A program made the position numbers and the translations under genes. A stretch of DNA of 64,000 nucleotides, taken from positions 1 to 64,000 of the forward strand of contig JAKPGJ010000027.1 of the NCBI GenBank assembly GCA_029550965.1, in the 5' to 3' direction. Source of the stretch: Bacillota bacterium. Lineage in GTDB: Bacteria > Bacillota > Clostridia > Oscillospirales > CAG-382. Numbering within the stretch: position 1 is the first letter of the stretch; the number at the start of each line of letters is the position of its first letter. Of this stretch, positions 1 through 64,000 are shown in pieces. Under the pieces are notes generated by a model. The model searched no databases. It was given only the letters and a program-made list of their open reading frames with translations, and was not told the DNA's origin.

Positions 1-362
1 CAGTCGTCAATAAACATTTGCCAGTCGGAAAAAATCGCAGGCAGATATTTGTCATGGCGGAATAGTGCTCGATTTCCTTCCGTTGGCGTAACGCACGGCA
101 GGAAAAGGAAAGAATCAAAGAAGATATCTCTTAACTTTCCTTCCGGGTCAATATATCCGACCAGCGGCTTATAGCCTTCTTTGCTGCGGTGTCCGGACGC
201 GGGATAACTGTGATTGAATGTATATGATAAAAACAGGTTGTCTGTTTCGTCAAGCATATCCGGTGTCGCGTAACCTTCCGCGCCGGCCTTTATGCTGCTG
301 GCGAACGCCAAACAAGGCAGTAAGAAAAGGAAGGTCAGTAAGTAAACGAACGCTCTTTTCAT
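1..362 (-). CDS. Secreted DUF4855-like protein, N-terminal part only
   Basis: This gene runs off the left edge of the window, so only about 120 N-terminal residues are visible. They begin with a signal peptide (Lys-Arg, a Leu/Phe-rich core, then an Ala-Phe-Ala type cleavage region near residue 22). The mature part reads like the start of DUF4855 proteins: an opening with NLFLSYTF, then a VGYIDPEGK stretch and the hallmark IFFDSFLFLP. These are secreted proteins of Bacillota of unknown function, often found with surface polysaccharide genes. An in-frame ATG 12 bases upstream (374) is possible; the AGAAAGG ribosome site lies too close to that one, so 362 is preferred. It is transcribed away from the neighbouring deaminase operon. 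The family call rests on motif memory and is moderately sure. Confidence 0.6.
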   Translation of the reverse strand, partial: MKRAFVYLLTFLFLLPCLAFASSIKAGAEGYATPDMLDETDNLFLSYTFNHSYPASGHRSKEGYKPLVGYIDPEGKLRDIFFDSFLFLPCVTPTEGNRALFRHDKYLPAIFSDWQMFIDD

Positions 363-402
363 GGGTTTTACCATGCCTTTCTTAGGTTTCTTGAACATAT
401 AT

Positions 403-431
403 AATATAACATATTAACTTATTTATTGCAA
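403..431 (-). promoter_or_regulatory. Putative sigma-A promoter for the DUF4855-like gene
   Basis: Read on the minus strand, TTGCAA (431-426) is followed after exactly 17 bases by TATATT (408-403). The same palindromic TTGCAA also serves as the -35 hexamer of the plus-strand promoter. Confidence 0.45.
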
Positions 432-454
432 TAAGATGTAAACTGTGTTATACT
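426..454 (+). promoter_or_regulatory. Sigma-A promoter of the deaminase-mtnA-aldolase operon
   Basis: TTGCAA (426-431), a 17-base spacer and TATACT (449-454), with an extended -10 TG at 446-447. The promoter overlaps the first possible ATG at 445, so translation must start downstream, at 496. Confidence 0.65.
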
Positions 455-495
455 CTTTTTTGATAATTGCGCTTCCAATTCCTGGAGGATCGGTT

Positions 496-1758
496 ATGAG
501 CAGTATGCTTTTTAAGTTAATCACGATCGTGGACGAGCATTTTACGCAAAAAGACAATATGTATGTCGGCGTAACCGACAACAGAATCGATTACGTCGGC
601 GCCGAATACAAAGCCGGATACGAGCGCGAATATGACGGCGTAAGGAAATGCCTAATTCCGGGCTTTGTCAACGCGCATGCGCACTCTCCGATGGCGCTGT
701 TGCGCGGGTACGCTGAGAATATGGCGCTTTCCGACTGGCTGTTTAAAAAGATATTCCCCTTCGAATCGACGCTTACGGAAGAGGACGTTTATTACAGCAT
801 GCTGCTCTCTTTCGCCGAGATGATTTCCTTCGGCTGCGTTTCGACCACCGATATGTATTATATGGGCGACGCGATGGCGAGCGCGGTTTTGGAAAGCGGC
901 GTCAAGAGCAACATCAGCCTGTCGGCGACGGTCGGCAACGCCGAAGCGCTGAAAAAAGAGTACGAAGAGATGTTTGAAAAGTATAAAGACGCAAACGGCC
1001 GGCTGAAAATCGAGGTCAGCGTCCACGCGCCTTATACCTCGACCCCCGAAATTGTTCGGGATTTTTCAGAAATTGCGGTTAAATACGGCTGCAACCTGCA
1101 TATACATTTGTCAGAGACTTTGCAGGAGAACATCGACTGCAAAGCGAAGTACGGCTGCACGCCGACCGAGTACTTCGAGAAAAACGGCGCCTTCCGCGTG
1201 CCGACGACCGCCGCGCACTGCGTGTATTTGGAAGACGGCGATATCGAAATCCTGAAACAGTATAACGTCACCGTCGCGACCTGCCCGACCAGCAACTTAA
1301 AGCTGGCGAGTGGCGTCTGCGACGTGCAGAAGCTGTTGGACAGCGGCGTCAACGTCGCGATCGGCACCGACAGCGTCGCCTCCAACAACAACCTTGATAT
1401 GTTCGGCGAGATGAAGCTGTTCGCTTTGCTTCCGAAAGGCATTCAAAAAGACCCGACGCTGGTCACGCCGGCGCAGTGCCTGTACGCCGCGACCAGAGCG
1501 GGCGCGCTTTCGCAGGGACGCGCGGACTGCGGCGCCATCGTGGTCGGAAACCGCGCCGATTTGGCGGTAGTGGATTTGGACAAACCGCACCTGACGCCGG
1601 TGCACGACGTTTTGAACACGCTGGTTTACTCCGCGATCGGCTCCGACGTGGCGCTGACCATGGCGGACGGAAAGATATTGTACGAGAACGGAGAGTTCTA
1701 CACCATCGACGTCGAGAAAGTAAAGCATTACGCAAGAAAAAGGATAAAGAAGGCATAA
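496..1758 (+). CDS. mtaD: Amidohydrolase, MTA/SAH/5'-deoxyadenosine deaminase type
   Basis: A zinc-dependent amidohydrolase of the MtaD/DadD (TRZ/ATZ) group. These enzymes deaminate the adenine of S-adenosylhomocysteine, methylthioadenosine or 5'-deoxyadenosine to the inosine form. From the chosen start the protein has 420 residues. Visible metal and substrate motifs are NAHAHSPM (His61, His63), LHIHLSET, AAHCVYLED and IGTDSVASNNNLD, in family order and spacing. Start 496 is chosen because GGAGG lies eight bases upstream and because the promoter -10 occupies the earlier ATG at 445. It is followed 26 bases later by mtnA and then an aldolase, which points to salvage of 5'-thio- or 5'-deoxy-nucleosides. 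Which of the three substrates it prefers cannot be read from the sequence. Confidence 0.85.
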   Translation: MSSMLFKLITIVDEHFTQKDNMYVGVTDNRIDYVGAEYKAGYEREYDGVRKCLIPGFVNAHAHSPMALLRGYAENMALSDWLFKKIFPFESTLTEEDVYYSMLLSFAEMISFGCVSTTDMYYMGDAMASAVLESGVKSNISLSATVGNAEALKKEYEEMFEKYKDANGRLKIEVSVHAPYTSTPEIVRDFSEIAVKYGCNLHIHLSETLQENIDCKAKYGCTPTEYFEKNGAFRVPTTAAHCVYLEDGDIEILKQYNVTVATCPTSNLKLASGVCDVQKLLDSGVNVAIGTDSVASNNNLDMFGEMKLFALLPKGIQKDPTLVTPAQCLYAATRAGALSQGRADCGAIVVGNRADLAVVDLDKPHLTPVHDVLNTLVYSAIGSDVALTMADGKILYENGEFYTIDVEKVKHYARKRIKKA

Positions 1759-1784
1759 GGCTTTTTAAAAAAGAAGGATGTACT

Positions 1785-2828
1785 ATGACCGACACAGTCT
1801 GGATGGATACTGAAAACGACCTGCTCTGCTGCATAGACCAGCGAAAACTGCCGAACGAAACGACAGTACTTTCCCTGTCCAAAGCAGAAGACATTTATTT
1901 TGCGATCAAAACCCTTGCGGTGCGGGGCGCGCCCGCGATCGGCATCGCCGCCGCGATCGGGTTATACGCTGTTTCCGCGCGATTCCACGAAACCGAATCA
2001 GCGGGATTTTTCTATGCGCTGAAAAAAACGGCGGACTACCTCAACGCCGCAAGACCGACCGCCGTCAACCTTTCGTGGGCGCTGTCCCGGATGGTAAAGA
2101 CAGCCGAGCGGAATATAGATAAAAGCGTTTCGGAAATCAAAGCGGCGCTGAAAGCCGAAGCGCTGACCATTTACAGCGAGGACATCGCGGTTTGCCGGAA
2201 AATCGGCGAGTACGGGGTCGGTTTGATAAAAGACGGATACCGCATCCTGACGCACTGCAACGCCGGCGCGCTGGCGGCGGTACGGTACGGCACCGCGCTC
2301 GCTCCGATTTACGTCGCGAAAGAGATGGGTTTTACGCTGCACGTCTTCGCGGACGAGACCCGTCCGCTGCTGCAGGGCGCCAGACTGACCGCGTACGAAC
2401 TTTGCGCAAACGGCATCGACACGACGCTGATTTGCGACAATATGGCGGCTTCCCTGATGCAGAAAGGGCAGATCGACGCCGTCTTTGTCGGTTGCGACCG
2501 GGTCGCGCTGAACGGAGACGCCGCGAACAAAATCGGAACGCTGGGCGTCGCCGTGCTGGCGAAAACCTTCGGAGTGCCGTTTTACGTCTGCGCGCCTTTC
2601 TCCACCGTCGATTTCGCCTGCCCGACCGGCGCGAACATCGTCATCGAGCAGCGCGCGCCCGAGGAGGTAACCGAACTGCATTACAAACAGCGCATGACGC
2701 ACCCGAAAGTGAAGGTGTATAACCCGGCGTTCGACGTCACGCCCGCCGAATACATTACCGCGTTTGTCACCGAAAAAGGAATTTTAAAGCCCGCCGAATT
2801 ACGAAACTATAAGGAGAGACACGCTTGA
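1785..2828 (+). CDS. mtnA: S-methyl-5-thioribose-1-phosphate isomerase
   Basis: A cytosolic aldose-ketose isomerase that turns 5-(methylthio)ribose 1-phosphate, or 5-deoxyribose 1-phosphate in the related DHAP shunt, into the ribulose 1-phosphate. At 347 residues it has normal family length. Signature segments are VRGAPAIG near residue 47, HCNAGALA with the catalytic Cys, DETRPLLQGARLTA, and VGCDRVALNGDAANKIGT with the catalytic Asp. It resembles MtnA rather than eIF2B or ribose-1,5-bisphosphate isomerase. The ATG at 1785 has AAGAAGGA just upstream. The last codons overlap the TTG start of the aldolase by four bases, so the two are translationally coupled. Confidence 0.93.
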   Translation: MTDTVWMDTENDLLCCIDQRKLPNETTVLSLSKAEDIYFAIKTLAVRGAPAIGIAAAIGLYAVSARFHETESAGFFYALKKTADYLNAARPTAVNLSWALSRMVKTAERNIDKSVSEIKAALKAEALTIYSEDIAVCRKIGEYGVGLIKDGYRILTHCNAGALAAVRYGTALAPIYVAKEMGFTLHVFADETRPLLQGARLTAYELCANGIDTTLICDNMAASLMQKGQIDAVFVGCDRVALNGDAANKIGTLGVAVLAKTFGVPFYVCAPFSTVDFACPTGANIVIEQRAPEEVTELHYKQRMTHPKVKVYNPAFDVTPAEYITAFVTEKGILKPAELRNYKERHA

Positions 2829-3418
2829 CAGAAAACGAGATTCTAAAAGAAATCGTCGAAACCGGAAAACGCATGTACGAAAAGGGATATATTGTCTCGC
2901 ACGACGGAAACATCAGCGTTCTGCTGGAGGACACGGTTTACATCACGCCCGCGAACGTGTCCAAGGGCTTTATGACCGAAGACCAGATTGTCAAAATGAC
3001 GCCGGACGGCAGGGTTTTGAACGGCTTAAAGCCGTCGAGCGAGTACAAACTGCATCTGGCGGTCTACAGGAGCAACAGGAACGCAAAAGCCGTCGTTCAC
3101 ACGCACGCGTTCTACGCGACCGCCTTCGCCTGCATGGGACTTCCGCTGAAAAGCGAAACGCTCGCCGAAGCGAAGTACCAGCTGGGCGACATTCCGGTCG
3201 CGCCCTTTGCCGAGCCGGGCACCGAGGAAGTCGCGGAAAGCGTTGCGCCTTTCTTGGGTCAGTATAACGGAGTTCTTTTGGAAAAGCACGGGCTGGTAAC
3301 CTGGGGCGGCAATCTGACCGAAGCGTATTTTCGGACCGAAATGGCGGAGTTTCTTGCAAAGATAACCTATCATATCCATACCTACAAAGTCGGAAAGGAT
3401 GATTCGAAAAATGGGTGA
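2825..3418 (+). CDS. Class II (fuculose/ribulose-phosphate type) aldolase
   Basis: A zinc-dependent class II aldolase of 197 residues in the FucA/AraD/MtnB superfamily. Seen in order are DGNIS (phosphate binding), KPSSEYKLHLAVY with the catalytic Glu, VVHTHAFYATAFA with the zinc His-x-His, and LLEKHGLVTWG with the third zinc His. Next to mtnA it most likely cleaves 5-methylthioribulose or 5-deoxyribulose 1-phosphate to dihydroxyacetone phosphate and an aldehyde (the Ald2 role). It could instead be an MtnB dehydratase, but the window holds no MtnC/MtnX/MtnD genes. It starts with TTG in a TTGA overlap with the mtnA stop, preceded by AAGGAG. The 3' end overlaps the lipid-kinase gene by eight bases. 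Confidence 0.85.
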   Translation: MTENEILKEIVETGKRMYEKGYIVSHDGNISVLLEDTVYITPANVSKGFMTEDQIVKMTPDGRVLNGLKPSSEYKLHLAVYRSNRNAKAVVHTHAFYATAFACMGLPLKSETLAEAKYQLGDIPVAPFAEPGTEEVAESVAPFLGQYNGVLLEKHGLVTWGGNLTEAYFRTEMAEFLAKITYHIHTYKVGKDDSKNG

Positions 3419-4295
3419 AAAACTTTTGCTTGTCGTAAATCCGCGCTCAGGACGAGAAAAAGCAAAAGTGGTACTGTTTGACTTAATAAAAATCTTTACC
3501 GAAAGCGGTAAGGAAGTAACCGTTTATCCGACTTCACATAAAGAATCTACGATTACATATATTAAGAACAACGCGCCGAAATACGACCTGATAGTCGCCT
3601 GCGGCGGCGACGGCACCTTAAACGAAACCATCAACGCGGTTATGCAGTGCGACAAAAGAGTGCCTGTCGGCTATATTCCGTTAGGTTCGACCAACGACTT
3701 CGCCGCTTCACTCGAAATCCCGACCGACTGCATACAGGCCGCGGAGAAGATTATTCATGGAACGCTCTTCCCCTATGATGTGGGCAGCATCAACGGGAAG
3801 TACTTTTCCTATATCGCCTGCGCGGGCGCCTTTGCCGAAACTTCCTACTTAACCAGCCAAAGCCTGAAAAACAAGCTCGGCCATTTCGCGTACCTGCTCA
3901 GCAGCGTCAAATCCCTTTCCACGCTGCGCAAAACCAGAATGACGGTCACGACGCCCGAGGGGACCATCACCGACGACTACCTCTTTGTCGCCTTCGCCAA
4001 CTCGCGGAACGCGGCGGGCATACTCGACCTCTCCGAAGGCGAGATTGTTTTCAACGACGGGCTGTTCGAGCTGCTTCTGATCAAGATGCCGAAAGACGTA
4101 ATCGACTTCAGCGCGCTGATCAAAGACCTTTTAAACGCCGATTTGAGCAACAAATATGTCTCGCTGCATAAAATCAGCGAATGCCGCATCAGTTTGGAAA
4201 AAGGGCTGGGCTGGTCGCTGGACGGCGAGGACGGCGGCATTCAGAACGAAGTTGCGTTTAAGGTTCATAAGGAAGCAATTGACATTATACTTTAA
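3411..4295 (+). CDS. Diacylglycerol/lipid kinase family protein
   Basis: A soluble lipid kinase of the DagK/YegS/BmrU family (about 294 residues) that phosphorylates diacylglycerol or a related lipid at the inner membrane face. The N-terminal catalytic domain shows VVNPRSGR, the ATP-loop signature GGDGTLNE near residue 71 and PLGSTNDFA. The C-terminal part has the usual beta-sandwich with SLDGE(D). ATG 3411 is preferred over ATG 3399 because the GGAAAGGA ribosome site overlaps 3399 but is properly spaced from 3411. It overlaps the aldolase by eight bases and so is probably the last gene of that operon, although it has no obvious metabolic link to nucleoside salvage. The lipid substrate cannot be told. 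Confidence 0.88.
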   Translation: MGEKLLLVVNPRSGREKAKVVLFDLIKIFTESGKEVTVYPTSHKESTITYIKNNAPKYDLIVACGGDGTLNETINAVMQCDKRVPVGYIPLGSTNDFAASLEIPTDCIQAAEKIIHGTLFPYDVGSINGKYFSYIACAGAFAETSYLTSQSLKNKLGHFAYLLSSVKSLSTLRKTRMTVTTPEGTITDDYLFVAFANSRNAAGILDLSEGEIVFNDGLFELLLIKMPKDVIDFSALIKDLLNADLSNKYVSLHKISECRISLEKGLGWSLDGEDGGIQNEVAFKVHKEAIDIIL

Positions 4296-4337
4296 TCTTC
4301 ACGTTAAGTTCATATAAGTTTTTTAGTGATTTAACTA

Positions 4338-4366
4338 TTGACTTAAATATTGCTTTTATGTATAAT
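4338..4366 (+). promoter_or_regulatory. Sigma-A promoter of secDF
   Basis: TTGACT (4338-4343), a 17-base spacer and a perfect TATAAT (4361-4366), in the AT-rich gap just before secDF. Confidence 0.7.
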
Positions 4367-4407
4367 AGCAATGTTTTAAATGTAAAACACCGGAGGTATA
4401 AAGAGAT

Positions 4408-6693
4408 ATGAATTTGCAACGCGCGGTGAGCTTATCCCGCTTATTGTTGATTTTGCTGTGTATCGCTTTCGTAATGGTAACTGCCGTTTACGGATTCAGC
4501 ATCGGAAACTATACGCAGAGAGGCGTATTTGAGGAAGGCGTTATTAAACTCGGTCTGGACCTTGCGGGCGGTTCGTCCCTGACCTACCAGGCCCAAACAA
4601 CCGATACCGGCGAAACTTTAGCTTCCGGCATAGCATCATCGATTCAGGTCATGCGTCAGAGATGCGACAGCTACGGGCTTACCGAAGCGAACGTTTACAG
4701 TGTCGGCGACGATAAGATCACCGTCGAAATCCCCAGCGTAACCAATCCCGAGGAAGCCGCGAAGATGCTGATGGCAACCGCGAAGCTGACCTTTAAGGAT
4801 AAGGACGGCAATATCGTGCTCGAAGGAAGCGACGTTGCCAGCGCCAAATACAGCTACGGCGTCGTTGACGAGACCAATATCGCGCAGCACTTTGTCACGC
4901 TGGACTTAAACGACGAAGGGGCTAAGAAGTTCCAGGAAGCCACGCGGAAAGCCGCGCAGAACGAGGACCCCATTTACATCTACATGGACGATCAGCTCCT
5001 CTCCAGCCCGACTGTCAGCTCGAAATATAAAGACATCGGCATCGAGGGCGGAAGCGCCATTATCACCGGCAACTTTACGGAAGAATCCGCAAAATCTTTG
5101 GCGGGACAAATCAACGCCGGCGCGTTAAGATACACCTTTATCAATATCGACCAGCGCACCATCGGCGCGACGCTCGGCGAAAGGTCGCTCCAGCTGGCTA
5201 TTCAGGCAGGAATTATCTCGTTTATCCTCATTATCATATACATGATTGTTATTTACAGAGTACCCGGCGTAGTCGCTGCGGTCTCGCTGATTGGGTACCT
5301 GGCGATATTCTTCCACTGCCTTGTCTGGTTCAAGGTCAACCTTACCCTGCCGGGTATCGCGGGTATGATTTTGTCGATCGGTATGTGCGTTGACGGAAAT
5401 ATCGTCGTATTCGAGCGCATCAAGGACGAGCTCCGCTTGGGCAAGGGCGTCAAGGCCGCGATTATATCAGGACATAAACGCGCGATTCCGGCGGTCGTTG
5501 ACTCCAACCTGACGCAGATTATCGCTTCCCTTGTTCTTATCTGGCTGGGCTCCGGTACGATTTTGGGCTTCGCATATACGCTTTTAATCGGTAGCGCTAC
5601 CGCAATGTTCACCGTACTGCTGCTTTCGAAGTGGCTGCTGAATTTAGGCTTCGAAATCGGACTGACGCAGCTGTGGATGTACGGCGGCAAAAAAGCCGAA
5701 AACGCTACTACTGCTGCTGCTGAAAACAACGGCAAAAAGTTCAATTTCCATTTCATCAAGAATAAAAAAGTTTCCTATTCGATTCTTGTTGCCATCATCA
5801 TTCTCGGCATCGCGTCCTTCTTTATTAGGAGCTTTGTCATCGACTATGATTTCTCGGGCGGCAGCGAGCTGCAGGTCAACCTGGGTACGGAAGTAACCGA
5901 CGAGATATGCAAAAAAATCAACGGCGTTATTGCCGACAGCATCGGACCCGAGTATGTTTCGTCCACGTTGCCTTCGACAGCGGACAGCAACGTCGTGATT
6001 ATCAGAACCGGCACAAACCCGCTGACGCTGGACCAGCAGACCACGCTCAAGAACGCGCTGAAGGAAGCTTTCCCGAATATCAATTACGACCATCTGCAGT
6101 TCAACGTGATATCGCCCATCGTCGGCGAGGATTTAAAGCAGGCGGCAATTTTATCCGTTCTGGTTGCGCTCGGTCTTATGATTTTATATATCTGGTACAG
6201 ATTTAAGCTTGCTTCCGGCATTTCGTGCGTATTGTGCCTGCTTCACGATTTGTTTGTCATGATCACGTTCTATTCGCTGCTTCAGATTCCGGTCAATATC
6301 ACCATCATCGCGACGCTGCTGACGATCATCGGTTACTCCGTAAACGCGACGATCATTATATTCGACCGTATCCGCGAGAACGAAAAACTAATCGGCGAAG
6401 GCATGAGTTTTCCTGAGGTTGTCAACCTGAGCATTCATCAGACGCTTACCCGTAACATCAGCACGACGATCGTAGTGCTGATTACCGCGGTTACCGTTTA
6501 CATCTTCGGCGTCGATTCTATCCGAAACTTCGCGCTGCCGCTGATCGTCGGTGTTATCGCCGGCTTGTTCTCGTCCGTATTCCTCTCAGGCGTTCTCTGG
6601 GTAGAGGGCACCAAGATTTTCAAGACAAAATCAAAAGACGGAAAGAAAGTAAAAGCAGCGAAAAAAGCGAAAGCTGTAAAAGCGTCCAAATAA
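4408..6693 (+). CDS. secDF: Protein translocase subunit SecDF (fused)
   Basis: A 761-residue fusion of SecD and SecF, the proton-driven RND-type membrane subunit that helps pull secreted proteins through SecYEG. The SecD half has an N-terminal helix, LGLDLAGGSSL, a large extracellular P1 domain, then five helices with SIGMCVDGNIVVFERIKDE. The SecF half begins near residue 455 with a second single helix, has VIDYDFSGGSEL, and ends with five helices carrying TIIGYSVNATIIIFDRIREN. The position that is Asp in the E. coli motif (GYSLNDT) is Ala here, which I believe also occurs in other clostridial SecF. The tail is very Lys/Ala-rich. GGAGG precedes ATG 4408. It is flanked by its own promoter and terminator, so it is probably monocistronic. 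Confidence 0.97.
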   Translation: MNLQRAVSLSRLLLILLCIAFVMVTAVYGFSIGNYTQRGVFEEGVIKLGLDLAGGSSLTYQAQTTDTGETLASGIASSIQVMRQRCDSYGLTEANVYSVGDDKITVEIPSVTNPEEAAKMLMATAKLTFKDKDGNIVLEGSDVASAKYSYGVVDETNIAQHFVTLDLNDEGAKKFQEATRKAAQNEDPIYIYMDDQLLSSPTVSSKYKDIGIEGGSAIITGNFTEESAKSLAGQINAGALRYTFINIDQRTIGATLGERSLQLAIQAGIISFILIIIYMIVIYRVPGVVAAVSLIGYLAIFFHCLVWFKVNLTLPGIAGMILSIGMCVDGNIVVFERIKDELRLGKGVKAAIISGHKRAIPAVVDSNLTQIIASLVLIWLGSGTILGFAYTLLIGSATAMFTVLLLSKWLLNLGFEIGLTQLWMYGGKKAENATTAAAENNGKKFNFHFIKNKKVSYSILVAIIILGIASFFIRSFVIDYDFSGGSELQVNLGTEVTDEICKKINGVIADSIGPEYVSSTLPSTADSNVVIIRTGTNPLTLDQQTTLKNALKEAFPNINYDHLQFNVISPIVGEDLKQAAILSVLVALGLMILYIWYRFKLASGISCVLCLLHDLFVMITFYSLLQIPVNITIIATLLTIIGYSVNATIIIFDRIRENEKLIGEGMSFPEVVNLSIHQTLTRNISTTIVVLITAVTVYIFGVDSIRNFALPLIVGVIAGLFSSVFLSGVLWVEGTKIFKTKSKDGKKVKAAKKAKAVKASK
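4704..4706 (+). other. Placeholder note: SecD extracellular domain begins hereabouts
   Basis: The extracytoplasmic P1 domain of SecD begins in this area of secDF, after the first membrane helix. The boundary is approximate and marks no separate gene. Confidence 0.2.
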
Positions 6694-6703
6694 AAATCAT
6701 ACG

Positions 6704-6731
6704 AAAAGGGCTGATTCAACAGCCCTTTTTT
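6704..6731 (+). terminator. Intrinsic terminator after secDF
   Basis: AAAAGGGCTG, a six-base loop, CAGCCC and a run of six T. The position fits the end of the secDF transcript. Confidence 0.9.
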
Positions 6732-6791
6732 GGTAAAATAAAGTATGTTGTTCCGATATGAAACTGTTTTAGGAGTTTTTGGGAGAAATCT

Positions 6792-8603
6792 ATGTACGAC
6801 ATTAAAAAAATACGGAATTTTTCGATTATAGCGCATATAGACCACGGCAAGAGCACGCTCGCGGACCGGCTTTTGGAGTTCACGCACGCGGTTTCGGAGC
6901 GCGAAGTCGTCGACCAGATGCTGGACAGCATGGAGCTGGAGCGCGAGCGCGGCATAACGATTAAAGCGCGAGCCGTTCGGTTTGATTACAAAGCGGACGA
7001 CGGAGAAATCTATACTTTCAACCTGATCGACACGCCGGGGCATGTCGATTTCGGCTACGAAGTGTCCCGCTCGCTCAAAGCCTGCGAAGGCGCGCTTTTG
7101 GTCGTGGACGCGACGCAGGGCATTCAGGCGCAGACGCTCGCGAACGCGTATTTGGCGGTGGATAACGATCTTGAGATTGTGCCGGTCATCAACAAAATCG
7201 ACCTCGCGAGCGCGGACGTTGAAATGACCAAGCGCGAAATCGAGGACATCATCGGCATCCCCGCCGAGGACGCGCCCTGCATTTCCGCGAAGCTCGGCAC
7301 CAACATCAAGGACGTGCTGGAAAAGGTCGTAAAGGATATCCCCTGCCCCAAAGGCGACCCGTCCGCGCCCCTGAAAGCGCTGATTTTTGACAGCTTTTAC
7401 GACGCCTACAAAGGTGTTATCGTATATATCCGCGTTTTCGACGGCACCATCGCCGTCGGCGACAAAATCAGAATGATGAACTCGTGCGCCGAATACGAGG
7501 TCGTGGAAGTCGGCACGCTCTCCGCCTTTCATCTAAACCCGTGCGCCGCGCTGCGCGCCGGCGAGGTCGGGTATTTTACGGCGAGCATTAAGAATATTCA
7601 GGAAACCGAAGTGGGCGACACGGTCACGCACGTCGACAGGCCGACGGAGAAGCCGATGCCCGGTTTTAAAAAGGCGATCCCGATGGTTTTTGCGGGAATC
7701 TACCCCGCCGATGGCGCGCGGTACGAGGATTTGAAGGACGCGCTTGAAAAGCTAAGGCTCAACGACGCGTCGCTCGTGTTTGAGCCGGAGACCTCGGCGG
7801 CGCTCGGTTTCGGCTTCCGCTGCGGCTTTTTGGGACTGTTGCACATGGAAGTCATCGAGGAGCGGCTGGAGCGAGAGTTTGACCTCGACCTGATTACGAC
7901 CGCGCCGAGTGTTATCTACGAGCTGAAGCTGGTCAACGGCAGCGTCGTGCGGATCGACAACCCCTCGAACTACCCGAAGCCGGAGGAGATCGAAACAGCG
8001 TTCGAGCCGATCGTAAAGGCTTCCATCATTACGCCCGCCGAATACGTCGGCTCGATTATGGAGCTGTGTCAGGACCGGCGCGGCACCTTTAAGGATATGA
8101 AGTACATCGACGCGAACCGGACCGAACTGCATTACGAACTGCCGCTCAACGAAATTATCTACGACTTTTTCGACGCGCTCAAGTCCCGCAGCAAGGGATA
8201 CGCTTCGCTGGATTACGAAATCATCGGCTATAAGCCCTCGAAGCTGGTCAAGCTGGACATCCTTTTGAACGGCGACATCGTGGACGCGCTGTCCTTTATC
8301 GTGCACGCCGACAAGGCTTATCCGAGAGCAAGAAGAATCGTCGAGAAACTGAAAGACAACATTCCGCGCCAGCTGTTCGAGATACCGGTTCAGGCGGCCA
8401 TCGGCGGAAAAATCATCGCGCGCGAGACCGTAAAGGCGCTGCGCAAGGACGTGCTCGCGAAGTGCTACGGCGGCGATATTACCAGAAAGAAGAAACTGTT
8501 GGAGAAGCAGAAGGAAGGCAAAAAGCGCATGCGCACCTTCGGTACGGTGCAGGTGCCGCCGGAAGCCTTTATGGCGGTGCTCAAACTGGATGACGAATCA
8601 TAG
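6792..8603 (+). CDS. lepA: Elongation factor 4 (LepA), ribosomal back-translocase
   Basis: A translational GTPase of 603 residues, the usual LepA length. GTPase motifs are [14 protein letters not shown] (G1), RGITIKA (G2), DTPGHVDF (G3) and NKIDLASAD (G4), followed by EF-G-like domains II, III and V. The unique LepA C-terminal domain ends in [19 protein letters not shown]. It acts on ribosomes with misplaced tRNA or under ionic stress. A GGGAGAA ribosome site precedes the ATG. Its 3' end overlaps the hemW start by 14 bases; a lepA-hemW pair is a common arrangement in Bacillota. Confidence 0.97.
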
Positions 8604-9708
8604 TAATATGCCGGACGAACTTTCCATCTATGTGCATATCCCCTTCTGCGCGCGCAAATGCAATTACTGCGCGTTTTACTCGCTGCCGGGCTGCGGCGAG
8701 CAAATCAAGCGGGATTATGCGGACGCTTTGATCCGGCAGATCAACGCGTTTCAAACCGACAAAACCGTCCGCACGGTCTATTTCGGCGGCGGAACGCCCC
8801 CTGTGCTCGGCGCGCAAAGGCTTCTATCGGTCTTTGAAACCATAAAAAACAACTTCTTGCTCTCTGCTGACTGCGAGATTACGGTCGAGGTCAATCCCGG
8901 CAGCGTAAAACCGGACGAGCTAACTTTGCTCAGAGAGGCCGGCTTTAACCGGCTGTCCGTCGGCATGCAGTCCGCCGTCGACAGCGAACTAAAAATCCTT
9001 GGCCGGCAATATACGCGCGCGCATTTTCAAACCATAATGGAAAGCGCGCAATCCGCCGGTTTCGAGAACAGGAGCGTAGACGTCATGTTCGGCATCCCCG
9101 GACAGACAAAAGAGAGCCTTCAAGAATCCCTGCGGTTCGCGCTGGGTTTGGGCGCCGCGCATATTTCGATTTACAACCTCACCATCGAGGAGGGCACGCC
9201 GTTCTTTCGGCAAAAGGACGTTCTCGGCCTGCCGGACGAAGAAACCGAAAGCGAAATGTACGATTTGATTTGCGAGACGATGCAAAAAGCCGGTTTTCAT
9301 CACTACGAAATCTCCAACTTCGCGCTTTCCGGGTTTGAATCCAAACACAACCTGCATTACTGGGCGTGCGGACGCTACGCGGGCTTCGGCGCGGCCGCGC
9401 ACTCCTATTATAACGGTAAACGGTTCTCAAACGTCAGCGACGTAGAAAAATACATCGCGCTGGCAGGCGACGATTATTATGCCCCGACCGATTATGAAAA
9501 GCAGCCCTTTCTGACCGAAGACGACCAAAAGGAAGAGTATATTCTGCTCGGGCTTCGTACGAGCAAAGGCATAAAAGCCGACAAAACGCTGCTGGACAAA
9601 TGCAAAAAATACGTCGAGCACGGATACGCGCAGGTCAGAAACGGTTACCTTTCGCTGACCGACAAAGGATACAGAATCTCGAACTACATCATCTCCGAAC
9701 TGATATAA
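8590..9708 (+). CDS. hemW: Radical SAM protein HemW (heme chaperone, HemN-like)
   Basis: A radical SAM enzyme-fold protein of 372 residues. The [4Fe-4S] motif [10 protein letters not shown] lies near residue 21, followed by YFGGGTPP, the SVGMQS segment, and [21 protein letters not shown], which is characteristic of HemW. HemW binds heme and delivers it to membrane cytochromes, and is often misnamed coproporphyrinogen oxidase. True HemN carries an N-terminal extension that is absent here. It starts inside the end of lepA. A second in-frame ATG at 8608, just after the lepA stop, is equally possible because neither has a clear ribosome site; coupling to lepA is likely. Confidence 0.92.
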
Positions 9709-9759
9709 AACCGACAAAAACCGGATGAAATTCGCTTTTTTCGGTGTTAGAATGGTAGC

Positions 9760-10212
9760 GTGAAAAAAGCAAGCATGGAAAAGATCAAGAAAATTATAAA
9801 AAAACTCTGGGACTTCACCTTTAAAACCGAAAAAGGGCTGTACCTTGTTTTCGGCGGGCTGACGACGCTGGTATCCATTGTGACCTTCTGGATTTGCTTT
9901 ACGATTCTCGGCGAAAACAGCCAGGAAATCTCAACGGTTATCAAGAACGCCGCCGGAATTCTTTTCGCCTACTTTACCAACCGGAAGTATGTTTTCAAAA
10001 GCGAAAACAATACCGCCGCGGCGAAAACGCTGGAAGCGCTGCAGTTCTTCGCGACACGAATCGCGACGCTGTTTATCGACATGCTTCTTCTGAGCATACT
10101 CAAAGACAGGCTGGGCATCAGCGAATACATCGGCACCGTCATCACAACCGTCGTTGTTATTGTTCTGAACTATATCGCCAGCAAGCTGTATATCTTCAAG
10201 CGAAAGGACTGA
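9760..10212 (+). CDS. GtrA-like membrane protein
   Basis: A small integral membrane protein of 150 residues with four predicted helices, matching the GtrA/DPMS family. These proteins are thought to flip or help use polyprenyl-phosphate-linked sugars in cell-wall glycosylation. The TNRKYVFKS segment between helices 2 and 3 and the C-terminal SKLYIFKRKD are typical of the family. The start is GTG 9760 or ATG 9775; no strong ribosome site separates them. No glycosyltransferase sits beside it, but a polyprenyl-phosphate glycosyltransferase is encoded at 43039-44013. Its transcript probably ends at the hairpin at 10250, which lies inside the next gene. Confidence 0.82.
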   Translation: MKKASMEKIKKIIKKLWDFTFKTEKGLYLVFGGLTTLVSIVTFWICFTILGENSQEISTVIKNAAGILFAYFTNRKYVFKSENNTAAAKTLEALQFFATRIATLFIDMLLLSILKDRLGISEYIGTVITTVVVIVLNYIASKLYIFKRKD

Positions 10213-10225
10213 TAACAAAACCGTT

Positions 10226-10621
10226 TTGAAAAAGACATCGAATAAACGCAAACCGCCTTTGAACAAGGCGGTTTTTTCATCCCCGGAAACGCTGCAAAAC
10301 AAGCTGGACGAGTATTTCGGCAGCTACCTGGCGGAAAAGGGCGAGATTGCGGACATCGAATCGCTTGCCGACTTTTTAGGCATTACGCGCGAGGAGCTGA
10401 TGGCGCTGATGAGCGACGAAAAGTTCGGCCCTTCTCTGCGCATCGCGCGCAACCGGATCGCGAAAATCAAAAAGCAGCTCGCTTTCAGCGGAAAGCTGCA
10501 GGCGACCGTGCTTGCTTTTGATTTTAAAAACAACCACGGCTACAAGGACAAACCGGAGGAAAGCGAAATCGAAAGCGAACCTGTGGTTTTCAAGGGAAAG
10601 ACCGAAAGCTGGGCGAAGTGA
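10226..10621 (+). CDS. Phage terminase small subunit-like protein
   Basis: A 131-residue protein with a basic N-terminus, then SPETLQNKLDEYF and a helix-turn-helix-like SLADFLGITREELMALM, and an Arg/Lys-rich helix. This is the layout of small terminase subunits, which bind phage DNA and present it to the motor. The only in-frame starts are TTG 10226 and TTG 10259. Neither has a good ribosome site, and a perfect intrinsic terminator (10250-10277) lies within the first codons, encoding part of the Lys-Pro-Pro patch. It may therefore be poorly expressed. The stop overlaps the terL start (TGATG). Confidence 0.7.
   Translation: MKKTSNKRKPPLNKAVFSSPETLQNKLDEYFGSYLAEKGEIADIESLADFLGITREELMALMSDEKFGPSLRIARNRIAKIKKQLAFSGKLQATVLAFDFKNNHGYKDKPEESEIESEPVVFKGKTESWAK
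10250..10277 (+). terminator. Intrinsic terminator inside the start of the terS gene
   Basis: AACCGCCTT, a five-base loop, AAGGCGGTT and a T run. It sits 38 bases after the gtrA-like stop, which fits termination of that transcript, but it is also within codons 9-17 of the small terminase frame. Confidence 0.8.
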
Positions 10622-11973
10622 TGCGGGAAATCATCCTCACCCCGAACGAAAAACAGGTCCGGTTCTTTGAATCCACAGCGAAATATACCGCTTACGGCGG
10701 CGCCAGGGGCGGCGGCAAAAGCTGGGCGATGCGAACCAAGCTGGTTTTGCTTGCATTGAACTATAAGGGCATCCAGATCCTGCTTTTGCGCCGCACCCTT
10801 GGCGAACTGCGCGAGAACCACCTGTTTCCCCTGCTGAAAATGCTCAAAGGCATCGCGACCTATGTCTCGACCGACAAGGAGTTCCGCTTCCCGAACGGCT
10901 CGCGCATCAAACTGGGCTACTGCGACAACGAAAACGACGTTCTGCAGTACCAGGGGCAGGCGTACGAGGTCATCGGCATGGAGGAAGCGACGCATTTTAC
11001 GGAAAGGCAGTTCCTCGCTTTGACCGAATGCAACCGCATTTCGGGGAACATGGAGGACAAAACCTTCAAACCTCGGATGTATTTTACCTGCAACCCCGGC
11101 GGCGTCGGACACGACTGGGTTAAACGTCTTTTTATCGACCGGAACTACCGTCCCAACGAAAATCCGGAGGATTACTGCTTTATCAAAAGTCTGGTTTTTG
11201 ATAACCATTTTCTGATGAAGCACAATCCCGAATACGTTCAGACCCTTATGGCGCTGCCCGAGCAGCGGCGGAAAGCGATGCTGTACGGCGACTGGAACGC
11301 GTTTGAGGGCGCTTTCTTCCCGGAGTTCGATTACGAGAAGCATACCTGCGAGCCTTTTCCGCTGGACAAAAACTGGATAAAGTTCCGCGCGCTTGACTAC
11401 GGACTTGATATGACCTGCTGTTTATGGCTGGCTCTGCCCGGCGACGGCAGGTTAATTGCTTATCGGGAGCTGTACGAGAGCGGGCTGATTATCTCCGAAG
11501 CGGCGAAGAAGATTCTTGACCTGACGCCCAAAAACGAAGTCATCCGCTATACGACGGCCTCGCCCGACTTGTGGAACCGCCGTCAGGACAGCGGAAAAAG
11601 CGGTTTCGACATCATGACCGCCTGCGGGCTGAAGTTCCTGCAGAAAGCCAACAACGCCCGGATTACCGGCTGGCGGGTAATGCGGGAATATCTCAGGGGC
11701 TCCCTGCCGGACGGCACACCGAAGCTGACCATTTTTAGAAACTGCAAAAATTTAATCCGCTGTCTGCCGCTTCTCCGATTTGACGAGTACGTCAAGGAGG
11801 ACGCCGCGGACACGCCGCACGAAATCACCCACGCGCCCGAGGCCTTGCGATACGCGATCATGTCGCGCGAGCCGGCGTATCCGAAGCCTGCCCCTCCGTT
11901 TACAGGCAGCGTCTATACTTTTGACAAACCGAAAAAGGAGGAGGACGACTACGAGGACTACATTGAATACTGA
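10621..11973 (+). CDS. terL: Phage terminase large subunit
   Basis: The DNA-packaging motor, 450 residues. The ATPase domain carries Walker A GGARGGGKS (residues 26-34), Walker B YEVIGMEEA, and the coupling segment FTCNPGGVGHDWVK. The nuclease domain has the RNase H-like ALDYGLDM, a middle SPDLWNRR, and C-terminal HAPEALRYAIM. The last of these usually carries Asp rather than Glu at the acidic position. Start ATG 10621 overlaps the terS stop; GTG 10618 is one codon earlier. The frame is intact over its whole length, which argues against a decayed prophage. It lies in the same orientation as all structural genes to 19412. Confidence 0.95.
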   Translation: MREIILTPNEKQVRFFESTAKYTAYGGARGGGKSWAMRTKLVLLALNYKGIQILLLRRTLGELRENHLFPLLKMLKGIATYVSTDKEFRFPNGSRIKLGYCDNENDVLQYQGQAYEVIGMEEATHFTERQFLALTECNRISGNMEDKTFKPRMYFTCNPGGVGHDWVKRLFIDRNYRPNENPEDYCFIKSLVFDNHFLMKHNPEYVQTLMALPEQRRKAMLYGDWNAFEGAFFPEFDYEKHTCEPFPLDKNWIKFRALDYGLDMTCCLWLALPGDGRLIAYRELYESGLIISEAAKKILDLTPKNEVIRYTTASPDLWNRRQDSGKSGFDIMTACGLKFLQKANNARITGWRVMREYLRGSLPDGTPKLTIFRNCKNLIRCLPLLRFDEYVKEDAADTPHEITHAPEALRYAIMSREPAYPKPAPPFTGSVYTFDKPKKEEDDYEDYIEY

Positions 11974-12008
11974 CGCGAAATAACAAAAAAAAGAAGGTGA
12001 TTGAATTC

Positions 12009-13592
12009 TTGAAATTTAAAAAAGAAAAGCATACCGAAGAATGGGAGTTGTACGAAAAAGGCAAGGAATACAACTACTCCATCAACCTCTATGACACCGT
12101 CAACACCAACGAGCGCTTCTACCGCGGCGACCAGTGGGATTCGATCGACGCGAAGGGACTGCCCACGCCGGTTTTCAATATCTTCAAACGCATTATTAAC
12201 TACTTTACCTCTACGATTATGCAGAGCGCGGTTACGATGCGTTTTTCTTTTGTCTCCCCGTACGGGGCGGGCACCGGCATCAGCGAGGAGGAAGCGAACA
12301 ACATCTGCGATACCATCAACAGCATCGTCGATCTGCGGTGCGAAAAGATCAAGTCCGACCGCCTGCTTGCCGATTCGCTGACCGAAGCCGCAATTACCGG
12401 CGACGCGGTCTGCTATACCTACTGGGATCCGTCGATCAAGACCGGCCAGCCGTTCAGCGGCGATTTCGTCAGCGTTTTGGTGGACAACACGAACGTGTTC
12501 TTCGGCGACCCGAACTCGCGGGATGTCGAGAAGCAGCCCTATATTCTCATTGCGCAGCGCGAAACGGTTTCTTCCCTAAAAGAACAGGCAAGGCGCAACG
12601 GCATCCCCGAGCACGTCATCGACAAAATCACGCCGGACGACGACACCCTGACGCAGTCCGGCGACATGGCGCGGAAGGAGCTGGAGAACACCAAGTGCAT
12701 CTCGCTCATCAAGCTCTGGCGGGGCGAAAACGGGAAAATCCACTACCGCAAATCGGTTCGGAACGCCATTATCACCAACACCGTCGATACCGGGCTGAAC
12801 CGCTACCCCATCGCGCTCTTCAACTGGTCGCCGATTAAGAACTCCTGGCACGGGCAGGCGGTCGCCACCGGCATGATCGACAACCAGATTTTCATCAACA
12901 AGGCGTTCGCCATGGTGATGAAGCACATGATGGACACCGCCTTTTCCAAGGTTGTTTACGATTCCACCATCATCGACAACTGGTCGAACAAGGTCGGCGA
13001 AGCCATCGCGGTCAACGGTCCGGTCGAAAACGTAGCGAAGGTCCTAAGCGCCGGGCAGATGCAGTCGGGTATGCTGGACGTCATCAATCTTGCCATCGCG
13101 CACACGAAGGAGTTTTTGGGCGCCACCGACACCGCGCTGGGAAACGTCAAGCCGACGAACACCTCGGCGATTATCGCGCTGCAGCAGGCGTCGAACATCC
13201 CGCTCGAGAACATACGGCGCGCTTTTTATCAGTATATCGAGGACATCGGGCTGATCTGGCTGGACTTTATGTTCACCTATTACGACGAAAAGCGCCTGGT
13301 CTGCGTCCGCAACGGAAAGAAGAATACCTTCGTGCGGTTTGACGTCAAAAAGTACAACAACATTCTTTTCGGCTGCCGCGTGGACGTCGGCGCGACCAGC
13401 TATTGGTCGGAGATAGCTTCGATCAACACGCTGGACAACCTGCTAAACAAGGGACTGATTACACTCAAACAGTACCTCGAGCGCCTGCCGGACAACATCA
13501 TCCCGCGCAAAAAGGAACTCATTGAGGAATATATGAATATGACGAAAGGATTGGAAAATGAAGCAGAAAATGACGAACCAACAGATTCTTGA
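12009..13592 (+). CDS. Phage portal protein
   Basis: Forms the dodecameric ring at the packaging vertex. The protein (about 527 residues) opens with EEWELYEKGKEYN, then ERFYRGDQW and LPTPVFNIFKRI, followed by a mixed wing/stem body and a C-terminal helical region. The pattern resembles portals of short-tailed (P22-like) clostridial phages more than those of siphoviruses. The AAGAAGG ribosome site ends at 11997 and overlaps a GTG there, so TTG 12009 with 11-base spacing is preferred; GTG 11997 adds four residues. Its 3' end overlaps the scaffold gene by 35 bases. The family call rests on motif position plus context. Confidence 0.85.
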   Translation: MKFKKEKHTEEWELYEKGKEYNYSINLYDTVNTNERFYRGDQWDSIDAKGLPTPVFNIFKRIINYFTSTIMQSAVTMRFSFVSPYGAGTGISEEEANNICDTINSIVDLRCEKIKSDRLLADSLTEAAITGDAVCYTYWDPSIKTGQPFSGDFVSVLVDNTNVFFGDPNSRDVEKQPYILIAQRETVSSLKEQARRNGIPEHVIDKITPDDDTLTQSGDMARKELENTKCISLIKLWRGENGKIHYRKSVRNAIITNTVDTGLNRYPIALFNWSPIKNSWHGQAVATGMIDNQIFINKAFAMVMKHMMDTAFSKVVYDSTIIDNWSNKVGEAIAVNGPVENVAKVLSAGQMQSGMLDVINLAIAHTKEFLGATDTALGNVKPTNTSAIIALQQASNIPLENIRRAFYQYIEDIGLIWLDFMFTYYDEKRLVCVRNGKKNTFVRFDVKKYNNILFGCRVDVGATSYWSEIASINTLDNLLNKGLITLKQYLERLPDNIIPRKKELIEEYMNMTKGLENEAENDEPTDS

Positions 13593-14106
13593 CGCAATTT
13601 TTGACCTTGCGGACGAGAAAAACATGACGGTGGACGAGCTTCTGGCGCAGCTTCAGGCGGATTTCGAATCGGGTTTGAGCAAGAGCCGCGAAGGCCTGCC
13701 CGAAGAAATCATCGCCGAGCTTGAAAACGCAAGGAAGCTGAGGAAGGAAAGCCGCATCGCGAAAAGACAGTCCGAGCAGAACGAGCAGATCCGCAGAGAA
13801 GCGAAGCGTTTTCGGGAAGTGTTCCCGGACGTAAGCCCGCAGGATATTCCCGATTCGGTCTGGGACGCGGTCGCGGAAGGCATTCCGCTTCTGTACGCGT
13901 ACGCGCTTTACAAGATTACCGAGAAGCTGAACAGCGATTACGCGGGAAAGGTCAACGATGAGAACTCCGCCCGCGCCGCGGTGAAATTCGGCGACGGCGA
14001 AACCGAGCCTTCCTTCACCAAAGAACAGGTCGAGGCGATGAGCCCGAAGGAAATCGCGAAGAACTACAAAGGCATTCTCAAATCCTTCTCAAAATGGAAG
14101 TATTAA
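13558..14106 (+). CDS. Phage scaffolding-like protein
   Basis: A 182-residue, highly charged and mostly helical protein. Long Arg/Lys/Glu helices (KLRKESRIAKRQSEQNEQIR) are followed by a segment with many acidic residues and a C-terminal MSPKEIAKNYKGILKSF. Such a tail between portal and coat genes is typical of scaffolding proteins in clostridial phages, which guide procapsid assembly and then leave. AAAGGA sits seven bases before ATG 13558. The gene is embedded in the end of the portal gene in another frame, so coupling is likely. The role is inferred from position and composition, not from a strong catalytic or fold motif. Confidence 0.72.
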   Translation: MKQKMTNQQILDAIFDLADEKNMTVDELLAQLQADFESGLSKSREGLPEEIIAELENARKLRKESRIAKRQSEQNEQIRREAKRFREVFPDVSPQDIPDSVWDAVAEGIPLLYAYALYKITEKLNSDYAGKVNDENSARAAVKFGDGETEPSFTKEQVEAMSPKEIAKNYKGILKSFSKWKY

Positions 14107-14139
14107 TCGAAATAAAAAATCTAAAAGAAAGGAAACGTT

Positions 14140-14970
14140 ATGGCAAACTACAACAGCATTGAAAAAATCATCAGCGCGGAGATTCTCCGCACCAACGAGG
14201 ACAACCTGCTCGCAAACCGAATTTGCAACACGTCTTTTGTCGGCGACATCAAGAACAAAGGCGACTCGGTCACCTTTGTCGGACTCTCCGACCCGACGGT
14301 TTACGACTACACCGGCACGCTTACGTACGAGGACATCGACGACTACGCGACGGTGCTGTACGTAAACCAGGACAAGGCTTTCTCGTTTAAAATCAAGGAC
14401 ATCGAGGAGCTGCGCTCGTCCATCGGGCTTGCGGATTCGCAGACCAAGCGCGCGTCCTACCTTTTGAAAAACGAGGTGGATTCGTATGTGTTCGGGCTTT
14501 ATCCGGACGCCGGCTACACCTTCTCGCCGGTAACGGTAACGCCCGCGAACGTGCTCCAGACCATCGCGGAAATCAAGCAGAAGCTCGAGGAAGCGAATGT
14601 TCCGGACGGCAGGACCTGGATGGTAGTTCCGCCGTTTGTCAAAACAAAACTGATGCTTGCCGGCATCAAGTTCCAGATCAACAACGGCATCAACGGAACC
14701 GGCTCCGTCGGCTTCACGAACGAGCTGGGCTGCGACATCTTTGTTTCCAACCAGCTGCACAAGAGCGCCGACAATAAAGTTTACATGCTCGCCGGCTCTT
14801 ACTCCGCGATCGCCTACGCCGAACAGGTGCTGGAAGTACAGGTCATCGACCGCATGGAGAACTCCTTCGACAAAGCGGTCAGAGGCAGGCTGGTATTCGG
14901 CGCGAAGGTTATCAAGCCCAACGAGCTGGTATGCTGCCCGGTCATCGACGGCGGCAACAGCATCGGCTAA
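14140..14970 (+). CDS. Phage major capsid (coat) protein
   Basis: The probable major coat protein, 276 residues. Features are an N-terminal SIEKIISAEIL helix, FVGDIKNKGDSVTFVG, an acidic IDDYATVLYVNQDKAF stretch, a DGRTWMVVPPFVK strand pair near the middle, and LVFGAKVIKPNELVCCPV at the C-terminus. These are marks of P22-like / HK97-fold coat proteins, in which a tested peptide fits a receptor-free, short-tailed phage head. It has the strongest ribosome site of the module (AAAGGAAA, well spaced), as expected for the most abundant protein. It follows the scaffold gene after 33 bases. Confidence 0.85.
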   Translation: MANYNSIEKIISAEILRTNEDNLLANRICNTSFVGDIKNKGDSVTFVGLSDPTVYDYTGTLTYEDIDDYATVLYVNQDKAFSFKIKDIEELRSSIGLADSQTKRASYLLKNEVDSYVFGLYPDAGYTFSPVTVTPANVLQTIAEIKQKLEEANVPDGRTWMVVPPFVKTKLMLAGIKFQINNGINGTGSVGFTNELGCDIFVSNQLHKSADNKVYMLAGSYSAIAYAEQVLEVQVIDRMENSFDKAVRGRLVFGAKVIKPNELVCCPVIDGGNSIG

Positions 14971-14998
14971 AAAATAGATTGACAAAAGGAGAAAAACT

Positions 14999-15388
14999 AT
15001 GGCAGTAGCTTTGCAAGACACTATCATAACCAAAATTTTCAACGCCGTGGATCTGAACTATTCAACGGCGGCTTCATCGACAAGCTCAGAGACCTTCACT
15101 TTTTCGCTGAACAACTCAAACGACGACATTCTGCTCGTCATCGACGCTTCAAAAGCCGTTCCGGCTACTTATACCGTCACCTTCAACAAGGGCGATTACC
15201 CGACTGCGAAAACGCCCGGCCCGGTAACGGTTTACGACGGTTTCATCAGCGTCATAGCCATCGAAAGCGCTATGATTGAGAAAAAGAACGCGACCGCCTC
15301 GATTACCGTTACATCCTCCATCTCCAACATCGGCGCCTCGGGCATCCGAATCGCTGTGATTAAGAAGCGTTTTGTCACCAACAACTGA
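14999..15388 (+). CDS. Probable capsid-associated beta-rich protein
   Basis: A 129-residue protein rich in Ser, Thr, Val and Ile with no membrane segment or cysteine motif. The alternating pattern (TFTFSLNN, DDILLVIDA, ATYTVTFNKGDYP, ASITVTSS, SGIRIAVIKKRF) predicts a beta sandwich. Its place directly after the coat gene suits a decoration, head-fibre or neck protein; no family is recognised. AAAGGAGA stands before ATG 14999. A perfect intrinsic terminator follows 14 bases after the stop, so coat and this gene may form the end of one transcript. Confidence 0.6.
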   Translation: MAVALQDTIITKIFNAVDLNYSTAASSTSSETFTFSLNNSNDDILLVIDASKAVPATYTVTFNKGDYPTAKTPGPVTVYDGFISVIAIESAMIEKKNATASITVTSSISNIGASGIRIAVIKKRFVTNN

Positions 15389-15402
15389 TACTTGTTTAAG
15401 CA

Positions 15403-15430
15403 AAGCCGGAGCTTTCAGCTCCGGCTTTTT
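15403..15430 (+). terminator. Intrinsic terminator within the phage module
   Basis: AAGCCGGAGCT, loop TTC, AGCTCCGGCTT, T run. An 11-bp perfect stem. It separates the head genes from the connector/hub genes. Confidence 0.88.
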
Positions 15431-15446
15431 GAAAGGAGTTTTTAAA

Positions 15447-15827
15447 TTGACCGGCAACGACGTATTCAACACGGCGCTCGACCTTTGCGCGCTGCGGAAC
15501 GCAAACGGAAGCATCCCCGCCGACTGCGAGGATTTAAGACAGCGCGCGGTTGGGCTTTTAAACCTTCTCATCGCGGAAAACGCGTATCTGGATTCTCTGA
15601 TTAAAAAGCAGAACATCGTGATTTCGATCATCGCCTCGCTTTCGGACCCGATCGAGCTTTCCCCGATTCTGATCTCCGTTGTGCTGCCCTACGGGCTTGC
15701 GTGGCTGCTGATTCAGAACGAGGACGCAAACACGGCGGCGTTTTTCAAGGCGAAATACGAAAGCGAGCGCGTGCGCATCCAAAGCCAGCTGAAAGGTGTT
15801 ATCAAAGATATAACGGAGGTGTACTGA
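15447..15827 (+). CDS. Probable head-tail connector / head completion protein
   Basis: A 126-residue, mostly helical protein. It starts LTGNDVFNTALDLC, has a LLNLLIAENAYLDSLI helix and ends FFKAKYESERVRIQSQ...ITEVY, the ending seen in small connector proteins of clostridial short-tailed phages. These add a ring beneath the portal after packaging. The frame stays open upstream to 15372, but that passes through the terminator; TTG 15447 with GAAAGGAG nine bases before it is the real start. The stop overlaps the next start (TGATG). The function is inferred from gene order and the C-terminal pattern. Confidence 0.65.
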   Translation: MTGNDVFNTALDLCALRNANGSIPADCEDLRQRAVGLLNLLIAENAYLDSLIKKQNIVISIIASLSDPIELSPILISVVLPYGLAWLLIQNEDANTAAFFKAKYESERVRIQSQLKGVIKDITEVY

Positions 15828-17560
15828 TGGCGCGCCTGGTCACGTACGCAAGCACCTGCAATAAGTTCGGCGGGCTTGACCAATCCTGCAGGATGAGCGA
15901 CAACATGGCGTTATCGCCGGATATGGCGAACTTCCGGGTTACCGACAATTACTCGCTGAAGAAACGGGGCGGCATCCGAAAAATCTGCACGGCTTCCGCC
16001 CCCATCGACGGGCTGTGGGCCGGATACATCGGCGGCGTCTTTTTTTTGCTTTATGTTTCGGGCGGAGATTTATATAAGTACGACAGCGTCACCAAGTCGG
16101 GAGTTCCGATCGGCTTTGTGGACTACGGCAGAGCGGCGATGTTTGAGTTCGACGGCAAAGTGTATATTCTCAACGGCAACCGGTATTCGCGCTTCGACGG
16201 GCTGAGCGTCACGACGGTCGAAGGGTACGTCCCGCTTATCTACATCAACTGCACGCCCGCTGGCGCCGGAATCGCTTATGAAAAGCCCAATCTGCTCACC
16301 CCGAAGCGAAGGCAGCGGTTCTCCGCGGACGGCGTATCCGACGATTACGTCCTGGCGGAAAAAAACATCAGCCTGATTCACTACGTCACGGTAAACGGCG
16401 CTCCTTACTCGAACTTTACCTACAACACCACAACGGGCGTCGTGCATTTCTATACGACGCCGCCTGCGGGAATCAACAACATCGAGATTTGCTACTCAAA
16501 AAACAATCTCGACCGGACGAGGATTACGAAAAACCGCTACGCGATGCTGTTCGGCGGAAACGTCGATACGCGGCTGTTTTTGTGGGGGCATCCGAACTAC
16601 CCCAACTACCGGTTTCATTCCGAGCTTGCGGACGGCGTGCCGAGCGTCGAGTATTTCCCGGAAAACAACTTTACGGTCATCGGGAATACCGAAATCACGG
16701 ACATCATCTCGCAGTATGACAGGCAGCTGATCTTCACAAAAGACAAAGCGTTTTACTCCTACTGCGAGCTGAGACAGGATTTGATGGGCAACTATTACTC
16801 CTCCTTCCCCGTTTACAACCTGAACAGCGAAAAAGGCAATCTGATAAAAGGCTCGTCCTGCGTCATCAACAACGAGCCGGTAACCTTCTGCAGCGACGGG
16901 CTGAACCGCTGGTGTTCGACAACGGTGGAAAACGAGAAAAACGCCGTATGCTTCTCGGCGCCCATTGCCGAAGCGGTCGCGGGCATCGTCCGGTCAAACA
17001 ATTTTTCGGATTTGCGGCTTTTTGACTTCCAGAACAACAGCGAGCTGATCTTCTATCACAACGGCAAAGCCTATATTTACAATTATAAGCTGGGCGTTTG
17101 GTATCTGTTCAAGGATATGTTCTGCGACTTCTTCTGCGTGGTGTCCGGCGAGCTGTGTTTCTCCTTCGGCAACAACATTTACAAGCTCGACGAATCGCAG
17201 ACCGACGACGAGGACGGGGCCGTCACCGCTTACTGGAAAAGCCCGTTTGTTTCAGCGGGCGAGAGCGGCAGGCGGAAGGACGTCACCGAGCTTTCGCTTA
17301 CCGTCGGCACGAAGTCTTCCACCATGCTCGACGTTGCGCTCAACAGCGACATAATGCCCGAGAACGCGTTTACGCAAACCTTTGTCATTGAAAACGCCGC
17401 CGGAATCAAGACAAGCTGTCTGAGCATGCGGCCGAATCTGCGCAGGGTTTCCAAGGTTCAAATCCACCTGCGCGCGACCGGAAGGAATACCGACGCCGAG
17501 ATTTTTGAGATTACCCTGACATCAAAACCGAAAGGAAGTTATGCGAGATATGGATTATAA
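15827..17560 (+). CDS. Phage tail hub/nozzle-like protein (P22 gp10 / T7 gp12 type)
   Basis: A 577-residue protein with repeated short units of the form DGKVYILNGNRYSRFDG, YDRQLIFTKDKAFYSYCE and NNSELIFYHNGKAYIYNYKLGVWYLF, indicating a beta propeller. A C-terminal domain follows with AYWKSPFVSAGE and LRATGRNTDAEIFEITL. This is the layout of the tail hub or nozzle that closes the portal channel in short-tailed phages. The opening NKFGGLDQSCRMSDNMALSPDMANFRV is also typical: it sets up a 'which variables are observed' style wrapper seen in such proteins. GGAGG precedes ATG 15827. Its end overlaps the next gene by 20 bases. No tail fibre or spike follows. Confidence 0.68.
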   Translation: MARLVTYASTCNKFGGLDQSCRMSDNMALSPDMANFRVTDNYSLKKRGGIRKICTASAPIDGLWAGYIGGVFFLLYVSGGDLYKYDSVTKSGVPIGFVDYGRAAMFEFDGKVYILNGNRYSRFDGLSVTTVEGYVPLIYINCTPAGAGIAYEKPNLLTPKRRQRFSADGVSDDYVLAEKNISLIHYVTVNGAPYSNFTYNTTTGVVHFYTTPPAGINNIEICYSKNNLDRTRITKNRYAMLFGGNVDTRLFLWGHPNYPNYRFHSELADGVPSVEYFPENNFTVIGNTEITDIISQYDRQLIFTKDKAFYSYCELRQDLMGNYYSSFPVYNLNSEKGNLIKGSSCVINNEPVTFCSDGLNRWCSTTVENEKNAVCFSAPIAEAVAGIVRSNNFSDLRLFDFQNNSELIFYHNGKAYIYNYKLGVWYLFKDMFCDFFCVVSGELCFSFGNNIYKLDESQTDDEDGAVTAYWKSPFVSAGESGRRKDVTELSLTVGTKSSTMLDVALNSDIMPENAFTQTFVIENAAGIKTSCLSMRPNLRRVSKVQIHLRATGRNTDAEIFEITLTSKPKGSYARYGL

Positions 17561-18611
17561 AGAGCTGATAGAGCTGACCAAAAAGGCGCTCGAAAGCTAT
17601 TCTCAGGCGGATGAAGAACTGGAAGCGTTATACAGGCAGGCAAAAGAGCGGAACCAAAAAAGCTATGAGCTTTCCAAACAGCAGCTTGCCGAGCAGTATT
17701 ACGAGAACAGAAATCAGGCCGCCGCGAAAGCGCAGCTTGACGCAAAGAATATGCATGAGTTTCTTGCCGCAAGAGGTCTGGCGTCGTCGGGCGAGAGCGT
17801 GCAGGCGAAGATTGATTCCAACATGGCCTTGAACAATACGCTCGCCAGCCTTGCCAAAGAAAATATGAGAGCGCTTACGGAGCTTGAAAAGGCAAAGCTC
17901 GAAAAAGAAAACGAGCTTGATTTGTCGCTTGCCGAGAAGAAGCTCGCGCTGAACCGGCAGAAAGACGCGCTCGCCGACCAAATCGAGCAGTATAAAAAGG
18001 CCTTGGAAAACAGCGCAAAACAAGGCGGCTCCGCAGACGGCGGCAAAAAAGGCGGGTCTGCCAACGACGATGCGAAGGATAACGATAAACCTTCCGAAAA
18101 ACCTTTTGTTCCGTCAACTTCCGCGAAGGACGTCGCGAAAAACCTGGTCGAAACCTACGGAAGCGGCGGAAAAATTACCACCGACCTGCAAAAAAGCAAA
18201 ATTAAAAAGTATCTCGAAACGATTGCGCAGAACGACGACATCGACGAGGACTATATTAAAAACATTATCTTCAACCTGAAATCCTACGGCTACACGGATC
18301 TCTCGGACGCTTACGCCGATTCGGTCATCGCGGCGGAAGAAGCGGCGAACTACTACAACAAGCTCTACCGCGAGCTGTACGAATTCTTTATCCGCGGCAA
18401 CAGAACCGCGGAGAAAGCGGACGAAATGGCAAAAAGCAAGGCGAGGTCCTTGATGCTCGATTACATTTACGAGCGCAGCAGAACCCTCGCCGCTTTCGAG
18501 AACACCGCAAAGCTGGCGGGCATTACGCAGAAAGAGCTGGACGAATATTATCAAAAGCTCGACAATATAATGGATAGTAGCAAAAAGGTACTCGGTTCGA
18601 GAATCAAGTAA
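17541..18611 (+). CDS. Coiled-coil phage protein, possible ejection/internal protein
   Basis: A 356-residue, very polar protein. Residues about 1-160 are long coiled coil (many Glu, Lys, Gln) interrupted by FLAARGLASSGESVQAKID. A Gly/Ser/Lys/Asp-rich linker follows (residues about 160-195), then a second helical region ending KKVLGSRIK. The Gly-Leu-x-Ser-Ser-Gly motif within an Ala-rich helix is seen in ejection or internal virion proteins of short-tailed phages, but the match is weak. It could also be a tail-needle-like protein. AAAGGA stands before ATG 17541. A terminator follows the stop at once. No enzyme motif is visible. Confidence 0.5.
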   Translation: MRDMDYKELIELTKKALESYSQADEELEALYRQAKERNQKSYELSKQQLAEQYYENRNQAAAKAQLDAKNMHEFLAARGLASSGESVQAKIDSNMALNNTLASLAKENMRALTELEKAKLEKENELDLSLAEKKLALNRQKDALADQIEQYKKALENSAKQGGSADGGKKGGSANDDAKDNDKPSEKPFVPSTSAKDVAKNLVETYGSGGKITTDLQKSKIKKYLETIAQNDDIDEDYIKNIIFNLKSYGYTDLSDAYADSVIAAEEAANYYNKLYRELYEFFIRGNRTAEKADEMAKSKARSLMLDYIYERSRTLAAFENTAKLAGITQKELDEYYQKLDNIMDSSKKVLGSRIK

Positions 18612-18612
18612 A

Positions 18613-18648
18613 AAAGCCATACTTCCAGCGGCGGTATGGCTGTTTTTT
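18613..18648 (+). terminator. Intrinsic terminator before the holin gene
   Basis: AGCCATAC, an 11-base loop, GTATGGCT, then G and six T. It divides the structural genes from the holin and small-protein genes. Confidence 0.82.
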
Positions 18649-18676
18649 GAAAAAAGCGCTGGAGAAAGGGATTGTT

Positions 18677-18991
18677 ATGGATTTAAGCAATTACTTATCC
18701 GCTGAACTGTCGATACTCATACCTGTTTTATACGCAATCGGAATTTTCATTAAATTCTCCTCCATCAAAGACTGGAAGATTCCGTTTATTCTCGGCGTCG
18801 CGGGCATCGTGCTGTCCTTCGCCTACCTGATTTCCAAGCAGTGGCCCGCAAACGGCGAGCAATGGTTCGGTCTTGTTTTCTCAAGCATCACGCAGGGCAT
18901 TTTAGCGGCGGCGTCAAGCGTTTACGCAAACAACCTTTACAAACAGTACACGAAACGGAACGAAAACTCCGAAGGCAAAACGGAAGAATAA
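18677..18991 (+). CDS. Phage holin
   Basis: A 104-residue membrane protein with two clear helices (ILIPVLYAIGIFIKF and FILGVAGIVLSFAYLI) and a third amphipathic segment with SSITQGILAAASSVYAN. The last is the signature of the Phage_holin_5_2 type. Holins form lesions that release an endolysin or collapse the membrane potential. The C-terminus is charged. ATG 18677 follows GGAGAAAGGG with good spacing; a GTG/TTG start earlier is less likely because it would run through the terminator. No endolysin gene follows, which is unusual for a lysis cassette. Confidence 0.78.
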   Translation: MDLSNYLSAELSILIPVLYAIGIFIKFSSIKDWKIPFILGVAGIVLSFAYLISKQWPANGEQWFGLVFSSITQGILAAASSVYANNLYKQYTKRNENSEGKTEE

Positions 18992-19011
18992 GGAGTTTTT
19001 CAGGACGTTTT

Positions 19012-19080
19012 ATGAACCGGATTAAGAAGTATATCTGCTCGCTCGCAGAATACTTGTACGCGTGCTTTTTTGACTTGTAA
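19012..19080 (+). CDS. 22-residue small protein
   Basis: A short frame with AGGA six bases before its ATG. It encodes a basic N-terminus (MNRIKKYIC) and a hydrophobic, aromatic rest (SLAEYLYACFFDL). It ends five bases before the next ATG, which has no ribosome site of its own, so it may serve as a coupling leader. A function as a small membrane-active peptide is possible but untested. Confidence 0.35.
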   Translation: MNRIKKYICSLAEYLYACFFDL

Positions 19081-19085
19081 TTCGT

Positions 19086-19412
19086 ATGGATTACGGTTTT
19101 CTCTGCGAGCTTGCGGCAGTGGCGCTCTCCTCCGCCGGCGTTATCGGAACCGTGACAGCCGGCGTGCTGTCGGCCGTATTGAAACAGACGAAATCGGTCG
19201 CGGAAAAGCGGCGCGAAGAGCGGATACGGCTCGAGCTGCAGCGCCTGGAGGGTGAAGAAAAACTGTCGCAGCTGATACTACTGCTGATTAAGTTCTCAAA
19301 AGGTCTTTGCGAGATGGAAGAGCTTGACAACGCTGAAAAGAATTACATAGCCTACCTTGAAAAAGCAAGAAAAAGCAAAAACGAGATTTTATCCGAACAT
19401 ATCGTGAAATAA
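19086..19412 (+). CDS. Small membrane-anchored coiled-coil protein
   Basis: A 108-residue protein with one N-terminal hydrophobic helix (about residues 5-30, Ala/Val/Gly-rich). A strongly charged helix follows (EKRREERIRLELQRLEGEEK), then a second helical stretch ending in a Lys-rich tail. Behind a holin, this shape suggests a lysis-accessory or holin-modulating protein, but no family is recognised. It has no ribosome site and probably depends on translation of the 22-residue frame just upstream. It is the last gene of the phage-like module and is followed by a strong terminator. Confidence 0.55.
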   Translation: MDYGFLCELAAVALSSAGVIGTVTAGVLSAVLKQTKSVAEKRREERIRLELQRLEGEEKLSQLILLLIKFSKGLCEMEELDNAEKNYIAYLEKARKSKNEILSEHIVK

Positions 19413-19420
19413 ACAGGTTG

Positions 19421-19456
19421 CAGCGGCGCGGTCAATCGACTGCGCCGCTGTTTTTT
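19421..19456 (+). terminator. Intrinsic terminator at the end of the phage-like module
   Basis: CAGCGGCGC, a 12-base loop, GCGCCGCTG and six T. It marks the right limit of the plus-strand module. Confidence 0.9.
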
Positions 19457-19550
19457 CGTTTAGCTGCCGTACTTGATTCGAGATTTTGCAAAAAAAAGCA
19501 GACAGTATTCGCTGTCTGCATAAAAAAATATATTTGGAAAGGTTTGTACG

Positions 19551-20336
19551 CTATACGATATTTACGCCGGCGCTTGCGGTTCCGGTGATGGTTACGGCTA
19601 CCGCGGGCGCTCCGGTTACGCTTGCGAAGAATATCAGCATCAGCCTTGTTCCGCGCGCGACTTTTACGCTGAGATGACGCTCGGCCCCGGTGAAAGTGCT
19701 GTTGACCGGAACGTTCCCCGTCAGCGTCGGCGTGAGGTTTACTCTCGTGCCCTCCAGCGGACGGAACACATTGCTGTTCTGCTCCGCGTAATAAAGCTGC
19801 GCCGAAATCTGAATTACGCTCGCGCCGAGCGTGACCGGAACCGTGTTCGTAAAGTGCGCGCGGATCGCGGTAATGACTCCGTTTCGCGGCATGACAAACG
19901 CCATATTGCCTGCCGACAGAATCAACTCTCCGCCCGCGGCGATGGTGATTCCGTTCTGCGTTTCGCCAAATCCGATCGCGGAAACAAATCCGGTCGCCGG
20001 AAGCGCGGTTGTCAGCGTCGTGAGCGCGAGCGGCGTCGTTCCCGATGCGTACGGGATAATCACGCCGTCAGGTTTTATCAGCGGTTTCGGAGGACAGGGC
20101 TTGGGTTTCGGCTTCGGTTTGGGACAGGGTCTCGGCCTCGGCCGCGGACACGGATAGGAAGGAAACCAATAACCCCATTGCGGCATGGGCGGCTGGAACC
20201 ATGACTGTGTATCCCATTCCCACCGCTCATCATACTCGTCATATTCCGAGCCGTCTCTTATATAGAGTTCCTCGGCTTCTATATCTTCCCCGTTGTCCTC
20301 GAACGCCCCGAAATTCTCACGGTGGTAATATCTCAT
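19551..20336 (-). CDS. BclB-like spore/exosporium surface protein
   Basis: A 261-residue protein in three parts. The N-terminal 70 residues are acidic and rich in Tyr and Trp. Next comes a low-complexity Pro/Arg/Lys/Cys region of Pro-Arg and Pro-Lys repeats (about residues 65-88). The C-terminal 170 residues begin IIPYASGTTPLALTTL and continue with SAIGFGETQNGI; this is the start of the BclB/exosporium C-terminal domain, a trimeric TNF-like fold. In spores such domains form the tips of surface filaments. Here the collagen-like stalk is replaced by the Pro-rich repeat. AAGGAGG stands before the ATG. It lies opposite the phage module and might alternatively act as its receptor-binding protein, though the opposite strand makes that less likely. 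Confidence 0.72.
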   Translation of the reverse strand: MRYYHRENFGAFEDNGEDIEAEELYIRDGSEYDEYDERWEWDTQSWFQPPMPQWGYWFPSYPCPRPRPRPCPKPKPKPKPCPPKPLIKPDGVIIPYASGTTPLALTTLTTALPATGFVSAIGFGETQNGITIAAGGELILSAGNMAFVMPRNGVITAIRAHFTNTVPVTLGASVIQISAQLYYAEQNSNVFRPLEGTRVNLTPTLTGNVPVNSTFTGAERHLSVKVARGTRLMLIFFASVTGAPAVAVTITGTASAGVNIV

Positions 20337-20411
20337 ATATGACCTCCTTCAGCATACATGTTCTATAAACATTATATGCTTTCAGGAGGCAAACTGCTTA
20401 AATCGCGATCC

Positions 20412-20795
20412 TTAAATATCCTTAACCCAGAGTCCGTGCAGATTGCAGTACTCGAATACGGCAACCGGCTTGTCGTCTACAACTTTGAATACGGCTTCGG
20501 GCGCCTCGCCGGGCTTCAGGCTCTTGCGCTGGCCGCCCTTTTCGGTCTGGAGATAAATCCACTGTATGTAATGCTCTTCTGCCATGGGATGCGGAATCTC
20601 GCCGACCTTCACTTTAACGGTGTCGCCCTCAATCTCAACATAGGGTACGTGCTTCTCTTTGCTTGCGTCGACTGTGTTCGGCTCAAGCAGCGTCATTTTG
20701 TCGCCGCAGCATACCGGCGTTACGCCGGAAAACTCAATTACGCCTACAAGATTACCGCAATGCTTGCATAGATAGAACTTGTTTCTCATGATCAT
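20412..20795 (-). CDS. dfx: Desulfoferrodoxin (superoxide reductase)
   Basis: A two-iron superoxide reductase of 127 residues that reduces superoxide to peroxide without making oxygen, a typical defence of anaerobes. The N-terminal desulforedoxin-type centre has CKHCG and CCGDK. The C-terminal catalytic centre shows KHVPYVE, HPMAEEHYIQW and CNLHGLW, giving the four His and one Cys iron ligands and the Glu/Lys residues near the site. ATG 20795 has AAGGAGA six bases upstream. It is divergent from trxA across a control region with two Crp-type palindromes. Confidence 0.96.
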   Translation of the reverse strand: MIMRNKFYLCKHCGNLVGVIEFSGVTPVCCGDKMTLLEPNTVDASKEKHVPYVEIEGDTVKVKVGEIPHPMAEEHYIQWIYLQTEKGGQRKSLKPGEAPEAVFKVVDDKPVAVFEYCNLHGLWVKDI

Positions 20796-20857
20796 ACACT
20801 TCTCCTTTATGAAAAAATCTTTAAACCTATATTAACAGCAACCATTGTTATTAATCG

Positions 20858-20870
20858 GTGACTAAGTCAC
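20858..20870. promoter_or_regulatory. Putative Crp/Fnr-type operator 1
   Basis: A perfect palindrome GTGACT-A-AGTCAC, that is GTGA-N5-TCAC. It is centred at 20864, about 41 bases upstream of the start expected from a weak minus-strand -10 (TAATAT, 20835-20830) of the desulfoferrodoxin gene. Confidence 0.55.
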
Positions 20871-20888
20871 AAAACTTCGCCCTTTACT

Positions 20889-20901
20889 GTGACAAAATCA
20901 C
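20889..20901. promoter_or_regulatory. Putative Crp/Fnr-type operator 2
   Basis: GTGA-CAAAA-TCAC, the same GTGA-N5-TCAC pattern, centred 31 bases (three helical turns) from operator 1. It is centred about 40 bases before the expected trxA transcription start, the class II activator position. Confidence 0.55.
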
Positions 20902-20928
20902 TGAAAAACGCATAAAAACGGGTATAAT
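20901..20928 (+). promoter_or_regulatory. Putative trxA promoter
   Basis: A perfect TATAAT (20923-20928) 16 bases after a poor -35 (CTGAAA). A weak -35 overlapped by an operator is what an activator-dependent promoter looks like. Confidence 0.55.
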
Positions 20929-20998
20929 AAAGGCGTAAATATAAAAAAAGTAAGTTTTTTTTAGTTTTTTTATAGCTCTGAAGAAAGGAAGACTAAAG

Positions 20999-21310
20999 AT
21001 GCCAGTTTTAACGATTACGAAAGATAATTTCGAGAAAGAGGTTCTGCAGTCCGACAAGCCGGTGCTGCTTGATTTCTGGGCGACGTGGTGCGGTCCGTGC
21101 AAAATGATTGCGCCGATTATCGACGAAATTGCGGAGGAAGTCACCGACAAAAAAGTGGGCAAGGTAAACGTCGACGAAGAGCCGGAGCTTGTAAGAACGT
21201 TTAATATTATGAACATCCCCACGCTGATCGTGATAAAGGACGGAAAAGTCGCCAACTCCGTAGTCGGCTTCCGGTCGAAAGAAGTTATTCTGAAATTGCT
21301 GGACGTATAA
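20999..21310 (+). CDS. trxA: Thioredoxin
   Basis: A 103-residue cytosolic disulfide reductase with the active site WCGPCK near residue 30, FWATW before it, the cis-proline segment NIPTLIVIK and a short C-terminal helix. Length and motifs are those of classical TrxA. AAGAAAGGAAG precedes the ATG at 20999. It probably serves redox repair together with the divergent superoxide reductase. A tight terminator follows two bases after the stop, so it is monocistronic. Confidence 0.96.
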   Translation: MPVLTITKDNFEKEVLQSDKPVLLDFWATWCGPCKMIAPIIDEIAEEVTDKKVGKVNVDEEPELVRTFNIMNIPTLIVIKDGKVANSVVGFRSKEVILKLLDV

Positions 21311-21311
21311 G

Positions 21312-21337
21312 AAAAAGAGCCGAAAGGCTCTTTTTTT
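21312..21337 (+). terminator. Intrinsic terminator after trxA
   Basis: AAAAAGAGCC, loop GAAA, GGCTCTTTTTTT. Confidence 0.92.
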
Positions 21338-21544
21338 ACGCTCTTGCAAACACATAACGGCACGGTTTCCGCCCTGCCGTAAGAAACGCCGGACTTCCAT
21401 ACGATAAAGCGTATTTTTTGCTTTTAATAATGCCGTCAGGTCTATTTCGCTCTTTACGCGCATATGTTTCCTGCTGCAAGGCAAAACCCGATTGCGCCGC
21501 GCGAAAGTCAAATGCAAGATAAAAAAGCAAGGTTTAATCCTTTT

Positions 21545-21790
21545 TTACTTTTTATTAATTTTTATCAGGCAATAAATCCAAAATACGAAGATTACCGCCG
21601 CAAATACCCAGCAAAAAACCGCGCCGGCAATCCCGTTTTCAGAGAGCGCCGATCTGCCCGCGAATATACAGACTATGATGATAAGCCAGAATAACAGCGT
21701 AGCGAAAACCGTTCGAATGATTCGGTTGACCTTTTCGCTTTCTATTACGGCGCCGATGATTTCAAAGATAATTTCAGCGATCCATTCCAT
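21545..21790 (-). CDS. Small two-helix membrane protein
   Basis: An 81-residue protein. An amphipathic N-terminus is followed by two hydrophobic helices (TVFATLLFWLIIIVCIFAG and AGAVFCWVFAAVIFVFWIYC) and a short Lys-rich tail. No family is recognised. Its ATG overlaps the stop of the Crp/Fnr-type regulator gene (TAATG), so the two are translated together and probably work together, perhaps as a sensor or stress protein. The 200 bases beyond its stop hold no further gene up to trxA. Confidence 0.6.
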   Translation of the reverse strand: MEWIAEIIFEIIGAVIESEKVNRIIRTVFATLLFWLIIIVCIFAGRSALSENGIAGAVFCWVFAAVIFVFWIYCLIKINKK

Positions 21791-22461
21791 TACAGCAACC
21801 TCTTCAGCTTGTGCATATCGATGATTTTTATGCCGCCGCGGGACAGCTCGACAATGCCTTCGTTTACAAAATACTTGAGCATCCGGGTAACCACTTCCCT
21901 TGCGCTGCCCATGTATTTCGCGACCTGCTCATGCGTGAGCGAAACCGTGTCCGAGCCGGTCTTTTTCATCTCCTCATAAAGGAAATTCGCCAGCCTGCGG
22001 TCGAAGCTCATAAAGAGGATCTGCTGTACCGCCCACATCACGTTGGAGAAACTCTCCGCAATCATCTTATAAGCATAGCACTCCACATAGATGTTGCTGT
22101 TCATGACCGCCTGAAACGCGGATGCGCCGATGATCACAACCTCGCTGTCCTCTTCGGCGTCAACGAAAACATCGAAGGTGATATAATCCAGCACGCAGGA
22201 AGCGGATAAGACGCACACGTCGCCGTTGTACAGCCGGTAAAGCGTGACTTCCCGGCCGCCTTCGGACAACAGATATGTACGCAGAGAACCGCTTTTGATA
22301 ATCATAATGCCCTTGCAGGAGGTTCCGCCGCTGTGTATGTTCTCGCCTTTTGAATACTTTACGACGCTGACGTTGCGCTCGAGCAGTTCTCTCTCCTCGT
22401 TCGTCAGCTTTTCCCAAAACGGAAAACTCTTCCTGCACCTTTCGATTCCCTCGTTTGCCAT
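21790..22461 (-). CDS. Crp/Fnr family transcriptional regulator
   Basis: A DNA-binding regulator of about 223 residues. The N-terminal cyclic-nucleotide-type beta barrel has KGENIHSGGTSCKGIMIIKSG, then a dimer helix and a C-terminal winged helix with LTHEQVAKYMGSAREVVTRML. The recognition helix carries Arg-Glu-x-x-x-Arg, the arrangement by which E. coli CRP reads GTGA. The barrel lacks a clear FNR-type Cys cluster; the ligand is unknown. ATG 22461 with GAGG upstream is preferred to GTG 22473. The two GTGA-N5-TCAC palindromes between dfx and trxA, about 900 bases away, are its likely targets. Confidence 0.85.
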   Translation of the reverse strand: MANEGIERCRKSFPFWEKLTNEERELLERNVSVVKYSKGENIHSGGTSCKGIMIIKSGSLRTYLLSEGGREVTLYRLYNGDVCVLSASCVLDYITFDVFVDAEEDSEVVIIGASAFQAVMNSNIYVECYAYKMIAESFSNVMWAVQQILFMSFDRRLANFLYEEMKKTGSDTVSLTHEQVAKYMGSAREVVTRMLKYFVNEGIVELSRGGIKIIDMHKLKRLL

Positions 22462-22482
22462 TTCCCGCTTCACCTCAAAAGA

Positions 22483-22511
22483 AGTATACTATAAATCTTA
22501 AAATTAATCAA
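22483..22511 (-). promoter_or_regulatory. Promoter of the Crp/Fnr-type regulator
   Basis: On the minus strand TTGATT (22511-22506), 17 bases, TATACT (22488-22483). The -35 lies within about ten bases of the right end of the IS200-type element. Confidence 0.6.
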
Positions 22512-22516
22512 TAAAT

Positions 22517-23215
22517 ATCCACCCGCATAGCGGGTGGTATTTCATTTTCGGGCATAGCCCTAAACACTACTGGCTACGCACAAGTGCGTTTAGGATTGGC
22601 CTGCCAGCCATGCAACTATTACTTATTACCCGTAAACGGGTCCCGTGGGTCGAAAAGGCTCAATTGATCACTTTCTTTATCTCTCTTTAATTGCTCGGCT
22701 ATATATTCTTTTATGGCTTTTGTATTCTTCCCCACGGTATCTACATAATATCCCTTACACCAAAATTCGCGGTTTCGGTATGCAAATTTCATGTTCCCCC
22801 ATTTCTGGAATATAAGTAGTGCACTTTTCCCCTTCAAGTATCCCATAAACCCCGAAACGCTCATTTTGGGCGGGATGCTCACCAACATATGTATATGATC
22901 CGGACACACTTCTCCTTCAATTATCTCTACTCCTTTCCATTGGCATAGCTTTCGTATTATTTCCCTTATCTCTAACCGCTTTTCTTCGAAAAATACTTTT
23001 CGTCTATACTTGGGCGCGAACACTATATGATATTTGCAATTCCATTTTGTATGTGCTAAACTATCTGCGTCTATATTTACTTTTTTCATATTTAAATCCT
23101 CCAAATGTGTTTTTTGCGTTGACTGGCAGGTCATCACATATATTATCACATTTGGAGGATTTCTTCTTACCGGTTAACCTCTTTTGAACCACGCGACTAT
23201 CGCGTGGTTTTCGTT
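22517..23215 (-). mobile_element. IS200-type insertion sequence (IS200/IS605 family)
   Basis: An element of about 0.7 kb with one transposase gene and no tnpB. Instead of inverted repeats it has subterminal hairpins: CCACCCGC-ATA-GCGGGTGG (22519-22537) at one end and AACCACGCG-ACTAT-CGCGTGGTT (23187-23209) at the other, as recognised by HUH transposases. Exact ends are not certain; those given enclose both hairpins. It lies between the leuB terminator and the regulator promoter. Confidence 0.85.
22619..23089 (-). CDS. tnpA: IS200-type Y1 transposase
   Basis: A 156-residue single-strand DNA transposase of the HUH/Y1 (REP-associated tyrosine-like) fold. It shows KYHIVFAPKYRRK at the N-terminus, the HUH motif in CPDHIHMLVSIPPK, and the catalytic tyrosine in GYYVDTVGKN. 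The true start is ATG 23089, 15 bases after GGAGG; the frame is open farther upstream, but that part is IS end sequence. The gene is full length, so the element may still be active. Confidence 0.95.
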   Translation of the reverse strand: MKKVNIDADSLAHTKWNCKYHIVFAPKYRRKVFFEEKRLEIREIIRKLCQWKGVEIIEGEVCPDHIHMLVSIPPKMSVSGFMGYLKGKSALLIFQKWGNMKFAYRNREFWCKGYYVDTVGKNTKAIKEYIAEQLKRDKESDQLSLFDPRDPFTGNK

Positions 23216-23222
23216 ACACAAT

Positions 23223-23253
23223 AAAAAACGGCGCCGCCGGGGCACCGTTTTTT
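23223..23253 (-). terminator. Intrinsic terminator of the branched-chain amino-acid operon
   Basis: On the minus strand ACGGTGCC, a five-base loop, GGCGCCGT (one G-U pair) and six T, just after leuB. Confidence 0.85.
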
Positions 23254-23255
23254 TG

Positions 23256-24305
23256 TTATATCTGCTCGAGTATTTTCTCGGTTATCTCGTCGGTCGTCAT
23301 GTTTCCGCCGAGGTCGGCCGTCAGATAGCCCTGGTTCAACACCGCTTCGACGGCGTCCTCGATTTCCTTCGCTTCTTTATCAAGGTTGAACGAGTAGGAC
23401 AGCATCATCGCCGCGGAAAGAATGGTCGCGATCGGGTTCGCGATGCCTTTGCCCATAATGTCCGGCGCGGAACCGTGAATCGGCTCGTACAATCCGCGCT
23501 TGCAGCCGCCGAGCGATGCGGAGGGCAGCAGTCCGATGGAACCGGTCAGCTGCGAAGCCTCGTCGGAAAGAATGTCGCCGAACATATTCGAGGTCACAAT
23601 AACGTCGAACTGCAGCGGGTTGCGGATTAACTGCATCGCCGCGTTGTCAACCAGCATATCGCCGTATTCAATGTCCCGGTACTCTTTCGCGAGCCGGTGC
23701 ATGACCTCGCGCCAAAGTCTGGAACTCTCGAGCACGTTCGCCTTATCGACGCTGGTGACCTTTTTGCGGCGCTTGCGCGCGTACTCAAACGCGGTTCTGC
23801 CGATGCGCTCTATTTCCATCACGCTGTAAGTTTCGGTATCGTACGCTTCTTCGCCGTTTTCGCCGATCGTTCTGCCGCTCTTTCCGAAATACATGCCGCC
23901 GGTCAGCTCTCTAACGATGACGATGTCGAAGCTGTCAACGTTCCGAAGCGGGCAGCGGTCTTTTAAAGCGGAAAAGAGCCTTACGGGACGAATGTTCGCG
24001 TACAGCCCTAACTCCTTGCGCAGGCCGAGCAACGCCCGTTCGGGGCGGAGATGACCGGGCAAAGTATCCCACTTGGGACCGCCGACCGCGCCAAGCAGAA
24101 CGCTGTCGCTGCGCAGCGCGCCGTCTATCGTTGACTGCGGCAGCGGGATGCCGAACTCGTCGATCGCGCAGCCGCCCGCAAGCAGTTCGGTGTAAACGAC
24201 TTTATGGTTGTATTTTTCTAAGACCTTGTTTAGCACTTTGGTTGCGCTGTCAACAATTTCCGGTCCGATTCCGTCGCCCTTGATTAAAGCGATGTTTAGC
24301 TTCAT
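23256..24305 (-). CDS. leuB: 3-isopropylmalate dehydrogenase
   Basis: The NAD-dependent dehydrogenase of leucine synthesis, 349 residues. It oxidises and decarboxylates 3-isopropylmalate; in this operon it probably also handles the citramalate-derived beta-methylmalate on the way to isoleucine. Seen are IKGDGIGPEI at the N-terminus, the substrate segment RELTGGMYFG, the metal segment DMLVDNAAMQLI, SNMFGDILSDEAS, and the NAD-binding EPIHGSAPDI. It is the last gene of the nine-gene operon, 42 bases after leuD, with a terminator just behind it. Confidence 0.96.
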   Translation of the reverse strand: MKLNIALIKGDGIGPEIVDSATKVLNKVLEKYNHKVVYTELLAGGCAIDEFGIPLPQSTIDGALRSDSVLLGAVGGPKWDTLPGHLRPERALLGLRKELGLYANIRPVRLFSALKDRCPLRNVDSFDIVIVRELTGGMYFGKSGRTIGENGEEAYDTETYSVMEIERIGRTAFEYARKRRKKVTSVDKANVLESSRLWREVMHRLAKEYRDIEYGDMLVDNAAMQLIRNPLQFDVIVTSNMFGDILSDEASQLTGSIGLLPSASLGGCKRGLYEPIHGSAPDIMGKGIANPIATILSAAMMLSYSFNLDKEAKEIEDAVEAVLNQGYLTADLGGNMTTDEITEKILEQI

Positions 24306-24347
24306 ACAATTGCTCCTTTCGTTTCGAGTTTGGCAATCAACTTTCGT

Positions 24348-24848
24348 CTATACGGGCTTAATCATTCCCTTGTTGACTGCCTCGACAAGTCCGCCTGCCT
24401 GAATAATCTGCTGAATAAACGCCGGGAACGGCATGGTCTTGTATTCTTTATTCTTCGTGACGTTGCGGATGACGCCCTTTTCAAAGTCCGCCTCAACGAT
24501 ATCCCCTTCCGAGATGTCCTCGGCGGCGTCGGGACACTCGATAATGGGCAGCCCAATGTTGATCGCGTTGCGGTAGAATATCCGCGCGAAGCTTTTCGCG
24601 ATGACCAGCGATATGCCGCTTTCCTTAATCGCGATCGGCGCGTGTTCGCGCGAGGAGCCGCAGCCGAAATTGTTGCCCGCGACCATCATGTCGCCGGGTT
24701 TTACCCGCGTGACAAAGGTTTTATCCAGGTCCTCCATGCAGTGCGATGCCAGCTCTTTTTTGTCGGAGGTGTTCAGATACCTTGCGGGGATGATAACGTC
24801 AGTGTCGACGTTGTCGCCGTATTTGATTACCGTGCCTTTAACGTTCAT
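24348..24848 (-). CDS. leuD: 3-isopropylmalate dehydratase small subunit
   Basis: The swivelling subunit of the isopropylmalate isomerase, 166 residues. It has the short bacterial/archaeal form with [25 protein letters not shown] and [11 protein letters not shown]. It pairs with LeuC to isomerise 2- to 3-isopropylmalate, and citramalate to beta-methylmalate. The start overlaps the end of leuC by four bases (ATGA), which ensures equal synthesis of both subunits. Confidence 0.96.
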
Positions 24849-26107
24849 TCGCCAACAACCTCCTTCGGTTCGGATAACTTGCCGGTTACCGCGCTTGCCG
24901 CCGCAACGGCCGGGCTTGCGAGGTAAACCTCGGACTCGGGATGACCCATTCTGCCGACAAAGTTGCGGTTTGTCGTCGCGACCGCGCGCTCGCCTTTCGC
25001 CAAAATGCCCATATGGCCGCCGAGACAGGGTCCGCAGGTCGGCGTGGAAACCGCCGCTCCGGCTTCGATAAAGGTCTTGATGAGCCCCATTTCCATTGCC
25101 TGCATGTATATCTTCTGCGTCGCGGGGATGATGATGGCTCTTACCCCGTCGGCGACTTTTCTGCCCTTGAGAACTTCGGCCGCTTCGATTAAATCCTGCA
25201 GTCTGCCGTTCGTGCAGGAGCCGATGACGACCTGGTCGATCTTAATATCGCCGATTTCGTCAAAAGTCTTTGTGTTCTCGGGCAGATGCGGGAACGCGAC
25301 GGTCGGCTTAATCTCGGACAGGTCGATGTCGTAAACCTTCTCATAGACCGCGTCCGCGTCCGCCTTATAGACCACCGGCTCTTTCGCGCCGGCGTATTTT
25401 AAGAAGCTGAGCGTGATGTCGTCCACCTCGAAAATGCCGTTCTTCGCGCCCGCTTCAATCGCCATGTTCGCCATGCAGAGCCGGTCGCTCATGGTCAGGC
25501 TACGCACGCCGTCGCCGGTGAACTCCATCGACTTGTACAACGCGCCGGAAACGCCGATTTTGCCGATGATGTGAAGGATGACGTCTTTGCCGGACACCCA
25601 TTTGTTCAGCTTGCCGGTCAGGTTGAATTTTATCGCGGAAGGCACCTTGAACCACGCCATTCCGGTCGCCATGCCGCACGCCATGTCGGTCGAGCCGACG
25701 CCGGTCGAGAACGCGCCCAGCGCGCCGTACGTGCAGGTGTGCGAGTCCGCGCCGATGACGACGTCGCCGGCCGTTACCAGGCCGTTTTCGGGAAGCAGCG
25801 CGTGCTCGACGCCCATCCTTCCGCAGTCGTAGAAGTGCTCGATGTTATGTTCCCGCGCGAAATCTCTGCATTTCTTGGTCTGTTCAGCGGCCTTGATGTC
25901 CTTGTTGGGCACGAAGTGGTCCATAACAAGGGAGATTTTTTTATTGTCAAAAACCCTGCCGGCGTTGATTTTTTTAAACTCGTTGATCGCGACCGGCGAG
26001 GTGATGTCGTTTCCAAGAACCATGTCCACGCGCGCCAGAATCAGCTGTCCGGGTTCGACGGACTTCAGCCCGGCGTGCGCGGCAAGGATTTTCTGCGTCA
26101 TTGTCAT
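24845..26107 (-). CDS. leuC: 3-isopropylmalate dehydratase large subunit
   Basis: The aconitase-type [4Fe-4S] subunit, 420 residues, of the HACN/LeuC short form. Cluster ligands are in [10 protein letters not shown] and [35 protein letters not shown] and [11 protein letters not shown] are further signature segments. It works with LeuD in the leucine path and in the citramalate path to isoleucine. The cluster is oxygen-labile, fitting an anaerobe. AAAGGG stands before ATG 26107. Confidence 0.96.
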
Positions 26108-26134
26108 TTTGAAACACCCTTTCTGTGTTTGCGT

Positions 26135-27697
26135 TTATTCGTTGCTGAGTTTGTATTCTATCGAATCGACCAGCGCGATCAGGCTCGCCTCGATAATGTC
26201 GTTCGAAACGCCGACCGTCGTCCAGTTTTGCTTTCCGTCGGAGGACTCGATTAAAACGCGCACTCTTGCCGCCGTGGAGCTGTTCTCCTCAAGCACACGA
26301 ACCTTGTAATCCTTCAACTCCATCTCGGCGATCGACGGATAGAACACCAACAGCGCTTTGCGGAGCGCGATGTCCAGCGCGTTGACCGGACCGTTTCCCA
26401 TCGCGGCGGCGATTTCCTCCTTGCCGTCGACTACGACTTTGATGGTCGCCGTCGCGGGCATGCCGCCCTCCGGAACCGGGAACTCGCCCATCGTGCGGTA
26501 CAGAACCAGCTTGAAATGCTGTTTGAATTTGCCAAGAATGCGCTTGACCAGCAGCTCGAAGCTGGCGTCGGCGGCTTCGAAGTGATAGCCGTAATGCTCC
26601 AGCTCTTTGAGCTTCTCAAGAATCATCGCCGCCTCGGGGGAATCCTTCTTCAGCTCTGGCGCGATGGCGGCCGCTTTCTTGAGCAGCGTGCTTCTGCCCG
26701 AAATCTCGCTCAACAGGAATTTGCGCTTGTTGCCCACCAAAGCCGGGTCGATGTGCTCAAAGCTCCGCGAGTTCTTCAGCACGCCGTCGATGTGCATGCC
26801 GCCTTTGTGCGCGAACGCGCTGTTGCCGACATACGGGCGGTTGTTTTCGATCTGCGTGTTCGCGATTTCCGCGACCTGACGGGAGACCGTGAAGAGGCTT
26901 TCCAGATCGCCGCCGCAGTCGTAGCCCCCTTTGAGCTTGAGGTTCGGGATGACCGCGCTCAAGTCGGCGTTTCCGCAGCGCTCGCCGATGCCGATAAAGG
27001 TGCCCTGCACCTGCGAAGCGCCCGCTTCCACCGCGACGATCGAATTCGCCACCGCGCAGCCGGTGTCGTTATGGCAGTGGATCGCCAGTTTCGCGTCGGG
27101 CAGCGCGGCTTTTACTTCCTTCGTGATGAGGTAAATCTCGTTCGGAAGCGTTCCGCCGTTCGTATCGCAAAGCGTCAGCGTGTCCGCGCCGCTCTCGTGC
27201 GCCGTGCGCAGCACCTGCAGCGCATAGTTTTTGTCGGCTTTATAGCCGTCAAAGAAATGCTCGGCGTCGAAGATGACGTATTTGCCCTTTGTTTTAAGAT
27301 ATTCGATCGATTTTTTTACTATGCCTAAGTTTTCTTCCAGCGAGATTTTCAAAATCTCATGGACATGCAAATCCCACGCTTTGCCGAAAATGCTGACCGC
27401 TTCGGTTTCAGCTTCCAGCAATGCTTTGATGTTCGCGTCGTCCTCCGGCTCGCAGCCGCGACGGCAGGTGCTTCCGAAAGCGCACAGCTTCGCGTTCTGC
27501 AGCTTCAACTGCTTCGCCTGACGGAAAAAGTCCATATCCTTCGGGTTCGAGCCGGGGTTGCCCGCTTCGATAAAATCCACGCCGAACTTGTCAAGGCATT
27601 TTAGAATATTCAGTTTGTCGCTGACCGAAAAGGATATTCCCTCTCCCTGCGCGCCGTCGCGTAGTGTGGAATCCAATATTTCTATATGTCTGCTCAT
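26135..27697 (-). CDS. cimA: (R)-citramalate synthase
   Basis: Condenses pyruvate with acetyl-CoA to citramalate, the first step of the threonine-independent route to isoleucine. At 520 residues it has the long CimA form: a TIM barrel with ILDSTLRDGAQGEGISFS, EAGNPGSNPKD, LCDTNGGTLP, HCHNDTGCAVANS and HKGGMHIDGVLKN, then a C-terminal regulatory dimer domain. The GAQGEG in place of the GEQ of isopropylmalate synthase, and the FGSTCRRG segment, distinguish it from LeuA next door. The presence of cimA explains why no ilvA is needed in this operon. Confidence 0.94.
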   Translation of the reverse strand: MSRHIEILDSTLRDGAQGEGISFSVSDKLNILKCLDKFGVDFIEAGNPGSNPKDMDFFRQAKQLKLQNAKLCAFGSTCRRGCEPEDDANIKALLEAETEAVSIFGKAWDLHVHEILKISLEENLGIVKKSIEYLKTKGKYVIFDAEHFFDGYKADKNYALQVLRTAHESGADTLTLCDTNGGTLPNEIYLITKEVKAALPDAKLAIHCHNDTGCAVANSIVAVEAGASQVQGTFIGIGERCGNADLSAVIPNLKLKGGYDCGGDLESLFTVSRQVAEIANTQIENNRPYVGNSAFAHKGGMHIDGVLKNSRSFEHIDPALVGNKRKFLLSEISGRSTLLKKAAAIAPELKKDSPEAAMILEKLKELEHYGYHFEAADASFELLVKRILGKFKQHFKLVLYRTMGEFPVPEGGMPATATIKVVVDGKEEIAAAMGNGPVNALDIALRKALLVFYPSIAEMELKDYKVRVLEENSSTAARVRVLIESSDGKQNWTTVGVSNDIIEASLIALVDSIEYKLSNE

Positions 27698-27731
27698 ATT
27701 ATATCATACCTTTCCCTTTGCGGGAATTTTT

Positions 27732-29240
27732 TTAGTGCATTTCAATCAGCTTGTTGATGCCGTTGATGTATGCCAAAATACTCGATTCGATGATGTTGGT
27801 GGACAAACCTCTGCCGGTGACGGTCCGCTCGCCCTTCTTCAGCTTGACGGTAACCTCGCCCAGCGCGTCGTTGCCGTCGGAAACCGAGTGGATGTCGTAG
27901 TTGACCAGTTCCTCGCAGATGTTTCCGGTAATCTGGTTAATCGCGTTGTATGCCGCGTTGATGGGACCGTCGCCGAGGGAGACCGCTTCCTTGACTTCGC
28001 TGTTTCTGCTCAGCTTAATCAGGCAGGTCGAGGTCGCGTTCTTGGACGTGTGCACGTCGAAGTACTCGAGCTTGTATCCGCCGGCGCTGCGTTCCTTGTT
28101 GTAAACGATCGCCTCGATATCGCTGTCGCTGACGTACTTCTTCTTGTCGCACAAATCCATAATCTTGTTGTAATACTGGGTAAGCTCTTCCTCGGTAAAG
28201 GTGTAGCCCATTTCCCGAAGTCTGTCCGCGATCGCGTGCCTGCCGGAATGCTTGCCGATAATCAGCTTGCTCTTCCGGATGCCGATGTCCTCGGCTTTCA
28301 TAATCTCGTAGGTTTCCCTTGCCGCGAGCACGCCGTGCTGGTGAATGCCCGATTCGTGCGCGAACGCGTTGGTGCCGACGATCGGCTTGTTGAGCGGCAC
28401 GGATTGTCCGATGATGTTGTACACCAGCTTGCTTGTGTGGCTGATCTGCCTGGTGTCGATGTTGGTATAGGCTTCGAAGTAGTTTCTGCGCGTCTTTAAC
28501 GCCATCACGATTTCCTCAAGCGCAGCGTTGCCGGCCCGTTCGCCGATGCCGTTGACCGTGCATTCCGCCTGCGTCGCGCCCGCTTTGATCGCCGCGAGCG
28601 TGTTCGCGACCGCCATGCCGAGGTCGTTGTGGCAGTGAATGGATACGTCCACTTTCTCGATTCCATCGACGGTCTGATACAGGTACCGAATCCGCTCGGC
28701 CATCTCCTCGGGCGTCACGTATCCGACCGTGTCGGGCACGTTGATGACCGTCGCGCCCGCTTTTATGGCGACCGACAAAGCGCGCGCTAAGAACTCCGGT
28801 TCGCTGCGCATCGCGTCTTCTGCCGAGAATTCAACGTCCGCGCACAGCGATTTCGCGTAGGTGACCGCTTCCTTTATATTCTCAAGCACCTGTTCGGGCG
28901 TTTTTTTCAGCTTGTACTGCATATGAATCGGCGAGGTTGCCAAAAAGGTGTGAATGCGCGGAGAAGCCGCGTATTTGATCGCGCCGTAAGCTGCGTCGAT
29001 GTCTTCTTTTTTCGCTCTCGCGAGCGCCGCGATTTGCGAATTCTTGATGGTTTTCGCGATTTGCTCGACCGCTTCGAACGAACCCTTCGAGCTGATGGGA
29101 AAGCCGGCTTCGATGCAGTCTACGCCGAGCAGTTCGAGCTGTTTGGCAATCTCGAGCTTCTCCTCGGTGTTCATGCTGCAGTGCGGAGCCTGCTCTCCGT
29201 CGCGCAGTGTTGTGTCAAATATCTTTATGCGTCTTTCCAA
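27732..29240 (-). CDS. leuA: 2-isopropylmalate synthase
   Basis: Commits 2-oxoisovalerate and acetyl-CoA to leucine. At 502 residues it has the full-length type with a catalytic barrel ([53 protein letters not shown]) and a C-terminal leucine-binding domain, so it should be feedback inhibited. It follows ilvD after 20 bases and precedes cimA by 34. Confidence 0.95.
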
Positions 29241-29260
29241 TGCTATTACCCCATTTATCG

Positions 29261-30934
29261 TTATGATACGATTGCGCCTTTATCGGCGGAGGAAACGGTG
29301 CGGGCGTATCTTGCGATATACCCTTTCAAATCGGTTTTGATTTTTAGGTCGGTTTCCTTTTTTCTGGCTTCCAGTTCCGCCGCGTCAACCAATAGATCAA
29401 GTTTTTTGTTCGGAATATCGATCGAAATGAGATCGCCCTCGCGCACATACGCGATCGGGCCGCCTTTTGCGGCTTCGGGTGAAATGTGTCCGATGGAAGC
29501 GCCCCTTGTCGCGCCCGAGAAGCGTCCGTCGGTAATCAGCGCGACTTCCTTGTCCAGCCCCATGCCGGTAATCGCGGAGGTCGGCGTCAGCATCTCCCGC
29601 ATGCCCGGTCCGCCCGCCGGACCCTCGTAGCGGATGACGACCACGTCGCCGCTTTTGATTTTTCCGGCGTAAATGGCTTCCGCCGCTTCCTCGCCGCTGT
29701 CGAACACCCGCGCTCTGCCTTTGTGCACGAGCATTTCAGGCGCGACCGCGCTCTGCTTTACAACCGCGCCGTCGGGCGCCAAAGAACCGCGCAGTACCGC
29801 GATTCCGCCATAGGGCGAATAGGGATTGTCAATCGGTCTGATCACGTCATTTCTTGTAATGTAGAAGCGTTCGGAATCCAGCGCTTCGCCGATGGTTTTT
29901 CCGTTCGTGGTCAGCGCGTTTTCGTTGATCAGTCCCGCTTTTCTCAGCTCCGCCATCACCCTGTAAACGCCGCCGGCCGCGTATAAATCCTGAATATGAT
30001 GCGGTCCCGCGGGCGAGAGCTTGCACAGGTTGGGCGTTCTTTCGCTGACGCGGTTGACCATGTCCAGATCAAGCCGTACGTCCGCCTCGTGCGCGACCGC
30101 CATCAGGTGCAGAACCGTATTGGTCGAGCAGCCCAGCGCCATATCGACGGACAAGGCGTTCTCGAACGCTTCGGGCGTCAGAATATCCCGCGGGCGGACG
30201 TTCTTTTCCACCGCTTCCATAACCCGGACGCCCGCTTCCTTCGCAAGGCGGATGCGCTTGGCGTACACGGCGGGAATGGTTCCGTTTCCCGGAAGCGCGA
30301 TTCCGATCGCCTCGCACAGGCAGTTCATAGAGTTTGCGGTAAACATCCCGGAGCAGGAGCCGCAGCCCGGACAGCAGTTGTCCTCGATTTCGTACAGTTC
30401 CGATTCTGAGATTTTGCCGCTCATATACGCGCCGACAGCCTCGAACGAGCTGTTCAAATCCAGTCCGCAGCCCTTGCCGTTGTCCAGCGAGAGCATGGGA
30501 CCGCCCGAAACGAACACGCTCGGGATGTTCAGCCTTGCCGCCGCCATGAGCATGCCGGGAACGATTTTATCGCAGTTGGGTATAAACACAAGCCCGTCAA
30601 AGCAGTGCGCTCTGACCATGCACTCGATGCTGTCGGCGATCAGCTCGCGCGAGGAAAGCGAGTACCGCATTCCCGCGTGCCCCATCGCAAGCCCGTCGCA
30701 TACGCCGATGACGTTAAACTCCACCGGCGTTCCGCCCGCGCTGAGCACGCCGTCCTTTACCGCGCGGGCGATGTCTTTTAGGTGAATGTGTCCGGGAACA
30801 ACCTCGTTAAACGAGTTTACAATACCTATGAACGGCTTGTTTATCTGACTGTCCGTGTACCCCAGCGCTTTGAGCAGCGAGCGCTGGGGGCTTTTTTCTA
30901 CGCCTTTTTTGATCGTGTCGCTTCGCAAAGCCAT
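29261..30934 (-). CDS. ilvD: Dihydroxy-acid dehydratase
   Basis: Removes water from 2,3-dihydroxyisovalerate and its methylvalerate homologue in valine and isoleucine synthesis. At 557 residues the protein has iron-sulfur ligands in [11 protein letters not shown] and [20 protein letters not shown], plus SGGPMLSL and the C-terminal [10 protein letters not shown](A)SIGH. The start lies only eight bases after the ilvC stop. Confidence 0.96.
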
Positions 30935-30942
30935 TCCTCCGT

Positions 30943-31950
<1,008 letters not shown>

Positions 31951-31969
31951 TTATAATTTTTAGAATGAT

Positions 31970-32494
31970 TTAAAGTATTTCCGCTGAGTCTTCGTCGTCA
32001 TAGAGCGATACGCCGCCGCGTCTGACTGCGAGCGCGCCCGCTCTGCACATTTCGATAATGCCGTAATCGGCCGCGAACTTGATGAACGCGTCGAGCTTGG
32101 AGGATTCGCCGGTGATTTCTACGGTAACCGAGTCGATGTTGAAATCAACGACCTTGCCTCTGAATATGTTCACCGATTCGACAATCTCGCTTCGGGTGCT
32201 CTTGGTAACCTTGAGCTTAATCAGCAAATGTTCCCGGAGCACCGTGTTATCCGGCTCCAAAACCTCGACCTTTTTGACGTCGTACAGTTTTCGAAGCTGC
32301 TTGACAACCTGCTCCCGGACGCCGTCGTCGCCCTGCGCGATAATGGTCATTCTTGACAGCGCGGGATTTTCGGTCGCGGCTACATTCAGGCTGTCGATGT
32401 TGTAATTCCTTCTGGAAAACAGGCTGGAGATTCGCGTAAGGACGCCTGCTTTGTTTGAAACAAGAACGCCTAAAATGAATTGCTTTTCCTGCAT
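31970..32494 (-). CDS. ilvN: Acetolactate synthase small (regulatory) subunit
   Basis: A 174-residue regulatory subunit with an N-terminal ACT domain (FILGVLVSNKAGVLTRISSLFSRR) that binds valine, and a C-terminal domain with ELLIKLKV-type and VEITGESSKLDAFIKF segments. It activates IlvB and gives feedback control. Also called IlvH. It follows ilvB after 13 bases. Confidence 0.94.
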   Translation of the reverse strand: MQEKQFILGVLVSNKAGVLTRISSLFSRRNYNIDSLNVAATENPALSRMTIIAQGDDGVREQVVKQLRKLYDVKKVEVLEPDNTVLREHLLIKLKVTKSTRSEIVESVNIFRGKVVDFNIDSVTVEITGESSKLDAFIKFAADYGIIEMCRAGALAVRRGGVSLYDDEDSAEIL

Positions 32495-32507
32495 ACCCCT
32501 TAACTCC

Positions 32508-34166
32508 TTACTTTATGATAATATTCTCAATCGAGCCGCCCGGCGGGACCATCGGGAGAACGCGTACGTCCTTGTCAATGATGCAGTCGATAACCGCCGG
32601 CGTTTTTAATTTGAACGCTTTATCGAGCGCCGCATCCAGCTCCGCGGGGGTTGACGCCCGGAATCCGTGCGCGCCGAACGCTTCGGCAAGTTTGACAAAG
32701 TCGGTTTTGCGGTTCAGCACGCTCTGAGAGTACCGCTGTTTGTAGAACGCGGTCTGCCATTGACGAACCATTCCCAGTACGCCGTTGTTGATGATGATTA
32801 CGACAATCGGGAGTTTGTTGGAAACCGCGGTCGCCAGCTCGTTCAGGTTCATGCCGAAGCTGCCGTCGCCGGTAAAGAGCACCGTTCTGTGCTTGCCCGA
32901 ACCGAAGCAGCCGCCGATCGCGGCGCCCATGCCGAAGCCCATGGTTCCCAGTCCGCCGGAGGTCAGGAAGGTTCTCGGCTTTTTGAAACTGTAGAACTGC
33001 GAAACCCACATCTGATGCTGTCCGACGTCGGTCGCGACGATCGTGTCGCTGTCGGCGCGCCGCATGACCTTCTCGATAACGGTTTTCGGGTGCATCTCGC
33101 TGTACGTAAACATCGCCGCTTCTTCTCTGCGCATTTCCGCGATTTGCGCCTGCCACTCGGGCCTGCTCTGCTTTTCCAGCTTGTTTACTATTCTGGAAAG
33201 AATCTGCTTCAAATCGCCGGCAAGCCCGAAATAGGAGGAGATGTTCTTGTTGATCTCGGCGGGGTCGATGTCAATATGAATAACCCGCGCGTTTTGGGTG
33301 TATTTAACCTTGTTTCCGGTCGCGCGGTCGCTGAATCGGACGCCCGCCGCGATGATCAGGTCGGCCGCCGAATTCGCCTTTAACGAAGCGAACCTGCCGT
33401 GCATGCCTGTCATTCCCAAGTTGTTTTTAAAGTCCGCGGGGATCGCCGAAAGCCCCATCATGCTGCAGCCTACCGGCGCGTCGATCCGTTCGGAAAGCGC
33501 CTGCACCTCTTCGCCCGCGCCCGCGATGACCGCGCCGCCGCCGATGTAAATGTACGGCCGCTTTGACGCCGCGATGATTTCAGCGGCTTTTTCAATCAAT
33601 TTATCGGACGGACACTTGGGCTTTGCCGGCTCCCGGACGGGCAGCGGCTGAAACTCGCAGGTCTGCATCTGAATGTCCTTCGGTATATCGACAAGCACCG
33701 GACCCGGTCTGCCGGACCTTGCGATGTAGAACGCTTCCCGAATTACGTCGGCCAGCTCGCGCACGTCCTTGACGATAAAGTTGTGCTTGGTAATCGGCAT
33801 CGTGATGCCGGTCGTGTCCACTTCCTGAAAGCTGTCCCGGCCGATCAGCGGCAAAGCAACGTTTCCGGTTATGAATACGATCGGCGTCGAATCGAGGTAC
33901 GCCGTCGCGATACCGGTTACGAGGTTGGTCGCGCCGGGACCGGAGGTCGCGATCACCACGCCGGTTTTTCCGGTGGTCCGCGCGTAGCCGTCCGCGGCGT
34001 GCGCCGCGCCCTGTTCGTGCGCGGTCAGGATATGGCGGATTTTATTCCGCTTCTTATAAAGCTCGTCGTAGATGTTCAGAACACTTCCGCCGGGATACCC
34101 GAATATGGTATCGCAGCCCTGTTCAATCAGTGTTTCCACAAGAATACGTGCTCCGGTTAATTTCAT
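32508..34166 (-). CDS. ilvB: Acetolactate synthase large (catalytic) subunit
   Basis: The ThDP- and FAD-dependent catalytic subunit, 552 residues, first common step of valine, leucine and isoleucine synthesis. Motifs are FGYPGGSVLNIYD, HEQGAAHAADGYAR with the catalytic Glu, TSGPGATNLVTGIA, and the ThDP-binding GDGSFGMNLNELATA...NNGVLGMVRQWQ. It heads the operon behind the attenuator. GGAGGG is 20 or more bases upstream of ATG 34166, so initiation may rely on a weaker site. Confidence 0.96.
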   Translation of the reverse strand: MKLTGARILVETLIEQGCDTIFGYPGGSVLNIYDELYKKRNKIRHILTAHEQGAAHAADGYARTTGKTGVVIATSGPGATNLVTGIATAYLDSTPIVFITGNVALPLIGRDSFQEVDTTGITMPITKHNFIVKDVRELADVIREAFYIARSGRPGPVLVDIPKDIQMQTCEFQPLPVREPAKPKCPSDKLIEKAAEIIAASKRPYIYIGGGAVIAGAGEEVQALSERIDAPVGCSMMGLSAIPADFKNNLGMTGMHGRFASLKANSAADLIIAAGVRFSDRATGNKVKYTQNARVIHIDIDPAEINKNISSYFGLAGDLKQILSRIVNKLEKQSRPEWQAQIAEMRREEAAMFTYSEMHPKTVIEKVMRRADSDTIVATDVGQHQMWVSQFYSFKKPRTFLTSGGLGTMGFGMGAAIGGCFGSGKHRTVLFTGDGSFGMNLNELATAVSNKLPIVVIIINNGVLGMVRQWQTAFYKQRYSQSVLNRKTDFVKLAEAFGAHGFRASTPAELDAALDKAFKLKTPAVIDCIIDKDVRVLPMVPPGGSIENIIIK

Positions 34167-34232
34167 CGCTTCAGGTCAACAATACATACGGAAAACGTAT
34201 TTGACCCTGCCCTCCTTTTTCTGAATGTTTTA

Positions 34233-34265
34233 TAAAAAAATCCTGCAGTAATTATACTGCAGGAT
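34233..34265 (-). terminator. Attenuator terminator of the ilv-leu operon
   Basis: On the minus strand ATCCTGCAGT, a six-base loop, ACTGCAGGAT and seven T, between the leader peptide stop and ilvB. Its 5' arm can instead pair with ACTGTGGAT in leader codons 34-36 (34335-34327), forming an antiterminator. Confidence 0.88.
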
Positions 34266-34299
34266 CGCAATTTTAAATTTGGTTGAGCCTATTCTTATA

Positions 34300-34434
34300 C
34301 TAATCCGGCCTACCCCTACTTGCACTATCCACAGTATAATTAAAAAACGCGCCATCAATTAGACCTAGCACAATCACAGATAGGCCCACGATGACGCTAT
34401 TAATTATAATAATGGAAGCGCAAGATCCAAACAT
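34300..34434 (-). CDS. ilvL: Leader peptide of the branched-chain amino-acid operon
   Basis: A 44-residue reading frame with GGAG eight bases before its ATG, placed between the promoter and the attenuator. Codons 8-11 are four Ile codons in a row, followed by many Val, Leu and Ile codons to residue 26. It ends SRGRPD. As known for ilv and leu leaders, a shortage of these charged tRNAs would stall the ribosome in the Ile/Val/Leu stretch and leave codons 34-36 free to form the antiterminator. With ample supply the ribosome reaches the stop and the terminator forms. The RGRP near the end recalls E. coli LeuL. Confidence 0.85.
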   Translation of the reverse strand: MFGSCASIIIINSVIVGLSVIVLGLIDGAFFNYTVDSASRGRPD

Positions 34435-34476
34435 ATTTTTACTCCACCATAATTGCCATTAAAATTTAGTTTTGTT

Positions 34477-34506
34477 ATTATAACATAGCAAAATCCGGTT
34501 TGTCAA
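34477..34506 (-). promoter_or_regulatory. Promoter of the ilv-leu operon
   Basis: On the minus strand a perfect TTGACA (34506-34501), an 18-base spacer and a perfect TATAAT (34482-34477) with extended TGT. The start is near 34470, about 36 bases before the leader ATG. Confidence 0.85.
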
Positions 34507-34644
34507 GAGTTATTTTTTATTTTATATGCATATTTTTTCAAATGTGTTCCAAAATAGTTTCTTCTTTTTTATCCGATAAATCGAAAAACTTCTGTTTTTT
34601 TTCAATTTTGCACGATATGTTTTTTCATGCTTTTATATGTATAA

Positions 34645-34679
34645 ATAAAAATCCGGCGTCTTTTTAAAAGACACCGGAT
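34645..34679 (-). terminator. Intrinsic terminator of the LysM-CAP gene
   Basis: On the minus strand ATCCGGTGTCTT, short loop, AAGACGCCGGAT (one G-U pair) and T run. The 150 bases between this and the ilv promoter are AT-rich and hold nothing else that I can see. Confidence 0.85.
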
Positions 34680-34696
34680 GATCTGTTTTCTTCGCT

Positions 34697-35308
34697 TTAT
34701 CCGATAAACATCTGCGTCCAGATATTGCCGCTGCTTACATAGCCGACGCCGATCTGCGTAAAGGAAGCGTTCAGAATATTCGCTCTGTGACCGGGCGAGT
34801 TCATCCAGCCGTTGACGACGGCCTGCGCGGTCGTATAGCCTTTCGCGATGTTTTCGCCGGCGGTCCGGTACTTAATGCCGAACGCGGTCATCATATCGAA
34901 CGGAGAACCGTAGGTCGGACTGGTGTGCGAGAAATACCCTTTGTTGTACATATCCTGCGATTTATACCTTGCGCAGCGCGACAGCTCCCAGTTCTCGGTC
35001 AGCTTCGGAAGTCCGTACTTAGCGCGGATGTTGTTGACAAGGTCGATTACCTGCTTCTCTATTGAGGAAATGGTCGAATCCGGAAGCGGGACTGTGATGA
35101 CCTGATTCGGGTAAATCAGGTTCGGATTGGGAATCTGCGGGTTCGCCGCGATTACTTCGTCCAGTCCGACATGGAAACGGACCGATATTTTCCACAACGA
35201 GTCGCCTTTTACAACTGTATATTTCGTCGTCGCCGCGCCCGCCGTCAGGCTGAACATCGAGAACGCAATCAAAAGCGCGGCGGCAACCGCTATGATCCTT
35301 CTTTTCAT
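34697..35308 (-). CDS. Secreted LysM-CAP domain protein
   Basis: A 203-residue exported protein. A signal peptide of about 25 residues (ending TAGAA) is followed by a LysM domain (YTVVKGDSLWKISVRFHVGLDEVIAANPQ...LIYPNQVITVP) that binds peptidoglycan. A CAP/SCP domain of the YkwD/SafA-neighbour type follows (VIDLVNNIRAKYGLPKL, CARYKSQDMYNKGYFSHTSP, GENIAKGYTTAQAVVNGWMNSPGHRANIL, IGVGYV). Such proteins occur in spore coats and in the cell wall of clostridia; function is not settled. AGAAAGGA precedes the ATG. Confidence 0.9.
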   Translation of the reverse strand: MKRRIIAVAAALLIAFSMFSLTAGAATTKYTVVKGDSLWKISVRFHVGLDEVIAANPQIPNPNLIYPNQVITVPLPDSTISSIEKQVIDLVNNIRAKYGLPKLTENWELSRCARYKSQDMYNKGYFSHTSPTYGSPFDMMTAFGIKYRTAGENIAKGYTTAQAVVNGWMNSPGHRANILNASFTQIGVGYVSSGNIWTQMFIG

Positions 35309-35449
35309 TTTAAAAATCCTTTCTGTATTTTATTCCGAATGAAACTGTTTTCTATCTTAGCCGCAAAATAGAATTCTGCGGGTTTATTATATGTAGTAAT
35401 GCACAAAAGAATCGCAACAAAATCGCTAAAATTATTTCCAAAATTATTA

Positions 35450-35478
35450 TTGACAAAAAAATAAGAACATGGTATCTT
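35450..35478 (+). promoter_or_regulatory. Promoter of the c-di-GMP riboswitch transcript
   Basis: TTGACA (35450-35455), 17 bases, TATCTT (35473-35478), placing the start just before the aptamer. Confidence 0.7.
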
Positions 35479-35494
35479 TTAAAAAAGAATATAT

Positions 35495-35596
35495 CTGTCA
35501 GGGATACTGTGAAGAATATTGCTAATTTGGGCACTTGCAATATTCGGAGTATATAGTGCAACCGACCCTGCTGTATTTACAGCACTGTCTTTTTTC
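35495..35596 (+). ncRNA. c-di-GMP-II riboswitch with terminator
   Basis: The core strings TTTGGGCACTTG and AGTGCAACCGACC match the class II c-di-GMP aptamer. Nested helices are CAGGG/CCCTG, ATACT/AGTAT and GAATATTGC/GCAATATTC. GCACT in the hairpin loop pairs with the later AGTGC to give the class II pseudoknot. Behind it GACCCTGCTGT, loop ATTT, ACAGCACTGTC and a T run form a terminator that uses the 3' strand of the basal helix. Ligand binding would hold that strand and so favour read-through: an ON switch by inference. It controls the lipoprotein and CBM-protein genes. Confidence 0.88.
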
Positions 35597-35628
35597 TTTT
35601 ATTCGGAGAATTATAAGGATTTGAGAAC

Positions 35629-35883
35629 ATGAAAAAGTTCATCGTATTCGCCACGTGCCTTTTGTTCTTATTCTGTCTAATTTCCTGCACGGATTATAAT
35701 AAGGACAACGCGAATATAGACAGCGCATCCAGTTCGTCGTCCGCGCAGGCAGAGGCATCTTCAGAAGTCGTGTCGGAAATAACGAGCAGCGAAAGCAGTA
35801 AAAATCCGCTTTCTGCCGAAAGCGAGCAAGCGCTCAAAGACGAAATGTCCAGACTGATCGACGAGCTTCTCTTCGACGATTAA
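35629..35883 (+). CDS. Small Ser-rich lipoprotein
   Basis: An 84-residue exported lipoprotein. A Lys-Lys start, a hydrophobic core and the lipobox LISC give lipidation at Cys20. The mature part is a Ser/Ala/Glu-rich flexible region ending in a short acidic helix (ALKDEMSRLIDELLFDD). No family is recognised. It is the first gene after the c-di-GMP-II riboswitch and 40 bases before the CBM-protein gene, so it is probably made when cells become sessile. Confidence 0.75.
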   Translation: MKKFIVFATCLLFLFCLISCTDYNKDNANIDSASSSSSAQAEASSEVVSEITSSESSKNPLSAESEQALKDEMSRLIDELLFDD

Positions 35884-35923
35884 GCTAAAAAAATAATCTT
35901 GAAATTAAGAAAGGAATGAAACA

Positions 35924-36781
35924 ATGAACGCAAAAAGAGTATTAACCCTGATCGTAACCCTTATCCTGTTTGCCGTATGGGCGGTCCCGGTCAGCGCGGC
36001 TCCGGTGAGCAAAGAAGATTATAAAGCAATCTATAACGAATATAAGGATTATTATGAAAATACATATGTCCCCGCATATTACGCGTATAATCAGGTGCTT
36101 GAAGATCTTCGCGCGCAAATTCAGAACACAAAGTTTGAGACCTACGAGCAGGCGCAGCGCGTCATCGATTTCTTAAAAGCCATCAAAACCAGGAGAAACG
36201 CGTTCTTCGGCGACCGCGAGACGCCCGGAACAAGCAGATATATCGTACCCAGGCTGCGCGAGGCGATGTATGCGGCGGAAAAAGCCGAGGACTTCCAATC
36301 CGCTTACGCTTACTGCGACCAGCTGATAAAAGCGGTTCAGGCAAGAGTCGCTATCCTGAACTCGCTGGCAAATTCTCTGCGGGACTTTGAAATTATCGAA
36401 GACGCCAAGCCCAATGTAAGCGTTGTATTTAAGGTCAACAACAAATCAGATTGGTGGTATGATTGTACCATTGTTATTACCAACAACTCCGACCAGCCCT
36501 TGGAAGCATGGACGCTGCAGCTTTCCGTGGACGGCCACATCAATTACGCAGGACTTACCAGCGGCGGCTATGACGGGTTCGGAACCTTTACGTACTCTTC
36601 CGGATACTCCTATAAGTTCGTGAACAATGTATTTTCGCTCTCTCCGCAGGACAAATGGCAGGGCGGATACGTCATTCCGGCCGGCGGATCTATTACCTTC
36701 ACAGGGAACGGAAGCAGAATCAACGGCATAACAGGCGCCACCATCGACGGCGTTCCCTGCTCGATTACATTTATTCAGTAA
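35924..36781 (+). CDS. Secreted protein with C-terminal CBM2-like domain
   Basis: A 285-residue exported protein with a signal peptide of about 25 residues. A helical region with many Tyr and Gln (about residues 28-160) contains YEQAQRVIDFLKAIKTRR. The C-terminal domain of about 110 residues has VVFKVNNKSDWWYDCTIVI, NNSDQPLEAWTLQLSVDG and IPAGGSITFTGNGS, the pattern of family 2 carbohydrate-binding modules. No catalytic domain is present, so it is probably an adhesin or substrate-binding surface protein. Control by c-di-GMP suits an attachment role. AAGAAAGGAA stands before the ATG. Confidence 0.78.
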   Translation: MNAKRVLTLIVTLILFAVWAVPVSAAPVSKEDYKAIYNEYKDYYENTYVPAYYAYNQVLEDLRAQIQNTKFETYEQAQRVIDFLKAIKTRRNAFFGDRETPGTSRYIVPRLREAMYAAEKAEDFQSAYAYCDQLIKAVQARVAILNSLANSLRDFEIIEDAKPNVSVVFKVNNKSDWWYDCTIVITNNSDQPLEAWTLQLSVDGHINYAGLTSGGYDGFGTFTYSSGYSYKFVNNVFSLSPQDKWQGGYVIPAGGSITFTGNGSRINGITGATIDGVPCSITFIQ

Positions 36782-36795
36782 ATCCATACGCAATC

Positions 36796-36832
36796 AAAAA
36801 CCGGTTTCTCGATTTGAGAAACCGGTTTTTTT
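36796..36832 (+). terminator. Intrinsic terminator after the CBM-protein gene
   Basis: AAAAACCGGTTTCTC, a five-base loop, GAGAAACCGGTTTTTTT: a 15-bp stem that also works on the minus strand for the convergent ABC permease. Confidence 0.92.
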
Positions 36833-36845
36833 ATGCCGCGTTTTA

Positions 36846-37725
36846 TTATTCCAAATTCAGCTTTCTGCGCAGCAGATCGTTGATGAGAATGAAAACGACG
36901 ACGGATATTACCGAGTAGAGGACGATAAACAGGATAAAGAACAGATGCGCCGAGTTTGCGAATACGGATAAATTGTTGGTGATATATACTTTGCCGAAAA
37001 CGATCGCCGCGATGATGTTTATAATGGTTCCGGCGGCCGCGTTGATGCCCAGATACATGCCGACGGAAGTAAGAACTTTATGTTTTTTCGCGATTATCGA
37101 ACCGAGCGTTATCGCCAGATAGAAAAGCAGCATTTGCGCGATGCACTGAATGAGTATCAGCAGCACAAGCTCAATGATATAAGCGACGCCGTCTCCTACG
37201 CCGACCTTTTCAAACAGCTCTTTAAACAGCATAGAAAATGTATCCAGTACTTCTTTGTTGATAATCTGGCCTTTCTCCGCAGTGCCGAATACAACCAGCA
37301 CAAAAACCGAAATGACTACCCCTATGCCGCCTAAAAGCATCCAGAAAACGCCGGATATGAGCTTTGCGGTCAAGTGCGCGCTTGTTTTAACCGGAAGCGT
37401 AAAGGTAAGATAGCCTTCGTCGCCGAAAAAGTTCTTATAATATCTTTGCAGCAGTATAAATCCGATTACGAAGACGGACGCGATAATCGCTATAATTGAA
37501 AAAATCAACAGCGTGAGCAGTATCACGCTTAAAATGTTGTTCGTAATGGAAACGCCGACAACGACGCCTTCCTCGATAATCACTTCGTTTTCGGGGGGGT
37601 AAGAACGTGTAGCTAATCTTAAAAAGAACGGCCGTCAGCAGCGCGAGCGCGATCGTGCCCAGGATAGCCGGAACAAGTATCCTTGAAACCGACTTATACT
37701 CGTATTTTAACAGTTTCTTTAGCAT
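36846..37725 (-). pseudogene. ABC transporter permease, frameshifted
   Basis: A membrane permease of the unit encoded with the next two genes, read in two frames. The first frame (37725 down) gives an N-terminus LLKYEYKSVSRILVPAIL with one helix and ends at a run of seven C (minus strand; G7 at 37593-37599). The second frame continues VIIEEGVVVGVSITNN and has five more helices. Removing one C joins them as ...FLPPENEVII, and the total of 880 bases then becomes 293 codons. It is either a real +1 frameshift, phase variation in the homopolymer, or a sequencing error. The first ATG overlaps the end of the ATPase gene. Confidence 0.8.
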
Positions 37726-38417
37726 TTGAATACCTCCCTGAAAAGCTCGTCGATGGACATGCCTTTTTCCTCGCGGACGCTGTCCACGCTGCCGCTCATA
37801 ACCACCTGTCCTTTGTTGATAAAGAGAAACTCGTCCAGCACTTTCTCGATATCGGTAATCAGGTGCGTGGAAATGATGATGGTAGAGTTTTCGTTATAAT
37901 TCGTAATGATGGTGTTGAGGATATACTCTCTTGTCGCCGGATCGACGCCGCCGATCGGCTCGTCGAGCAGGTAGAGCCGCGCGCGTCTTGCCATGACCAG
38001 CACAAGCTGTACTTTTTCCTTTGTGCCCTTCGAGAGGGTTTTGAGCTTCGCATTGGTCGAGACGCCCAGCCTTTTTAGCATGTCGTTCGCTCTCGGAACA
38101 TCGAAATCCGGATAGAAGTCCGAAAACATCGCGATGATGTCGCTGACCTTCATCCATGAACTTAAATAGGTGCGTTCCGGCAGGTAGGAAACATAGCTTT
38201 TCGTTTCCACGCCGGGCGCGTTTCCGTCTATGGTGATGGAGCCGGTTGTTGGCGTCAGCAGTCCGGCCGCGATTTTGATAAATGTGGTTTTTCCACTTCC
38301 GTTCGGGCCGAGAAGGCCGATGATTTTTCCCTTCGGGATAGAAAGCGTTAAGTTTGTCAGCGCCGGAACGCCTGAATAAAATTTAGACAGGTTGTAGCAT
38401 TCGAGTATGTTGTTCAT
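37719..38417 (-). CDS. ABC transporter ATP-binding protein (YtrB/YhcH-like)
   Basis: A 232-residue ATPase with Walker A GPNGSGKTT near residue 38, Q-loop region SYLPERTYL, signature LSKGTKEKVQ (the Lys replacing the usual Gly-Gly spacing is common in this subgroup), Walker B LYLLDEP and the switch His in STHLI. It follows the GntR gene after 13 bases, and its end overlaps the permease start, so regulator, ATPase and permease form one operon. Such YtrA-type units respond to cell-wall-active peptides in Bacillus; that is a family inference. Confidence 0.92.
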   Translation of the reverse strand: MNNILECYNLSKFYSGVPALTNLTLSIPKGKIIGLLGPNGSGKTTFIKIAAGLLTPTTGSITIDGNAPGVETKSYVSYLPERTYLSSWMKVSDIIAMFSDFYPDFDVPRANDMLKRLGVSTNAKLKTLSKGTKEKVQLVLVMARRARLYLLDEPIGGVDPATREYILNTIITNYNENSTIIISTHLITDIEKVLDEFLFINKGQVVMSGSVDSVREEKGMSIDELFREVFKC

Positions 38418-38430
38418 TTCACCAATCCCT

Positions 38431-38790
38431 TTACTGATTTATTTTTAAAACAAGTTCTGCCGCTTCTTCAGGAGTGTACCCAAGACGCGAGATGGTTCTC
38501 AGATATTCCTGCGCCAGCTCATGCGCGAGCGCTTGTTTTGTTTTCTCCAATATTTCTTTATCCTCTGTCACGAACCGCCCGGTCGTGCGCATCGCGCTGA
38601 CCAGCCCGCTCTGCTCCAGCTCGCTCATCGCGCGCTGCATCGTGTTCGGGTTTACGGCGGCAATCGCGGCGAGTTCTCTGACGCTTGGCAGCCGTTCGCC
38701 GGGCGGATAGACGCCGGTTATGATATCTATCTTGATATGCTCGGCAATTTGAAGATAGATCGGCCGGTCGGAGACAAATTTCCATGCCAT
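38431..38790 (-). CDS. GntR family regulator, YtrA subfamily
   Basis: A 119-residue repressor with an N-terminal winged helix (FVSDRPIYLQIAEHIKIDI, GERLPSVRELAAIAAVNPNTMQRAMSELEQSGLV) and a short C-terminal dimer helix. The absence of a large effector domain is the mark of the YtrA group. It controls its own operon with the downstream ABC transporter genes. GGAGG precedes its ATG, and a perfect inverted repeat overlaps its promoter. Confidence 0.92.
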   Translation of the reverse strand: MAWKFVSDRPIYLQIAEHIKIDIITGVYPPGERLPSVRELAAIAAVNPNTMQRAMSELEQSGLVSAMRTTGRFVTEDKEILEKTKQALAHELAQEYLRTISRLGYTPEEAAELVLKINQ

Positions 38791-38814
38791 GCAGCAACCT
38801 CCTTTTGCTAACCT

Positions 38815-38838
38815 ATTGTATTAGAACTATAATACAAT
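38815..38838. promoter_or_regulatory. Probable operator of the GntR/YtrA-type regulator
   Basis: A perfect 9-bp inverted repeat, ATTGTATTA, six bases, TAATACAAT. It covers the -10 region and start of the minus-strand promoter, so binding would block transcription. Confidence 0.75.
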
Positions 38839-38864
38839 TATACAGAATAAATTTTATTTGTCAA
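38837..38864 (-). promoter_or_regulatory. Promoter of the GntR-ABC operon
   Basis: On the minus strand TTGACA (38864-38859), 16 bases, TATAAT (38842-38837). The remaining 250 bases to the beta-galactosidase gene contain a palindrome CGATAT-ATG-ATATCG (38895-38909) and a hairpin AACGGAT/ATCCGTT (38928-38947), but no gene. Confidence 0.75.
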
Positions 38865-39117
38865 TAGACTTTTGCGTATTCTTGATTTTTTTTTCGATAT
38901 ATGATATCGTATGGATAAAACGGCATGAACGGATTTGAACATCCGTTTTAATCGATAAAAAACGTTTTCGCTTTGGTCAGGATCAGAAAAACCAACGGCC
39001 GGGTTGTTCCGTCTATGGGGCGAACGACGTGTCTTCCTTTAAAAAGCCGAAATTCGACACGAGCGGAACACTGGTCGGCGCAATCGGAAATTATTCATTA
39101 ATAACAAGAGGTGCAAA

Positions 39118-40851
39118 ATGTCCATTTTTTACTGCCAAGACGGCAAGTTTTATCTTGACGGAGAGGAGTTCACGATTCTTTCCGGCGCGATTCACTACTT
39201 CAGGGTGCATCCGGATTACTGGCGCGACCGGCTCTTAAAGCTGAAGGCCTGCGGGTTCAATACGGTGGAAACCTACATCTGCTGGAACCTGCATGAGCGC
39301 AAAGAAGGTACTTTCGACTTCAGCGGACGGCTCGACCTTGTCCGGTTTATTAAGGAAGCGACGGAACTCGGCTTAAAAATCATCCTGCGCCCCGGTCCCT
39401 ATATCTGCGCCGAGTTCGATTTCGGCGGACTGCCGTCCTGGCTGATGGGATATCCGCATATGAAAATACGGAACAACAATCCCTTGTTCCTCTCCAAGCT
39501 TGAAAAATATCTGGTTCAGGTCTTTGACCGCATCCGGCCTTACCTCTGCACCAACGGCGGCAATATCATCATGCTGCAGGTCGAGAACGAATACGGCAGC
39601 TACGGCGACGACAAGGAATATTTAAAAGCGGTCGCGGACATCTACCGCCGCAACGGAATGGACGTTTTGCTCTTCACCTCGGATGGCGGAAACGACTTAA
39701 TGTTCCGCAGCGGTTCGATCGACGGTCTGCTCTCCGCCGCCAACTTCGGTTCCGACCCGGAAAGAAACTTTGCGCCCATCCGAAAATACCGTCCCGGCCA
39801 GCCGCTTTTCTGCGCCGAATACTGGAACGGCTGGTTTGACCATTGGTACGACAAACACCATACGCGCTCCGGCGAGGATGCCGCCAAAACGCTCGACGAT
39901 ATTCTCAGCATGGGCGCTTCGGTCAACTTTTATATGCTGCACGGCGGAACCAACTTCGGCTTTACGAACGGCGCCAACTGCATGGACCGCTACGAGCCGA
40001 CGGTTACCAGCTACGATTACGACGCGCCGATTTCCGAATGCGGCGACCTGACCGAAAAGTATTTTAAAGTCAAAAAAGTTATCGAAAAGCATACCGGCAA
40101 AAAGATCGACATTCCAGTGGAAAACACCCCGAAAGCCGCTTACGGAAAAGTTTTACTGAACGAATACGTCTTGCTCTTTGACGTTCTGCCGGAACCGAAG
40201 CGGTCGCCCGCCGTGCTGACGATGGAGGAAACCGGGCAGGATTTCGGCTATATTCTCTACAGCACCGAAATCGCCGGCGCGTACGACAATCTGCCGCTGA
40301 TTCTGGAGGAAGTGCACGACCGCGCGCATATCTTCATCAACGGCGAACTGAAAGGCATCGTCGAGCGTTCGCGCAGGAACGACCCGGTCTATCTGAACCT
40401 GAAAGAAGGAGAAAAAGCAAGACTGGACATTTTGGTCGAAAATATGGGCAGAGTTAATTACGGTCCCTATATGTTCGACAAAAAAGGCATTCTTGGCGGC
40501 GTCCGATTCGGACAGATGTACCACTTCGGCTGGGACATCTACAATTTAACGCTCGACACCCTGCCCGACAAGTACGCTTCCACGCCGGCAAAAGCGCCGC
40601 TGTTCTTAAGAGGATACTTCGACGTCGACAACGTCGCCGATACCTTTCTATACCTCGATCACTTTACAAAAGGCGCCGCTTTTGTCAACGGTTTTAATCT
40701 CGGCAGATACTACACCCCCGCCGGACCGCAGAAGTCGCTCTATGTCCCCGCCCCGCTTTTGAAAAAAGGCAGAAACGAGATAGTGGTTTTTGAAACCGAC
40801 GGCTATACGGCCAATTATGTCGAGTTCAAAGATACGCCCGACCTGGGCTGA
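39118..40851 (+). CDS. Glycoside hydrolase family 35 beta-galactosidase
   Basis: A retaining beta-galactosidase of 577 residues without signal peptide, so cytosolic. The catalytic barrel has GAIHYFRVHPDYWRDRL, GPYICAEFDFGGLPSWL, the acid/base Glu in QVENEYGSYG, and the nucleophile Glu in CAEYWNGWFDHW. The C-terminal half has the beta-rich domains of the family with FVNGFNLGRYY. It would cleave terminal galactose from imported oligosaccharides. GAGGTG precedes ATG 39118. No sugar transporter or regulator adjoins. A palindromic terminator follows directly, which has been duplicated by an IS. Confidence 0.95.
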   Translation: MSIFYCQDGKFYLDGEEFTILSGAIHYFRVHPDYWRDRLLKLKACGFNTVETYICWNLHERKEGTFDFSGRLDLVRFIKEATELGLKIILRPGPYICAEFDFGGLPSWLMGYPHMKIRNNNPLFLSKLEKYLVQVFDRIRPYLCTNGGNIIMLQVENEYGSYGDDKEYLKAVADIYRRNGMDVLLFTSDGGNDLMFRSGSIDGLLSAANFGSDPERNFAPIRKYRPGQPLFCAEYWNGWFDHWYDKHHTRSGEDAAKTLDDILSMGASVNFYMLHGGTNFGFTNGANCMDRYEPTVTSYDYDAPISECGDLTEKYFKVKKVIEKHTGKKIDIPVENTPKAAYGKVLLNEYVLLFDVLPEPKRSPAVLTMEETGQDFGYILYSTEIAGAYDNLPLILEEVHDRAHIFINGELKGIVERSRRNDPVYLNLKEGEKARLDILVENMGRVNYGPYMFDKKGILGGVRFGQMYHFGWDIYNLTLDTLPDKYASTPAKAPLFLRGYFDVDNVADTFLYLDHFTKGAAFVNGFNLGRYYTPAGPQKSLYVPAPLLKKGRNEIVVFETDGYTANYVEFKDTPDLG

Positions 40852-40856
40852 CATAC

Positions 40857-40884
40857 AAAAAAAGACCCTTGCGGGTCTTTTTTT
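40857..40884 (+). terminator. Terminator, left copy flanking the IS
   Basis: A7-GACCC-TTGC-GGGTC-T7, active in both directions. It is identical to the copy at 42427-42454 on the other side of the IS. Confidence 0.92.
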
Positions 40885-42426
40885 CAGCCTGTCGAAAAAG
40901 TCCAGTTTTACTGGACTTTTTCGGCATATTATGGTAGAATTACCAAGGGTGATAAATATGCTTGAAAGAGAAAGATGCAACAGATCAGCAGTAGAAATGA
41001 TAAACACCGATATGTTTGTTCCGCAGGACCATTTGCTTCGGAAAATCGATAACGCGGTGGATTTCTCACGCATATACGAATTTGTCGAGGATTTGTACTG
41101 CCCGGATAACGGCAGACCCAGCATTGACCCGGTTGTGCTGTTCAAAATGGTGCTGATTCAGCACCTGTATGGCTTGCCTTCGCTCAGAAGAACCGCCGAA
41201 GAGGTAAAAATGAACGTCGCGTACCGGTGGTTTCTTGGTTATCCTATGAATGAGGATACGCCGCATTTTTCCACGGTAAGCTACAATTTCAAGCATCGGT
41301 TTACGTCAGGCACGGTGGAGGAGATATTCTACTGGATACTAAAAGAGGTTGCGGCAGCAGGATATTTGTCTCCCGAAGCGGTGTTTATTGACGGCACTCA
41401 CATGAAAGCGAACGCCAACATCAAAAAGAAGGTCAAACAAGCGATTCCGGAGGCCGCGAAGATATACGAAAAGCAGCTCAGAGACGAGATTAACGAGGAT
41501 AGAATAAACCACGACAAAAAGCCGTTCGACGACGACAACAAACCGCAAAAAATGAAGGAGATAACCGTTTCAAAAACCGATCCGGAAAGCGGCGTGTTCC
41601 ACAAGGGTGAGCACAAACAGTGCTTTGCCTTTGAAGCGCACACGGCGTGCGACAAGAACGGTTTTGTGCTCGGGACGGAAGTGACTCCGGGCAATATCCA
41701 CGACAGCAAAGCGTTCGACGCCGTGTATGACAAGGTCGTGGAGCGCTTTCCGCAGGTAGAAACAATCGTCGCCGATTCTGCATACAAAACGCCGTGGATT
41801 TGCAAAAAGATCATCGATGACGGCAGAGTGCCGTCGATGCCCTATGTAAGACCGAAAACCGCTTGCGGGCACGAATGGTGGAAATATGTTTATGACGAAT
41901 ACTATGACTGCGTAATTTGTCCGGAATACCAAGTGCTTCAATACGCTACGACCAATAAAGACGGTTATCGTGAATACAAGAGCAACAGCGAAACTTGCAA
42001 GAAATGCCCGACCAGAAATTTATGCACCAAGAACGCGAAGTGTGAAAAAACAGTAACGCGCCACATTTGGAGCGATTACATAGAGCTCGCCGAAGATTAC
42101 CGCCACACGCCCAAATATAAGGAGCTTTACGAAAAGCGAAAAGAGACGATTGAGCGTGTGTTCGCGGATGCGAAAGAGAAATATGGCATGCGCTATACGC
42201 TATACAGAGGCTTAACTCAAGTGACAAACTGGGTTAGGCTTAAGTTTGCCGCCATGAATCTGAAAAAGCTGGCATTGAGGAAGGCGAGAGACGCTTCTTC
42301 TTTGCGCTTTTTTATCGATCTTGCGCGTTTTCACGAAATTGTCCGGCATTTTGCGCAACATCGCACTCGCATATACCAAAAACCGGCTTCTCAACTCGCA
42401 TGAGAAACCGGTTTTTCTACAGGCTG
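40885..42426 (+). mobile_element. IS1182-like insertion sequence
   Basis: A 1542-bp element with imperfect terminal inverted repeats: left CAGCCTGTCGAAAAAG; right, read inward, CAGCCTGTAGAAAAAC (14 of 16 bases agree). It holds one transposase gene. Inside each end is a strong hairpin (40893-40922 and 42378-42418) that would stop transcription into or out of the element. A 28-bp palindromic terminator occurs as a direct repeat on both sides, as expected for a long target duplication. Confidence 0.88.
40958..42403 (+). CDS. IS1182-like DDE transposase
   Basis: A full-length transposase of about 481 residues. The N-terminal InsH/DUF772 DNA-binding part has DHLLRKIDNAVDFSRIYEFV and VVLFKMVLIQHLYGLPSLRRT. 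The catalytic Asp residues are in VFIDGTHMKANAN and IVADSAYKT, and the Glu is in IERVFADAKEKYGMRYT. Between them lies a Cys-rich insert (CKKCPTRNLCTKNAKC). The C-terminus reads KFAAMNLKKLAL. ATG 40958 with AGGGTG before it is preferred over earlier starts, which lie in the terminal hairpin. The intact frame and identical flanks suggest a recent insertion. Confidence 0.93.
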   Translation: MLERERCNRSAVEMINTDMFVPQDHLLRKIDNAVDFSRIYEFVEDLYCPDNGRPSIDPVVLFKMVLIQHLYGLPSLRRTAEEVKMNVAYRWFLGYPMNEDTPHFSTVSYNFKHRFTSGTVEEIFYWILKEVAAAGYLSPEAVFIDGTHMKANANIKKKVKQAIPEAAKIYEKQLRDEINEDRINHDKKPFDDDNKPQKMKEITVSKTDPESGVFHKGEHKQCFAFEAHTACDKNGFVLGTEVTPGNIHDSKAFDAVYDKVVERFPQVETIVADSAYKTPWICKKIIDDGRVPSMPYVRPKTACGHEWWKYVYDEYYDCVICPEYQVLQYATTNKDGYREYKSNSETCKKCPTRNLCTKNAKCEKTVTRHIWSDYIELAEDYRHTPKYKELYEKRKETIERVFADAKEKYGMRYTLYRGLTQVTNWVRLKFAAMNLKKLALRKARDASSLRFFIDLARFHEIVRHFAQHRTRIYQKPASQLA

Positions 42427-42454
42427 AAAAAAAGACCCTTGCGGGTCTTTTTTT
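42427..42454 (-). terminator. Terminator, right copy flanking the IS
   Basis: The same 28 bases as 40857-40884. Its last bases overlap the stop codon of tspO, so it serves the minus-strand tspO transcript. Confidence 0.9.
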
Positions 42455-42923
42455 ATTTGTTTAGCAGCACAACCGCAAGATTCAGGTAAGCCGCGAAGGT
42501 CAGCCACAGAAAATAGGGTATCTGCAAATACGCCGCGGCGGGCTTGATTTTGTAGAACAAATAAATCATATAAGCGGCGGCCAGCCACAAAAGGATAAGG
42601 ATCATCAGCGCAATCGCAAACTGCCGCATATTGAAGAATACAAGCGGCCAGATAAAGTTTAAAAGAAGCTGCGCGCCGAACGCTTTGAGCGCTCTGTCTC
42701 GTTTCGGCGAACCGCTTGTCTGGATCATATACAGAGAAATGCCCATTAAAAGGTACAGGATTGTCCATACGATCGGAAAAACAATAGCCGGCGGAGCAAG
42801 CGCGGGTTTTGCGATATCCGCGTAAATGTCGGTCGAGCCGGACGAAATCAGCGCGGCGGCGGCGCCCGCGCCCAGCGTTATGCCGAGGCTGGCGAGCAAC
42901 GGTTTTAATTTTATAACGAGCAT
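42453..42923 (-). CDS. tspO: TspO/MBR family membrane protein
   Basis: A 156-residue, five-helix membrane protein. It has PALAPPAIVFPIVWTILYLLMGISLY, LNFIWPLVFFNMRQFAIALM and a Trp/Tyr-rich last helix: the tryptophan-rich sensory protein/translocator family, which binds porphyrins and affects stress responses. ATG 42923 has GGGGTG upstream; the earlier in-frame start at 43007 lies in non-family sequence. It is convergent with the beta-galactosidase and the IS now sits between them. Confidence 0.9.
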   Translation of the reverse strand: MLVIKLKPLLASLGITLGAGAAAALISSGSTDIYADIAKPALAPPAIVFPIVWTILYLLMGISLYMIQTSGSPKRDRALKAFGAQLLLNFIWPLVFFNMRQFAIALMILILLWLAAAYMIYLFYKIKPAAAYLQIPYFLWLTFAAYLNLAVVLLNK

Positions 42924-42995
42924 ATTCAGCACCCCTGTAATATATATTACAGAAAATGCTGAAATATTCAAAACCATCAAAGACAAAGTAAAAAT

Positions 42996-43027
42996 AAAAC
43001 TCTCCAAAACGCTTTTTGGAGAGTTTT
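42996..43027 (-). terminator. Intrinsic terminator after the glycosyltransferase gene
   Basis: AAAACTCTCCAAAA, loop CGC, TTTTTGGAGAGTTTT. It ends the minus-strand operon gltX-glnS-glycosyltransferase. Confidence 0.85.
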
Positions 43028-43038
43028 ATGAGAACGCG

Positions 43039-44013
43039 TTACTTTTTTGCTTCGGTTTTTTCGTCTTTTTTGTTTAAGAAGCTCTCTATGATGTACCGCG
43101 GGCGCTCTTTTGTTTCAAGGTAGATTTTCCCGATATATTCGCCGACAATGCCCACCGAGAGCAGCAGCAGTCCGCCGATCGCCCAGACGGAAACGGCGAT
43201 GCTCGCCCAGCCGGCAATGGTCTGCCCGGAAAAGAACCGCACAAGCGAGTAAATCAGCATGATAATGCTGATCAGAAAAATTCCGATGCCCAGTCCGGTG
43301 ATCATCCGAATCGGCCTGACGCTTAAAGAGGTGATGCCCTCCATCGCGAACGCCAGCATCTTTTTCAGCGGGTATTTGCTCTCGCCGGCAAAGCGCTCGC
43401 TGCGCGCGTACGTGACGATATCGCTCTTGAAGCCAAGCATGGGCACAATGCCGCGCAGGAACAGGTTTACTTCCTTGTATTCAGCAAGCGCGTACAGCGC
43501 CCGCTTGCTCATCAAACGGTAATCGGCGTGGTTAAAGACCGTTTCTACCCCCAGTGAGTTCATCAAGCGGTAGAAAGTCTCGGCGGTGAACCGCTTGAAA
43601 AAGGTGTCGGTCTCCCGCTTGCTGCGCACGCCGTACACGATATCGCAGCCTTCCAGATACTTGTCGATCATCTTGTCGATCGCGTCGATGTCGTCCTGAA
43701 GGTCGGCGTCCATGGAGATCACCATATCAGCATATTCCTTGACGGTCATCAGCCCCGCCATCAATGCGTTCTGATGGCCTCTGTTACGGCTCAGATTGAT
43801 GCCGCTGAACAAAGTGCTGTGCTCGTAAAGGGTCTTTATAATCTCCCATGTCCTGTCCTTTGACCCGTCGTTGACAAACACGACCTTGCTATACGGAGAA
43901 ATCCTGCCTTCGCGAATCAGCGCGTACATTTTTTCCTTCATGCGCTTCGCGGTTTCCGGCAGAACGGCTTCTTCGTTATAGCACGGTATTACAACATACA
44001 GACAGTTATTCAT
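43039..44013 (-). CDS. Family 2 glycosyltransferase, polyprenyl-phosphate sugar synthase (GtrB/DPM1-like)
   Basis: A 324-residue membrane-attached glycosyltransferase. The GT-A domain has VVIPCYNEEAVLPET, VFVNDGSKDRTWEII, NLSRNRGHQNALMAGL and the metal motif SMDADLQDDIDAI. Two C-terminal helices (about residues 230-300) follow. The family makes polyprenyl-phosphate glucose or mannose for wall or teichoic acid decoration. A GtrA-like flippase at 9760 could be its partner. It follows glnS after 48 bases. Confidence 0.93.
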   Translation of the reverse strand: MNNCLYVVIPCYNEEAVLPETAKRMKEKMYALIREGRISPYSKVVFVNDGSKDRTWEIIKTLYEHSTLFSGINLSRNRGHQNALMAGLMTVKEYADMVISMDADLQDDIDAIDKMIDKYLEGCDIVYGVRSKRETDTFFKRFTAETFYRLMNSLGVETVFNHADYRLMSKRALYALAEYKEVNLFLRGIVPMLGFKSDIVTYARSERFAGESKYPLKKMLAFAMEGITSLSVRPIRMITGLGIGIFLISIIMLIYSLVRFFSGQTIAGWASIAVSVWAIGGLLLLSVGIVGEYIGKIYLETKERPRYIIESFLNKKDEKTEAKK

Positions 44014-44061
44014 TATACTTCTCCTGGTTTCTGTCCCGAATTGCCCTGACCAGTTTGTCTG

Positions 44062-45714
44062 TCAGAAAGGTTTGGAATCCTTCAGCTCGACGATCTGGTT
44101 GAAGGTGTTTTCGCGTTTTGTGTCTTTGCAGAAGTAGCCTTTGCGCACAAACTGGAACTTCTCGCTCGGTTTTGCGTCCGCGAGCGCTTTCTCCAGCTTG
44201 CAGTTCTTATATATTTTGACGGAATCTTTGTTCAGATAGTCGTCATAGGTCTCGTTTTCCGCGATCGCGTTGGTGTTCTCGATATTGAACAGCTTGTCAT
44301 AGACGTAAACGTCGGCTTCGATGCAGTCCGATGCGGATACCCAGTGAATGGTGCCCTTAATCTTTCGGCCGTCCACGGGGTTTCCGCAGCCGCTCTCAAG
44401 GTCGGCGGTGCAGATGATTTCCCTGATGCTGCCGTCCTCGTTCCGAACAACGTCTTTGTACTTGATGATATAAGCGCCCATCAGGCGAACCTCGCCGTCT
44501 GGCTTGAGACGGAAGTATTTCGGGGGCGGGTTGAGCGAAAAATCCTCTGAATCAATATAGATTTCGCGCGTAAACGCCACCTTGCGTTTTCCGGCGCTCT
44601 CGTCGTTCGGATTGTTGGCGATTTCAAAGTATTCGGTTTTTCCTTCCGGATAATTCTCGACAATCACCTTGATCGGGTCCAAAACCGCGATTCTTCTGAG
44701 CGCTGTCCGGTTCAGTTCCTCGCGGATGCAGTGCTCCAACAGCGCGTAGTCCACAATCGAGTAGGTCTTTGCGACGCCGGCGCGCTCGACAAAATCGAAA
44801 ATCGCTTCCGGCGTGTATCCCCTGCGGCGCAAAGCTCTGAGCGTGGGCATTCTCGGGTCGTCCCAGCCGTCTACGACGCCGGTTTCGACCAGCTGGCGCA
44901 GATAGCGTTTGCTCATGACCGTGTTCGTCACGTTCAGTCTTGCGAACTCGTACTGATGCGGCTTGTGCTCGACCCCGATGTTGTCGATAACCCAGTCGTA
45001 CAGCGGGCGGTGGTTCTCGAACTCGATCGAGCACATCGAATGCGTGATGCCCTCGATCGCGTCCTGTATCGGATGCGCGAAATCATAAAGCGGATAGATG
45101 CACCACTTGTTTCCCTGCCGGTGGTGCTCCTTGTGCAGGATTCTGTAAATCGCCGGATCGCGCATGTTCATGTTCGGCGACGCCATGTCGATCTTGGCGC
45201 GCAGCGTGCAGTATCCGTCCGGAAACTCGCCGTTCTTCATACGCTCGAAGAGCTCTAAATTCTCTTCGACGCTCCGGTTGCGGTAGGGGCTTTCCCTTCC
45301 CGGCTCGGTCAGGGTTCCGCGGTATTCGCGCATTTCCTCGGGCGAAAGGTTACAGACGTACGCTTTTCCGTCTTTTATCAGCTTGACCGCATACTCGTAG
45401 CATTTGTCGAAATAATCGCTGCCGTAGCAGACCGCGTCCGGCTCCTCGCCGATGAGCCAGACGAGGTCCTCGTAAATGGACTGAACGAACTCGTCGTCCT
45501 CTTTGGAGGGGTTTGTGTCGTCATAGCGCAGGTTGAACCTGCCACCGTACTTTTTTGCGGCCATATAGTTGATGTATATTGCTTTTGCCGACCCGATATG
45601 GAGATAGCCGTTCGGCTCCGGCGGAAAACGGGTGCGGATTTCCTTTACTTTTCCGCTCTTCAGGTCGGATTCGATAATCTCGTACAAAAAGTTTGTCGCT
45701 TTGTTCTCTTCCAT
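44062..45714 (-). CDS. glnS: Glutamine--tRNA ligase
   Basis: A class I aminoacyl-tRNA synthetase of 550 residues that charges tRNA-Gln directly. It has RFPPEPNGYLHIGSAKAI (HIGH motif), NLRYDDTNPSKED, the GlnRS-type EYARLNVTNTVMSKRYL (KMSKS variant MSKRYL), and two C-terminal beta-barrel anticodon domains with MGAYIIKYKDVV. Many Clostridia lack GlnRS and use GatCAB, so this gene may have entered by transfer. It forms an operon with gltX 33 bases upstream. Confidence 0.96.
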   Translation of the reverse strand: MEENKATNFLYEIIESDLKSGKVKEIRTRFPPEPNGYLHIGSAKAIYINYMAAKKYGGRFNLRYDDTNPSKEDDEFVQSIYEDLVWLIGEEPDAVCYGSDYFDKCYEYAVKLIKDGKAYVCNLSPEEMREYRGTLTEPGRESPYRNRSVEENLELFERMKNGEFPDGYCTLRAKIDMASPNMNMRDPAIYRILHKEHHRQGNKWCIYPLYDFAHPIQDAIEGITHSMCSIEFENHRPLYDWVIDNIGVEHKPHQYEFARLNVTNTVMSKRYLRQLVETGVVDGWDDPRMPTLRALRRRGYTPEAIFDFVERAGVAKTYSIVDYALLEHCIREELNRTALRRIAVLDPIKVIVENYPEGKTEYFEIANNPNDESAGKRKVAFTREIYIDSEDFSLNPPPKYFRLKPDGEVRLMGAYIIKYKDVVRNEDGSIREIICTADLESGCGNPVDGRKIKGTIHWVSASDCIEADVYVYDKLFNIENTNAIAENETYDDYLNKDSVKIYKNCKLEKALADAKPSEKFQFVRKGYFCKDTKRENTFNQIVELKDSKPF

Positions 45715-45747
45715 AAAAAACCTCTTTTTTTATTTTACCCCGTATTT

Positions 45748-47385
45748 TTATAGCGTCGCGATATGTTTCTTCAATCTTCTTCGGCACTCGTCCTCGCCGA
45801 GAATCTGCATGACCGTGTAAAGGTCGGGCGCGTTCAGTCTTCCGGTTACCGCAAGGCGAATAAACATGCTCACGTCGCCGACATGGCCTTTCCAGCCGTC
45901 CGGGTTCTGCTTGAACTCTTTGACGTTGGGGCAAAACCCGGTTTCCTCCGCGATCTGCTTTACCTTCTCGAACCAGGCGTCCTTGTCGTCGGCATGGTTG
46001 TAAACCGCAAGGTACTTCTCAAGCACCGTTTTAATGTCCGCTTTGTCGAAATCGCCCTCCGGCTGGTCGGTGACCTTGAAATACTCCTTGAAGAAGAAGC
46101 CGATAAAGGGCTTGACCTCGTCCCATTTGCCGAAATCCTTGCGCGGCTTCGGTCCGCCTCTGCCGATGGACAGAATCGAAAGCGTGTAATCCGGGTCGCG
46201 CGTGATGACGTCGTGGAACTTCTTGTCGTGTTCCGCCGTCCATTTGGTCAGCCGGTCGTAAACCTCCTGCGCGCTCATGCGGGCGACGACATTCTTGCTG
46301 ACATCGTACAGCTTGACGGGGTCGAACAGACAGCCCGACGGGCTCATCTTTTTGATGGAGAACGGGAACACGCTGACCGGCGCGTCGGGGTTCGCTCTGC
46401 GCCAGTCCTCGAAGTTCGAGTTGAGCAGCGTCAGAACGTACTCGATAACCGCTTCCGGCGCGTATCCGTTCGTCAGGTAGGAGGTCAGCCCGGCGCCCTT
46501 ATCGCGCTTGGAGAGCTTCTTCTTCGCGTTTCCCTCCAGCCGCATCAGCTGTGCGATATGCATATACTTGGGCGGCTTGAACCCGAACGCGCCGAACAGC
46601 TGCAAATGATACGGCAGGCTGGGCAGCCACTCCTCGCCGCGGACGACGTGCGTGGTGCGCATCAGGTGGTCGTCCACAACGTGCGCAAGGTGGTAGTCCG
46701 GCATACCGTTGCTTTTCAGAAGGATATGGTCTATATCGTTTTCGGTAAGCTCGATGGCGCCGCGAACCAAATCGGTAAACTTTATTTTATTGTTTAGGCT
46801 GCCGTTGGATTTTAAGCGCAGGACGAACGGCATTCCGGCGTCGATTTTCGCTTTGATCTCGTCAAAAGTCAAATTTCTGCATTTCGCGTATTCGCCGTAA
46901 TAGCCGAAATTTATTTTCTTCGCCCGCTGCTGTCGGCGCATGCTGTCCAGTTCTTTTTTCGTGCAGAAGCAGGGATACGCCTTCCCTTCGGCGACCAGTT
47001 TTTTCGCAAACGTGCGGTAAATTTCTTTGCGTTCGCTTTGCCGGTAGGGACCGTAAGCGCCGCCCTTTACAATGCTTTCGTCAAATTCGATTCCGAACTG
47101 CTCAAAAGCCTTGATGATGTCCTTCTCGGCGCCCGCAACCTCGCGCTTTTCGTCGGTGTCTTCGATTCTCAGATAAAAGACGCCGCCGCTCTGCCGGGCC
47201 AAATATAAGTTGACCAGCACCGGGAAAAGCCCGCCGAAATGAACAAAACCCGTGGGGCTGGGCGCAAAGCGCGTAACCTTCGCTCCCTCCGGCAGATTGC
47301 GTTCCGGATAGAGCTGCTCGTAATAATCGGTTGTCTTTGTAACGTCGGGGAACAGCAGTTCCGCCAAAGCATTGTAATCCATCAT
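45748..47385 (-). CDS. gltX: Glutamate--tRNA ligase
   Basis: A class I synthetase of 545 residues. HIGH region RFAPSPTGFVHFGGLF, LRIEDTDEKREV, and KMSKS-type KKLSKRDKGA. The C-terminal helical anticodon domain is unlike that of the neighbouring GlnRS. It has an N-terminal extension (YNALAELLFPDVTKTTDYYEQLYP) before the HIGH motif that is seen in one clostridial GltX group. With a dedicated GlnRS next to it, this enzyme is probably discriminating. AGGTGAT precedes ATG 47385, and a perfect promoter lies upstream. Confidence 0.95.
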   Translation of the reverse strand: MMDYNALAELLFPDVTKTTDYYEQLYPERNLPEGAKVTRFAPSPTGFVHFGGLFPVLVNLYLARQSGGVFYLRIEDTDEKREVAGAEKDIIKAFEQFGIEFDESIVKGGAYGPYRQSERKEIYRTFAKKLVAEGKAYPCFCTKKELDSMRRQQRAKKINFGYYGEYAKCRNLTFDEIKAKIDAGMPFVLRLKSNGSLNNKIKFTDLVRGAIELTENDIDHILLKSNGMPDYHLAHVVDDHLMRTTHVVRGEEWLPSLPYHLQLFGAFGFKPPKYMHIAQLMRLEGNAKKKLSKRDKGAGLTSYLTNGYAPEAVIEYVLTLLNSNFEDWRRANPDAPVSVFPFSIKKMSPSGCLFDPVKLYDVSKNVVARMSAQEVYDRLTKWTAEHDKKFHDVITRDPDYTLSILSIGRGGPKPRKDFGKWDEVKPFIGFFFKEYFKVTDQPEGDFDKADIKTVLEKYLAVYNHADDKDAWFEKVKQIAEETGFCPNVKEFKQNPDGWKGHVGDVSMFIRLAVTGRLNAPDLYTVMQILGEDECRRRLKKHIATL

Positions 47386-47424
47386 TTTATCACCTGTGAT
47401 TTTACCTTTTTCATGAATCGTTTT

Positions 47425-47453
47425 ATTATATAATGAAAATATATAAATGTCAA
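47425..47453 (-). promoter_or_regulatory. Promoter of the gltX-glnS operon
   Basis: Consensus on the minus strand: TTGACA (47453-47448), 17 bases, TATAAT (47430-47425). Confidence 0.85.
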
Positions 47454-47466
47454 CTTGCGAAAGGCT

Positions 47467-47495
47467 GTTGACAAGGGAAGAAAACTATGTTAGAA
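47467..47495 (+). promoter_or_regulatory. Promoter of the Mn riboswitch transcript
   Basis: TTGACA (47467-47472), 17 bases, TAGAAT (47490-47495) with extended TGT. It lies back-to-back with the gltX promoter. Confidence 0.8.
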
Positions 47496-47542
47496 TAAAA
47501 ATACAAATCAATAGCGTATATGAATAATAATTTATTCATGTG

Positions 47543-47686
47543 AAAGGGAGTAGCTTACACAGCTTTTTTCGCTGTGCAGGGCTGGCCGTCAAGACAATAC
47601 GAAAAACGCGTATTCGGTCAAACCTATACGATGTAAGTATTAAGCAAGACTTTTACAGTATTAAAAACTGTAAGGGTCTTTTTATT
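47543..47686 (+). ncRNA. yybP-ykoY (Mn2+) riboswitch with terminator
   Basis: Shows the conserved core AAAGGGAGTAGCTT, a hairpin ACAGC/GCTGT, GGGCTGGCCGTCAAGAC, a second arm ATACG.../CGTAT with CGGTCAAACCTA, and the closing AAGCAAGAC. The expression platform is AGACTTTTACAGT, a loop, ACTGTAAGGGTCT and a T run. In this class Mn2+ binding prevents the terminator, so the gene is turned on by manganese. It lies about 130 bases before the P-type ATPase gene. Confidence 0.92.
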
Positions 47687-47813
47687 ATCTGCCAAAACGG
47701 CGTGGTATTAAATCGCGCAATCTACAAATGATACGGTTATATTCATTCGTAAAAAAAATTATCAACATACATTTGGGTAACCGCCCGAAAAAAGCATACT
47801 GACGGAGGGAAAA

Positions 47814-50441
47814 ATGAAGTATTATCTCGACGAAGAAAAAAGCGTGCTTGAAGCGCTGAAAACCGACGAAAAAGGACTTTCGTCCGCGGAAGCGGCGGAA
47901 CGGCTTGCCAGAAATGGTGCGAACAAGCTGACCGACCCGCCGAGGGTTTCGATGTTCAGCCGTTTTATAAAACAGCTGGCAGACCCGATGATTATGATTC
48001 TGCTTGCCGCCGCGCTGATCTCGGGGATTACCTCGTTTTACGCCGGTGAATCGTACGCCGACGTATTCATTATTCTCTTTGTTGTTGTATTGAATTCAAT
48101 CCTCGGCGTCATCCAGGAAAGCAAAGCCGAAAAAGCGATTGAAGCGCTCAAGGAAATGACAAAATCCACCTGCCGCGTGCGGCGCGACGGCGAGGTTAAA
48201 ATCATAAAGAGCGAAGAGCTGGTCGTCGGCGATATTATTCTGCTCGAAGCCGGCGACGCCGTCCCCGCCGACGCAAGGCTGATTGAAGCGGTTTCGCTGA
48301 AAGCCGAAGAGGCGGCGCTGACCGGCGAATCGGTTCCGGTTACCAAGACGAGCGAAGTTCTTTCATCAAGCGGCGAAGACATCCCGCTCGGCGACCGCAA
48401 GAACATGGTCTATATGGGCAGCTCGATCGTATACGGAAGAGGAACCGCCGTCGTTACCGGAACCGGCATGAACACCGAAATGGGCAAAATCGCCGACGCT
48501 TTGAACCAGGCGAAGGAAGAGAAAACGCCGCTGCAGCTGAAACTGGCGCAGTTAAGCAAAATCTTAACATATCTCGTGCTCGGCATCTGCGCGTTCATCT
48601 TTGGTTTCGGCGTCCTCAAAGCGGGCAGCTTTGAAGGTCAGGTTCTGCTCGACACCTTCATGGTTGCGGTGTCGCTCGCGGTCGCGGCCATTCCGGAGGG
48701 CCTGAGCGCGGTTGTGACCATTGTTTTGTCCATCGGCGTTTCGAAAATGGCAAAGCGCAAAGCGGTTATCCGGAAGCTGACCGCCGTCGAAACCCTCGGC
48801 TGCACGCAGGTTATCTGCTCGGACAAGACCGGAACCCTTACCCTGAGCAAAATGACGGTTGTCGAGCACGATTCGGACAGCGTCGAACTGCTCGCCACGG
48901 CGATGTCGCTTTGCACCGACGCAAGTATCGACAAAGACGGCAATATCACCGGCGAGCCGACCGAAGCGGCGCTGGTCGCGTTCGCGCTTAAAAACAATTT
49001 AAACAAAAACGACCTGCAGAACGCATTCCCCCGCGTGGGCGAAGCGCCTTTCGACTCGATGCGCAAGATGATGTCCACGGTGCACAAATATAACGACAAG
49101 TTTATTCAGTACACGAAGGGCGCGCCCGACGAGGTGCTCAAGAAATGTACCCGGATTTACAAAAACGGGCAGACCGTCGAACTGACGCAGGCGCACCGGG
49201 ACGAAATCCTCGCGAAAAACAAGGAAATGGCGGACAAAGCCTTGCGCGTGCTCGCGGCCGCATATAAGATATACGATGCTCTTCCCGCTTCTTTCGAGCC
49301 GGAAGCGCTGGAAAACGAGCTGGTATTCATCGGGCTCGCGGGCATGATCGACCCCGTTCGCTCCGAGGTGAAGGACGCGGTCGCTGAGTGCCGGCTGGCC
49401 GGCATCCGTCCGGTGATGATTACCGGCGACCACATCGACACCGCAGTCGCGATCGGCAAAGAGCTGGGCATTATCACCGACCGCGCGCAGGCGATTACCG
49501 GTGCCCAGCTTGACAAAATCAGCGACGAACAGTTCGAAAAGGACATCGAAAAATACTCGGTTTACGCAAGGGTTCAGCCCGAACACAAGGTCAGAATCGT
49601 CAAAGCCTGGAAAGCGAAGGGCATGGTTACGGCGATGACCGGCGACGGCGTCAACGACGCACCCTCGATTAAGAGCGCCGACATCGGCGTCGGAATGGGC
49701 ATCACCGGCACGGACGTTACCAAGAACGTAGCCGATATGATTCTCAGCGACGACAATTTCGCGACAATCGTCGCCGCAGTAGAGGAAGGCAGACGGATTT
49801 ACGACAACGTCAAAAAAGCCATCCAGTTCCTGCTTTCTTCCAACTTAAGCGAGGTTATCAGCATCTTTATCGCGACCGTGCTCGGATTTACCATCCTTGA
49901 GCCTGTCCATATCCTGTGGATCAACCTGATTACCGACAGCATCCCCGCGCTGGCGCTCGGGCTGGAAGCAGCCGAGCCGGACATCATGCGCCGCAAGCCG
50001 CGCAGAAAGGACGAGGGCGTTTTCTCCGGCGGCGTAGGTTTCGGCGTTCTGTATCAGGGCGTTATGGTTTCGATTCTCACGCTTGCCGCCTACCTGATCG
50101 GGCATTACATGGAATCCGGCGTCTGGGAGTTCGTGACCAGCCGCGACGGCATCACGATGGCGTTCCTGACCATGTCCATGGCGGAAATCTTCCACTCGTT
50201 CAACATGCGCTCGCAAAAGAACTCCGTGTTTAGTCTCAAAACCCACAACAAGTATCTGTACGGCGGCATGCTTCTGTCGCTGATTCTGACCGCCGCGGTC
50301 ATATACGTACCCTTCCTTTCGGAAATGTTCCATTTCGAATCCATCTCGTTTGCGGAATACATGGTTTCCATGCTGCTGGCGGTAACCGTCATTCCGATCG
50401 TCGAGATCGTCAAGTTTATTCAGAGAAAGCGCGCAAAATAG
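47814..50441 (+). CDS. P-type cation ATPase (Ca2+/Mn2+ exporter type)
   Basis: A P2-type ATPase of 875 residues, PMR1/SERCA-like. N-terminal cation ATPase domain (LSSAEAAERLARNGANKL), actuator TGES in AALTGESVPVTK, phosphorylation site CSDKTGTLTL, hinge MITGDHIDTA and TGDGVNDAPSIK, and ten helices. Helix 4 has AAIPEGLSAVVT and helix 6 WINLITDSIPALALGLE, the layout of Ca2+/Mn2+ pumps (site II-type, PEGL). The manganese riboswitch ahead of it points to Mn2+ export. GGAGGG precedes ATG 47814. Confidence 0.95.
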   Translation: MKYYLDEEKSVLEALKTDEKGLSSAEAAERLARNGANKLTDPPRVSMFSRFIKQLADPMIMILLAAALISGITSFYAGESYADVFIILFVVVLNSILGVIQESKAEKAIEALKEMTKSTCRVRRDGEVKIIKSEELVVGDIILLEAGDAVPADARLIEAVSLKAEEAALTGESVPVTKTSEVLSSSGEDIPLGDRKNMVYMGSSIVYGRGTAVVTGTGMNTEMGKIADALNQAKEEKTPLQLKLAQLSKILTYLVLGICAFIFGFGVLKAGSFEGQVLLDTFMVAVSLAVAAIPEGLSAVVTIVLSIGVSKMAKRKAVIRKLTAVETLGCTQVICSDKTGTLTLSKMTVVEHDSDSVELLATAMSLCTDASIDKDGNITGEPTEAALVAFALKNNLNKNDLQNAFPRVGEAPFDSMRKMMSTVHKYNDKFIQYTKGAPDEVLKKCTRIYKNGQTVELTQAHRDEILAKNKEMADKALRVLAAAYKIYDALPASFEPEALENELVFIGLAGMIDPVRSEVKDAVAECRLAGIRPVMITGDHIDTAVAIGKELGIITDRAQAITGAQLDKISDEQFEKDIEKYSVYARVQPEHKVRIVKAWKAKGMVTAMTGDGVNDAPSIKSADIGVGMGITGTDVTKNVADMILSDDNFATIVAAVEEGRRIYDNVKKAIQFLLSSNLSEVISIFIATVLGFTILEPVHILWINLITDSIPALALGLEAAEPDIMRRKPRRKDEGVFSGGVGFGVLYQGVMVSILTLAAYLIGHYMESGVWEFVTSRDGITMAFLTMSMAEIFHSFNMRSQKNSVFSLKTHNKYLYGGMLLSLILTAAVIYVPFLSEMFHFESISFAEYMVSMLLAVTVIPIVEIVKFIQRKRAK

Positions 50442-50458
50442 GAAAAAAACTAAAGAAA

Positions 50459-50492
50459 AAGCCGAATGCCGAAACAGGTATTCGGCTTTTTT
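50459..50492 (+). terminator. Intrinsic terminator after the P-type ATPase gene
   Basis: AAGCCGAAT, a 12-base loop, ATTCGGCTT and T run. Confidence 0.88.
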
Positions 50493-50493
50493 A

Positions 50494-50520
50494 TTGACAT
50501 TCGACTTTTTTTGTATTAAT
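50494..50520 (+). promoter_or_regulatory. Possible promoter of the DUF692-like gene
   Basis: A perfect TTGACA (50494-50499) starts in the T run of the preceding terminator. The -10 is less clear (TATTAA at 50514 or TAATCT at 50517). Confidence 0.5.
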
Positions 50521-50542
50521 CTGGTTCTATCGGAGGTTCAAA

Positions 50543-51400
50543 ATGAAAATTGCATGCAATTACTTTCCTGAAACCGAGGAACTGGTGGACGAGAACAGAA
50601 TCGACATCGACTACTTCAAGTATCCCGCGCTCAGCAGTCAAATGCGCATTTTCGAAGCCGGCAGAGAAAAGGAACGGGAAGCGTTTTTTACAAGACTGAA
50701 AAGCAAAAAGCCGGTTCTGCTGCACGGGCTATACCCCGCCCCGCACGACCTGGCTTCTCCAAACTTTATCAAAGACTTTGATTTTCAAACCGTAGACGAA
50801 CTGCTTGGCATCACCGAAACGCCCGGCATTTCTTTGCACCCGATGCTGCGGCATGCGGATCCTTCGCGCGATTCAAGAGAATTCATTAACACGATCAAAA
50901 ACAATATCCTGTTCTTAAAACAGCGGTACGCGCATCTTGATTTTATTTCCGTCGAGAATCTTGACAGCTTCAAATACGGCTGCCTGATAGAGCCGGAGGT
51001 CATCTATGAGATTATTTGCGATACCGGCTGCAGCTTTTTGCTGGACGTCAGCCACGCCGTATGCGCCGCCAGATGCCGCAATGAAGACGTGCGGGAATAT
51101 ATCTACAAACTGCCGCTTCACAGGGTTTACGAAATCCATCTGAACGGCTGGATTATCAAAGACGGCGGAATCATGTGCCACACGAAGATCAACGAGGAAG
51201 GATATGCGATTCTGACCGAACTGCTCGCGCGGTGCCGACCCGAAATTATCACGATTGAATACGGGCGGGACAACGACAGGCTCAGCGCCGGCGTTCCGGT
51301 TTTGTCGCCGGACAAGGTCAACGAAGCAGCAAAATCGGAAATCGAAGAACAGGCGTTAAGAATTCAAAGTATTGTAAAAAGTCCTATAAAAAATAAATAA
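50543..51400 (+). CDS. DUF692-like (MbnB/TglH-type) putative metalloenzyme
   Basis: A 285-residue TIM-barrel protein whose motif series matches DUF692 and its multinuclear iron enzymes, which modify cysteines of ribosomal peptides. Likely ligands are His61 (LLHGLY), His99 (SLHPML), Glu138 (SVENLD), Asp168 and His171 (LLDVSHA), His199 (EIHLNGW), His213 (CHTKI) and Glu239 (ITIEYGR). In classical members the LDVNN segment has Asn where His171 stands. No precursor peptide or partner protein (MbnC, TglI) is beside it, so it is an orphan; a xylose-isomerase-like sugar enzyme is the alternative. GGAGG precedes the ATG. Confidence 0.65.
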   Translation: MKIACNYFPETEELVDENRIDIDYFKYPALSSQMRIFEAGREKEREAFFTRLKSKKPVLLHGLYPAPHDLASPNFIKDFDFQTVDELLGITETPGISLHPMLRHADPSRDSREFINTIKNNILFLKQRYAHLDFISVENLDSFKYGCLIEPEVIYEIICDTGCSFLLDVSHAVCAARCRNEDVREYIYKLPLHRVYEIHLNGWIIKDGGIMCHTKINEEGYAILTELLARCRPEIITIEYGRDNDRLSAGVPVLSPDKVNEAAKSEIEEQALRIQSIVKSPIKNK

Positions 51401-51428
51401 CGGGCAGCGGATGCTGCCCGTTCTGTTC
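51399..51428 (+). terminator. Hairpin between the DUF692-like gene and ftsZ
   Basis: AACGGGCAGC, loop GGAT, GCTGCCCGTT, then a T-rich tail on both strands. It may end both convergent transcripts. Confidence 0.75.
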
Positions 51429-51436
51429 TATTCTGC

Positions 51437-52558
51437 TTATCGGTTGGAGCTTCTACCTCTGTTGAGCATTTCGATGATGTTGTTAATCTCGTCGTCAGAG
51501 GTAACATCGGAAGCGTCGTTCTTGCCTTCGACTTTGCTGTCCAGTTTACCCGCGTGCGCAGCCTGCGCGGCCTGCATCTGTCTCTTCGCGTCTGCGGACT
51601 TCTTGTTGGAGTCGAAGCCCGTCGCGATAAGGGTAATCTTCATCTCGTCCTCAAGGTTCGGGTCAAACGCAGCGCCGAAGATAATCGTCGCGTCGGGATG
51701 CGCTTCCTCCGTAATCATATTGACAGCATTGTCAATCTCATCAAGACCAATATCCGGCGACGCGAAAATATTGACGATAATACCCTTCGCGCCGCTGATG
51801 TTTGTCTCAAGCAGCGGGCTGGACATAGCCATCTTTGCTGCCTGTTCCGCTTTGTCCTTGCCCTTTGCCTGACCGACGCCCATGTGCGCAAGTCCGGCAT
51901 TCTGCATAACTGCGGATACATCGGCGAAGTCCAGGTTGATAACGCCTTCGACCGTAATCAGCTCGCATATGCTCTGAACGCCTTTGCGCAGAACGTCGTC
52001 CGCTTCCTGGAAGGCGTTGAGGAAGGTGATTTTTTTATCTGTAAGGAGTTTTAATCTCTCGTTCGGGATAACGATAAGTGAGTCGACAAATTCGGAGAGC
52101 TTGGCAATTCCGGCTTCGGCTTGCTGCATTCTCTTTTTGCCCTCAAAGAGGAAAGGCTTCGTAACGATAGCGACCGTAAGAATATCAAGCTGCTTTGCAA
52201 TACGCGCGACGACAGGAGCAGCGCCGGTTCCGGTTCCGCCGCCCATGCCAGCGGTGATGAAAACCATATCTGCGCCCTTGAGCGCGTTGGTAATCTCTTC
52301 GATGGACTCGTCAGCAGCTTTTTCGCCCAGTTCGGGATTCGAGCCTGCGCCGTGTCCTTTTGTAATTCTCTCGCCGATCGGTATTTTAACGGGAGCGCTG
52401 GATTTTACGAGTACCTGACTGTCCGTATTAATATTTATAAACTCCACATCCGGCAAATTAAAGGAAGCGATCATTCTATTTACTGCGTTGCCACCGCCGC
52501 CGCCGATGCCAACAACCTTAATGACAACCTTATTGGTGTTTTCGTAAACATTAGCCAT
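51437..52558 (-). CDS. ftsZ: Cell division protein FtsZ
   Basis: The tubulin-like GTPase that builds the division ring, 373 residues. [10 protein letters not shown], the tubulin signature [20 protein letters not shown] for the T7 loop, and the C-terminal tail peptide IIEMLNR with Arg-rich end that binds membrane anchors. It is the last gene of the dcw cluster and has its own promoter. No ftsA precedes it; SepF or another anchor must serve elsewhere. GGAGG before the ATG. Confidence 0.97.
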
Positions 52559-52605
52559 TTATACAACCTCCGAATTTTTTGTCACTTTATACTTTCATAC
52601 CTTAT

Positions 52606-52634
52606 ATAATAATATGTTTTTCCCAATAAAGCAA
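52606..52634 (-). promoter_or_regulatory. Promoter of ftsZ
   Basis: On the minus strand TTGCTT (52634-52629), 17 bases, TATTAT (52611-52606). Confidence 0.6.
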
Positions 52635-52676
52635 GTGTTTTTTTTATTTTTTTGCTTAAATTGTCAAAATTTATAA

Positions 52677-53465
52677 TCAAAATAACGCCACAGTGGCTTC
52701 CCGATAGTCCGAAACGTCAATTTTTCCCTTATCCTCCGCGTCCAGGCGCTGCAGAATGCCGATGAAAAACCGGATTTTGATGTCGGCGTAATCCATATCG
52801 CCCAGGTAAACCAAAAACCTGTCTCTGTACTGCAGCGTGATGTCGAACCGGCTGACGATATCGATCATGCGGATATCTTTTTCAATGCCGTTTTCGCAAA
52901 GATGATCGTACAGCTCGGTGATCGCGTTATACGATCTTGTGTCCACGAAGCTCGCCGTTTCGCCCACGATGCAGCGGAGGACCGTGCTCGCCTTCAGCTC
53001 GATGACGTCCGGCGGAAGCATAGACTTGTCCTTAAAGTGGTCGAGCACGCGCAGCTTGCCGGACAAGAGATAATAATCGTTCCCGATGTTGAGATACATC
53101 GCCGGTTCGGCTTCCGTGATTTCGATGTTCAACGTGGAGGGAATCGTGCGGGTCACGCGGACGTCGCCGATATACGGAAGCTCTTTTTTTATCTTCAGCT
53201 CTACGTCCTCCGCTTTAAAGCTGTACAGATTGCTGTTTATTTTAACGGGCAGTACGGCGGCGATCTCTTCATTTGAATATCGGGCGTTGCCGGTGACGTT
53301 GATGGTTCTGACCTTAAAAAAGACAGCGAACGCCGCCAGCAGGAACACTGCCGTGACGATTAAAAACAGACCGGTATAAAATACGATTCTTCGAACACGC
53401 TTTTTATAACGCTGGCTCTGAAGAACCTCCATCGTAATGGTTCTTCGTTTGAAGACCTGCTCCAT
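52677..53465 (-). CDS. ftsQ: Cell division protein FtsQ/DivIB
   Basis: A bitopic membrane protein of 262 residues. A basic cytoplasmic tail, one helix near residues 28-50, a POTRA domain beginning VRTINVTGNARYSNEEIAAVLPV, and the beta domain with ELPYIGDVRVTRTIPSTLNIEITEAEPAMYL. It forms the FtsQ-L-B (DivIB-FtsL-DivIC) complex that activates septal wall synthesis. It lies between murG and ftsZ, as in other Bacillota. Confidence 0.93.
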   Translation of the reverse strand: MEQVFKRRTITMEVLQSQRYKKRVRRIVFYTGLFLIVTAVFLLAAFAVFFKVRTINVTGNARYSNEEIAAVLPVKINSNLYSFKAEDVELKIKKELPYIGDVRVTRTIPSTLNIEITEAEPAMYLNIGNDYYLLSGKLRVLDHFKDKSMLPPDVIELKASTVLRCIVGETASFVDTRSYNAITELYDHLCENGIEKDIRMIDIVSRFDITLQYRDRFLVYLGDMDYADIKIRFFIGILQRLDAEDKGKIDVSDYREATVALF

Positions 53466-53516
53466 GTTTCCCTATCCTTAACCTTTTTATGTCAATATCC
53501 GTTCTGTCTTTTTTGC

Positions 53517-54626
53517 CTACTTCCTTTTCGCGGCTTTCAGCACAATATCAGCAATAACCGCGGCGGCTTCGGGTTTTGCGAACTTTTTGACCGCATCCTG
53601 CATTTTCCGGATTTCCTCAGGATGGTCAAGCAGTCTTTGCACGGTTTCGGCAAGAAGCCTGCCGTTGACCTCGCTCTCCCGAAAAACGATCGCCGCGCCC
53701 GCGTCCGCAAGCACTTTCGCGTTTTTGTACTGATGGTCCTCTGCAACGTTCGGAGATGGTATAAATATGGCAGCTTTGCCGCGGAACGCAAGCTCGGCAA
53801 GCGTTATCGCGCCCGCGCGGGAGATCACGATATCCGCCGCGGTCTGCCTTTTTGGCATATCGTAAATGTATTCGAGGATTTCAAGATTGCTTTTTTTGTC
53901 AAACCCTTTTTCATGCGCGATCGCTTTGTACTTTTCCCATCCGACTCTGCCGACCGCGTGGGTGTGCCGAATGTTCCTTGGAATACTCAGTCTTTCCATC
54001 AAGTCAAAGCAGTATTCGTTTACCTTGTCGGCGCCCATGCTGCCGCCTGCGGAAAGGATATATGGTTCGCCGTCCGCGATGCCGAATTCTCTGCGGACGT
54101 CGTTGTAGTCGTAGAAGGTTACGTTAATAGGATTTCCGGTTAATACGAGCTTATCCCTGACGCGTTCGTCAAAATATTTTTTGCTCTCTTCAAAGCTGAG
54201 GCAAATTTTCGCGGCATATTTTGACAGCATCTTTGTGGTTACGCCGGGATACGCGTTCTGCTCGTGAATCACGCAGGGGATGCCCATTTTGGCGGCCGCC
54301 TTAACGGTAGGCCAGCTGACGTATCCGCCCGTCCCGACGACGACGTCGGGCTGAAATTCTTTGATGATTTTTTTCGCGGCCCAGACGGAGGTAACCGCTT
54401 TGACGGCCGCGTCGATATTCGATAACGATATTTTCCGCTTAAATCCTCTGACCTTCACAAAATGTATCGGATACCCCGCTTTGGGAACAAGGCTGCTTTC
54501 TATTCCGTGGCGCGTACCGACAAAAGCGATTTGTGTGTCCGGATGTTTTTGCAGAATGGTGTTCGCGATCGAAATCGCCGGATTGACATGCCCTCCGGTT
54601 CCTCCGCCGCAGAATAAAATGCGCAT
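53517..54626 (-). CDS. murG: UDP-GlcNAc:lipid I N-acetylglucosaminyltransferase
   Basis: The GT-B enzyme that makes lipid II, 369 residues. N-terminal GGGTGGHVNPAISIA, GGYVSWPTVKAA and HEQNAYPG; C-terminal ILSAGGSMGADKVNE, SRAGAITLAELAFRGKAAIFIPSP and EDHQYKNA. It acts at the inner membrane face. AAGGTGA precedes the ATG. Located between ftsW and ftsQ. Confidence 0.97.
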   Translation of the reverse strand: MRILFCGGGTGGHVNPAISIANTILQKHPDTQIAFVGTRHGIESSLVPKAGYPIHFVKVRGFKRKISLSNIDAAVKAVTSVWAAKKIIKEFQPDVVVGTGGYVSWPTVKAAAKMGIPCVIHEQNAYPGVTTKMLSKYAAKICLSFEESKKYFDERVRDKLVLTGNPINVTFYDYNDVRREFGIADGEPYILSAGGSMGADKVNEYCFDLMERLSIPRNIRHTHAVGRVGWEKYKAIAHEKGFDKKSNLEILEYIYDMPKRQTAADIVISRAGAITLAELAFRGKAAIFIPSPNVAEDHQYKNAKVLADAGAAIVFRESEVNGRLLAETVQRLLDHPEEIRKMQDAVKKFAKPEAAAVIADIVLKAAKRK

Positions 54627-54672
54627 GAAAAATCACCTTGTGTCTAAAAAAATTGTGGTCAGAGAACGACCA

Positions 54673-55908
54673 TCAGCCTTTCTCCAAATACGAGTATCTG
54701 GAGATGGATAATATAATGCCCATCTCGGCGAGCAGAATCGTCAGCGAAGTGCCGCCGTAGCTGATAAAGGGCAGGCTGATTCCGGTGCTCGGAATGGTGT
54801 TCGTCACAACCGCGATGTTCAGGATTACCTGCAGAACCACCTGCGCGACGATGCCCATTACCAAAAGCGAGGTGAAGCGGTTGGGCGCGTTTTTTGCGAT
54901 TTTGTAGCCTCTCCAGGCGAACGCCGCGAACAGAAGAATAATCACCAAAGCGCCGAGGAATCCCAGCTCCTCGCAGATAATCGCGAATATGTAGTCGTTC
55001 TGCGGTTCGGGCAGGTAGCCGTGCTTCTCGTAGCTTTTGCCCAGTCCCAAGCCCCAGAAACCTCCCGAGCTGATGGCGTACAACGATTGCGCCGGCTGCC
55101 AGCCGGCATCCTGCGTTACCGGGTCCTTCATGTATTTAAAAGGGTCTTCCCATACTTTGATGCGCTGCGCCGCGTGCGGCATGTATTTTTCCAGCAGTGC
55201 CACACCGTTTTCGCTTGTAAAGAAAATCACCAAAGCGACGACCGCCGCGATTGCGCTGACAATCCAGAAACTCCTTGTGCCGCTCAAATACATCATAACC
55301 AGCAAAAGCATGCAGACAATAATGGTCGCCGACAGGTGTTTTTGTATAATAATCGAAGCAGCGGCGGGCAATCCGAACGCGATAAACGGCCACACGCCTT
55401 TTCTAAACGTATGTATCTGCGCCTGATTGTTGCTGATATAGGCGGCGAATAACAGTACGATCGCGAACTTCATGATCTCCGACGGCTGAAAGTTTACGAA
55501 TCCAAGGTCAATCTGTCGAGTCGCGCCGCCGGCCTTAAAGCCGACAAACGGCGTGGCAAAGTTCAGCGCCAGCGCGACAAAATAGACGATCAGCGCCCAT
55601 TTTTTCAGCCAGCGGTAATCCACAAACTTCGCCACGACGCCCATGACGACCAGACCGAAAGCGACCCAGCCGATCTGCCTGCGCGCGAAATAATAGGAAT
55701 CTTTAAAATAAGTGGCCGCATACGCATACGACGCGCTGAAAATCATGACCGAACCGATGCACAGCAGCGCTATGATAATAACCAAAAAAGGTCTGTCCAC
55801 CTCTCCGATCAGGCGCACGACAGTACCCTGCTGCTTTGCGACAGTAAGGGATTTGTTGGTTATTTCTTTCTGCTGAGGTGTCTTTTCGCGGCTCTTAACA
55901 AGGCTCAA
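54673..55908 (-). CDS. ftsW: SEDS glycosyltransferase FtsW/SpoVE
   Basis: A ten-helix membrane protein of 411 residues that polymerises lipid II together with a class B PBP. Motifs: FSASYAYAATYFKDSYYFARRQ, GGATRQIDLGFVNFQPSEI, ISSGGFWGLGLGKSYEKHGYLPE, and STGISLPFISYGGTS. It starts with TTG 55908, with GGAGGG nine bases before. In spore formers this position holds FtsW or SpoVE, which cannot be told apart here. No murD stands between mraY and this gene. Confidence 0.94.
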   Translation of the reverse strand: MSLVKSREKTPQQKEITNKSLTVAKQQGTVVRLIGEVDRPFLVIIIALLCIGSVMIFSASYAYAATYFKDSYYFARRQIGWVAFGLVVMGVVAKFVDYRWLKKWALIVYFVALALNFATPFVGFKAGGATRQIDLGFVNFQPSEIMKFAIVLLFAAYISNNQAQIHTFRKGVWPFIAFGLPAAASIIIQKHLSATIIVCMLLLVMMYLSGTRSFWIVSAIAAVVALVIFFTSENGVALLEKYMPHAAQRIKVWEDPFKYMKDPVTQDAGWQPAQSLYAISSGGFWGLGLGKSYEKHGYLPEPQNDYIFAIICEELGFLGALVIILLFAAFAWRGYKIAKNAPNRFTSLLVMGIVAQVVLQVILNIAVVTNTIPSTGISLPFISYGGTSLTILLAEMGIILSISRYSYLEKG

Positions 55909-55946
55909 TGGGTTTACCCTCCGACAATGCGTTCAAAACAGGAAAT

Positions 55947-56933
55947 CTATAAACGAAAATGATTATTATAAATAAAATACGAAACCGCGCACGTCAGTAC
56001 GCTGATAAAACTGAATACGGTTACGATTTTCAGCTCGCTCCAGCCGGACATCTCGAAATGATGGTGGATGGGCGCCATTTTGAATATTCTTTTCTTGGTG
56101 AGCTTATAAAAGGTGACCTGAAGCATCACCGAAATTCCTTCGGCGAGCCAGACGAAGCAGACGATAAAGACAAGGATCTCCGCTCGGAAATAGAAAAGAA
56201 GTCCGGTCATCAAACCGCCGAGGAACAAAGAGCCGGTGTCGCCCATGAAAATCTTGGCAGGATGATAGTTAAATATCAGGAATCCGACCAGCGCGCCGAG
56301 AATGGCGGCTGTCAGCACCGCCGCGTCGTTGTCTCCGGATTTCAGCGCGAGCAGCAGGAAGAACGCGCCCAGCACGACCGAAACGCTGCCCTGCAGGCCG
56401 TCTATGCCGTCCGTAAGGTTTGCGCAGTTGGTGATATACACAATCACGACGATCGCGATAAAGTAGTAGAAGGTTCCCAGCTCGACCGTGTTTCCGCCCG
56501 GAAGCAGAAGCGCGCTGCCGCCGCCGCAGTACGCGCTGCGAAACCATAGATAAGCCGCGGCTACGAGGAACTGCAGCATCAGCTTCTGCGTAACAGTCAG
56601 GCCCTTGTTGCGCTTTTTGAACAGTTTTACGTAATCGTCCACAAATCCGATCATGCCGTTTGCGAACGCGAGTCCGGCGACCGCCAAAAGCCCGTACTCC
56701 TCTTTCTCGAGCGCCGTCGGTATCAGAAAAATAATCAGCGAAACCAGCATGGCGAGGCCGAAGAAAAGCCCGCCGAGCACCGGGGTGCCTTCTTTGCTTT
56801 TATGCCATGCCGGCCCGATTTCGAGGATTTTCTGCCCGAGCTTTACTTTTCGGAGAACCGGTATAAATATTTTATACAGAATTATGCTTACCGGCAGTGA
56901 AACGCAAAACGCAGCGATGATTCTGTAATCCAT
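55947..56933 (-). CDS. mraY: Phospho-N-acetylmuramoyl-pentapeptide transferase
   Basis: The ten-helix enzyme that makes lipid I from UDP-MurNAc-pentapeptide and undecaprenyl phosphate, 328 residues. Seen: KEGTPVLGGLFF, GFVDDYVKLFKKRNKGL with the Asp pair, NCANLTDGIDGLQG, FMGDTGSLFLGG and PIHHHFEMSGW. The ribosome site is weak. It lies between murF and ftsW. Confidence 0.97.
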   Translation of the reverse strand: MDYRIIAAFCVSLPVSIILYKIFIPVLRKVKLGQKILEIGPAWHKSKEGTPVLGGLFFGLAMLVSLIIFLIPTALEKEEYGLLAVAGLAFANGMIGFVDDYVKLFKKRNKGLTVTQKLMLQFLVAAAYLWFRSAYCGGGSALLLPGGNTVELGTFYYFIAIVVIVYITNCANLTDGIDGLQGSVSVVLGAFFLLLALKSGDNDAAVLTAAILGALVGFLIFNYHPAKIFMGDTGSLFLGGLMTGLLFYFRAEILVFIVCFVWLAEGISVMLQVTFYKLTKKRIFKMAPIHHHFEMSGWSELKIVTVFSFISVLTCAVSYFIYNNHFRL

Positions 56934-57008
56934 TTTTATTGCGGTCTATATTCCGCTCATGATATGAAACGGAATATAAACTTCCTCCCTGTCGAAATCA
57001 ACGGTAAT

Positions 57009-58373
57009 TTATAGCAGTTCGATTATTCTCTGGAGCTGCATGCGGTTGCTCGCTTTAAAAAGAACCGTGTCGCCCGGCAAAAGAATCAGCCTTAGAAGGT
57101 TTGCCGCCTTTTCAAACTCGCCTTCTTCAAAAGCGTAGATTTCGGCTTTTCCGCGGACCGGTCTGGCGATAATTTTCGCAAGCGTGCCGAAGGTGATTAA
57201 AATGTCCGCACCGCTTTTGACAACGTCCTCGCCGACCTTCTCGTGCAGTTCTTCGGCGAACGTGCCCAGCTCAAGCATATCGCCCAGAACGGCGATCTTT
57301 CTGCCCTTGTATTCCTTTAGAACCGACAGCGCCGCCGCCATGGATTCGGGCGAGGCGTTGTAGCAGTCGGCGATGACCGTGTATCCGTCTTTTTCGTAGA
57401 TTTTCTGGCGAAGCCCGCTGGTTTCAAAACTCAGAAGCGCCTGCGCGGCTTTTTCCAAATCCACGCCGCACAGCGCCGCGCAGGTTAGCGCGAACAGCGC
57501 GTTGAATACATTATGTAAACCCAGCGCGGGCAGCTCTACATCAACCGTTTCGCCCATGATCTCCGCCATAAAGTAGAGCCTGCCGTTCTTTTCTTTGATA
57601 TCGTAAGCAAAGCATTCGTTGCCGCGGTTATTTGCTTCCTTCACAGAACAATATATTTTCTTTTGCGCGTATTTATTCGGCATTCTTAAAAGCGGTTCGT
57701 CGCCGTTTAGAACCAGAACGCCGTCCGGCGCGAGACAGTCCGCGATGGTTAGCTTTTCGGCGCAGATGTTCTCCCGGCTGCCGAGGTTCTCGATATGAGA
57801 ATAGCCGATATTGGTGATTACCGCGATATCGGGAACGGCAACCCTGCTCAGCCGCGCCATTTCGCCGAACTCGCTCATGCCAAGCTCAAAGACCGCCGCC
57901 TCGGTATCCGGCGCCGTTTCCAAAATGGTAATCGGCAGCCCGATCTGGCTGTTGCGGTTGCCGACGGTTTTCGCGGTTTTCAGGCCTGCGCCCACCGCGA
58001 GCGCGATCATGTCCTTGGTGGAGGTTTTGCCCACGCTGCCGGTCACGGCAATTACCCTGGTCGCGCGCAGTTTTTCTTTTCTATACCACATAGCAAGCGA
58101 CTGCAGCGCAGCCACCGTATCGTCCACGAGGACGACATTGTCCGTAAAATACCGGTCGTCCTCAATCAGCGCGAAACAGCCTTTGCCGATAACTTCGCCG
58201 ACAAATTGGTGCGCGTCCACCCGCTCGCCTTTCAGGGCGGCAAACATACCGCCCTGATGCTTGTCAGCCTCTCTGCTGTCCGTAAAGATACTGGTTATTT
58301 TTTTGTTTTTGTCTGTGTTTTCGGTAATCTTACCGTTGACTGCAGCAGCAATCTCGCCAATAGACAGCTCCAA
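57009..58373 (-). CDS. murF: UDP-MurNAc-tripeptide--D-alanyl-D-alanine ligase
   Basis: Adds D-Ala-D-Ala to the cell-wall precursor. A Mur ligase of about 454 residues with an N-terminal uridine-binding domain, ATP loop VTGSVGKTSTKDM, GMSEFGEMARLSRVA, NIGYSHIENLGS, and C-terminal DCYNASPESMAAAL with VLGDMLELG. The start is taken as TTG 58373, eight bases after GGAG; ATG 58406 lies within the end of the PBP gene and has no site. The overlap suggests coupling with the PBP gene. Confidence 0.95.
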   Translation of the reverse strand: MELSIGEIAAAVNGKITENTDKNKKITSIFTDSREADKHQGGMFAALKGERVDAHQFVGEVIGKGCFALIEDDRYFTDNVVLVDDTVAALQSLAMWYRKEKLRATRVIAVTGSVGKTSTKDMIALAVGAGLKTAKTVGNRNSQIGLPITILETAPDTEAAVFELGMSEFGEMARLSRVAVPDIAVITNIGYSHIENLGSRENICAEKLTIADCLAPDGVLVLNGDEPLLRMPNKYAQKKIYCSVKEANNRGNECFAYDIKEKNGRLYFMAEIMGETVDVELPALGLHNVFNALFALTCAALCGVDLEKAAQALLSFETSGLRQKIYEKDGYTVIADCYNASPESMAAALSVLKEYKGRKIAVLGDMLELGTFAEELHEKVGEDVVKSGADILITFGTLAKIIARPVRGKAEIYAFEEGEFEKAANLLRLILLPGDTVLFKASNRMQLQRIIELL

Positions 58374-58386
58374 AACCGCTTCTCCT

Positions 58387-60645
58387 TTATCCGTTAATGG
58401 TTTCATCGTACCTGAACTCTACGGTGACAACCGTGCCGGGCGGCACCATTTCTCCTGCCGCCGGGCTCTGCGATACGGCATAGCAGTTCGTGAAGTTTCC
58501 TTCATGGATGCCCTTCATCGCGATATTGAGGTTGGCGTTGAGTATCTTGCTGTTTACGTTGCTCGGCGTGTTCTTTCCGTTGCCGATTACGTCGGGAACC
58601 TTAACGGTGTTTTCAACCGCTTCTCCCTCGGTATAGAGCACCACAAGGCCGTTTTCCGCAACGCTGGTGCCTTCTCTCGGCATCTGGTCGATCACAGCGC
58701 CGCCGCCGCCCTTGACTACGCATTTCAGTCCGGCAGTTTCGATCAGCGTCTTTGCGCTCTCCACGTCGCTGCCGATGAAATTCCGAATCAGCACGGTCTT
58801 GGTGTTTCCGCTGGTCGGCTCGATGCCCAGATACGGAAGTACTTCCGCGAGCGTCTTTGAAACGTACGGCGCGGCGACAATGCTTCCGTAGTAGCGGTCT
58901 GCCGGCGGCGTATCGACCAATATGATGATTGCAATCTGCGGGTCCTCCGCGGGCGCGAAGGCTACGGTGGAGCCGACGTAGTCGTCTTCGATTTCAATCG
59001 TGTTTCGCTTCTCGGACGTTCCGGTTTTGATAACTACATTATAACCGTTTACGCACGCGTTTGGTGACGAATTAATCAGCGCGTTGCAGATAATTTCCGC
59101 CGTTTTTTTGGAAATAACCTGTCTTTCTACCGGAAACTCAAAGGTCTTGACAATGTTTCCGTTGTTGTCCATCAGCGCTTTGCCGACGTGCGGCGTTACG
59201 AGATCGCCGCCGTTCGCGATGGTCGCGACCGCGCGCAAATGCTGCAGCGCCGTGACCGCGAAGGTCTGACCGAACGAGTAGCAGGCAAGCTCGACGTCCT
59301 TAAACTGGTTGTTGTAGGTTTTCCAGTAAAGCGTCTCCGCTTCGCCCAGCAAATCCGTCTGGCTCTTCGACAGATATCCGAACGCTTCGAAATACTTCAT
59401 AAAGGTCTCCTGCCCTACCCGAAGGCCGATGTCCATAAACGCAGGGTTGCAGGAGTGCTGCAGCGCTTCGGCAAAGGACTGCGAGCCGTGTCCGTCTCTC
59501 TTGTGGCAGTTAATTCGCTGGCCGCCGACAACCCGGAAACCCGGGCAGTGGAACCTGTCGTTCTCGCTGATCGCGCCGCTCTCGAGCGCCATCGCGCTGG
59601 TTACGATTTTAAAGGTAGAACCCGGCTCGTAGGTTTTGGTTACGAGCGAGTTGTCCCACATCTGATAAAGAAGCTCACTCTTCTTTGCCGAGATTTCTTC
59701 TTCGGTGACTGCCTCGCCGTTTTCCAGCTTTTCCTGTATGTAATCGTCCAGTTTTTTCTGATAGTAATCCGTCAGCTCGCTGTAATTGTTCAAATCATAA
59801 TCCGGATAAATCGCCAGCGCGAGTATCTCGCCGGTTTTGACGTCCATAATCATTCCGGAAACGGCGCCCTGCGGATTGTCGTCGATATACGCCTGCTTTA
59901 AGTACTTTTCGAGAATCGACTGGATATTGTAGTCGATCGTGGTGATTAAATTGTATCCGTCCTGCGGCTCGACGTAGCTTTCGTATTTGAACGGAAGCGC
60001 TTTTCCGGTTCCGTCTCTTCCTTTGATCGCCCGGCCGTCAACGCCCCGCAGATACTCGTCGTACGCTTTTTCGATGCCGGTAAGCCCGTTGTTGTCGGTA
60101 CCGGTAAAACCGATCAGCTGGCTCGCAAGACTGCCGTAGTGGTAATACCGCTTTGTCGTTTCCTCAAGATTGATGATGCCGGTCTCGGTCAGATTGTTTT
60201 CTTTGATAAACGCTCTTATCTGTTCTTCCTCGACGTCGCTGATCTTCTTTTTGATAACCTGATACATCGAGTTTTTGTTTTCGGTGCATTTTTTGATGAT
60301 GGTCTCTTTGTCAACGTTCAGGATTCGCGAAAGGCCGTCCGCGACCACCTCAAGCTGTTTGCTGTCTTTTATCTCGTTCGGCGCGACAAACACGTTGTAA
60401 ACCGTCGCGCTAACGGCGAGCGGCTTCTGATTTCTGTCCAGAATGCTGCCTCTTTTCGCGCTGATGGTTACGTCAACCGTGTATTGCTCAAGCGCTTTGT
60501 TTTTATAGTTTTCGGCGTCAACCAGCTGAAGGCTGATTAGCCTGCCTATCAGAAAACAGAGCAGAGCGGTAATAAAGATTACCGTTATTTTTGCCCGCAT
60601 GATGATGGTTCTGCCGGTCTTTTTGACCTTTTCCGTCGACTTCAC
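58387..60645 (-). CDS. Class B penicillin-binding protein with PASTA domains (FtsI/SpoVD type)
   Basis: A transpeptidase of about 752 residues for septal or spore-cortex wall. After a cytoplasmic tail and one helix it has the dimerisation domain (AKRGSILDRNQKPLAVS), then the active-site Ser in EPGSTFKIVTS, SCN in HSCNPAF, and KTGTSEK. Two PASTA domains follow (about residues 615-680 and 685-750). The start is taken as GTG 60645 with AAAGGG upstream, rather than TTG 60669. Sequence does not decide between vegetative FtsI and sporulation SpoVD; being the only such gene in the cluster favours the first. Confidence 0.92.
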   Translation of the reverse strand: MKSTEKVKKTGRTIIMRAKITVIFITALLCFLIGRLISLQLVDAENYKNKALEQYTVDVTISAKRGSILDRNQKPLAVSATVYNVFVAPNEIKDSKQLEVVADGLSRILNVDKETIIKKCTENKNSMYQVIKKKISDVEEEQIRAFIKENNLTETGIINLEETTKRYYHYGSLASQLIGFTGTDNNGLTGIEKAYDEYLRGVDGRAIKGRDGTGKALPFKYESYVEPQDGYNLITTIDYNIQSILEKYLKQAYIDDNPQGAVSGMIMDVKTGEILALAIYPDYDLNNYSELTDYYQKKLDDYIQEKLENGEAVTEEEISAKKSELLYQMWDNSLVTKTYEPGSTFKIVTSAMALESGAISENDRFHCPGFRVVGGQRINCHKRDGHGSQSFAEALQHSCNPAFMDIGLRVGQETFMKYFEAFGYLSKSQTDLLGEAETLYWKTYNNQFKDVELACYSFGQTFAVTALQHLRAVATIANGGDLVTPHVGKALMDNNGNIVKTFEFPVERQVISKKTAEIICNALINSSPNACVNGYNVVIKTGTSEKRNTIEIEDDYVGSTVAFAPAEDPQIAIIILVDTPPADRYYGSIVAAPYVSKTLAEVLPYLGIEPTSGNTKTVLIRNFIGSDVESAKTLIETAGLKCVVKGGGGAVIDQMPREGTSVAENGLVVLYTEGEAVENTVKVPDVIGNGKNTPSNVNSKILNANLNIAMKGIHEGNFTNCYAVSQSPAAGEMVPPGTVVTVEFRYDETING

Positions 60646-60850
60646 CCCAGACAACCCTTTCCGATGCAAAATGCCGTTCTCTCTTATAGAAACAGCCTCT
60701 GAGTATTCATGGCGTTGCAGCGAGCCGATAAAAACCCAAAGGCGTCAGGTCGTTTACCTCATCCAATTTCAATAAACGCTTTTTTACTAAATATATTTAT
60801 TCGTTCGGAAAAAAATTCCATCGAACTCGTTCAAAGCATACAACCGCAGG

Positions 60851-61516
60851 CTATTTTAGGAAGTTGTTGATCACTTCGCCGATGCCCGCGAGCAGGAAAC
60901 CCAATCCGCCTTCGCCGTCGCCGTCGTCATACCAAATAACCTCGGTTTTATCGGAAGGCTGGAGATTGATGGTTTCGTAAGGCAGGGTTTCTTTTTTCAC
61001 CATGCCTAATTTTTCCCTTGCATAATTCTCAATATATATCGGATCGTCTTTTTTGTCAAGCTTTACGCTCAAATCATGCTGCTGCTGTTTGAGCTCGGTA
61101 AGCATCTGTTCGCTTTTTGCGATCTCGCTGTTGTATTTGTCCAGCTCGGCATAATTCATCATCATGAATATAAACAGCGCGGTGATAATGACCGAGGTGA
61201 AGATAATCGAAATCGGAAAAGGAGCTTTTTCTTTTTTGCGGATCGTTATAACCTTCGGGCTTCTGACCGCGCGCATCGAAGCCGGATTGCGCGGACCCAT
61301 TCCGACGACATTGCCAGTATTCTTCATTGTTTTTTTCTGAACCGGTCTGCCGGCGGCGCCGGAAACCGATTGATGTATTCCTATGCTGGTATTGTTCGCA
61401 GGCAAACCGCCGGCAGGGCCGCCTGCCTTTACAGAATTCCCGGTTTTTCGCATCGGAGCAACATTATTCGATCTTGCAGCGGGATTTTTCTTGCTGTTAT
61501 TCCTGCGGTTCTCCAT
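60851..61516 (-). CDS. FtsL/DivIC-like septum formation protein
   Basis: A 221-residue bitopic protein. A long basic, Asn/Gly/Pro-rich cytoplasmic tail (about 95 residues), one helix (PISIIFTSVIITALFIFMMM), a coiled coil (DKYNSEIAKSEQMLTELKQQ), and the ENYAREKLGMVKKE motif of DivIC/FtsB. It belongs to the FtsQ-L-B complex. ATG 61516 has AAGAAAGGG upstream; the open frame continues into rsmH, but those starts lack sites. The 180 bases between it and the PBP gene hold no feature I can support. Confidence 0.85.
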   Translation of the reverse strand: MENRRNNSKKNPAARSNNVAPMRKTGNSVKAGGPAGGLPANNTSIGIHQSVSGAAGRPVQKKTMKNTGNVVGMGPRNPASMRAVRSPKVITIRKKEKAPFPISIIFTSVIITALFIFMMMNYAELDKYNSEIAKSEQMLTELKQQQHDLSVKLDKKDDPIYIENYAREKLGMVKKETLPYETINLQPSDKTEVIWYDDGDGEGGLGFLLAGIGEVINNFLK

Positions 61517-61551
61517 TTCTTTATACCCTTTCTTCGCGTATTTATCAATTC

Positions 61552-62484
61552 CTAAATTTTTAATTTTTCGGCGATTCTTAACTTCGCGCTGTGAGAACGG
61601 TTGTTCTCGGAAAGCTCTGTTTCGCTCGGCGTTACCGGCTTTTTGGTGATAATTCTTACGCTCGGTTTTTTGCCGCATACACAAATTGGAAAATCCTTCG
61701 GGCATGTGCAGGGGGAAGCCAAACGCGCAAACGTGTTCTTTACGATTCGGTCCTCAAGCGAATGGAAGGTGATAACCGCTATTCTTCCGCCCTCGTTTAA
61801 AAGGGATACGCCCTTCTCTATGGTTTGCTCCAAAATCTCAAGTTCTTTGTTGACCTCGATTCGAATCGCCTGAAAACTTCGCTTTGCCGGATGTCCGTCG
61901 TCGCGGTATTTCGCGGGGATCGCCGACGCGATGATGCCGGCGAGCTGCAGCGTCGTTTTGATCGGGCCGTTTTTTCTCTCCCGAACGATTCTCTCGGCGA
62001 TCCGCTTCGCGAACCTTTCCTCTCCGTACTCAAAAAGGATTTTGGTCAGTTCCTCTTCCGAGTAGGCGTTCACCACTTCGTACGCGGTCAGCTTGTCCGT
62101 TTCGTCCATGCGCATATCCAGCGGCGCGTCAAAGCGGTAGGAAAATCCTCTTTCCGCGTTGTCCAGCTGGTAGGACGATACGCCGAGGTCCATCAGAATA
62201 CCGTCCAGGCCGTGTACCTGCGCTTCCCGCGCAATCAAGTCGATGTCCGAGAAGTTGCGCTTGAACAGCAGGAGTCTGCTGTCCTGGATGCTCGTTCTGG
62301 CGTTCTCGATCGCGGCGCTGTCCCGGTCGATTGCGATGAGCCTGCCCTTTTCCGAGAGACGTTCCAGAATCCGTTTGGTATGCCCGCCGCCGCCCAGCGT
62401 GCAGTCGCAGTAAACGCCGTCGGGTTTGATATTCAGCCCTTCTACCGCTTCTTCCCGCATAACGGGATAATGTCTAAACTCCAT
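61552..62484 (-). CDS. rsmH: 16S rRNA (cytosine1402-N4)-methyltransferase
   Basis: A SAM-dependent methyltransferase of 310 residues acting on the ribosomal P site. [15 protein letters not shown], the SAM motif [47 protein letters not shown] and [14 protein letters not shown] are all present. It lies four bases after mraZ, the standard dcw order. Formerly called mraW. Confidence 0.97.
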
Positions 62485-62488
62485 ATAA

Positions 62489-62914
62489 TCAGAAATCCAA
62501 TTCCTCTAATTCCTTAATAATGTCCTCATTGTTGATAAACTGCTGTTCCTTCTCCCACTCGGCTTCGCTCCAAATCTCGAGATGGGTGCGGTTTCCGACG
62601 ATGACGACATCTTTTTCCAGCGACGCAAAATCGCGGTACATCTGCGAAAGAATAATTCTTCCCTGCGCGTCGAGCGTGCACTCATACGCGCCCGAATAGA
62701 AATAACGTCTGATTCTTCTCTCTTTGGCGACGGGGAGTTTTTCCAATCTTTCGGTAAACTCGTTCCACGCCTGCATCGGGTAGATGCATACGCATTTGTC
62801 CAGCCCTTTTGAGAGCATGAACTTCTCCCCTAATTCTTCGCGCAGTTTGACGGGAATAAACAGTCTGCCCTTGGCGTCTATGGTATGTTTATATTCGCCG
62901 TAGAACATCGTCAT
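62489..62914 (-). CDS. mraZ: Transcriptional regulator MraZ
   Basis: A 141-residue protein with two AbrB/SpoVT-like half-domains. [21 protein letters not shown] and a second [20 protein letters not shown] repeat are seen. MraZ forms a ring and represses its own dcw operon by binding tandem TGGGN repeats; such repeats occur just upstream. The start may be ATG 62914 or ATG 62908. Confidence 0.95.
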
Positions 62915-62996
62915 CCCGTCCTTTCATCGTATTTTCAGATTTGGCGGTTACTTAGATGTAGAATTTGGTAAAAAGATGGAAGATTATGGGATTTTC

Positions 62997-63021
62997 TTCC
63001 CCTTATTACCACTTTCTCCCA
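62997..63021 (-). promoter_or_regulatory. Probable MraZ-binding repeats
   Basis: On the minus strand TGGGA, TGGTA and GGGAA occur at a 10-base period (63021-63017, 63011-63007, 63001-62997), downstream of the predicted start. E. coli MraZ binds TGGGN repeats of the same period. Confidence 0.65.
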
Positions 63022-63031
63022 CCGCTTTTTT

Positions 63032-63060
63032 ATTATAATTGCTTCGTTATGTTTTTGCAA
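63032..63060 (-). promoter_or_regulatory. Promoter of the dcw cluster
   Basis: On the minus strand TTGCAA (63060-63055), 17 bases, TATAAT (63037-63032). Confidence 0.75.
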
Positions 63061-63100
63061 TAGCTTTTTTAATTTTTTTATAATTTTTTTTAGTCAATTG

Positions 63101-63132
63101 TGTGTTATTATGTCAATCTCGACATCAACACA
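63101..63132. repeat. Interrupted inverted repeat in the intergenic region
   Basis: TGTGTT, ATT, ATGTC, six bases, GACAT, C, AACACA. It is upstream of the dcw promoter and could be an operator or hairpin; no known motif is assigned. Confidence 0.4.
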
Positions 63133-63217
63133 CAACTTATTGTGTTTTTGCAGGATTTTCACGCTGAAAACACAGATTTGGATAGCGATTATGTAAACAA
63201 ACTTATGTTCGTTTTTC

Positions 63218-63232
63218 TGACAATGATTGTCA
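63218..63232. promoter_or_regulatory. Fur-family box-like palindrome
   Basis: A perfect 7-1-7 palindrome TGACAAT-G-ATTGTCA. It agrees with the Fur box TGATAATnATTATCA at 12 of 14 arm bases. No gene starts next to it; the surrounding bases 63065-63610 show no supported coding region. Confidence 0.45.
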
Positions 63233-63610
63233 TTTTTATACAATTTTCCCGTGACGAAAATCATACCTCATAATTTAACACAAAAAAACACGATTCTACA
63301 TTCGACCTGCCATAAGCCGATTTCTTTCGATCTTCTATTTAAAAAATAAAGTATAAAAATCAAAATCGGCAGCGCAAAAGCAGCAAAAAAGAACTGCTTA
63401 AAACAGGTTCGCCGCCTTATTAAAAGCAGTTCTTTATCTGCGCTATTATATCTTTTGCTTTTTACGGTTCTATATTTCAACAGCCGCAAATTACATTATT
63501 ACAAATTTTCAGCCGTTGTTCTCTATCCAATCGGCGACATCTTTCATTCGCAATCGGCGCGGCGTCGGATTTTTGCGCAAGCGCACGCTCCTTCCCCGAA
63601 AACGCAAATA

Positions 63611-63640
63611 AAAAAGCCATGGTATCCCATGGCTTTTTTT
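63611..63640 (-). terminator. Bidirectional terminator of the zinc-ribbon gene
   Basis: AAAAAGCCATGG, loop TATC, CCATGGCTTTTTTT. Confidence 0.85.
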
Positions 63641-63678
63641 GCGGTCCTGAAAATCAAGAATATTATAGTTTTTACATT

Positions 63679-63945
63679 CTACTGATTTTTGATCGCAGCA
63701 TAGCACTCGCTGCAATAAACCGGCCGGTCGTCCGACGGCTGGAACGGAACCTTTGCTTCTTTACCGCATTGTGCGCAAGTGGTAACATACAGTGTTTTCG
63801 CCGCGTTCTTCCGCTTGTCTCTGCAAGCCTTGCATCTTTGAGGCTCGTTCTGGAATCCGCGCGATGCGTAAAACTCCTGCTCTCCCGCTGTAAATACAAA
63901 CTCGCTTCCGCATTCTTTGCAGGTCAGTGTCTTGTCTTCGTACAT
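63679..63945 (-). CDS. Zinc-ribbon protein
   Basis: An 88-residue protein with two zinc-binding halves. N-terminal CKECGSEFVFTAGEQEFYASRG and CKACRDKRK form the probable zinc-ribbon (trcl) domain. The C-terminal CAQCGKEAKVPFQPSDDRPVYC with SECY forms a second ribbon of the CxxC-CxxC type. Such small proteins are common in Clostridia and Chloroflexi and are thought to bind nucleic acid; the role is unknown. AAGGAGAAAAG lies upstream of the ATG, and a terminator follows. Confidence 0.85.
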   Translation of the reverse strand: MYEDKTLTCKECGSEFVFTAGEQEFYASRGFQNEPQRCKACRDKRKNAAKTLYVTTCAQCGKEAKVPFQPSDDRPVYCSECYAAIKNQ

Positions 63946-64000
63946 TTGCTCTTTTCTCCTTAGTATAAAGTTTACTGTATTTTTTACCCTCGGGCGGGCT

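Follow-up and report, generated by a model that had tools for sequence, protein, structure and literature searches.

How does a small set of phage genes come to be kept in a bacterial chromosome when the functions required by an autonomous phage are missing? This is the question raised by a locus in a 64,000-nucleotide stretch of DNA (hereafter the window; assembly GCA_029550965.1, contig JAKPGJ010000027.1, positions 1 to 64,000) from an anaerobic bacterium of the Bacillota (Clostridia; Oscillospirales; CAG-382). A sequence-only reading had proposed a short-tailed phage remnant kept under selection, either as a gene transfer agent (GTA)-like particle, a satellite, or a spore-associated or bacteriocin-like structure, with a recently trimmed prophage as the plain alternative. 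As described below, the core of this proposal is supported, and a GTA-like role is the best supported among the functions listed, although it is inferred from sequence and what the particle actually does has not been shown.

Gene content of the locus

Positions 10226-19412 carry 11 intact co-directional genes closed by a strong terminator, next to host genes that mark the chromosomal site:

6792..10212 (+), host genes lepA, hemW and a GtrA-type gene
10226..10621 (+), terS, terminase small subunit (131 aa, TTG start)
10250..10280 (+), terminator-like hairpin plus T-run inside the first codons of terS
10618..11973 (+), terL, terminase large subunit (451 aa)
11997..13592 (+), P22-type portal (531 aa)
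13558..14106 (+), scaffolding protein (182 aa), overlapping the portal gene
14140..14970 (+), major coat protein, HK97-type (276 aa)
14999..15388 (+), small protein, possible head decoration (129 aa)
15402..15430 (+), terminator-like hairpin between head and tail genes
15447..15827 (+), head-tail connector by position, as P22 gp4 (126 aa)
15827..17560 (+), short-tail nozzle (578 aa)
17541..18611 (+), long helical protein, probably internal or ejection protein (356 aa)
18615..18648 (+), terminator-like hairpin before the holin gene
18677..18991 (+), holin, Hol44 family (104 aa)
19086..19412 (+), small protein with N-terminal hydrophobic helix, possible lysis partner (108 aa)
19420..19457 (+), strong intrinsic terminator ending the operon

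Profile searches identified TerS (PF16677, E 1e-11; phrog_606), TerL (PF04466, 1.5e-15; phrog_979, 2.5e-50), the portal (PF16510, 6e-20; phrog_156, 6e-36), the coat protein (phrog_267, 3e-37; and PDB 8e16 gp6, 3e-41, with the family profile), the nozzle (phrog_3287, 3e-12), the helical protein (phrog_13399, of unknown function, 3e-11) and the holin (PF16079, 2.5e-22; phrog_1129), whereas sequence searches of the PDB with TerL and the portal gave no match. The scaffold was assigned from its position and composition, with only a weak match to phrog_14606, but it is conserved in all modules of the same type (type A, see below). The 129-aa protein was assigned by position only and has homologues in part of these modules, whereas the connector belongs to a protein family (A9) conserved across families. 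The protein described in the sequence-only reading as a propeller-like hub is the tail nozzle, since its AlphaFold model (pLDDT 88.9) finds its best PDB matches among podovirus nozzles, including P22 gp10 and Sf6 gp8, and also matches T7 gp12. The model of the helical protein consists of two long helices, and a fold search with it gave nothing meaningful. The last protein of the operon had no family match, but it is conserved in genera g1, g5, g7, g9 and g13 of the host's family (numbered here for convenience).

Two other points of the initial reading required correction, as the connector starts at 15447 and not at 15372, and terS starts at a weak TTG. The final terminator was confirmed (19420-19451, 14 pairs), but the module contains the three further terminator-like hairpins listed above. 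Hairpins were found at the head-tail junction also in L034, L037, L048 and L050 (labels of compared sequences). The hairpin within terS (10250-10274) occurs at the same place, with different sequence, in 11/11 genomes of genera g1, g2 and g5, compared with 19/4000 windows in a control. The idea that it is only the terminator of the upstream gene was set aside because in g2 a clear RBS and ATG precede it, and control of the operon by this hairpin is inferred.

In contrast with this complete packaging and head set, the locus has no integrase, replication gene, repressor, endolysin or fibre, and no long flanking repeat. There is no tRNA in the window, and the only tyrosine recombinases in the assembly are two on other contigs. 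In favour of a phage satellite or helper-dependent element maintained by its own spread, the locus contains packaging genes but no autonomy genes; however, the absence of integrase and att repeats, together with a presence that follows the host tree and a site shared across genera, makes this possibility very unlikely.

Distribution, inheritance and selection

Eleven intact genes in one operon, recurring in dozens of species without stops, are far beyond chance. The large terminase was found in 57 of 63 genomes of the host's family (29 of 32 good ones) and in 12/13 genera, without stops and nearly always in single copy. One good genome (G021) has no trace of TerL or nozzle, its possible empty site being unreadable because the contig ends in hemW. 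A complete type A module, as in the window, is present in 8 genera, whereas 4 further genera carry a type B module with its own portal and coat but homologous TerS, TerL and nozzle, at sites conserved within genera. The chromosomal site next to lepA, hemW and the GtrA-type gene is shared by g1, g5 and g7 and, for lepA-hemW, by members of g9 and g10. In a sister family (f17) the same genes are universal but split, as all 12 genomes have TerS-TerL alone at one locus and portal, scaffold, coat, connector and nozzle at another, an arrangement unlike a prophage but like dispersed GTA genes.

Distances for TerL, portal, coat, nozzle and scaffold follow those of LepA (Spearman 0.58-0.73; Mantel, 0/2000 permutations) and most genera are monophyletic, although LepA is physically linked to the module in some genera, which weakens the test there. 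The dN/dS values are 0.01-0.24 in all genes, with dS of the same order as that of hemW. The catalytic residues K34, E123, D260, D317 and D/E408 are kept in 56-57 of 57 TerLs, and codon usage is host-like (r 0.97). Altogether, the tests that the sequence-only reading had set for itself were passed, namely synteny without integrase and dN/dS well below one in terL, portal and coat, and none of the observations that it considered contrary (a nearby integrase, patchy presence or relaxed selection) was made.

These data also bear on whether the locus could be a recently trimmed or decaying prophage, or the product of repeated insertions of related phages at one hot spot. In favour of this view, related phage-like contigs exist with similar TerL at 46-55% identity, and tRNA arrays adjoin the module in g2 and g9. 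However, low dN/dS in every gene, the lack of stops in the family's TerLs, genus monophyly with host-like branching and the absence of integrase argue against it, and the cross-genus orthology excludes a recently trimmed prophage unless the trees were an artefact.

A probable gene transfer agent

The best explanation, held with reasonable though not complete confidence in the absence of measured particles, packaged DNA or transfer, is that this is the head, packaging and short-tail operon of a GTA, derived from an ancient podovirus captured beside lepA-hemW in an ancestor of the family and inherited since. Under some condition a fraction of cells would express the operon, fill small heads with host DNA using the terminase pair, close them with connector and nozzle, and lyse with the holin and a lysin coded elsewhere. 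In this regard, no fibre or lysin was found in the host genome with the models tried, which for the fibre comprised the f17 fibre profile, a profile of a nozzle-binding N-domain and PF05895.

A conserved killer particle like PBSX, which packages host DNA but acts as a bacteriocin without delivering it, would also be vertically inherited and lack replication genes, and the absence of a detectable fibre in the operon leaves the target open. This alternative, which the authors of the work on the GTA of Faecalibacterium (FpGTA) leave open for their own system, seems unlikely here, since the set keeps portal, terminase, coat and nozzle and has no contractile or long-tail genes such as PBSX-like killers would use. 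Even less likely is a spore-linked or other compartment using the shell for a non-DNA cargo. The next gene downstream in g1 encodes an exosporium BclB-type protein, and the module of one relative lies next to genes that, by eye, look like spoIIIA. Nevertheless, the exosporium neighbour is conserved only in g1, and the strong constraint on the portal and on the TerL ATPase and nuclease residues would not be needed by a DNA-free shell.

A broader and more tentative reading is that podovirus-type GTAs are an ancient, order-wide trait of these Clostridia. In this view, a core of terminase, portal, coat and nozzle would have been inherited vertically in hundreds of species, replaced in kind at least once (types A and B), split over two chromosomal sites in one family and, in another family, accompanied by fibre genes sitting in palindromic cassettes with S-layer genes, so that delivery would be tuned to kin. 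If the set is indeed a GTA, gene exchange by capsids is built into a large part of the gut and rumen Clostridia, and some virus-database records of this kind (L072, perhaps MT836592) are counted as viruses by mistake. The type A, type B, split and lost states would also make the question of why hosts keep GTAs testable by comparison.

Comparison with known systems

GTAs outside Alphaproteobacteria are few, and the only podovirus-type one, FpGTA, was described in 2026 in one genus (Borodovich et al., Nat Commun 2026, PMC12946183). FpGTA has a 10.5 kb podovirus-type operon, 40 nm capsids and about 9 kb of host DNA, and the parallel, drawn from the described gene set, includes a single operon of about 10 kb with TerS, TerL, portal, scaffold and coat plus short-tail phage proteins, without replication or integration genes, in a Clostridia host. 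FpGTA is present in every genome examined of its group, and a second operon elsewhere carries the genes for fibre, receptor binding and lysis. In the present case the holin gene is in the main operon, no second operon was found in the draft genome of the host, and conservation is documented for a whole family with dN/dS and trees. The dispersed loci, the two module types and the terminator-like hairpin inside the start of terS in three genera are new features.

RcGTA and other alphaproteobacterial GTAs would likewise comprise vertically inherited phage-derived head and packaging genes without autonomy genes, dispersed in some lineages, RcGTA being probably siphovirus-like with a long tail; the set described here is podovirus-like, with a P22-type portal and a nozzle. 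PBSX of Bacillus subtilis is also a defective phage-like element of a Gram-positive host, and TerL matches the PBSX-family terminase model, albeit below its cut-off, but PBSX appears to be a larger element with a contractile tail, and no tail genes of that kind are found here. Finally, P22 and the Bacillus Pagevirus podoviruses have the same gene order of TerS, TerL, portal, scaffold and coat and the nozzle fold predicted here, the portal being 34% identical to that of Pagevirus, but those are complete phages with fibres or spikes, endolysin and replication genes.

Gene content of the module

The sequence-only reading had described a phage-derived packaging, capsid and holin module lacking self-sufficient phage functions, and its presence was confirmed in our analysis. 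The module and two further features of the window are the following:
10226-19412, plus strand: the eleven intact genes of the module
19551-20336, minus strand: a BclB-type exosporium protein (TIGR03721, over cut-off) directly downstream of the operon, conserved at this place only in genus g1
40790-42403, plus strand: an IS1182-family transposase, the only clear mobile gene seen in the window

Profile searches identified terS, terL, a P22-type portal, a coat protein and a Hol44 holin, whereas the 578-aa protein matched a virion structural family. In this regard, the AlphaFold model of the 578-aa protein (pLDDT 88.9, pTM 0.85) matched short-tail nozzles, namely those of Pa223, Pan3, Sf6 (gp8), P22 (gp10) and T7 (gp12), so that the component originally taken as a propeller-like hub is the nozzle of a podovirus tail. 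The 356-aa protein is composed of two long helices and a helical C-terminal domain without any match in the PDB, and from its position it is probably an internal or ejection protein. The operon ends in a 14-pair terminator. On the other hand, no integrase, replication gene, repressor, endolysin, fibre, flanking repeats or tRNA were found, and the only two tyrosine recombinases of the whole assembly are both encoded on other contigs. Moreover, GC3 and codon use match those of the neighbouring genes (RSCU r 0.97).

Distribution and inheritance in the host's family

A search for TerL in 63 genomes of the host's family gave hits in 57 of them, in 29 of 32 good genomes and in 12 of 13 genera, nearly always once and never with a stop. 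Among the six genomes without TerL, G079 has nozzle and coat at a contig end, whereas G012 (genus g11) has a different and more complete module at its locus L242 (383-14624), which comprises a 563-aa putative terminase, a type-B-like portal, coat, nozzle, a 994-aa fibre, a Hol44 holin and an Amidase_3 lysin, beside genes that look like the spoIIIA operon. Genome G021 and perhaps three others lack the module.

Retrieval of the loci revealed two types of modules. Type A, as in the window, occurs with the same gene order in genera g1, g2, g5, g7, g9, g10, g12 and g13. Type B, found in g3, g4, g6 and g8, keeps related TerS, TerL and nozzle but has another portal and coat, the latter being 83% identical on average over 13 species. 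Within genera the flanking host genes are largely the same. Across genera, the site after lepA-hemW, mostly with a GtrA-type gene in between, is shared by g1, g5 and g7, by some members of g9, and by genome G030 of g10. The coat is 91 and 86% identical to the two other g1 species, more than LepA (84 and 83%). Some local variation was also observed. In three loci from rabbit MAGs of genus g9 (L035, L097 and L099), the same operon genes are spread out by up to 3 kb of extra intergenic sequence with related repeats, yet the ORFs stay open. Arrays of 3-7 tRNA genes lie just downstream of the module in g2 and one g9 genome (loci L034, L037, L039, L041 and L044), and the nozzle gene is broken or split in two genomes (two ORFs in locus L045, a short ORF in locus L093), either by mutation or by assembly error.

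Gene trees and selection

For 20 type A genomes, the distances of TerL, portal, coat, nozzle and scaffold follow those of LepA (Spearman 0.66, 0.66, 0.58, 0.73 and 0.65, respectively; 0 of 2000 permutations each), and all genera except g9 are monophyletic in every tree. In the TerL and LepA trees, the type B genera form one clade. Analysis of six species pairs of three genera gave dN/dS values of 0.01-0.24 for every gene, with 0.01-0.13 for the coat and 0.04-0.08 for TerL, and dS close to that of hemW. Moreover, the Walker lysine, the catalytic glutamate and the nuclease acids of TerL are kept in 56-57 of 57 homologues, the last one as D or E, which is what a working motor needs and not what decay would leave. 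Altogether, the module is inherited and not recently acquired. The idea of a GTA-like remnant kept under selection, as proposed in the sequence-only reading, is supported, whereas its plain alternative of a trimmed prophage is excluded.

Occurrence in other families of the order

Among 395 genomes of the order, a TerL of this kind (E below 1e-30) is present in 193 and in 91 of 172 genera, although some of these are ordinary phages. In the sister family f17, all 12 genomes examined have TerS-TerL (59-66% identical) apart from the nozzle gene. In those read out, TerS-TerL stands alone among host genes, and on another contig lie portal, scaffold, coat, connector, nozzle, a tail fibre in most, and the helical protein, to which an M15 peptidase is added in genus g84 and a holin in genus g29. 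A split of this kind is hard to square with a prophage. Related modules at sites conserved within genera are also found in family f13. In one genome of f13 (G361), six genes with the nozzle-binding fibre N-domain stand in three divergent pairs (locus L256, 5586-7175; locus L257, 1405-2880 and 12061-13617) framed by large genes that look like S-layer proteins, in a nearly palindromic layout about 0.5 Mb from the packaging operon of that genome, which may represent a switchable fibre and surface-layer cassette.

A cultured strain, Vescimonas fastidiosa MM35, has a similar 13 kb module including a DUF859 fibre and a peptidoglycan-binding protein, with no integrase annotated around it. The named relatives of type A in public genomes are MAGs such as HGW-Firmicutes-21, Candidatus Coliplasma caballi, Candidatus Woodwardibium gallinarum and GWF2_38_85, many of them from rumen and hindgut. 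Records filed as viral or plasmid sequences were also detected. A 9,150-base IMG/VR 'virus' (L072) is a same-kind module at 81% TerL identity, and an unannotated phage record from human faeces ('Bacteriophage sp.', MT836592.1, 9,588 bases) is entirely a TerL-portal-scaffold-coat-nozzle-fibre module of this kind (51% TerL identity), which could be either a GTA locus or a phage fragment. A small circular record of Subdoligranulum variabile ('plasmid 26', OY725860.1, 6,285 bases) has a 50% identical TerL and a portal, but no further packaging genes were recognised.

A possible control element in terS

In genera g1 (3/3), g2 (4/4, one weaker) and g5 (4/4), a terminator-like hairpin followed by a T-run lies inside the first codons of terS, with different bases in different species. 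A score of 18 or more was reached by 10 of these 11 cases against 19 of 4000 control windows, and in g2 the hairpin clearly follows a good RBS and ATG. The encoded residues are also conserved, so part of the pairing could come from the protein sequence. As a hypothesis, we read this hairpin as an attenuator that keeps the operon silent until transcription runs through. Other hairpins mark the coat-connector and tail-holin junctions in the window.

Comparison with the FpGTA of Faecalibacterium

The module is most likely a gene transfer agent of podovirus type, although no experiment shows particles, packaged DNA or transfer, and its formal membership in this class stays open as long as particles have not been seen. 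The parts missing here are a fibre and a lysin. In this line, three searches for fibres found none in the host, while relatives do carry them, which suggests that they are coded elsewhere or are too diverged. As a kind, such an element is no longer unprecedented since the description of FpGTA, and by how it works we place the module alongside it, with homology between the two still unproven. The published FpGTA of Faecalibacterium has the same kind of operon (10.5 kb, with TerS, TerL, portal, scaffold, coat and short-tail proteins), makes 40 nm particles with about 9 kb of DNA, and has fibre and lysis genes in a second operon (PMC12946183).

Follow-up and report, generated by a model that had tools for sequence, protein, structure and literature searches.

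A very probable ribosome-mediated transcription attenuator upstream of the ilvBNCD-leuA-cimA-leuCDB operon in a clostridial genome

Leader and operon at the ilv-leu locus

The window analyzed here is a 64,000-nucleotide stretch of a Bacillota bacterium genome (Clostridia, Oscillospirales, CAG-382; contig JAKPGJ010000027.1 of assembly GCA_029550965.1). It carries a nine-gene operon, ilvBNCD-leuA-cimA-leuCDB, with intergenic gaps of at most 42 bases, whose products are assigned by NCBIfam models to isoleucine, valine, and leucine biosynthesis. The elements of the locus, in the direction of transcription, are as follows:

34506-34477, minus strand: sigma-70-type promoter, TTGACA-18-TATAAT with a TG before the -10 element (12/12 consensus matches)
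34448-34442, minus strand: Shine-Dalgarno sequence of the leader open reading frame (ORF), GGTGGAG
34434-34300, minus strand: leader ORF of 44 codons, from ATG at 34434 to TAG at 34300; five relatives have a homologous peptide upstream of ilvB
34426-34399, minus strand: segment 1 (ATCTTGCGCTTCCATTATTATAATTAAT), limits approximate, predicted to pair with segment 2 in the minimum free energy fold and in pairing probabilities without a ribosome
34393-34350, minus strand: conserved hairpin inside the Ile/Val/Leu codons (RNAalifold, six leaders), possibly an RNA polymerase pause hairpin
34341-34327, minus strand: segment 2, the putative antiterminator strand AATTATACTGTGGAT, codons 32-36, pairing best with the terminator 5′ arm in six leaders
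34266-34239, minus strand: intrinsic terminator, 5′ arm 34266-34255 and 3′ arm 34250-34239, with a T run extending to about 34234
34166-32508, minus strand: ilvB, encoding the acetolactate synthase large subunit and opening the operon (TIGR00118, 714.8 bits, over the cut-off)
32494-23256, minus strand: ilvN, ilvC, ilvD, leuA, cimA, leuC, leuD, and leuB (NCBIfam models, over their cut-offs)

The leader ORF encodes MFGSCASIIIINSVIVGLSVIVLGLIDGAFFNYTVDSASRGRPD, a peptide with seven Ile, five Val, and three Leu residues, in which codons 8-11 specify four consecutive Ile and 14 of the 19 residues in codons 8-26 are Ile, Leu, or Val (binomial P about 1e-5 per 19-residue window at p = 0.25). Its codons 34-36 (ACT GTG GAT, 34335-34327) form the core of the putative antiterminator strand, ACTGTGGAT, and can pair with GATCCTGCAGT, the 5′ arm of the terminator. 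The terminator hairpin itself comprises 12 bp and a 4-nt loop (-19.1 kcal/mol, z -6.9), and the leader as a whole is folded more than expected by chance (z -5.8). Promoter, Ile/Val/Leu-rich leader, terminator, and the pairing of codons 34-36 had all been proposed, with correct coordinates, in a sequence-only reading of the window, and each was borne out. The parts lie in the order of an attenuator with workable spacing: a seemingly translatable ORF with a run of Ile, Leu, and Val codons, a strand overlapping the late ORF that is predicted to act as antiterminator by pairing with the 5′ arm, and an intrinsic terminator between the leader and the first structural gene.

Two further observations concern the surroundings of the leader. 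The ilvB Shine-Dalgarno sequence, AAGGAGG (34217-34211, minus strand), lies about 45 bases from the ATG (34166), and the intervening RNA contains a hairpin, GGGTCAAATACG...CGTATGTATTGTTGACC (-13.5 kcal/mol, z -1.7), which may bring the two together within the 34217-34166 region; the corresponding spacing is ordinary in the five relatives. On the plus strand, a cyclic di-GMP-II riboswitch (35493-35576, 72.9 bits against a gathering threshold of 53.5) precedes ORFs for a small lipoprotein-like product (35629) and a secreted-looking protein (35924).

Conservation of the leader in related genomes

A search for the leader peptide in 63 genomes of the family, complemented by a search for ilvB, found six leaders of this type, each directly upstream of ilvB and with the same architecture: those of the window genome (G000), two others from its genus (G042 and G043), two of genus g3 (G025 and G026), and one from g8 (G046). 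Promoter-like TTGACA and TATAAT elements, judged by eye, also precede the leader in the relatives. In other family members, ilvB is located within a leu operon or downstream of a T-box. When 394 genomes of the order were searched with a peptide profile, the only clear matches were the six known leaders; two additional matches (E 0.005-0.007) were weak and located inside long open frames.

The six peptides can be aligned from end to end, with M1, I10, L18, L23, I26, and F31 invariant and a mean column identity of 58%. Within the run, Ile, Leu, and Val replace one another, with 13 or 14 of them in the best 19 residues of every peptide. The C-terminal ends diverge entirely, those of the relatives being DKS, DKSRRLNR, DRLEKANRVTG, NKTKHC, and KKADCC. 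The leader of the window ends in RGRPD, and Escherichia coli LeuL holds RGRP. The sequence-only reading had seen in this shared motif a hint of constraint on the peptide or the RNA, to be checked by looking for a conserved SRGRPD ending in other clostridial ilv leaders; among the six leaders, however, RGRPD occurs in this genome only and in none of the five relatives. The likeness to LeuL is therefore most likely a coincidence, and the idea of a LeuL-type peptide whose RGRP ending is constrained was rejected, since the motif is not conserved among homologous leaders.

At the RNA level, RNAalifold applied to the six leaders returned two hairpins, namely the terminator, with four pairs changed on both sides, and a hairpin inside the ORF, with seven of 14 pairs changed on both sides and 92.9% of cells paired versus 15-48% in slid controls. 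The conserved pairing in the latter joins GGCCTA (34386-34381) to TAGGTC (34367-34362). The sequence-only reading had placed GGCCTA and a TAGGCC (34312-34307) correctly; the pairing that it proposed between them is not conserved, and neither this partner nor the downstream alternative ATAGGCTC was upheld. In each of the six leaders, ACTGTGGAT or its counterpart at this alignment position pairs best with the terminator 5′ arm; in any single leader this complementarity is modest, being equaled by 2-19% of dinucleotide shuffles. The two g3 leaders have the arm changed to GTCTTACAGT and the strand to ACTGTgaatAAGAC or GCTGTAAaGA, with pairing retained. Across these six related leaders, a small sample, three RNA features persist despite sequence change: the terminator, the late-ORF strand, and the ORF hairpin.

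These patterns bear on the possibility that the ORF product is an independently functioning small hydrophobic (membrane) protein, the hairpin serving only to end its transcript or as a partial terminator of the operon. Such a protein would fit the hydrophobicity and sequence conservation of the peptide, as well as the higher number of changes at codon position 3 across the leaders (262 versus 191 and 166). However, the C-terminus varies freely, while the complementarity to the terminator and the ORF hairpin are kept by paired changes, which argues against a stand-alone function of the peptide, as does the constant location of the ORF directly before ilvB. A small protein with its own function is therefore regarded as very unlikely.

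Alternative pairings and proposed mechanism

Ribosome movement was represented by masking the RNA as far as the ribosome's leading edge at each codon, with the transcript taken before the 3′ arm of the terminator had been made. Pairing was calculated at equilibrium, ignoring kinetics relative to RNA polymerase, and one version of the calculation, in which upstream RNA was allowed, lets pairs span the ribosome. At equilibrium, mean pairing probability between segment 2 and the terminator arm across the six leaders was 0.65-0.94 with the ribosome on Ile, Leu, or Val codons and 0.00-0.04 with the ribosome at or beyond segment 2, and the outcome was alike for assumed footprints of 8-17 nt. Scrambling of segment 2 reduced arm pairing to 0.03-0.33 with the ribosome on the same codons. 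In the leader of the window, stalls at codons 10-12 gave lower arm pairing in the downstream-only model; when upstream RNA was allowed, no such drop was seen at codons 9 and 13.

In three of the six leaders, including that of the window, the stop codon is situated well past segment 2, so that a ribosome at such a distant stop may leave segment 2 uncovered again. With the ribosome at the stop codon, pairing between segments 1 and 2 is predicted in the window leader, but some renewed arm pairing in G043 and G046, whose stops are likewise distant.

Taken with the conserved parts and modeled pairings, the locus is very probably a classical ribosome-mediated transcription attenuator controlling the nine-gene ilv-leu operon. 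Under this mechanism, a shortage of charged Ile tRNAs, and probably also of charged Val or Leu tRNAs, would cause the ribosome to stall on Ile, Leu, and Val codons 8-26, leaving ACTGTGGAT free to pair with the terminator 5′ arm; the terminator would then not form, and RNA polymerase would enter ilvB. With these amino acids plentiful, a ribosome over codons 30-45 would cover or pass ACTGTGGAT, allowing the terminator to form and transcription to stop. When the leader is not translated, segment 2 would fold back on segment 1 and the terminator would form, amounting to super-attenuation; in calculations with no ribosome, segment 2 pairs back upstream in four of the six leaders (G000, G042, G043, and G026, the protection in G026 originating in the 5′ untranslated part), though not in G046 and G025. 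The sequence-only reading had arrived at the same mechanism, and this core of it is supported, apart from the significance given to the RGRPD ending, the partner of GGCCTA, and the presumed rarity in Bacillota.

The role of the ORF hairpin is more speculative. Our guess is that a hairpin among the regulatory codons probably either makes RNA polymerase pause or prevents segment 2 from being sequestered while a ribosome is stalled. That the covarying hairpin is a dedicated part of the switch, acting as a programmed pause or as an insulator that frees the antiterminator strand during a stall at the first Ile cluster, is suggested tentatively and with somewhat more doubt than confidence. If this were true, the same codons would serve as both sensor and structural RNA, a layout unlike the usual 1:2 hairpin of enteric leaders; of all the parts, this conserved hairpin alone is possibly worth closer study.

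T-box and CodY regulation, which the sequence-only reading had named as the mechanisms that could displace attenuation, were both looked for. In an Rfam search of the leader, no family reached its cut-off, including the T-box family (RF00230), so that routine annotation would miss the attenuator; matches to manA-II and trpB were weak, far below the cut-offs, and were discarded. Control of the operon by a T-box, or by some other RNA that binds tRNA or a metabolite, with the ORF incidental, would have precedents in the T-boxes found immediately upstream of ilvB in other clostridia (L026, L027, L032, L033, L042, L119, and L121) and in T-boxes elsewhere in this genome. The best T-box match in the genome precedes an asparagine synthetase-like gene and another precedes a trpB-like gene (L127 and L128; genes judged by translation only), suggesting that the organism uses T-boxes for other amino acids. 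None of the five T-box matches in the genome, however, is located at ilv-leu, and the ORF and its Ile/Leu/Val run are conserved along with the alternative pairings, making an RNA of this kind extremely improbable as the regulator of the operon.

A DNA-binding regulator at the promoter might instead set expression for the most part, with the leader lowering read-through by a constant amount. The regulator search was directed at CodY only, which leaves this explanation some room; CodY, for which Bacillus subtilis and Lactococcus lactis served as positive controls, was not found in the genome, and a constant terminator would need no conserved Ile/Leu/Val run, segment 2, or internal hairpin. The probability given to such a regulator is accordingly very small, and ribosome-mediated attenuation remains the preferred reading.

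Comparison with known systems

Leader-peptide attenuation of branched-chain amino acid operons is textbook knowledge in enteric bacteria, where the E. coli ilvL, ivbL, and leuL leaders share the mechanism proposed here and the same regulatory codon classes. The sequence-only reading had considered such a mechanism notable for Bacillota, yet it is not exceptional there. In Listeria monocytogenes, the Rli60/ilv-leu attenuator is supported by mutation of its start codon, ribosome site, and terminator (PMC5864092). Like the leader of the window, Rli60 combines a branched-chain-rich leader peptide with a terminator and antiterminator before ilv-leu in a Bacillota genome; it differs in its 13-aa peptide, in having ilvD as the first gene, and in the additional action of CodY, the comparison being one of features and not of sequence (PMC5864092). 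Likewise, the attenuator of Staphylococcus aureus ilvD, supported by suppressor mutations and reporters, places a leader peptide and terminator, and no T-box, before a Bacillota ilv-leu operon, although its peptide is Leu-rich where that of the window is Ile-rich, ilvD comes first, and CodY is present (PMC5794164). Leader-peptide attenuation has also been predicted in L. lactis and streptococci and was described as common in Gram-positive bacteria (review, PMC6123439).

Outside this phylum, the Corynebacterium glutamicum ilvBNC attenuator is supported by mutations and involves terminator, antiterminator, and anti-antiterminator hairpins (PMC11857589). This leader (PMC11857589, PMC10272879) and other actinobacterial ilvB leaders (PMC1262725) are located before ilvB, as in the window, and were compared by layout and not by sequence.

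Other short ORFs also occur upstream of ilvB. Leaders of the Ruminococcus flavefaciens type (L029, L030, and L046) encode a different peptide, conserved among them and ending in SFCPNGALA, upstream of a terminator; the L046 peptide has partly lost the Ile/Val run (MNSMYFSSDDVIIADEVVNVSGCRLFSFCPNGALA) and retains the ending. A Lentisphaerae contig (L038) carries two tandem Ile/Val-rich short ORFs, each followed by a terminator, from about 430 to 60 bases before ilvB. Ile/Leu/Val-rich short ORFs with no evident likeness to that of the window, most of them with terminators, also precede ilvB in other clostridia and Oligosphaera (L017, L019, L024, L031, and L078). Attenuators before ilvB may have arisen several times.

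In other clostridia, the T-box leaders (RF00230) upstream of ilvB occupy the same operon position and have the same output, transcription attenuation; in contrast to the leader described here, in which RF00230 finds no match, their RNA binds tRNA directly and contains no ORF. The literature searched contained no paper naming this clostridial leader. It represents a branched-chain attenuator, supported by comparison, in a family of clostridia in which relatives use T-boxes or other arrangements at ilvB, and, because attenuator and T-boxes occur at the same gene, the family allows these two modes of sensing amino-acid supply to be set side by side. The leader itself is most likely a new but ordinary example of the attenuators known in E. 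coli and several Gram-positive bacteria.
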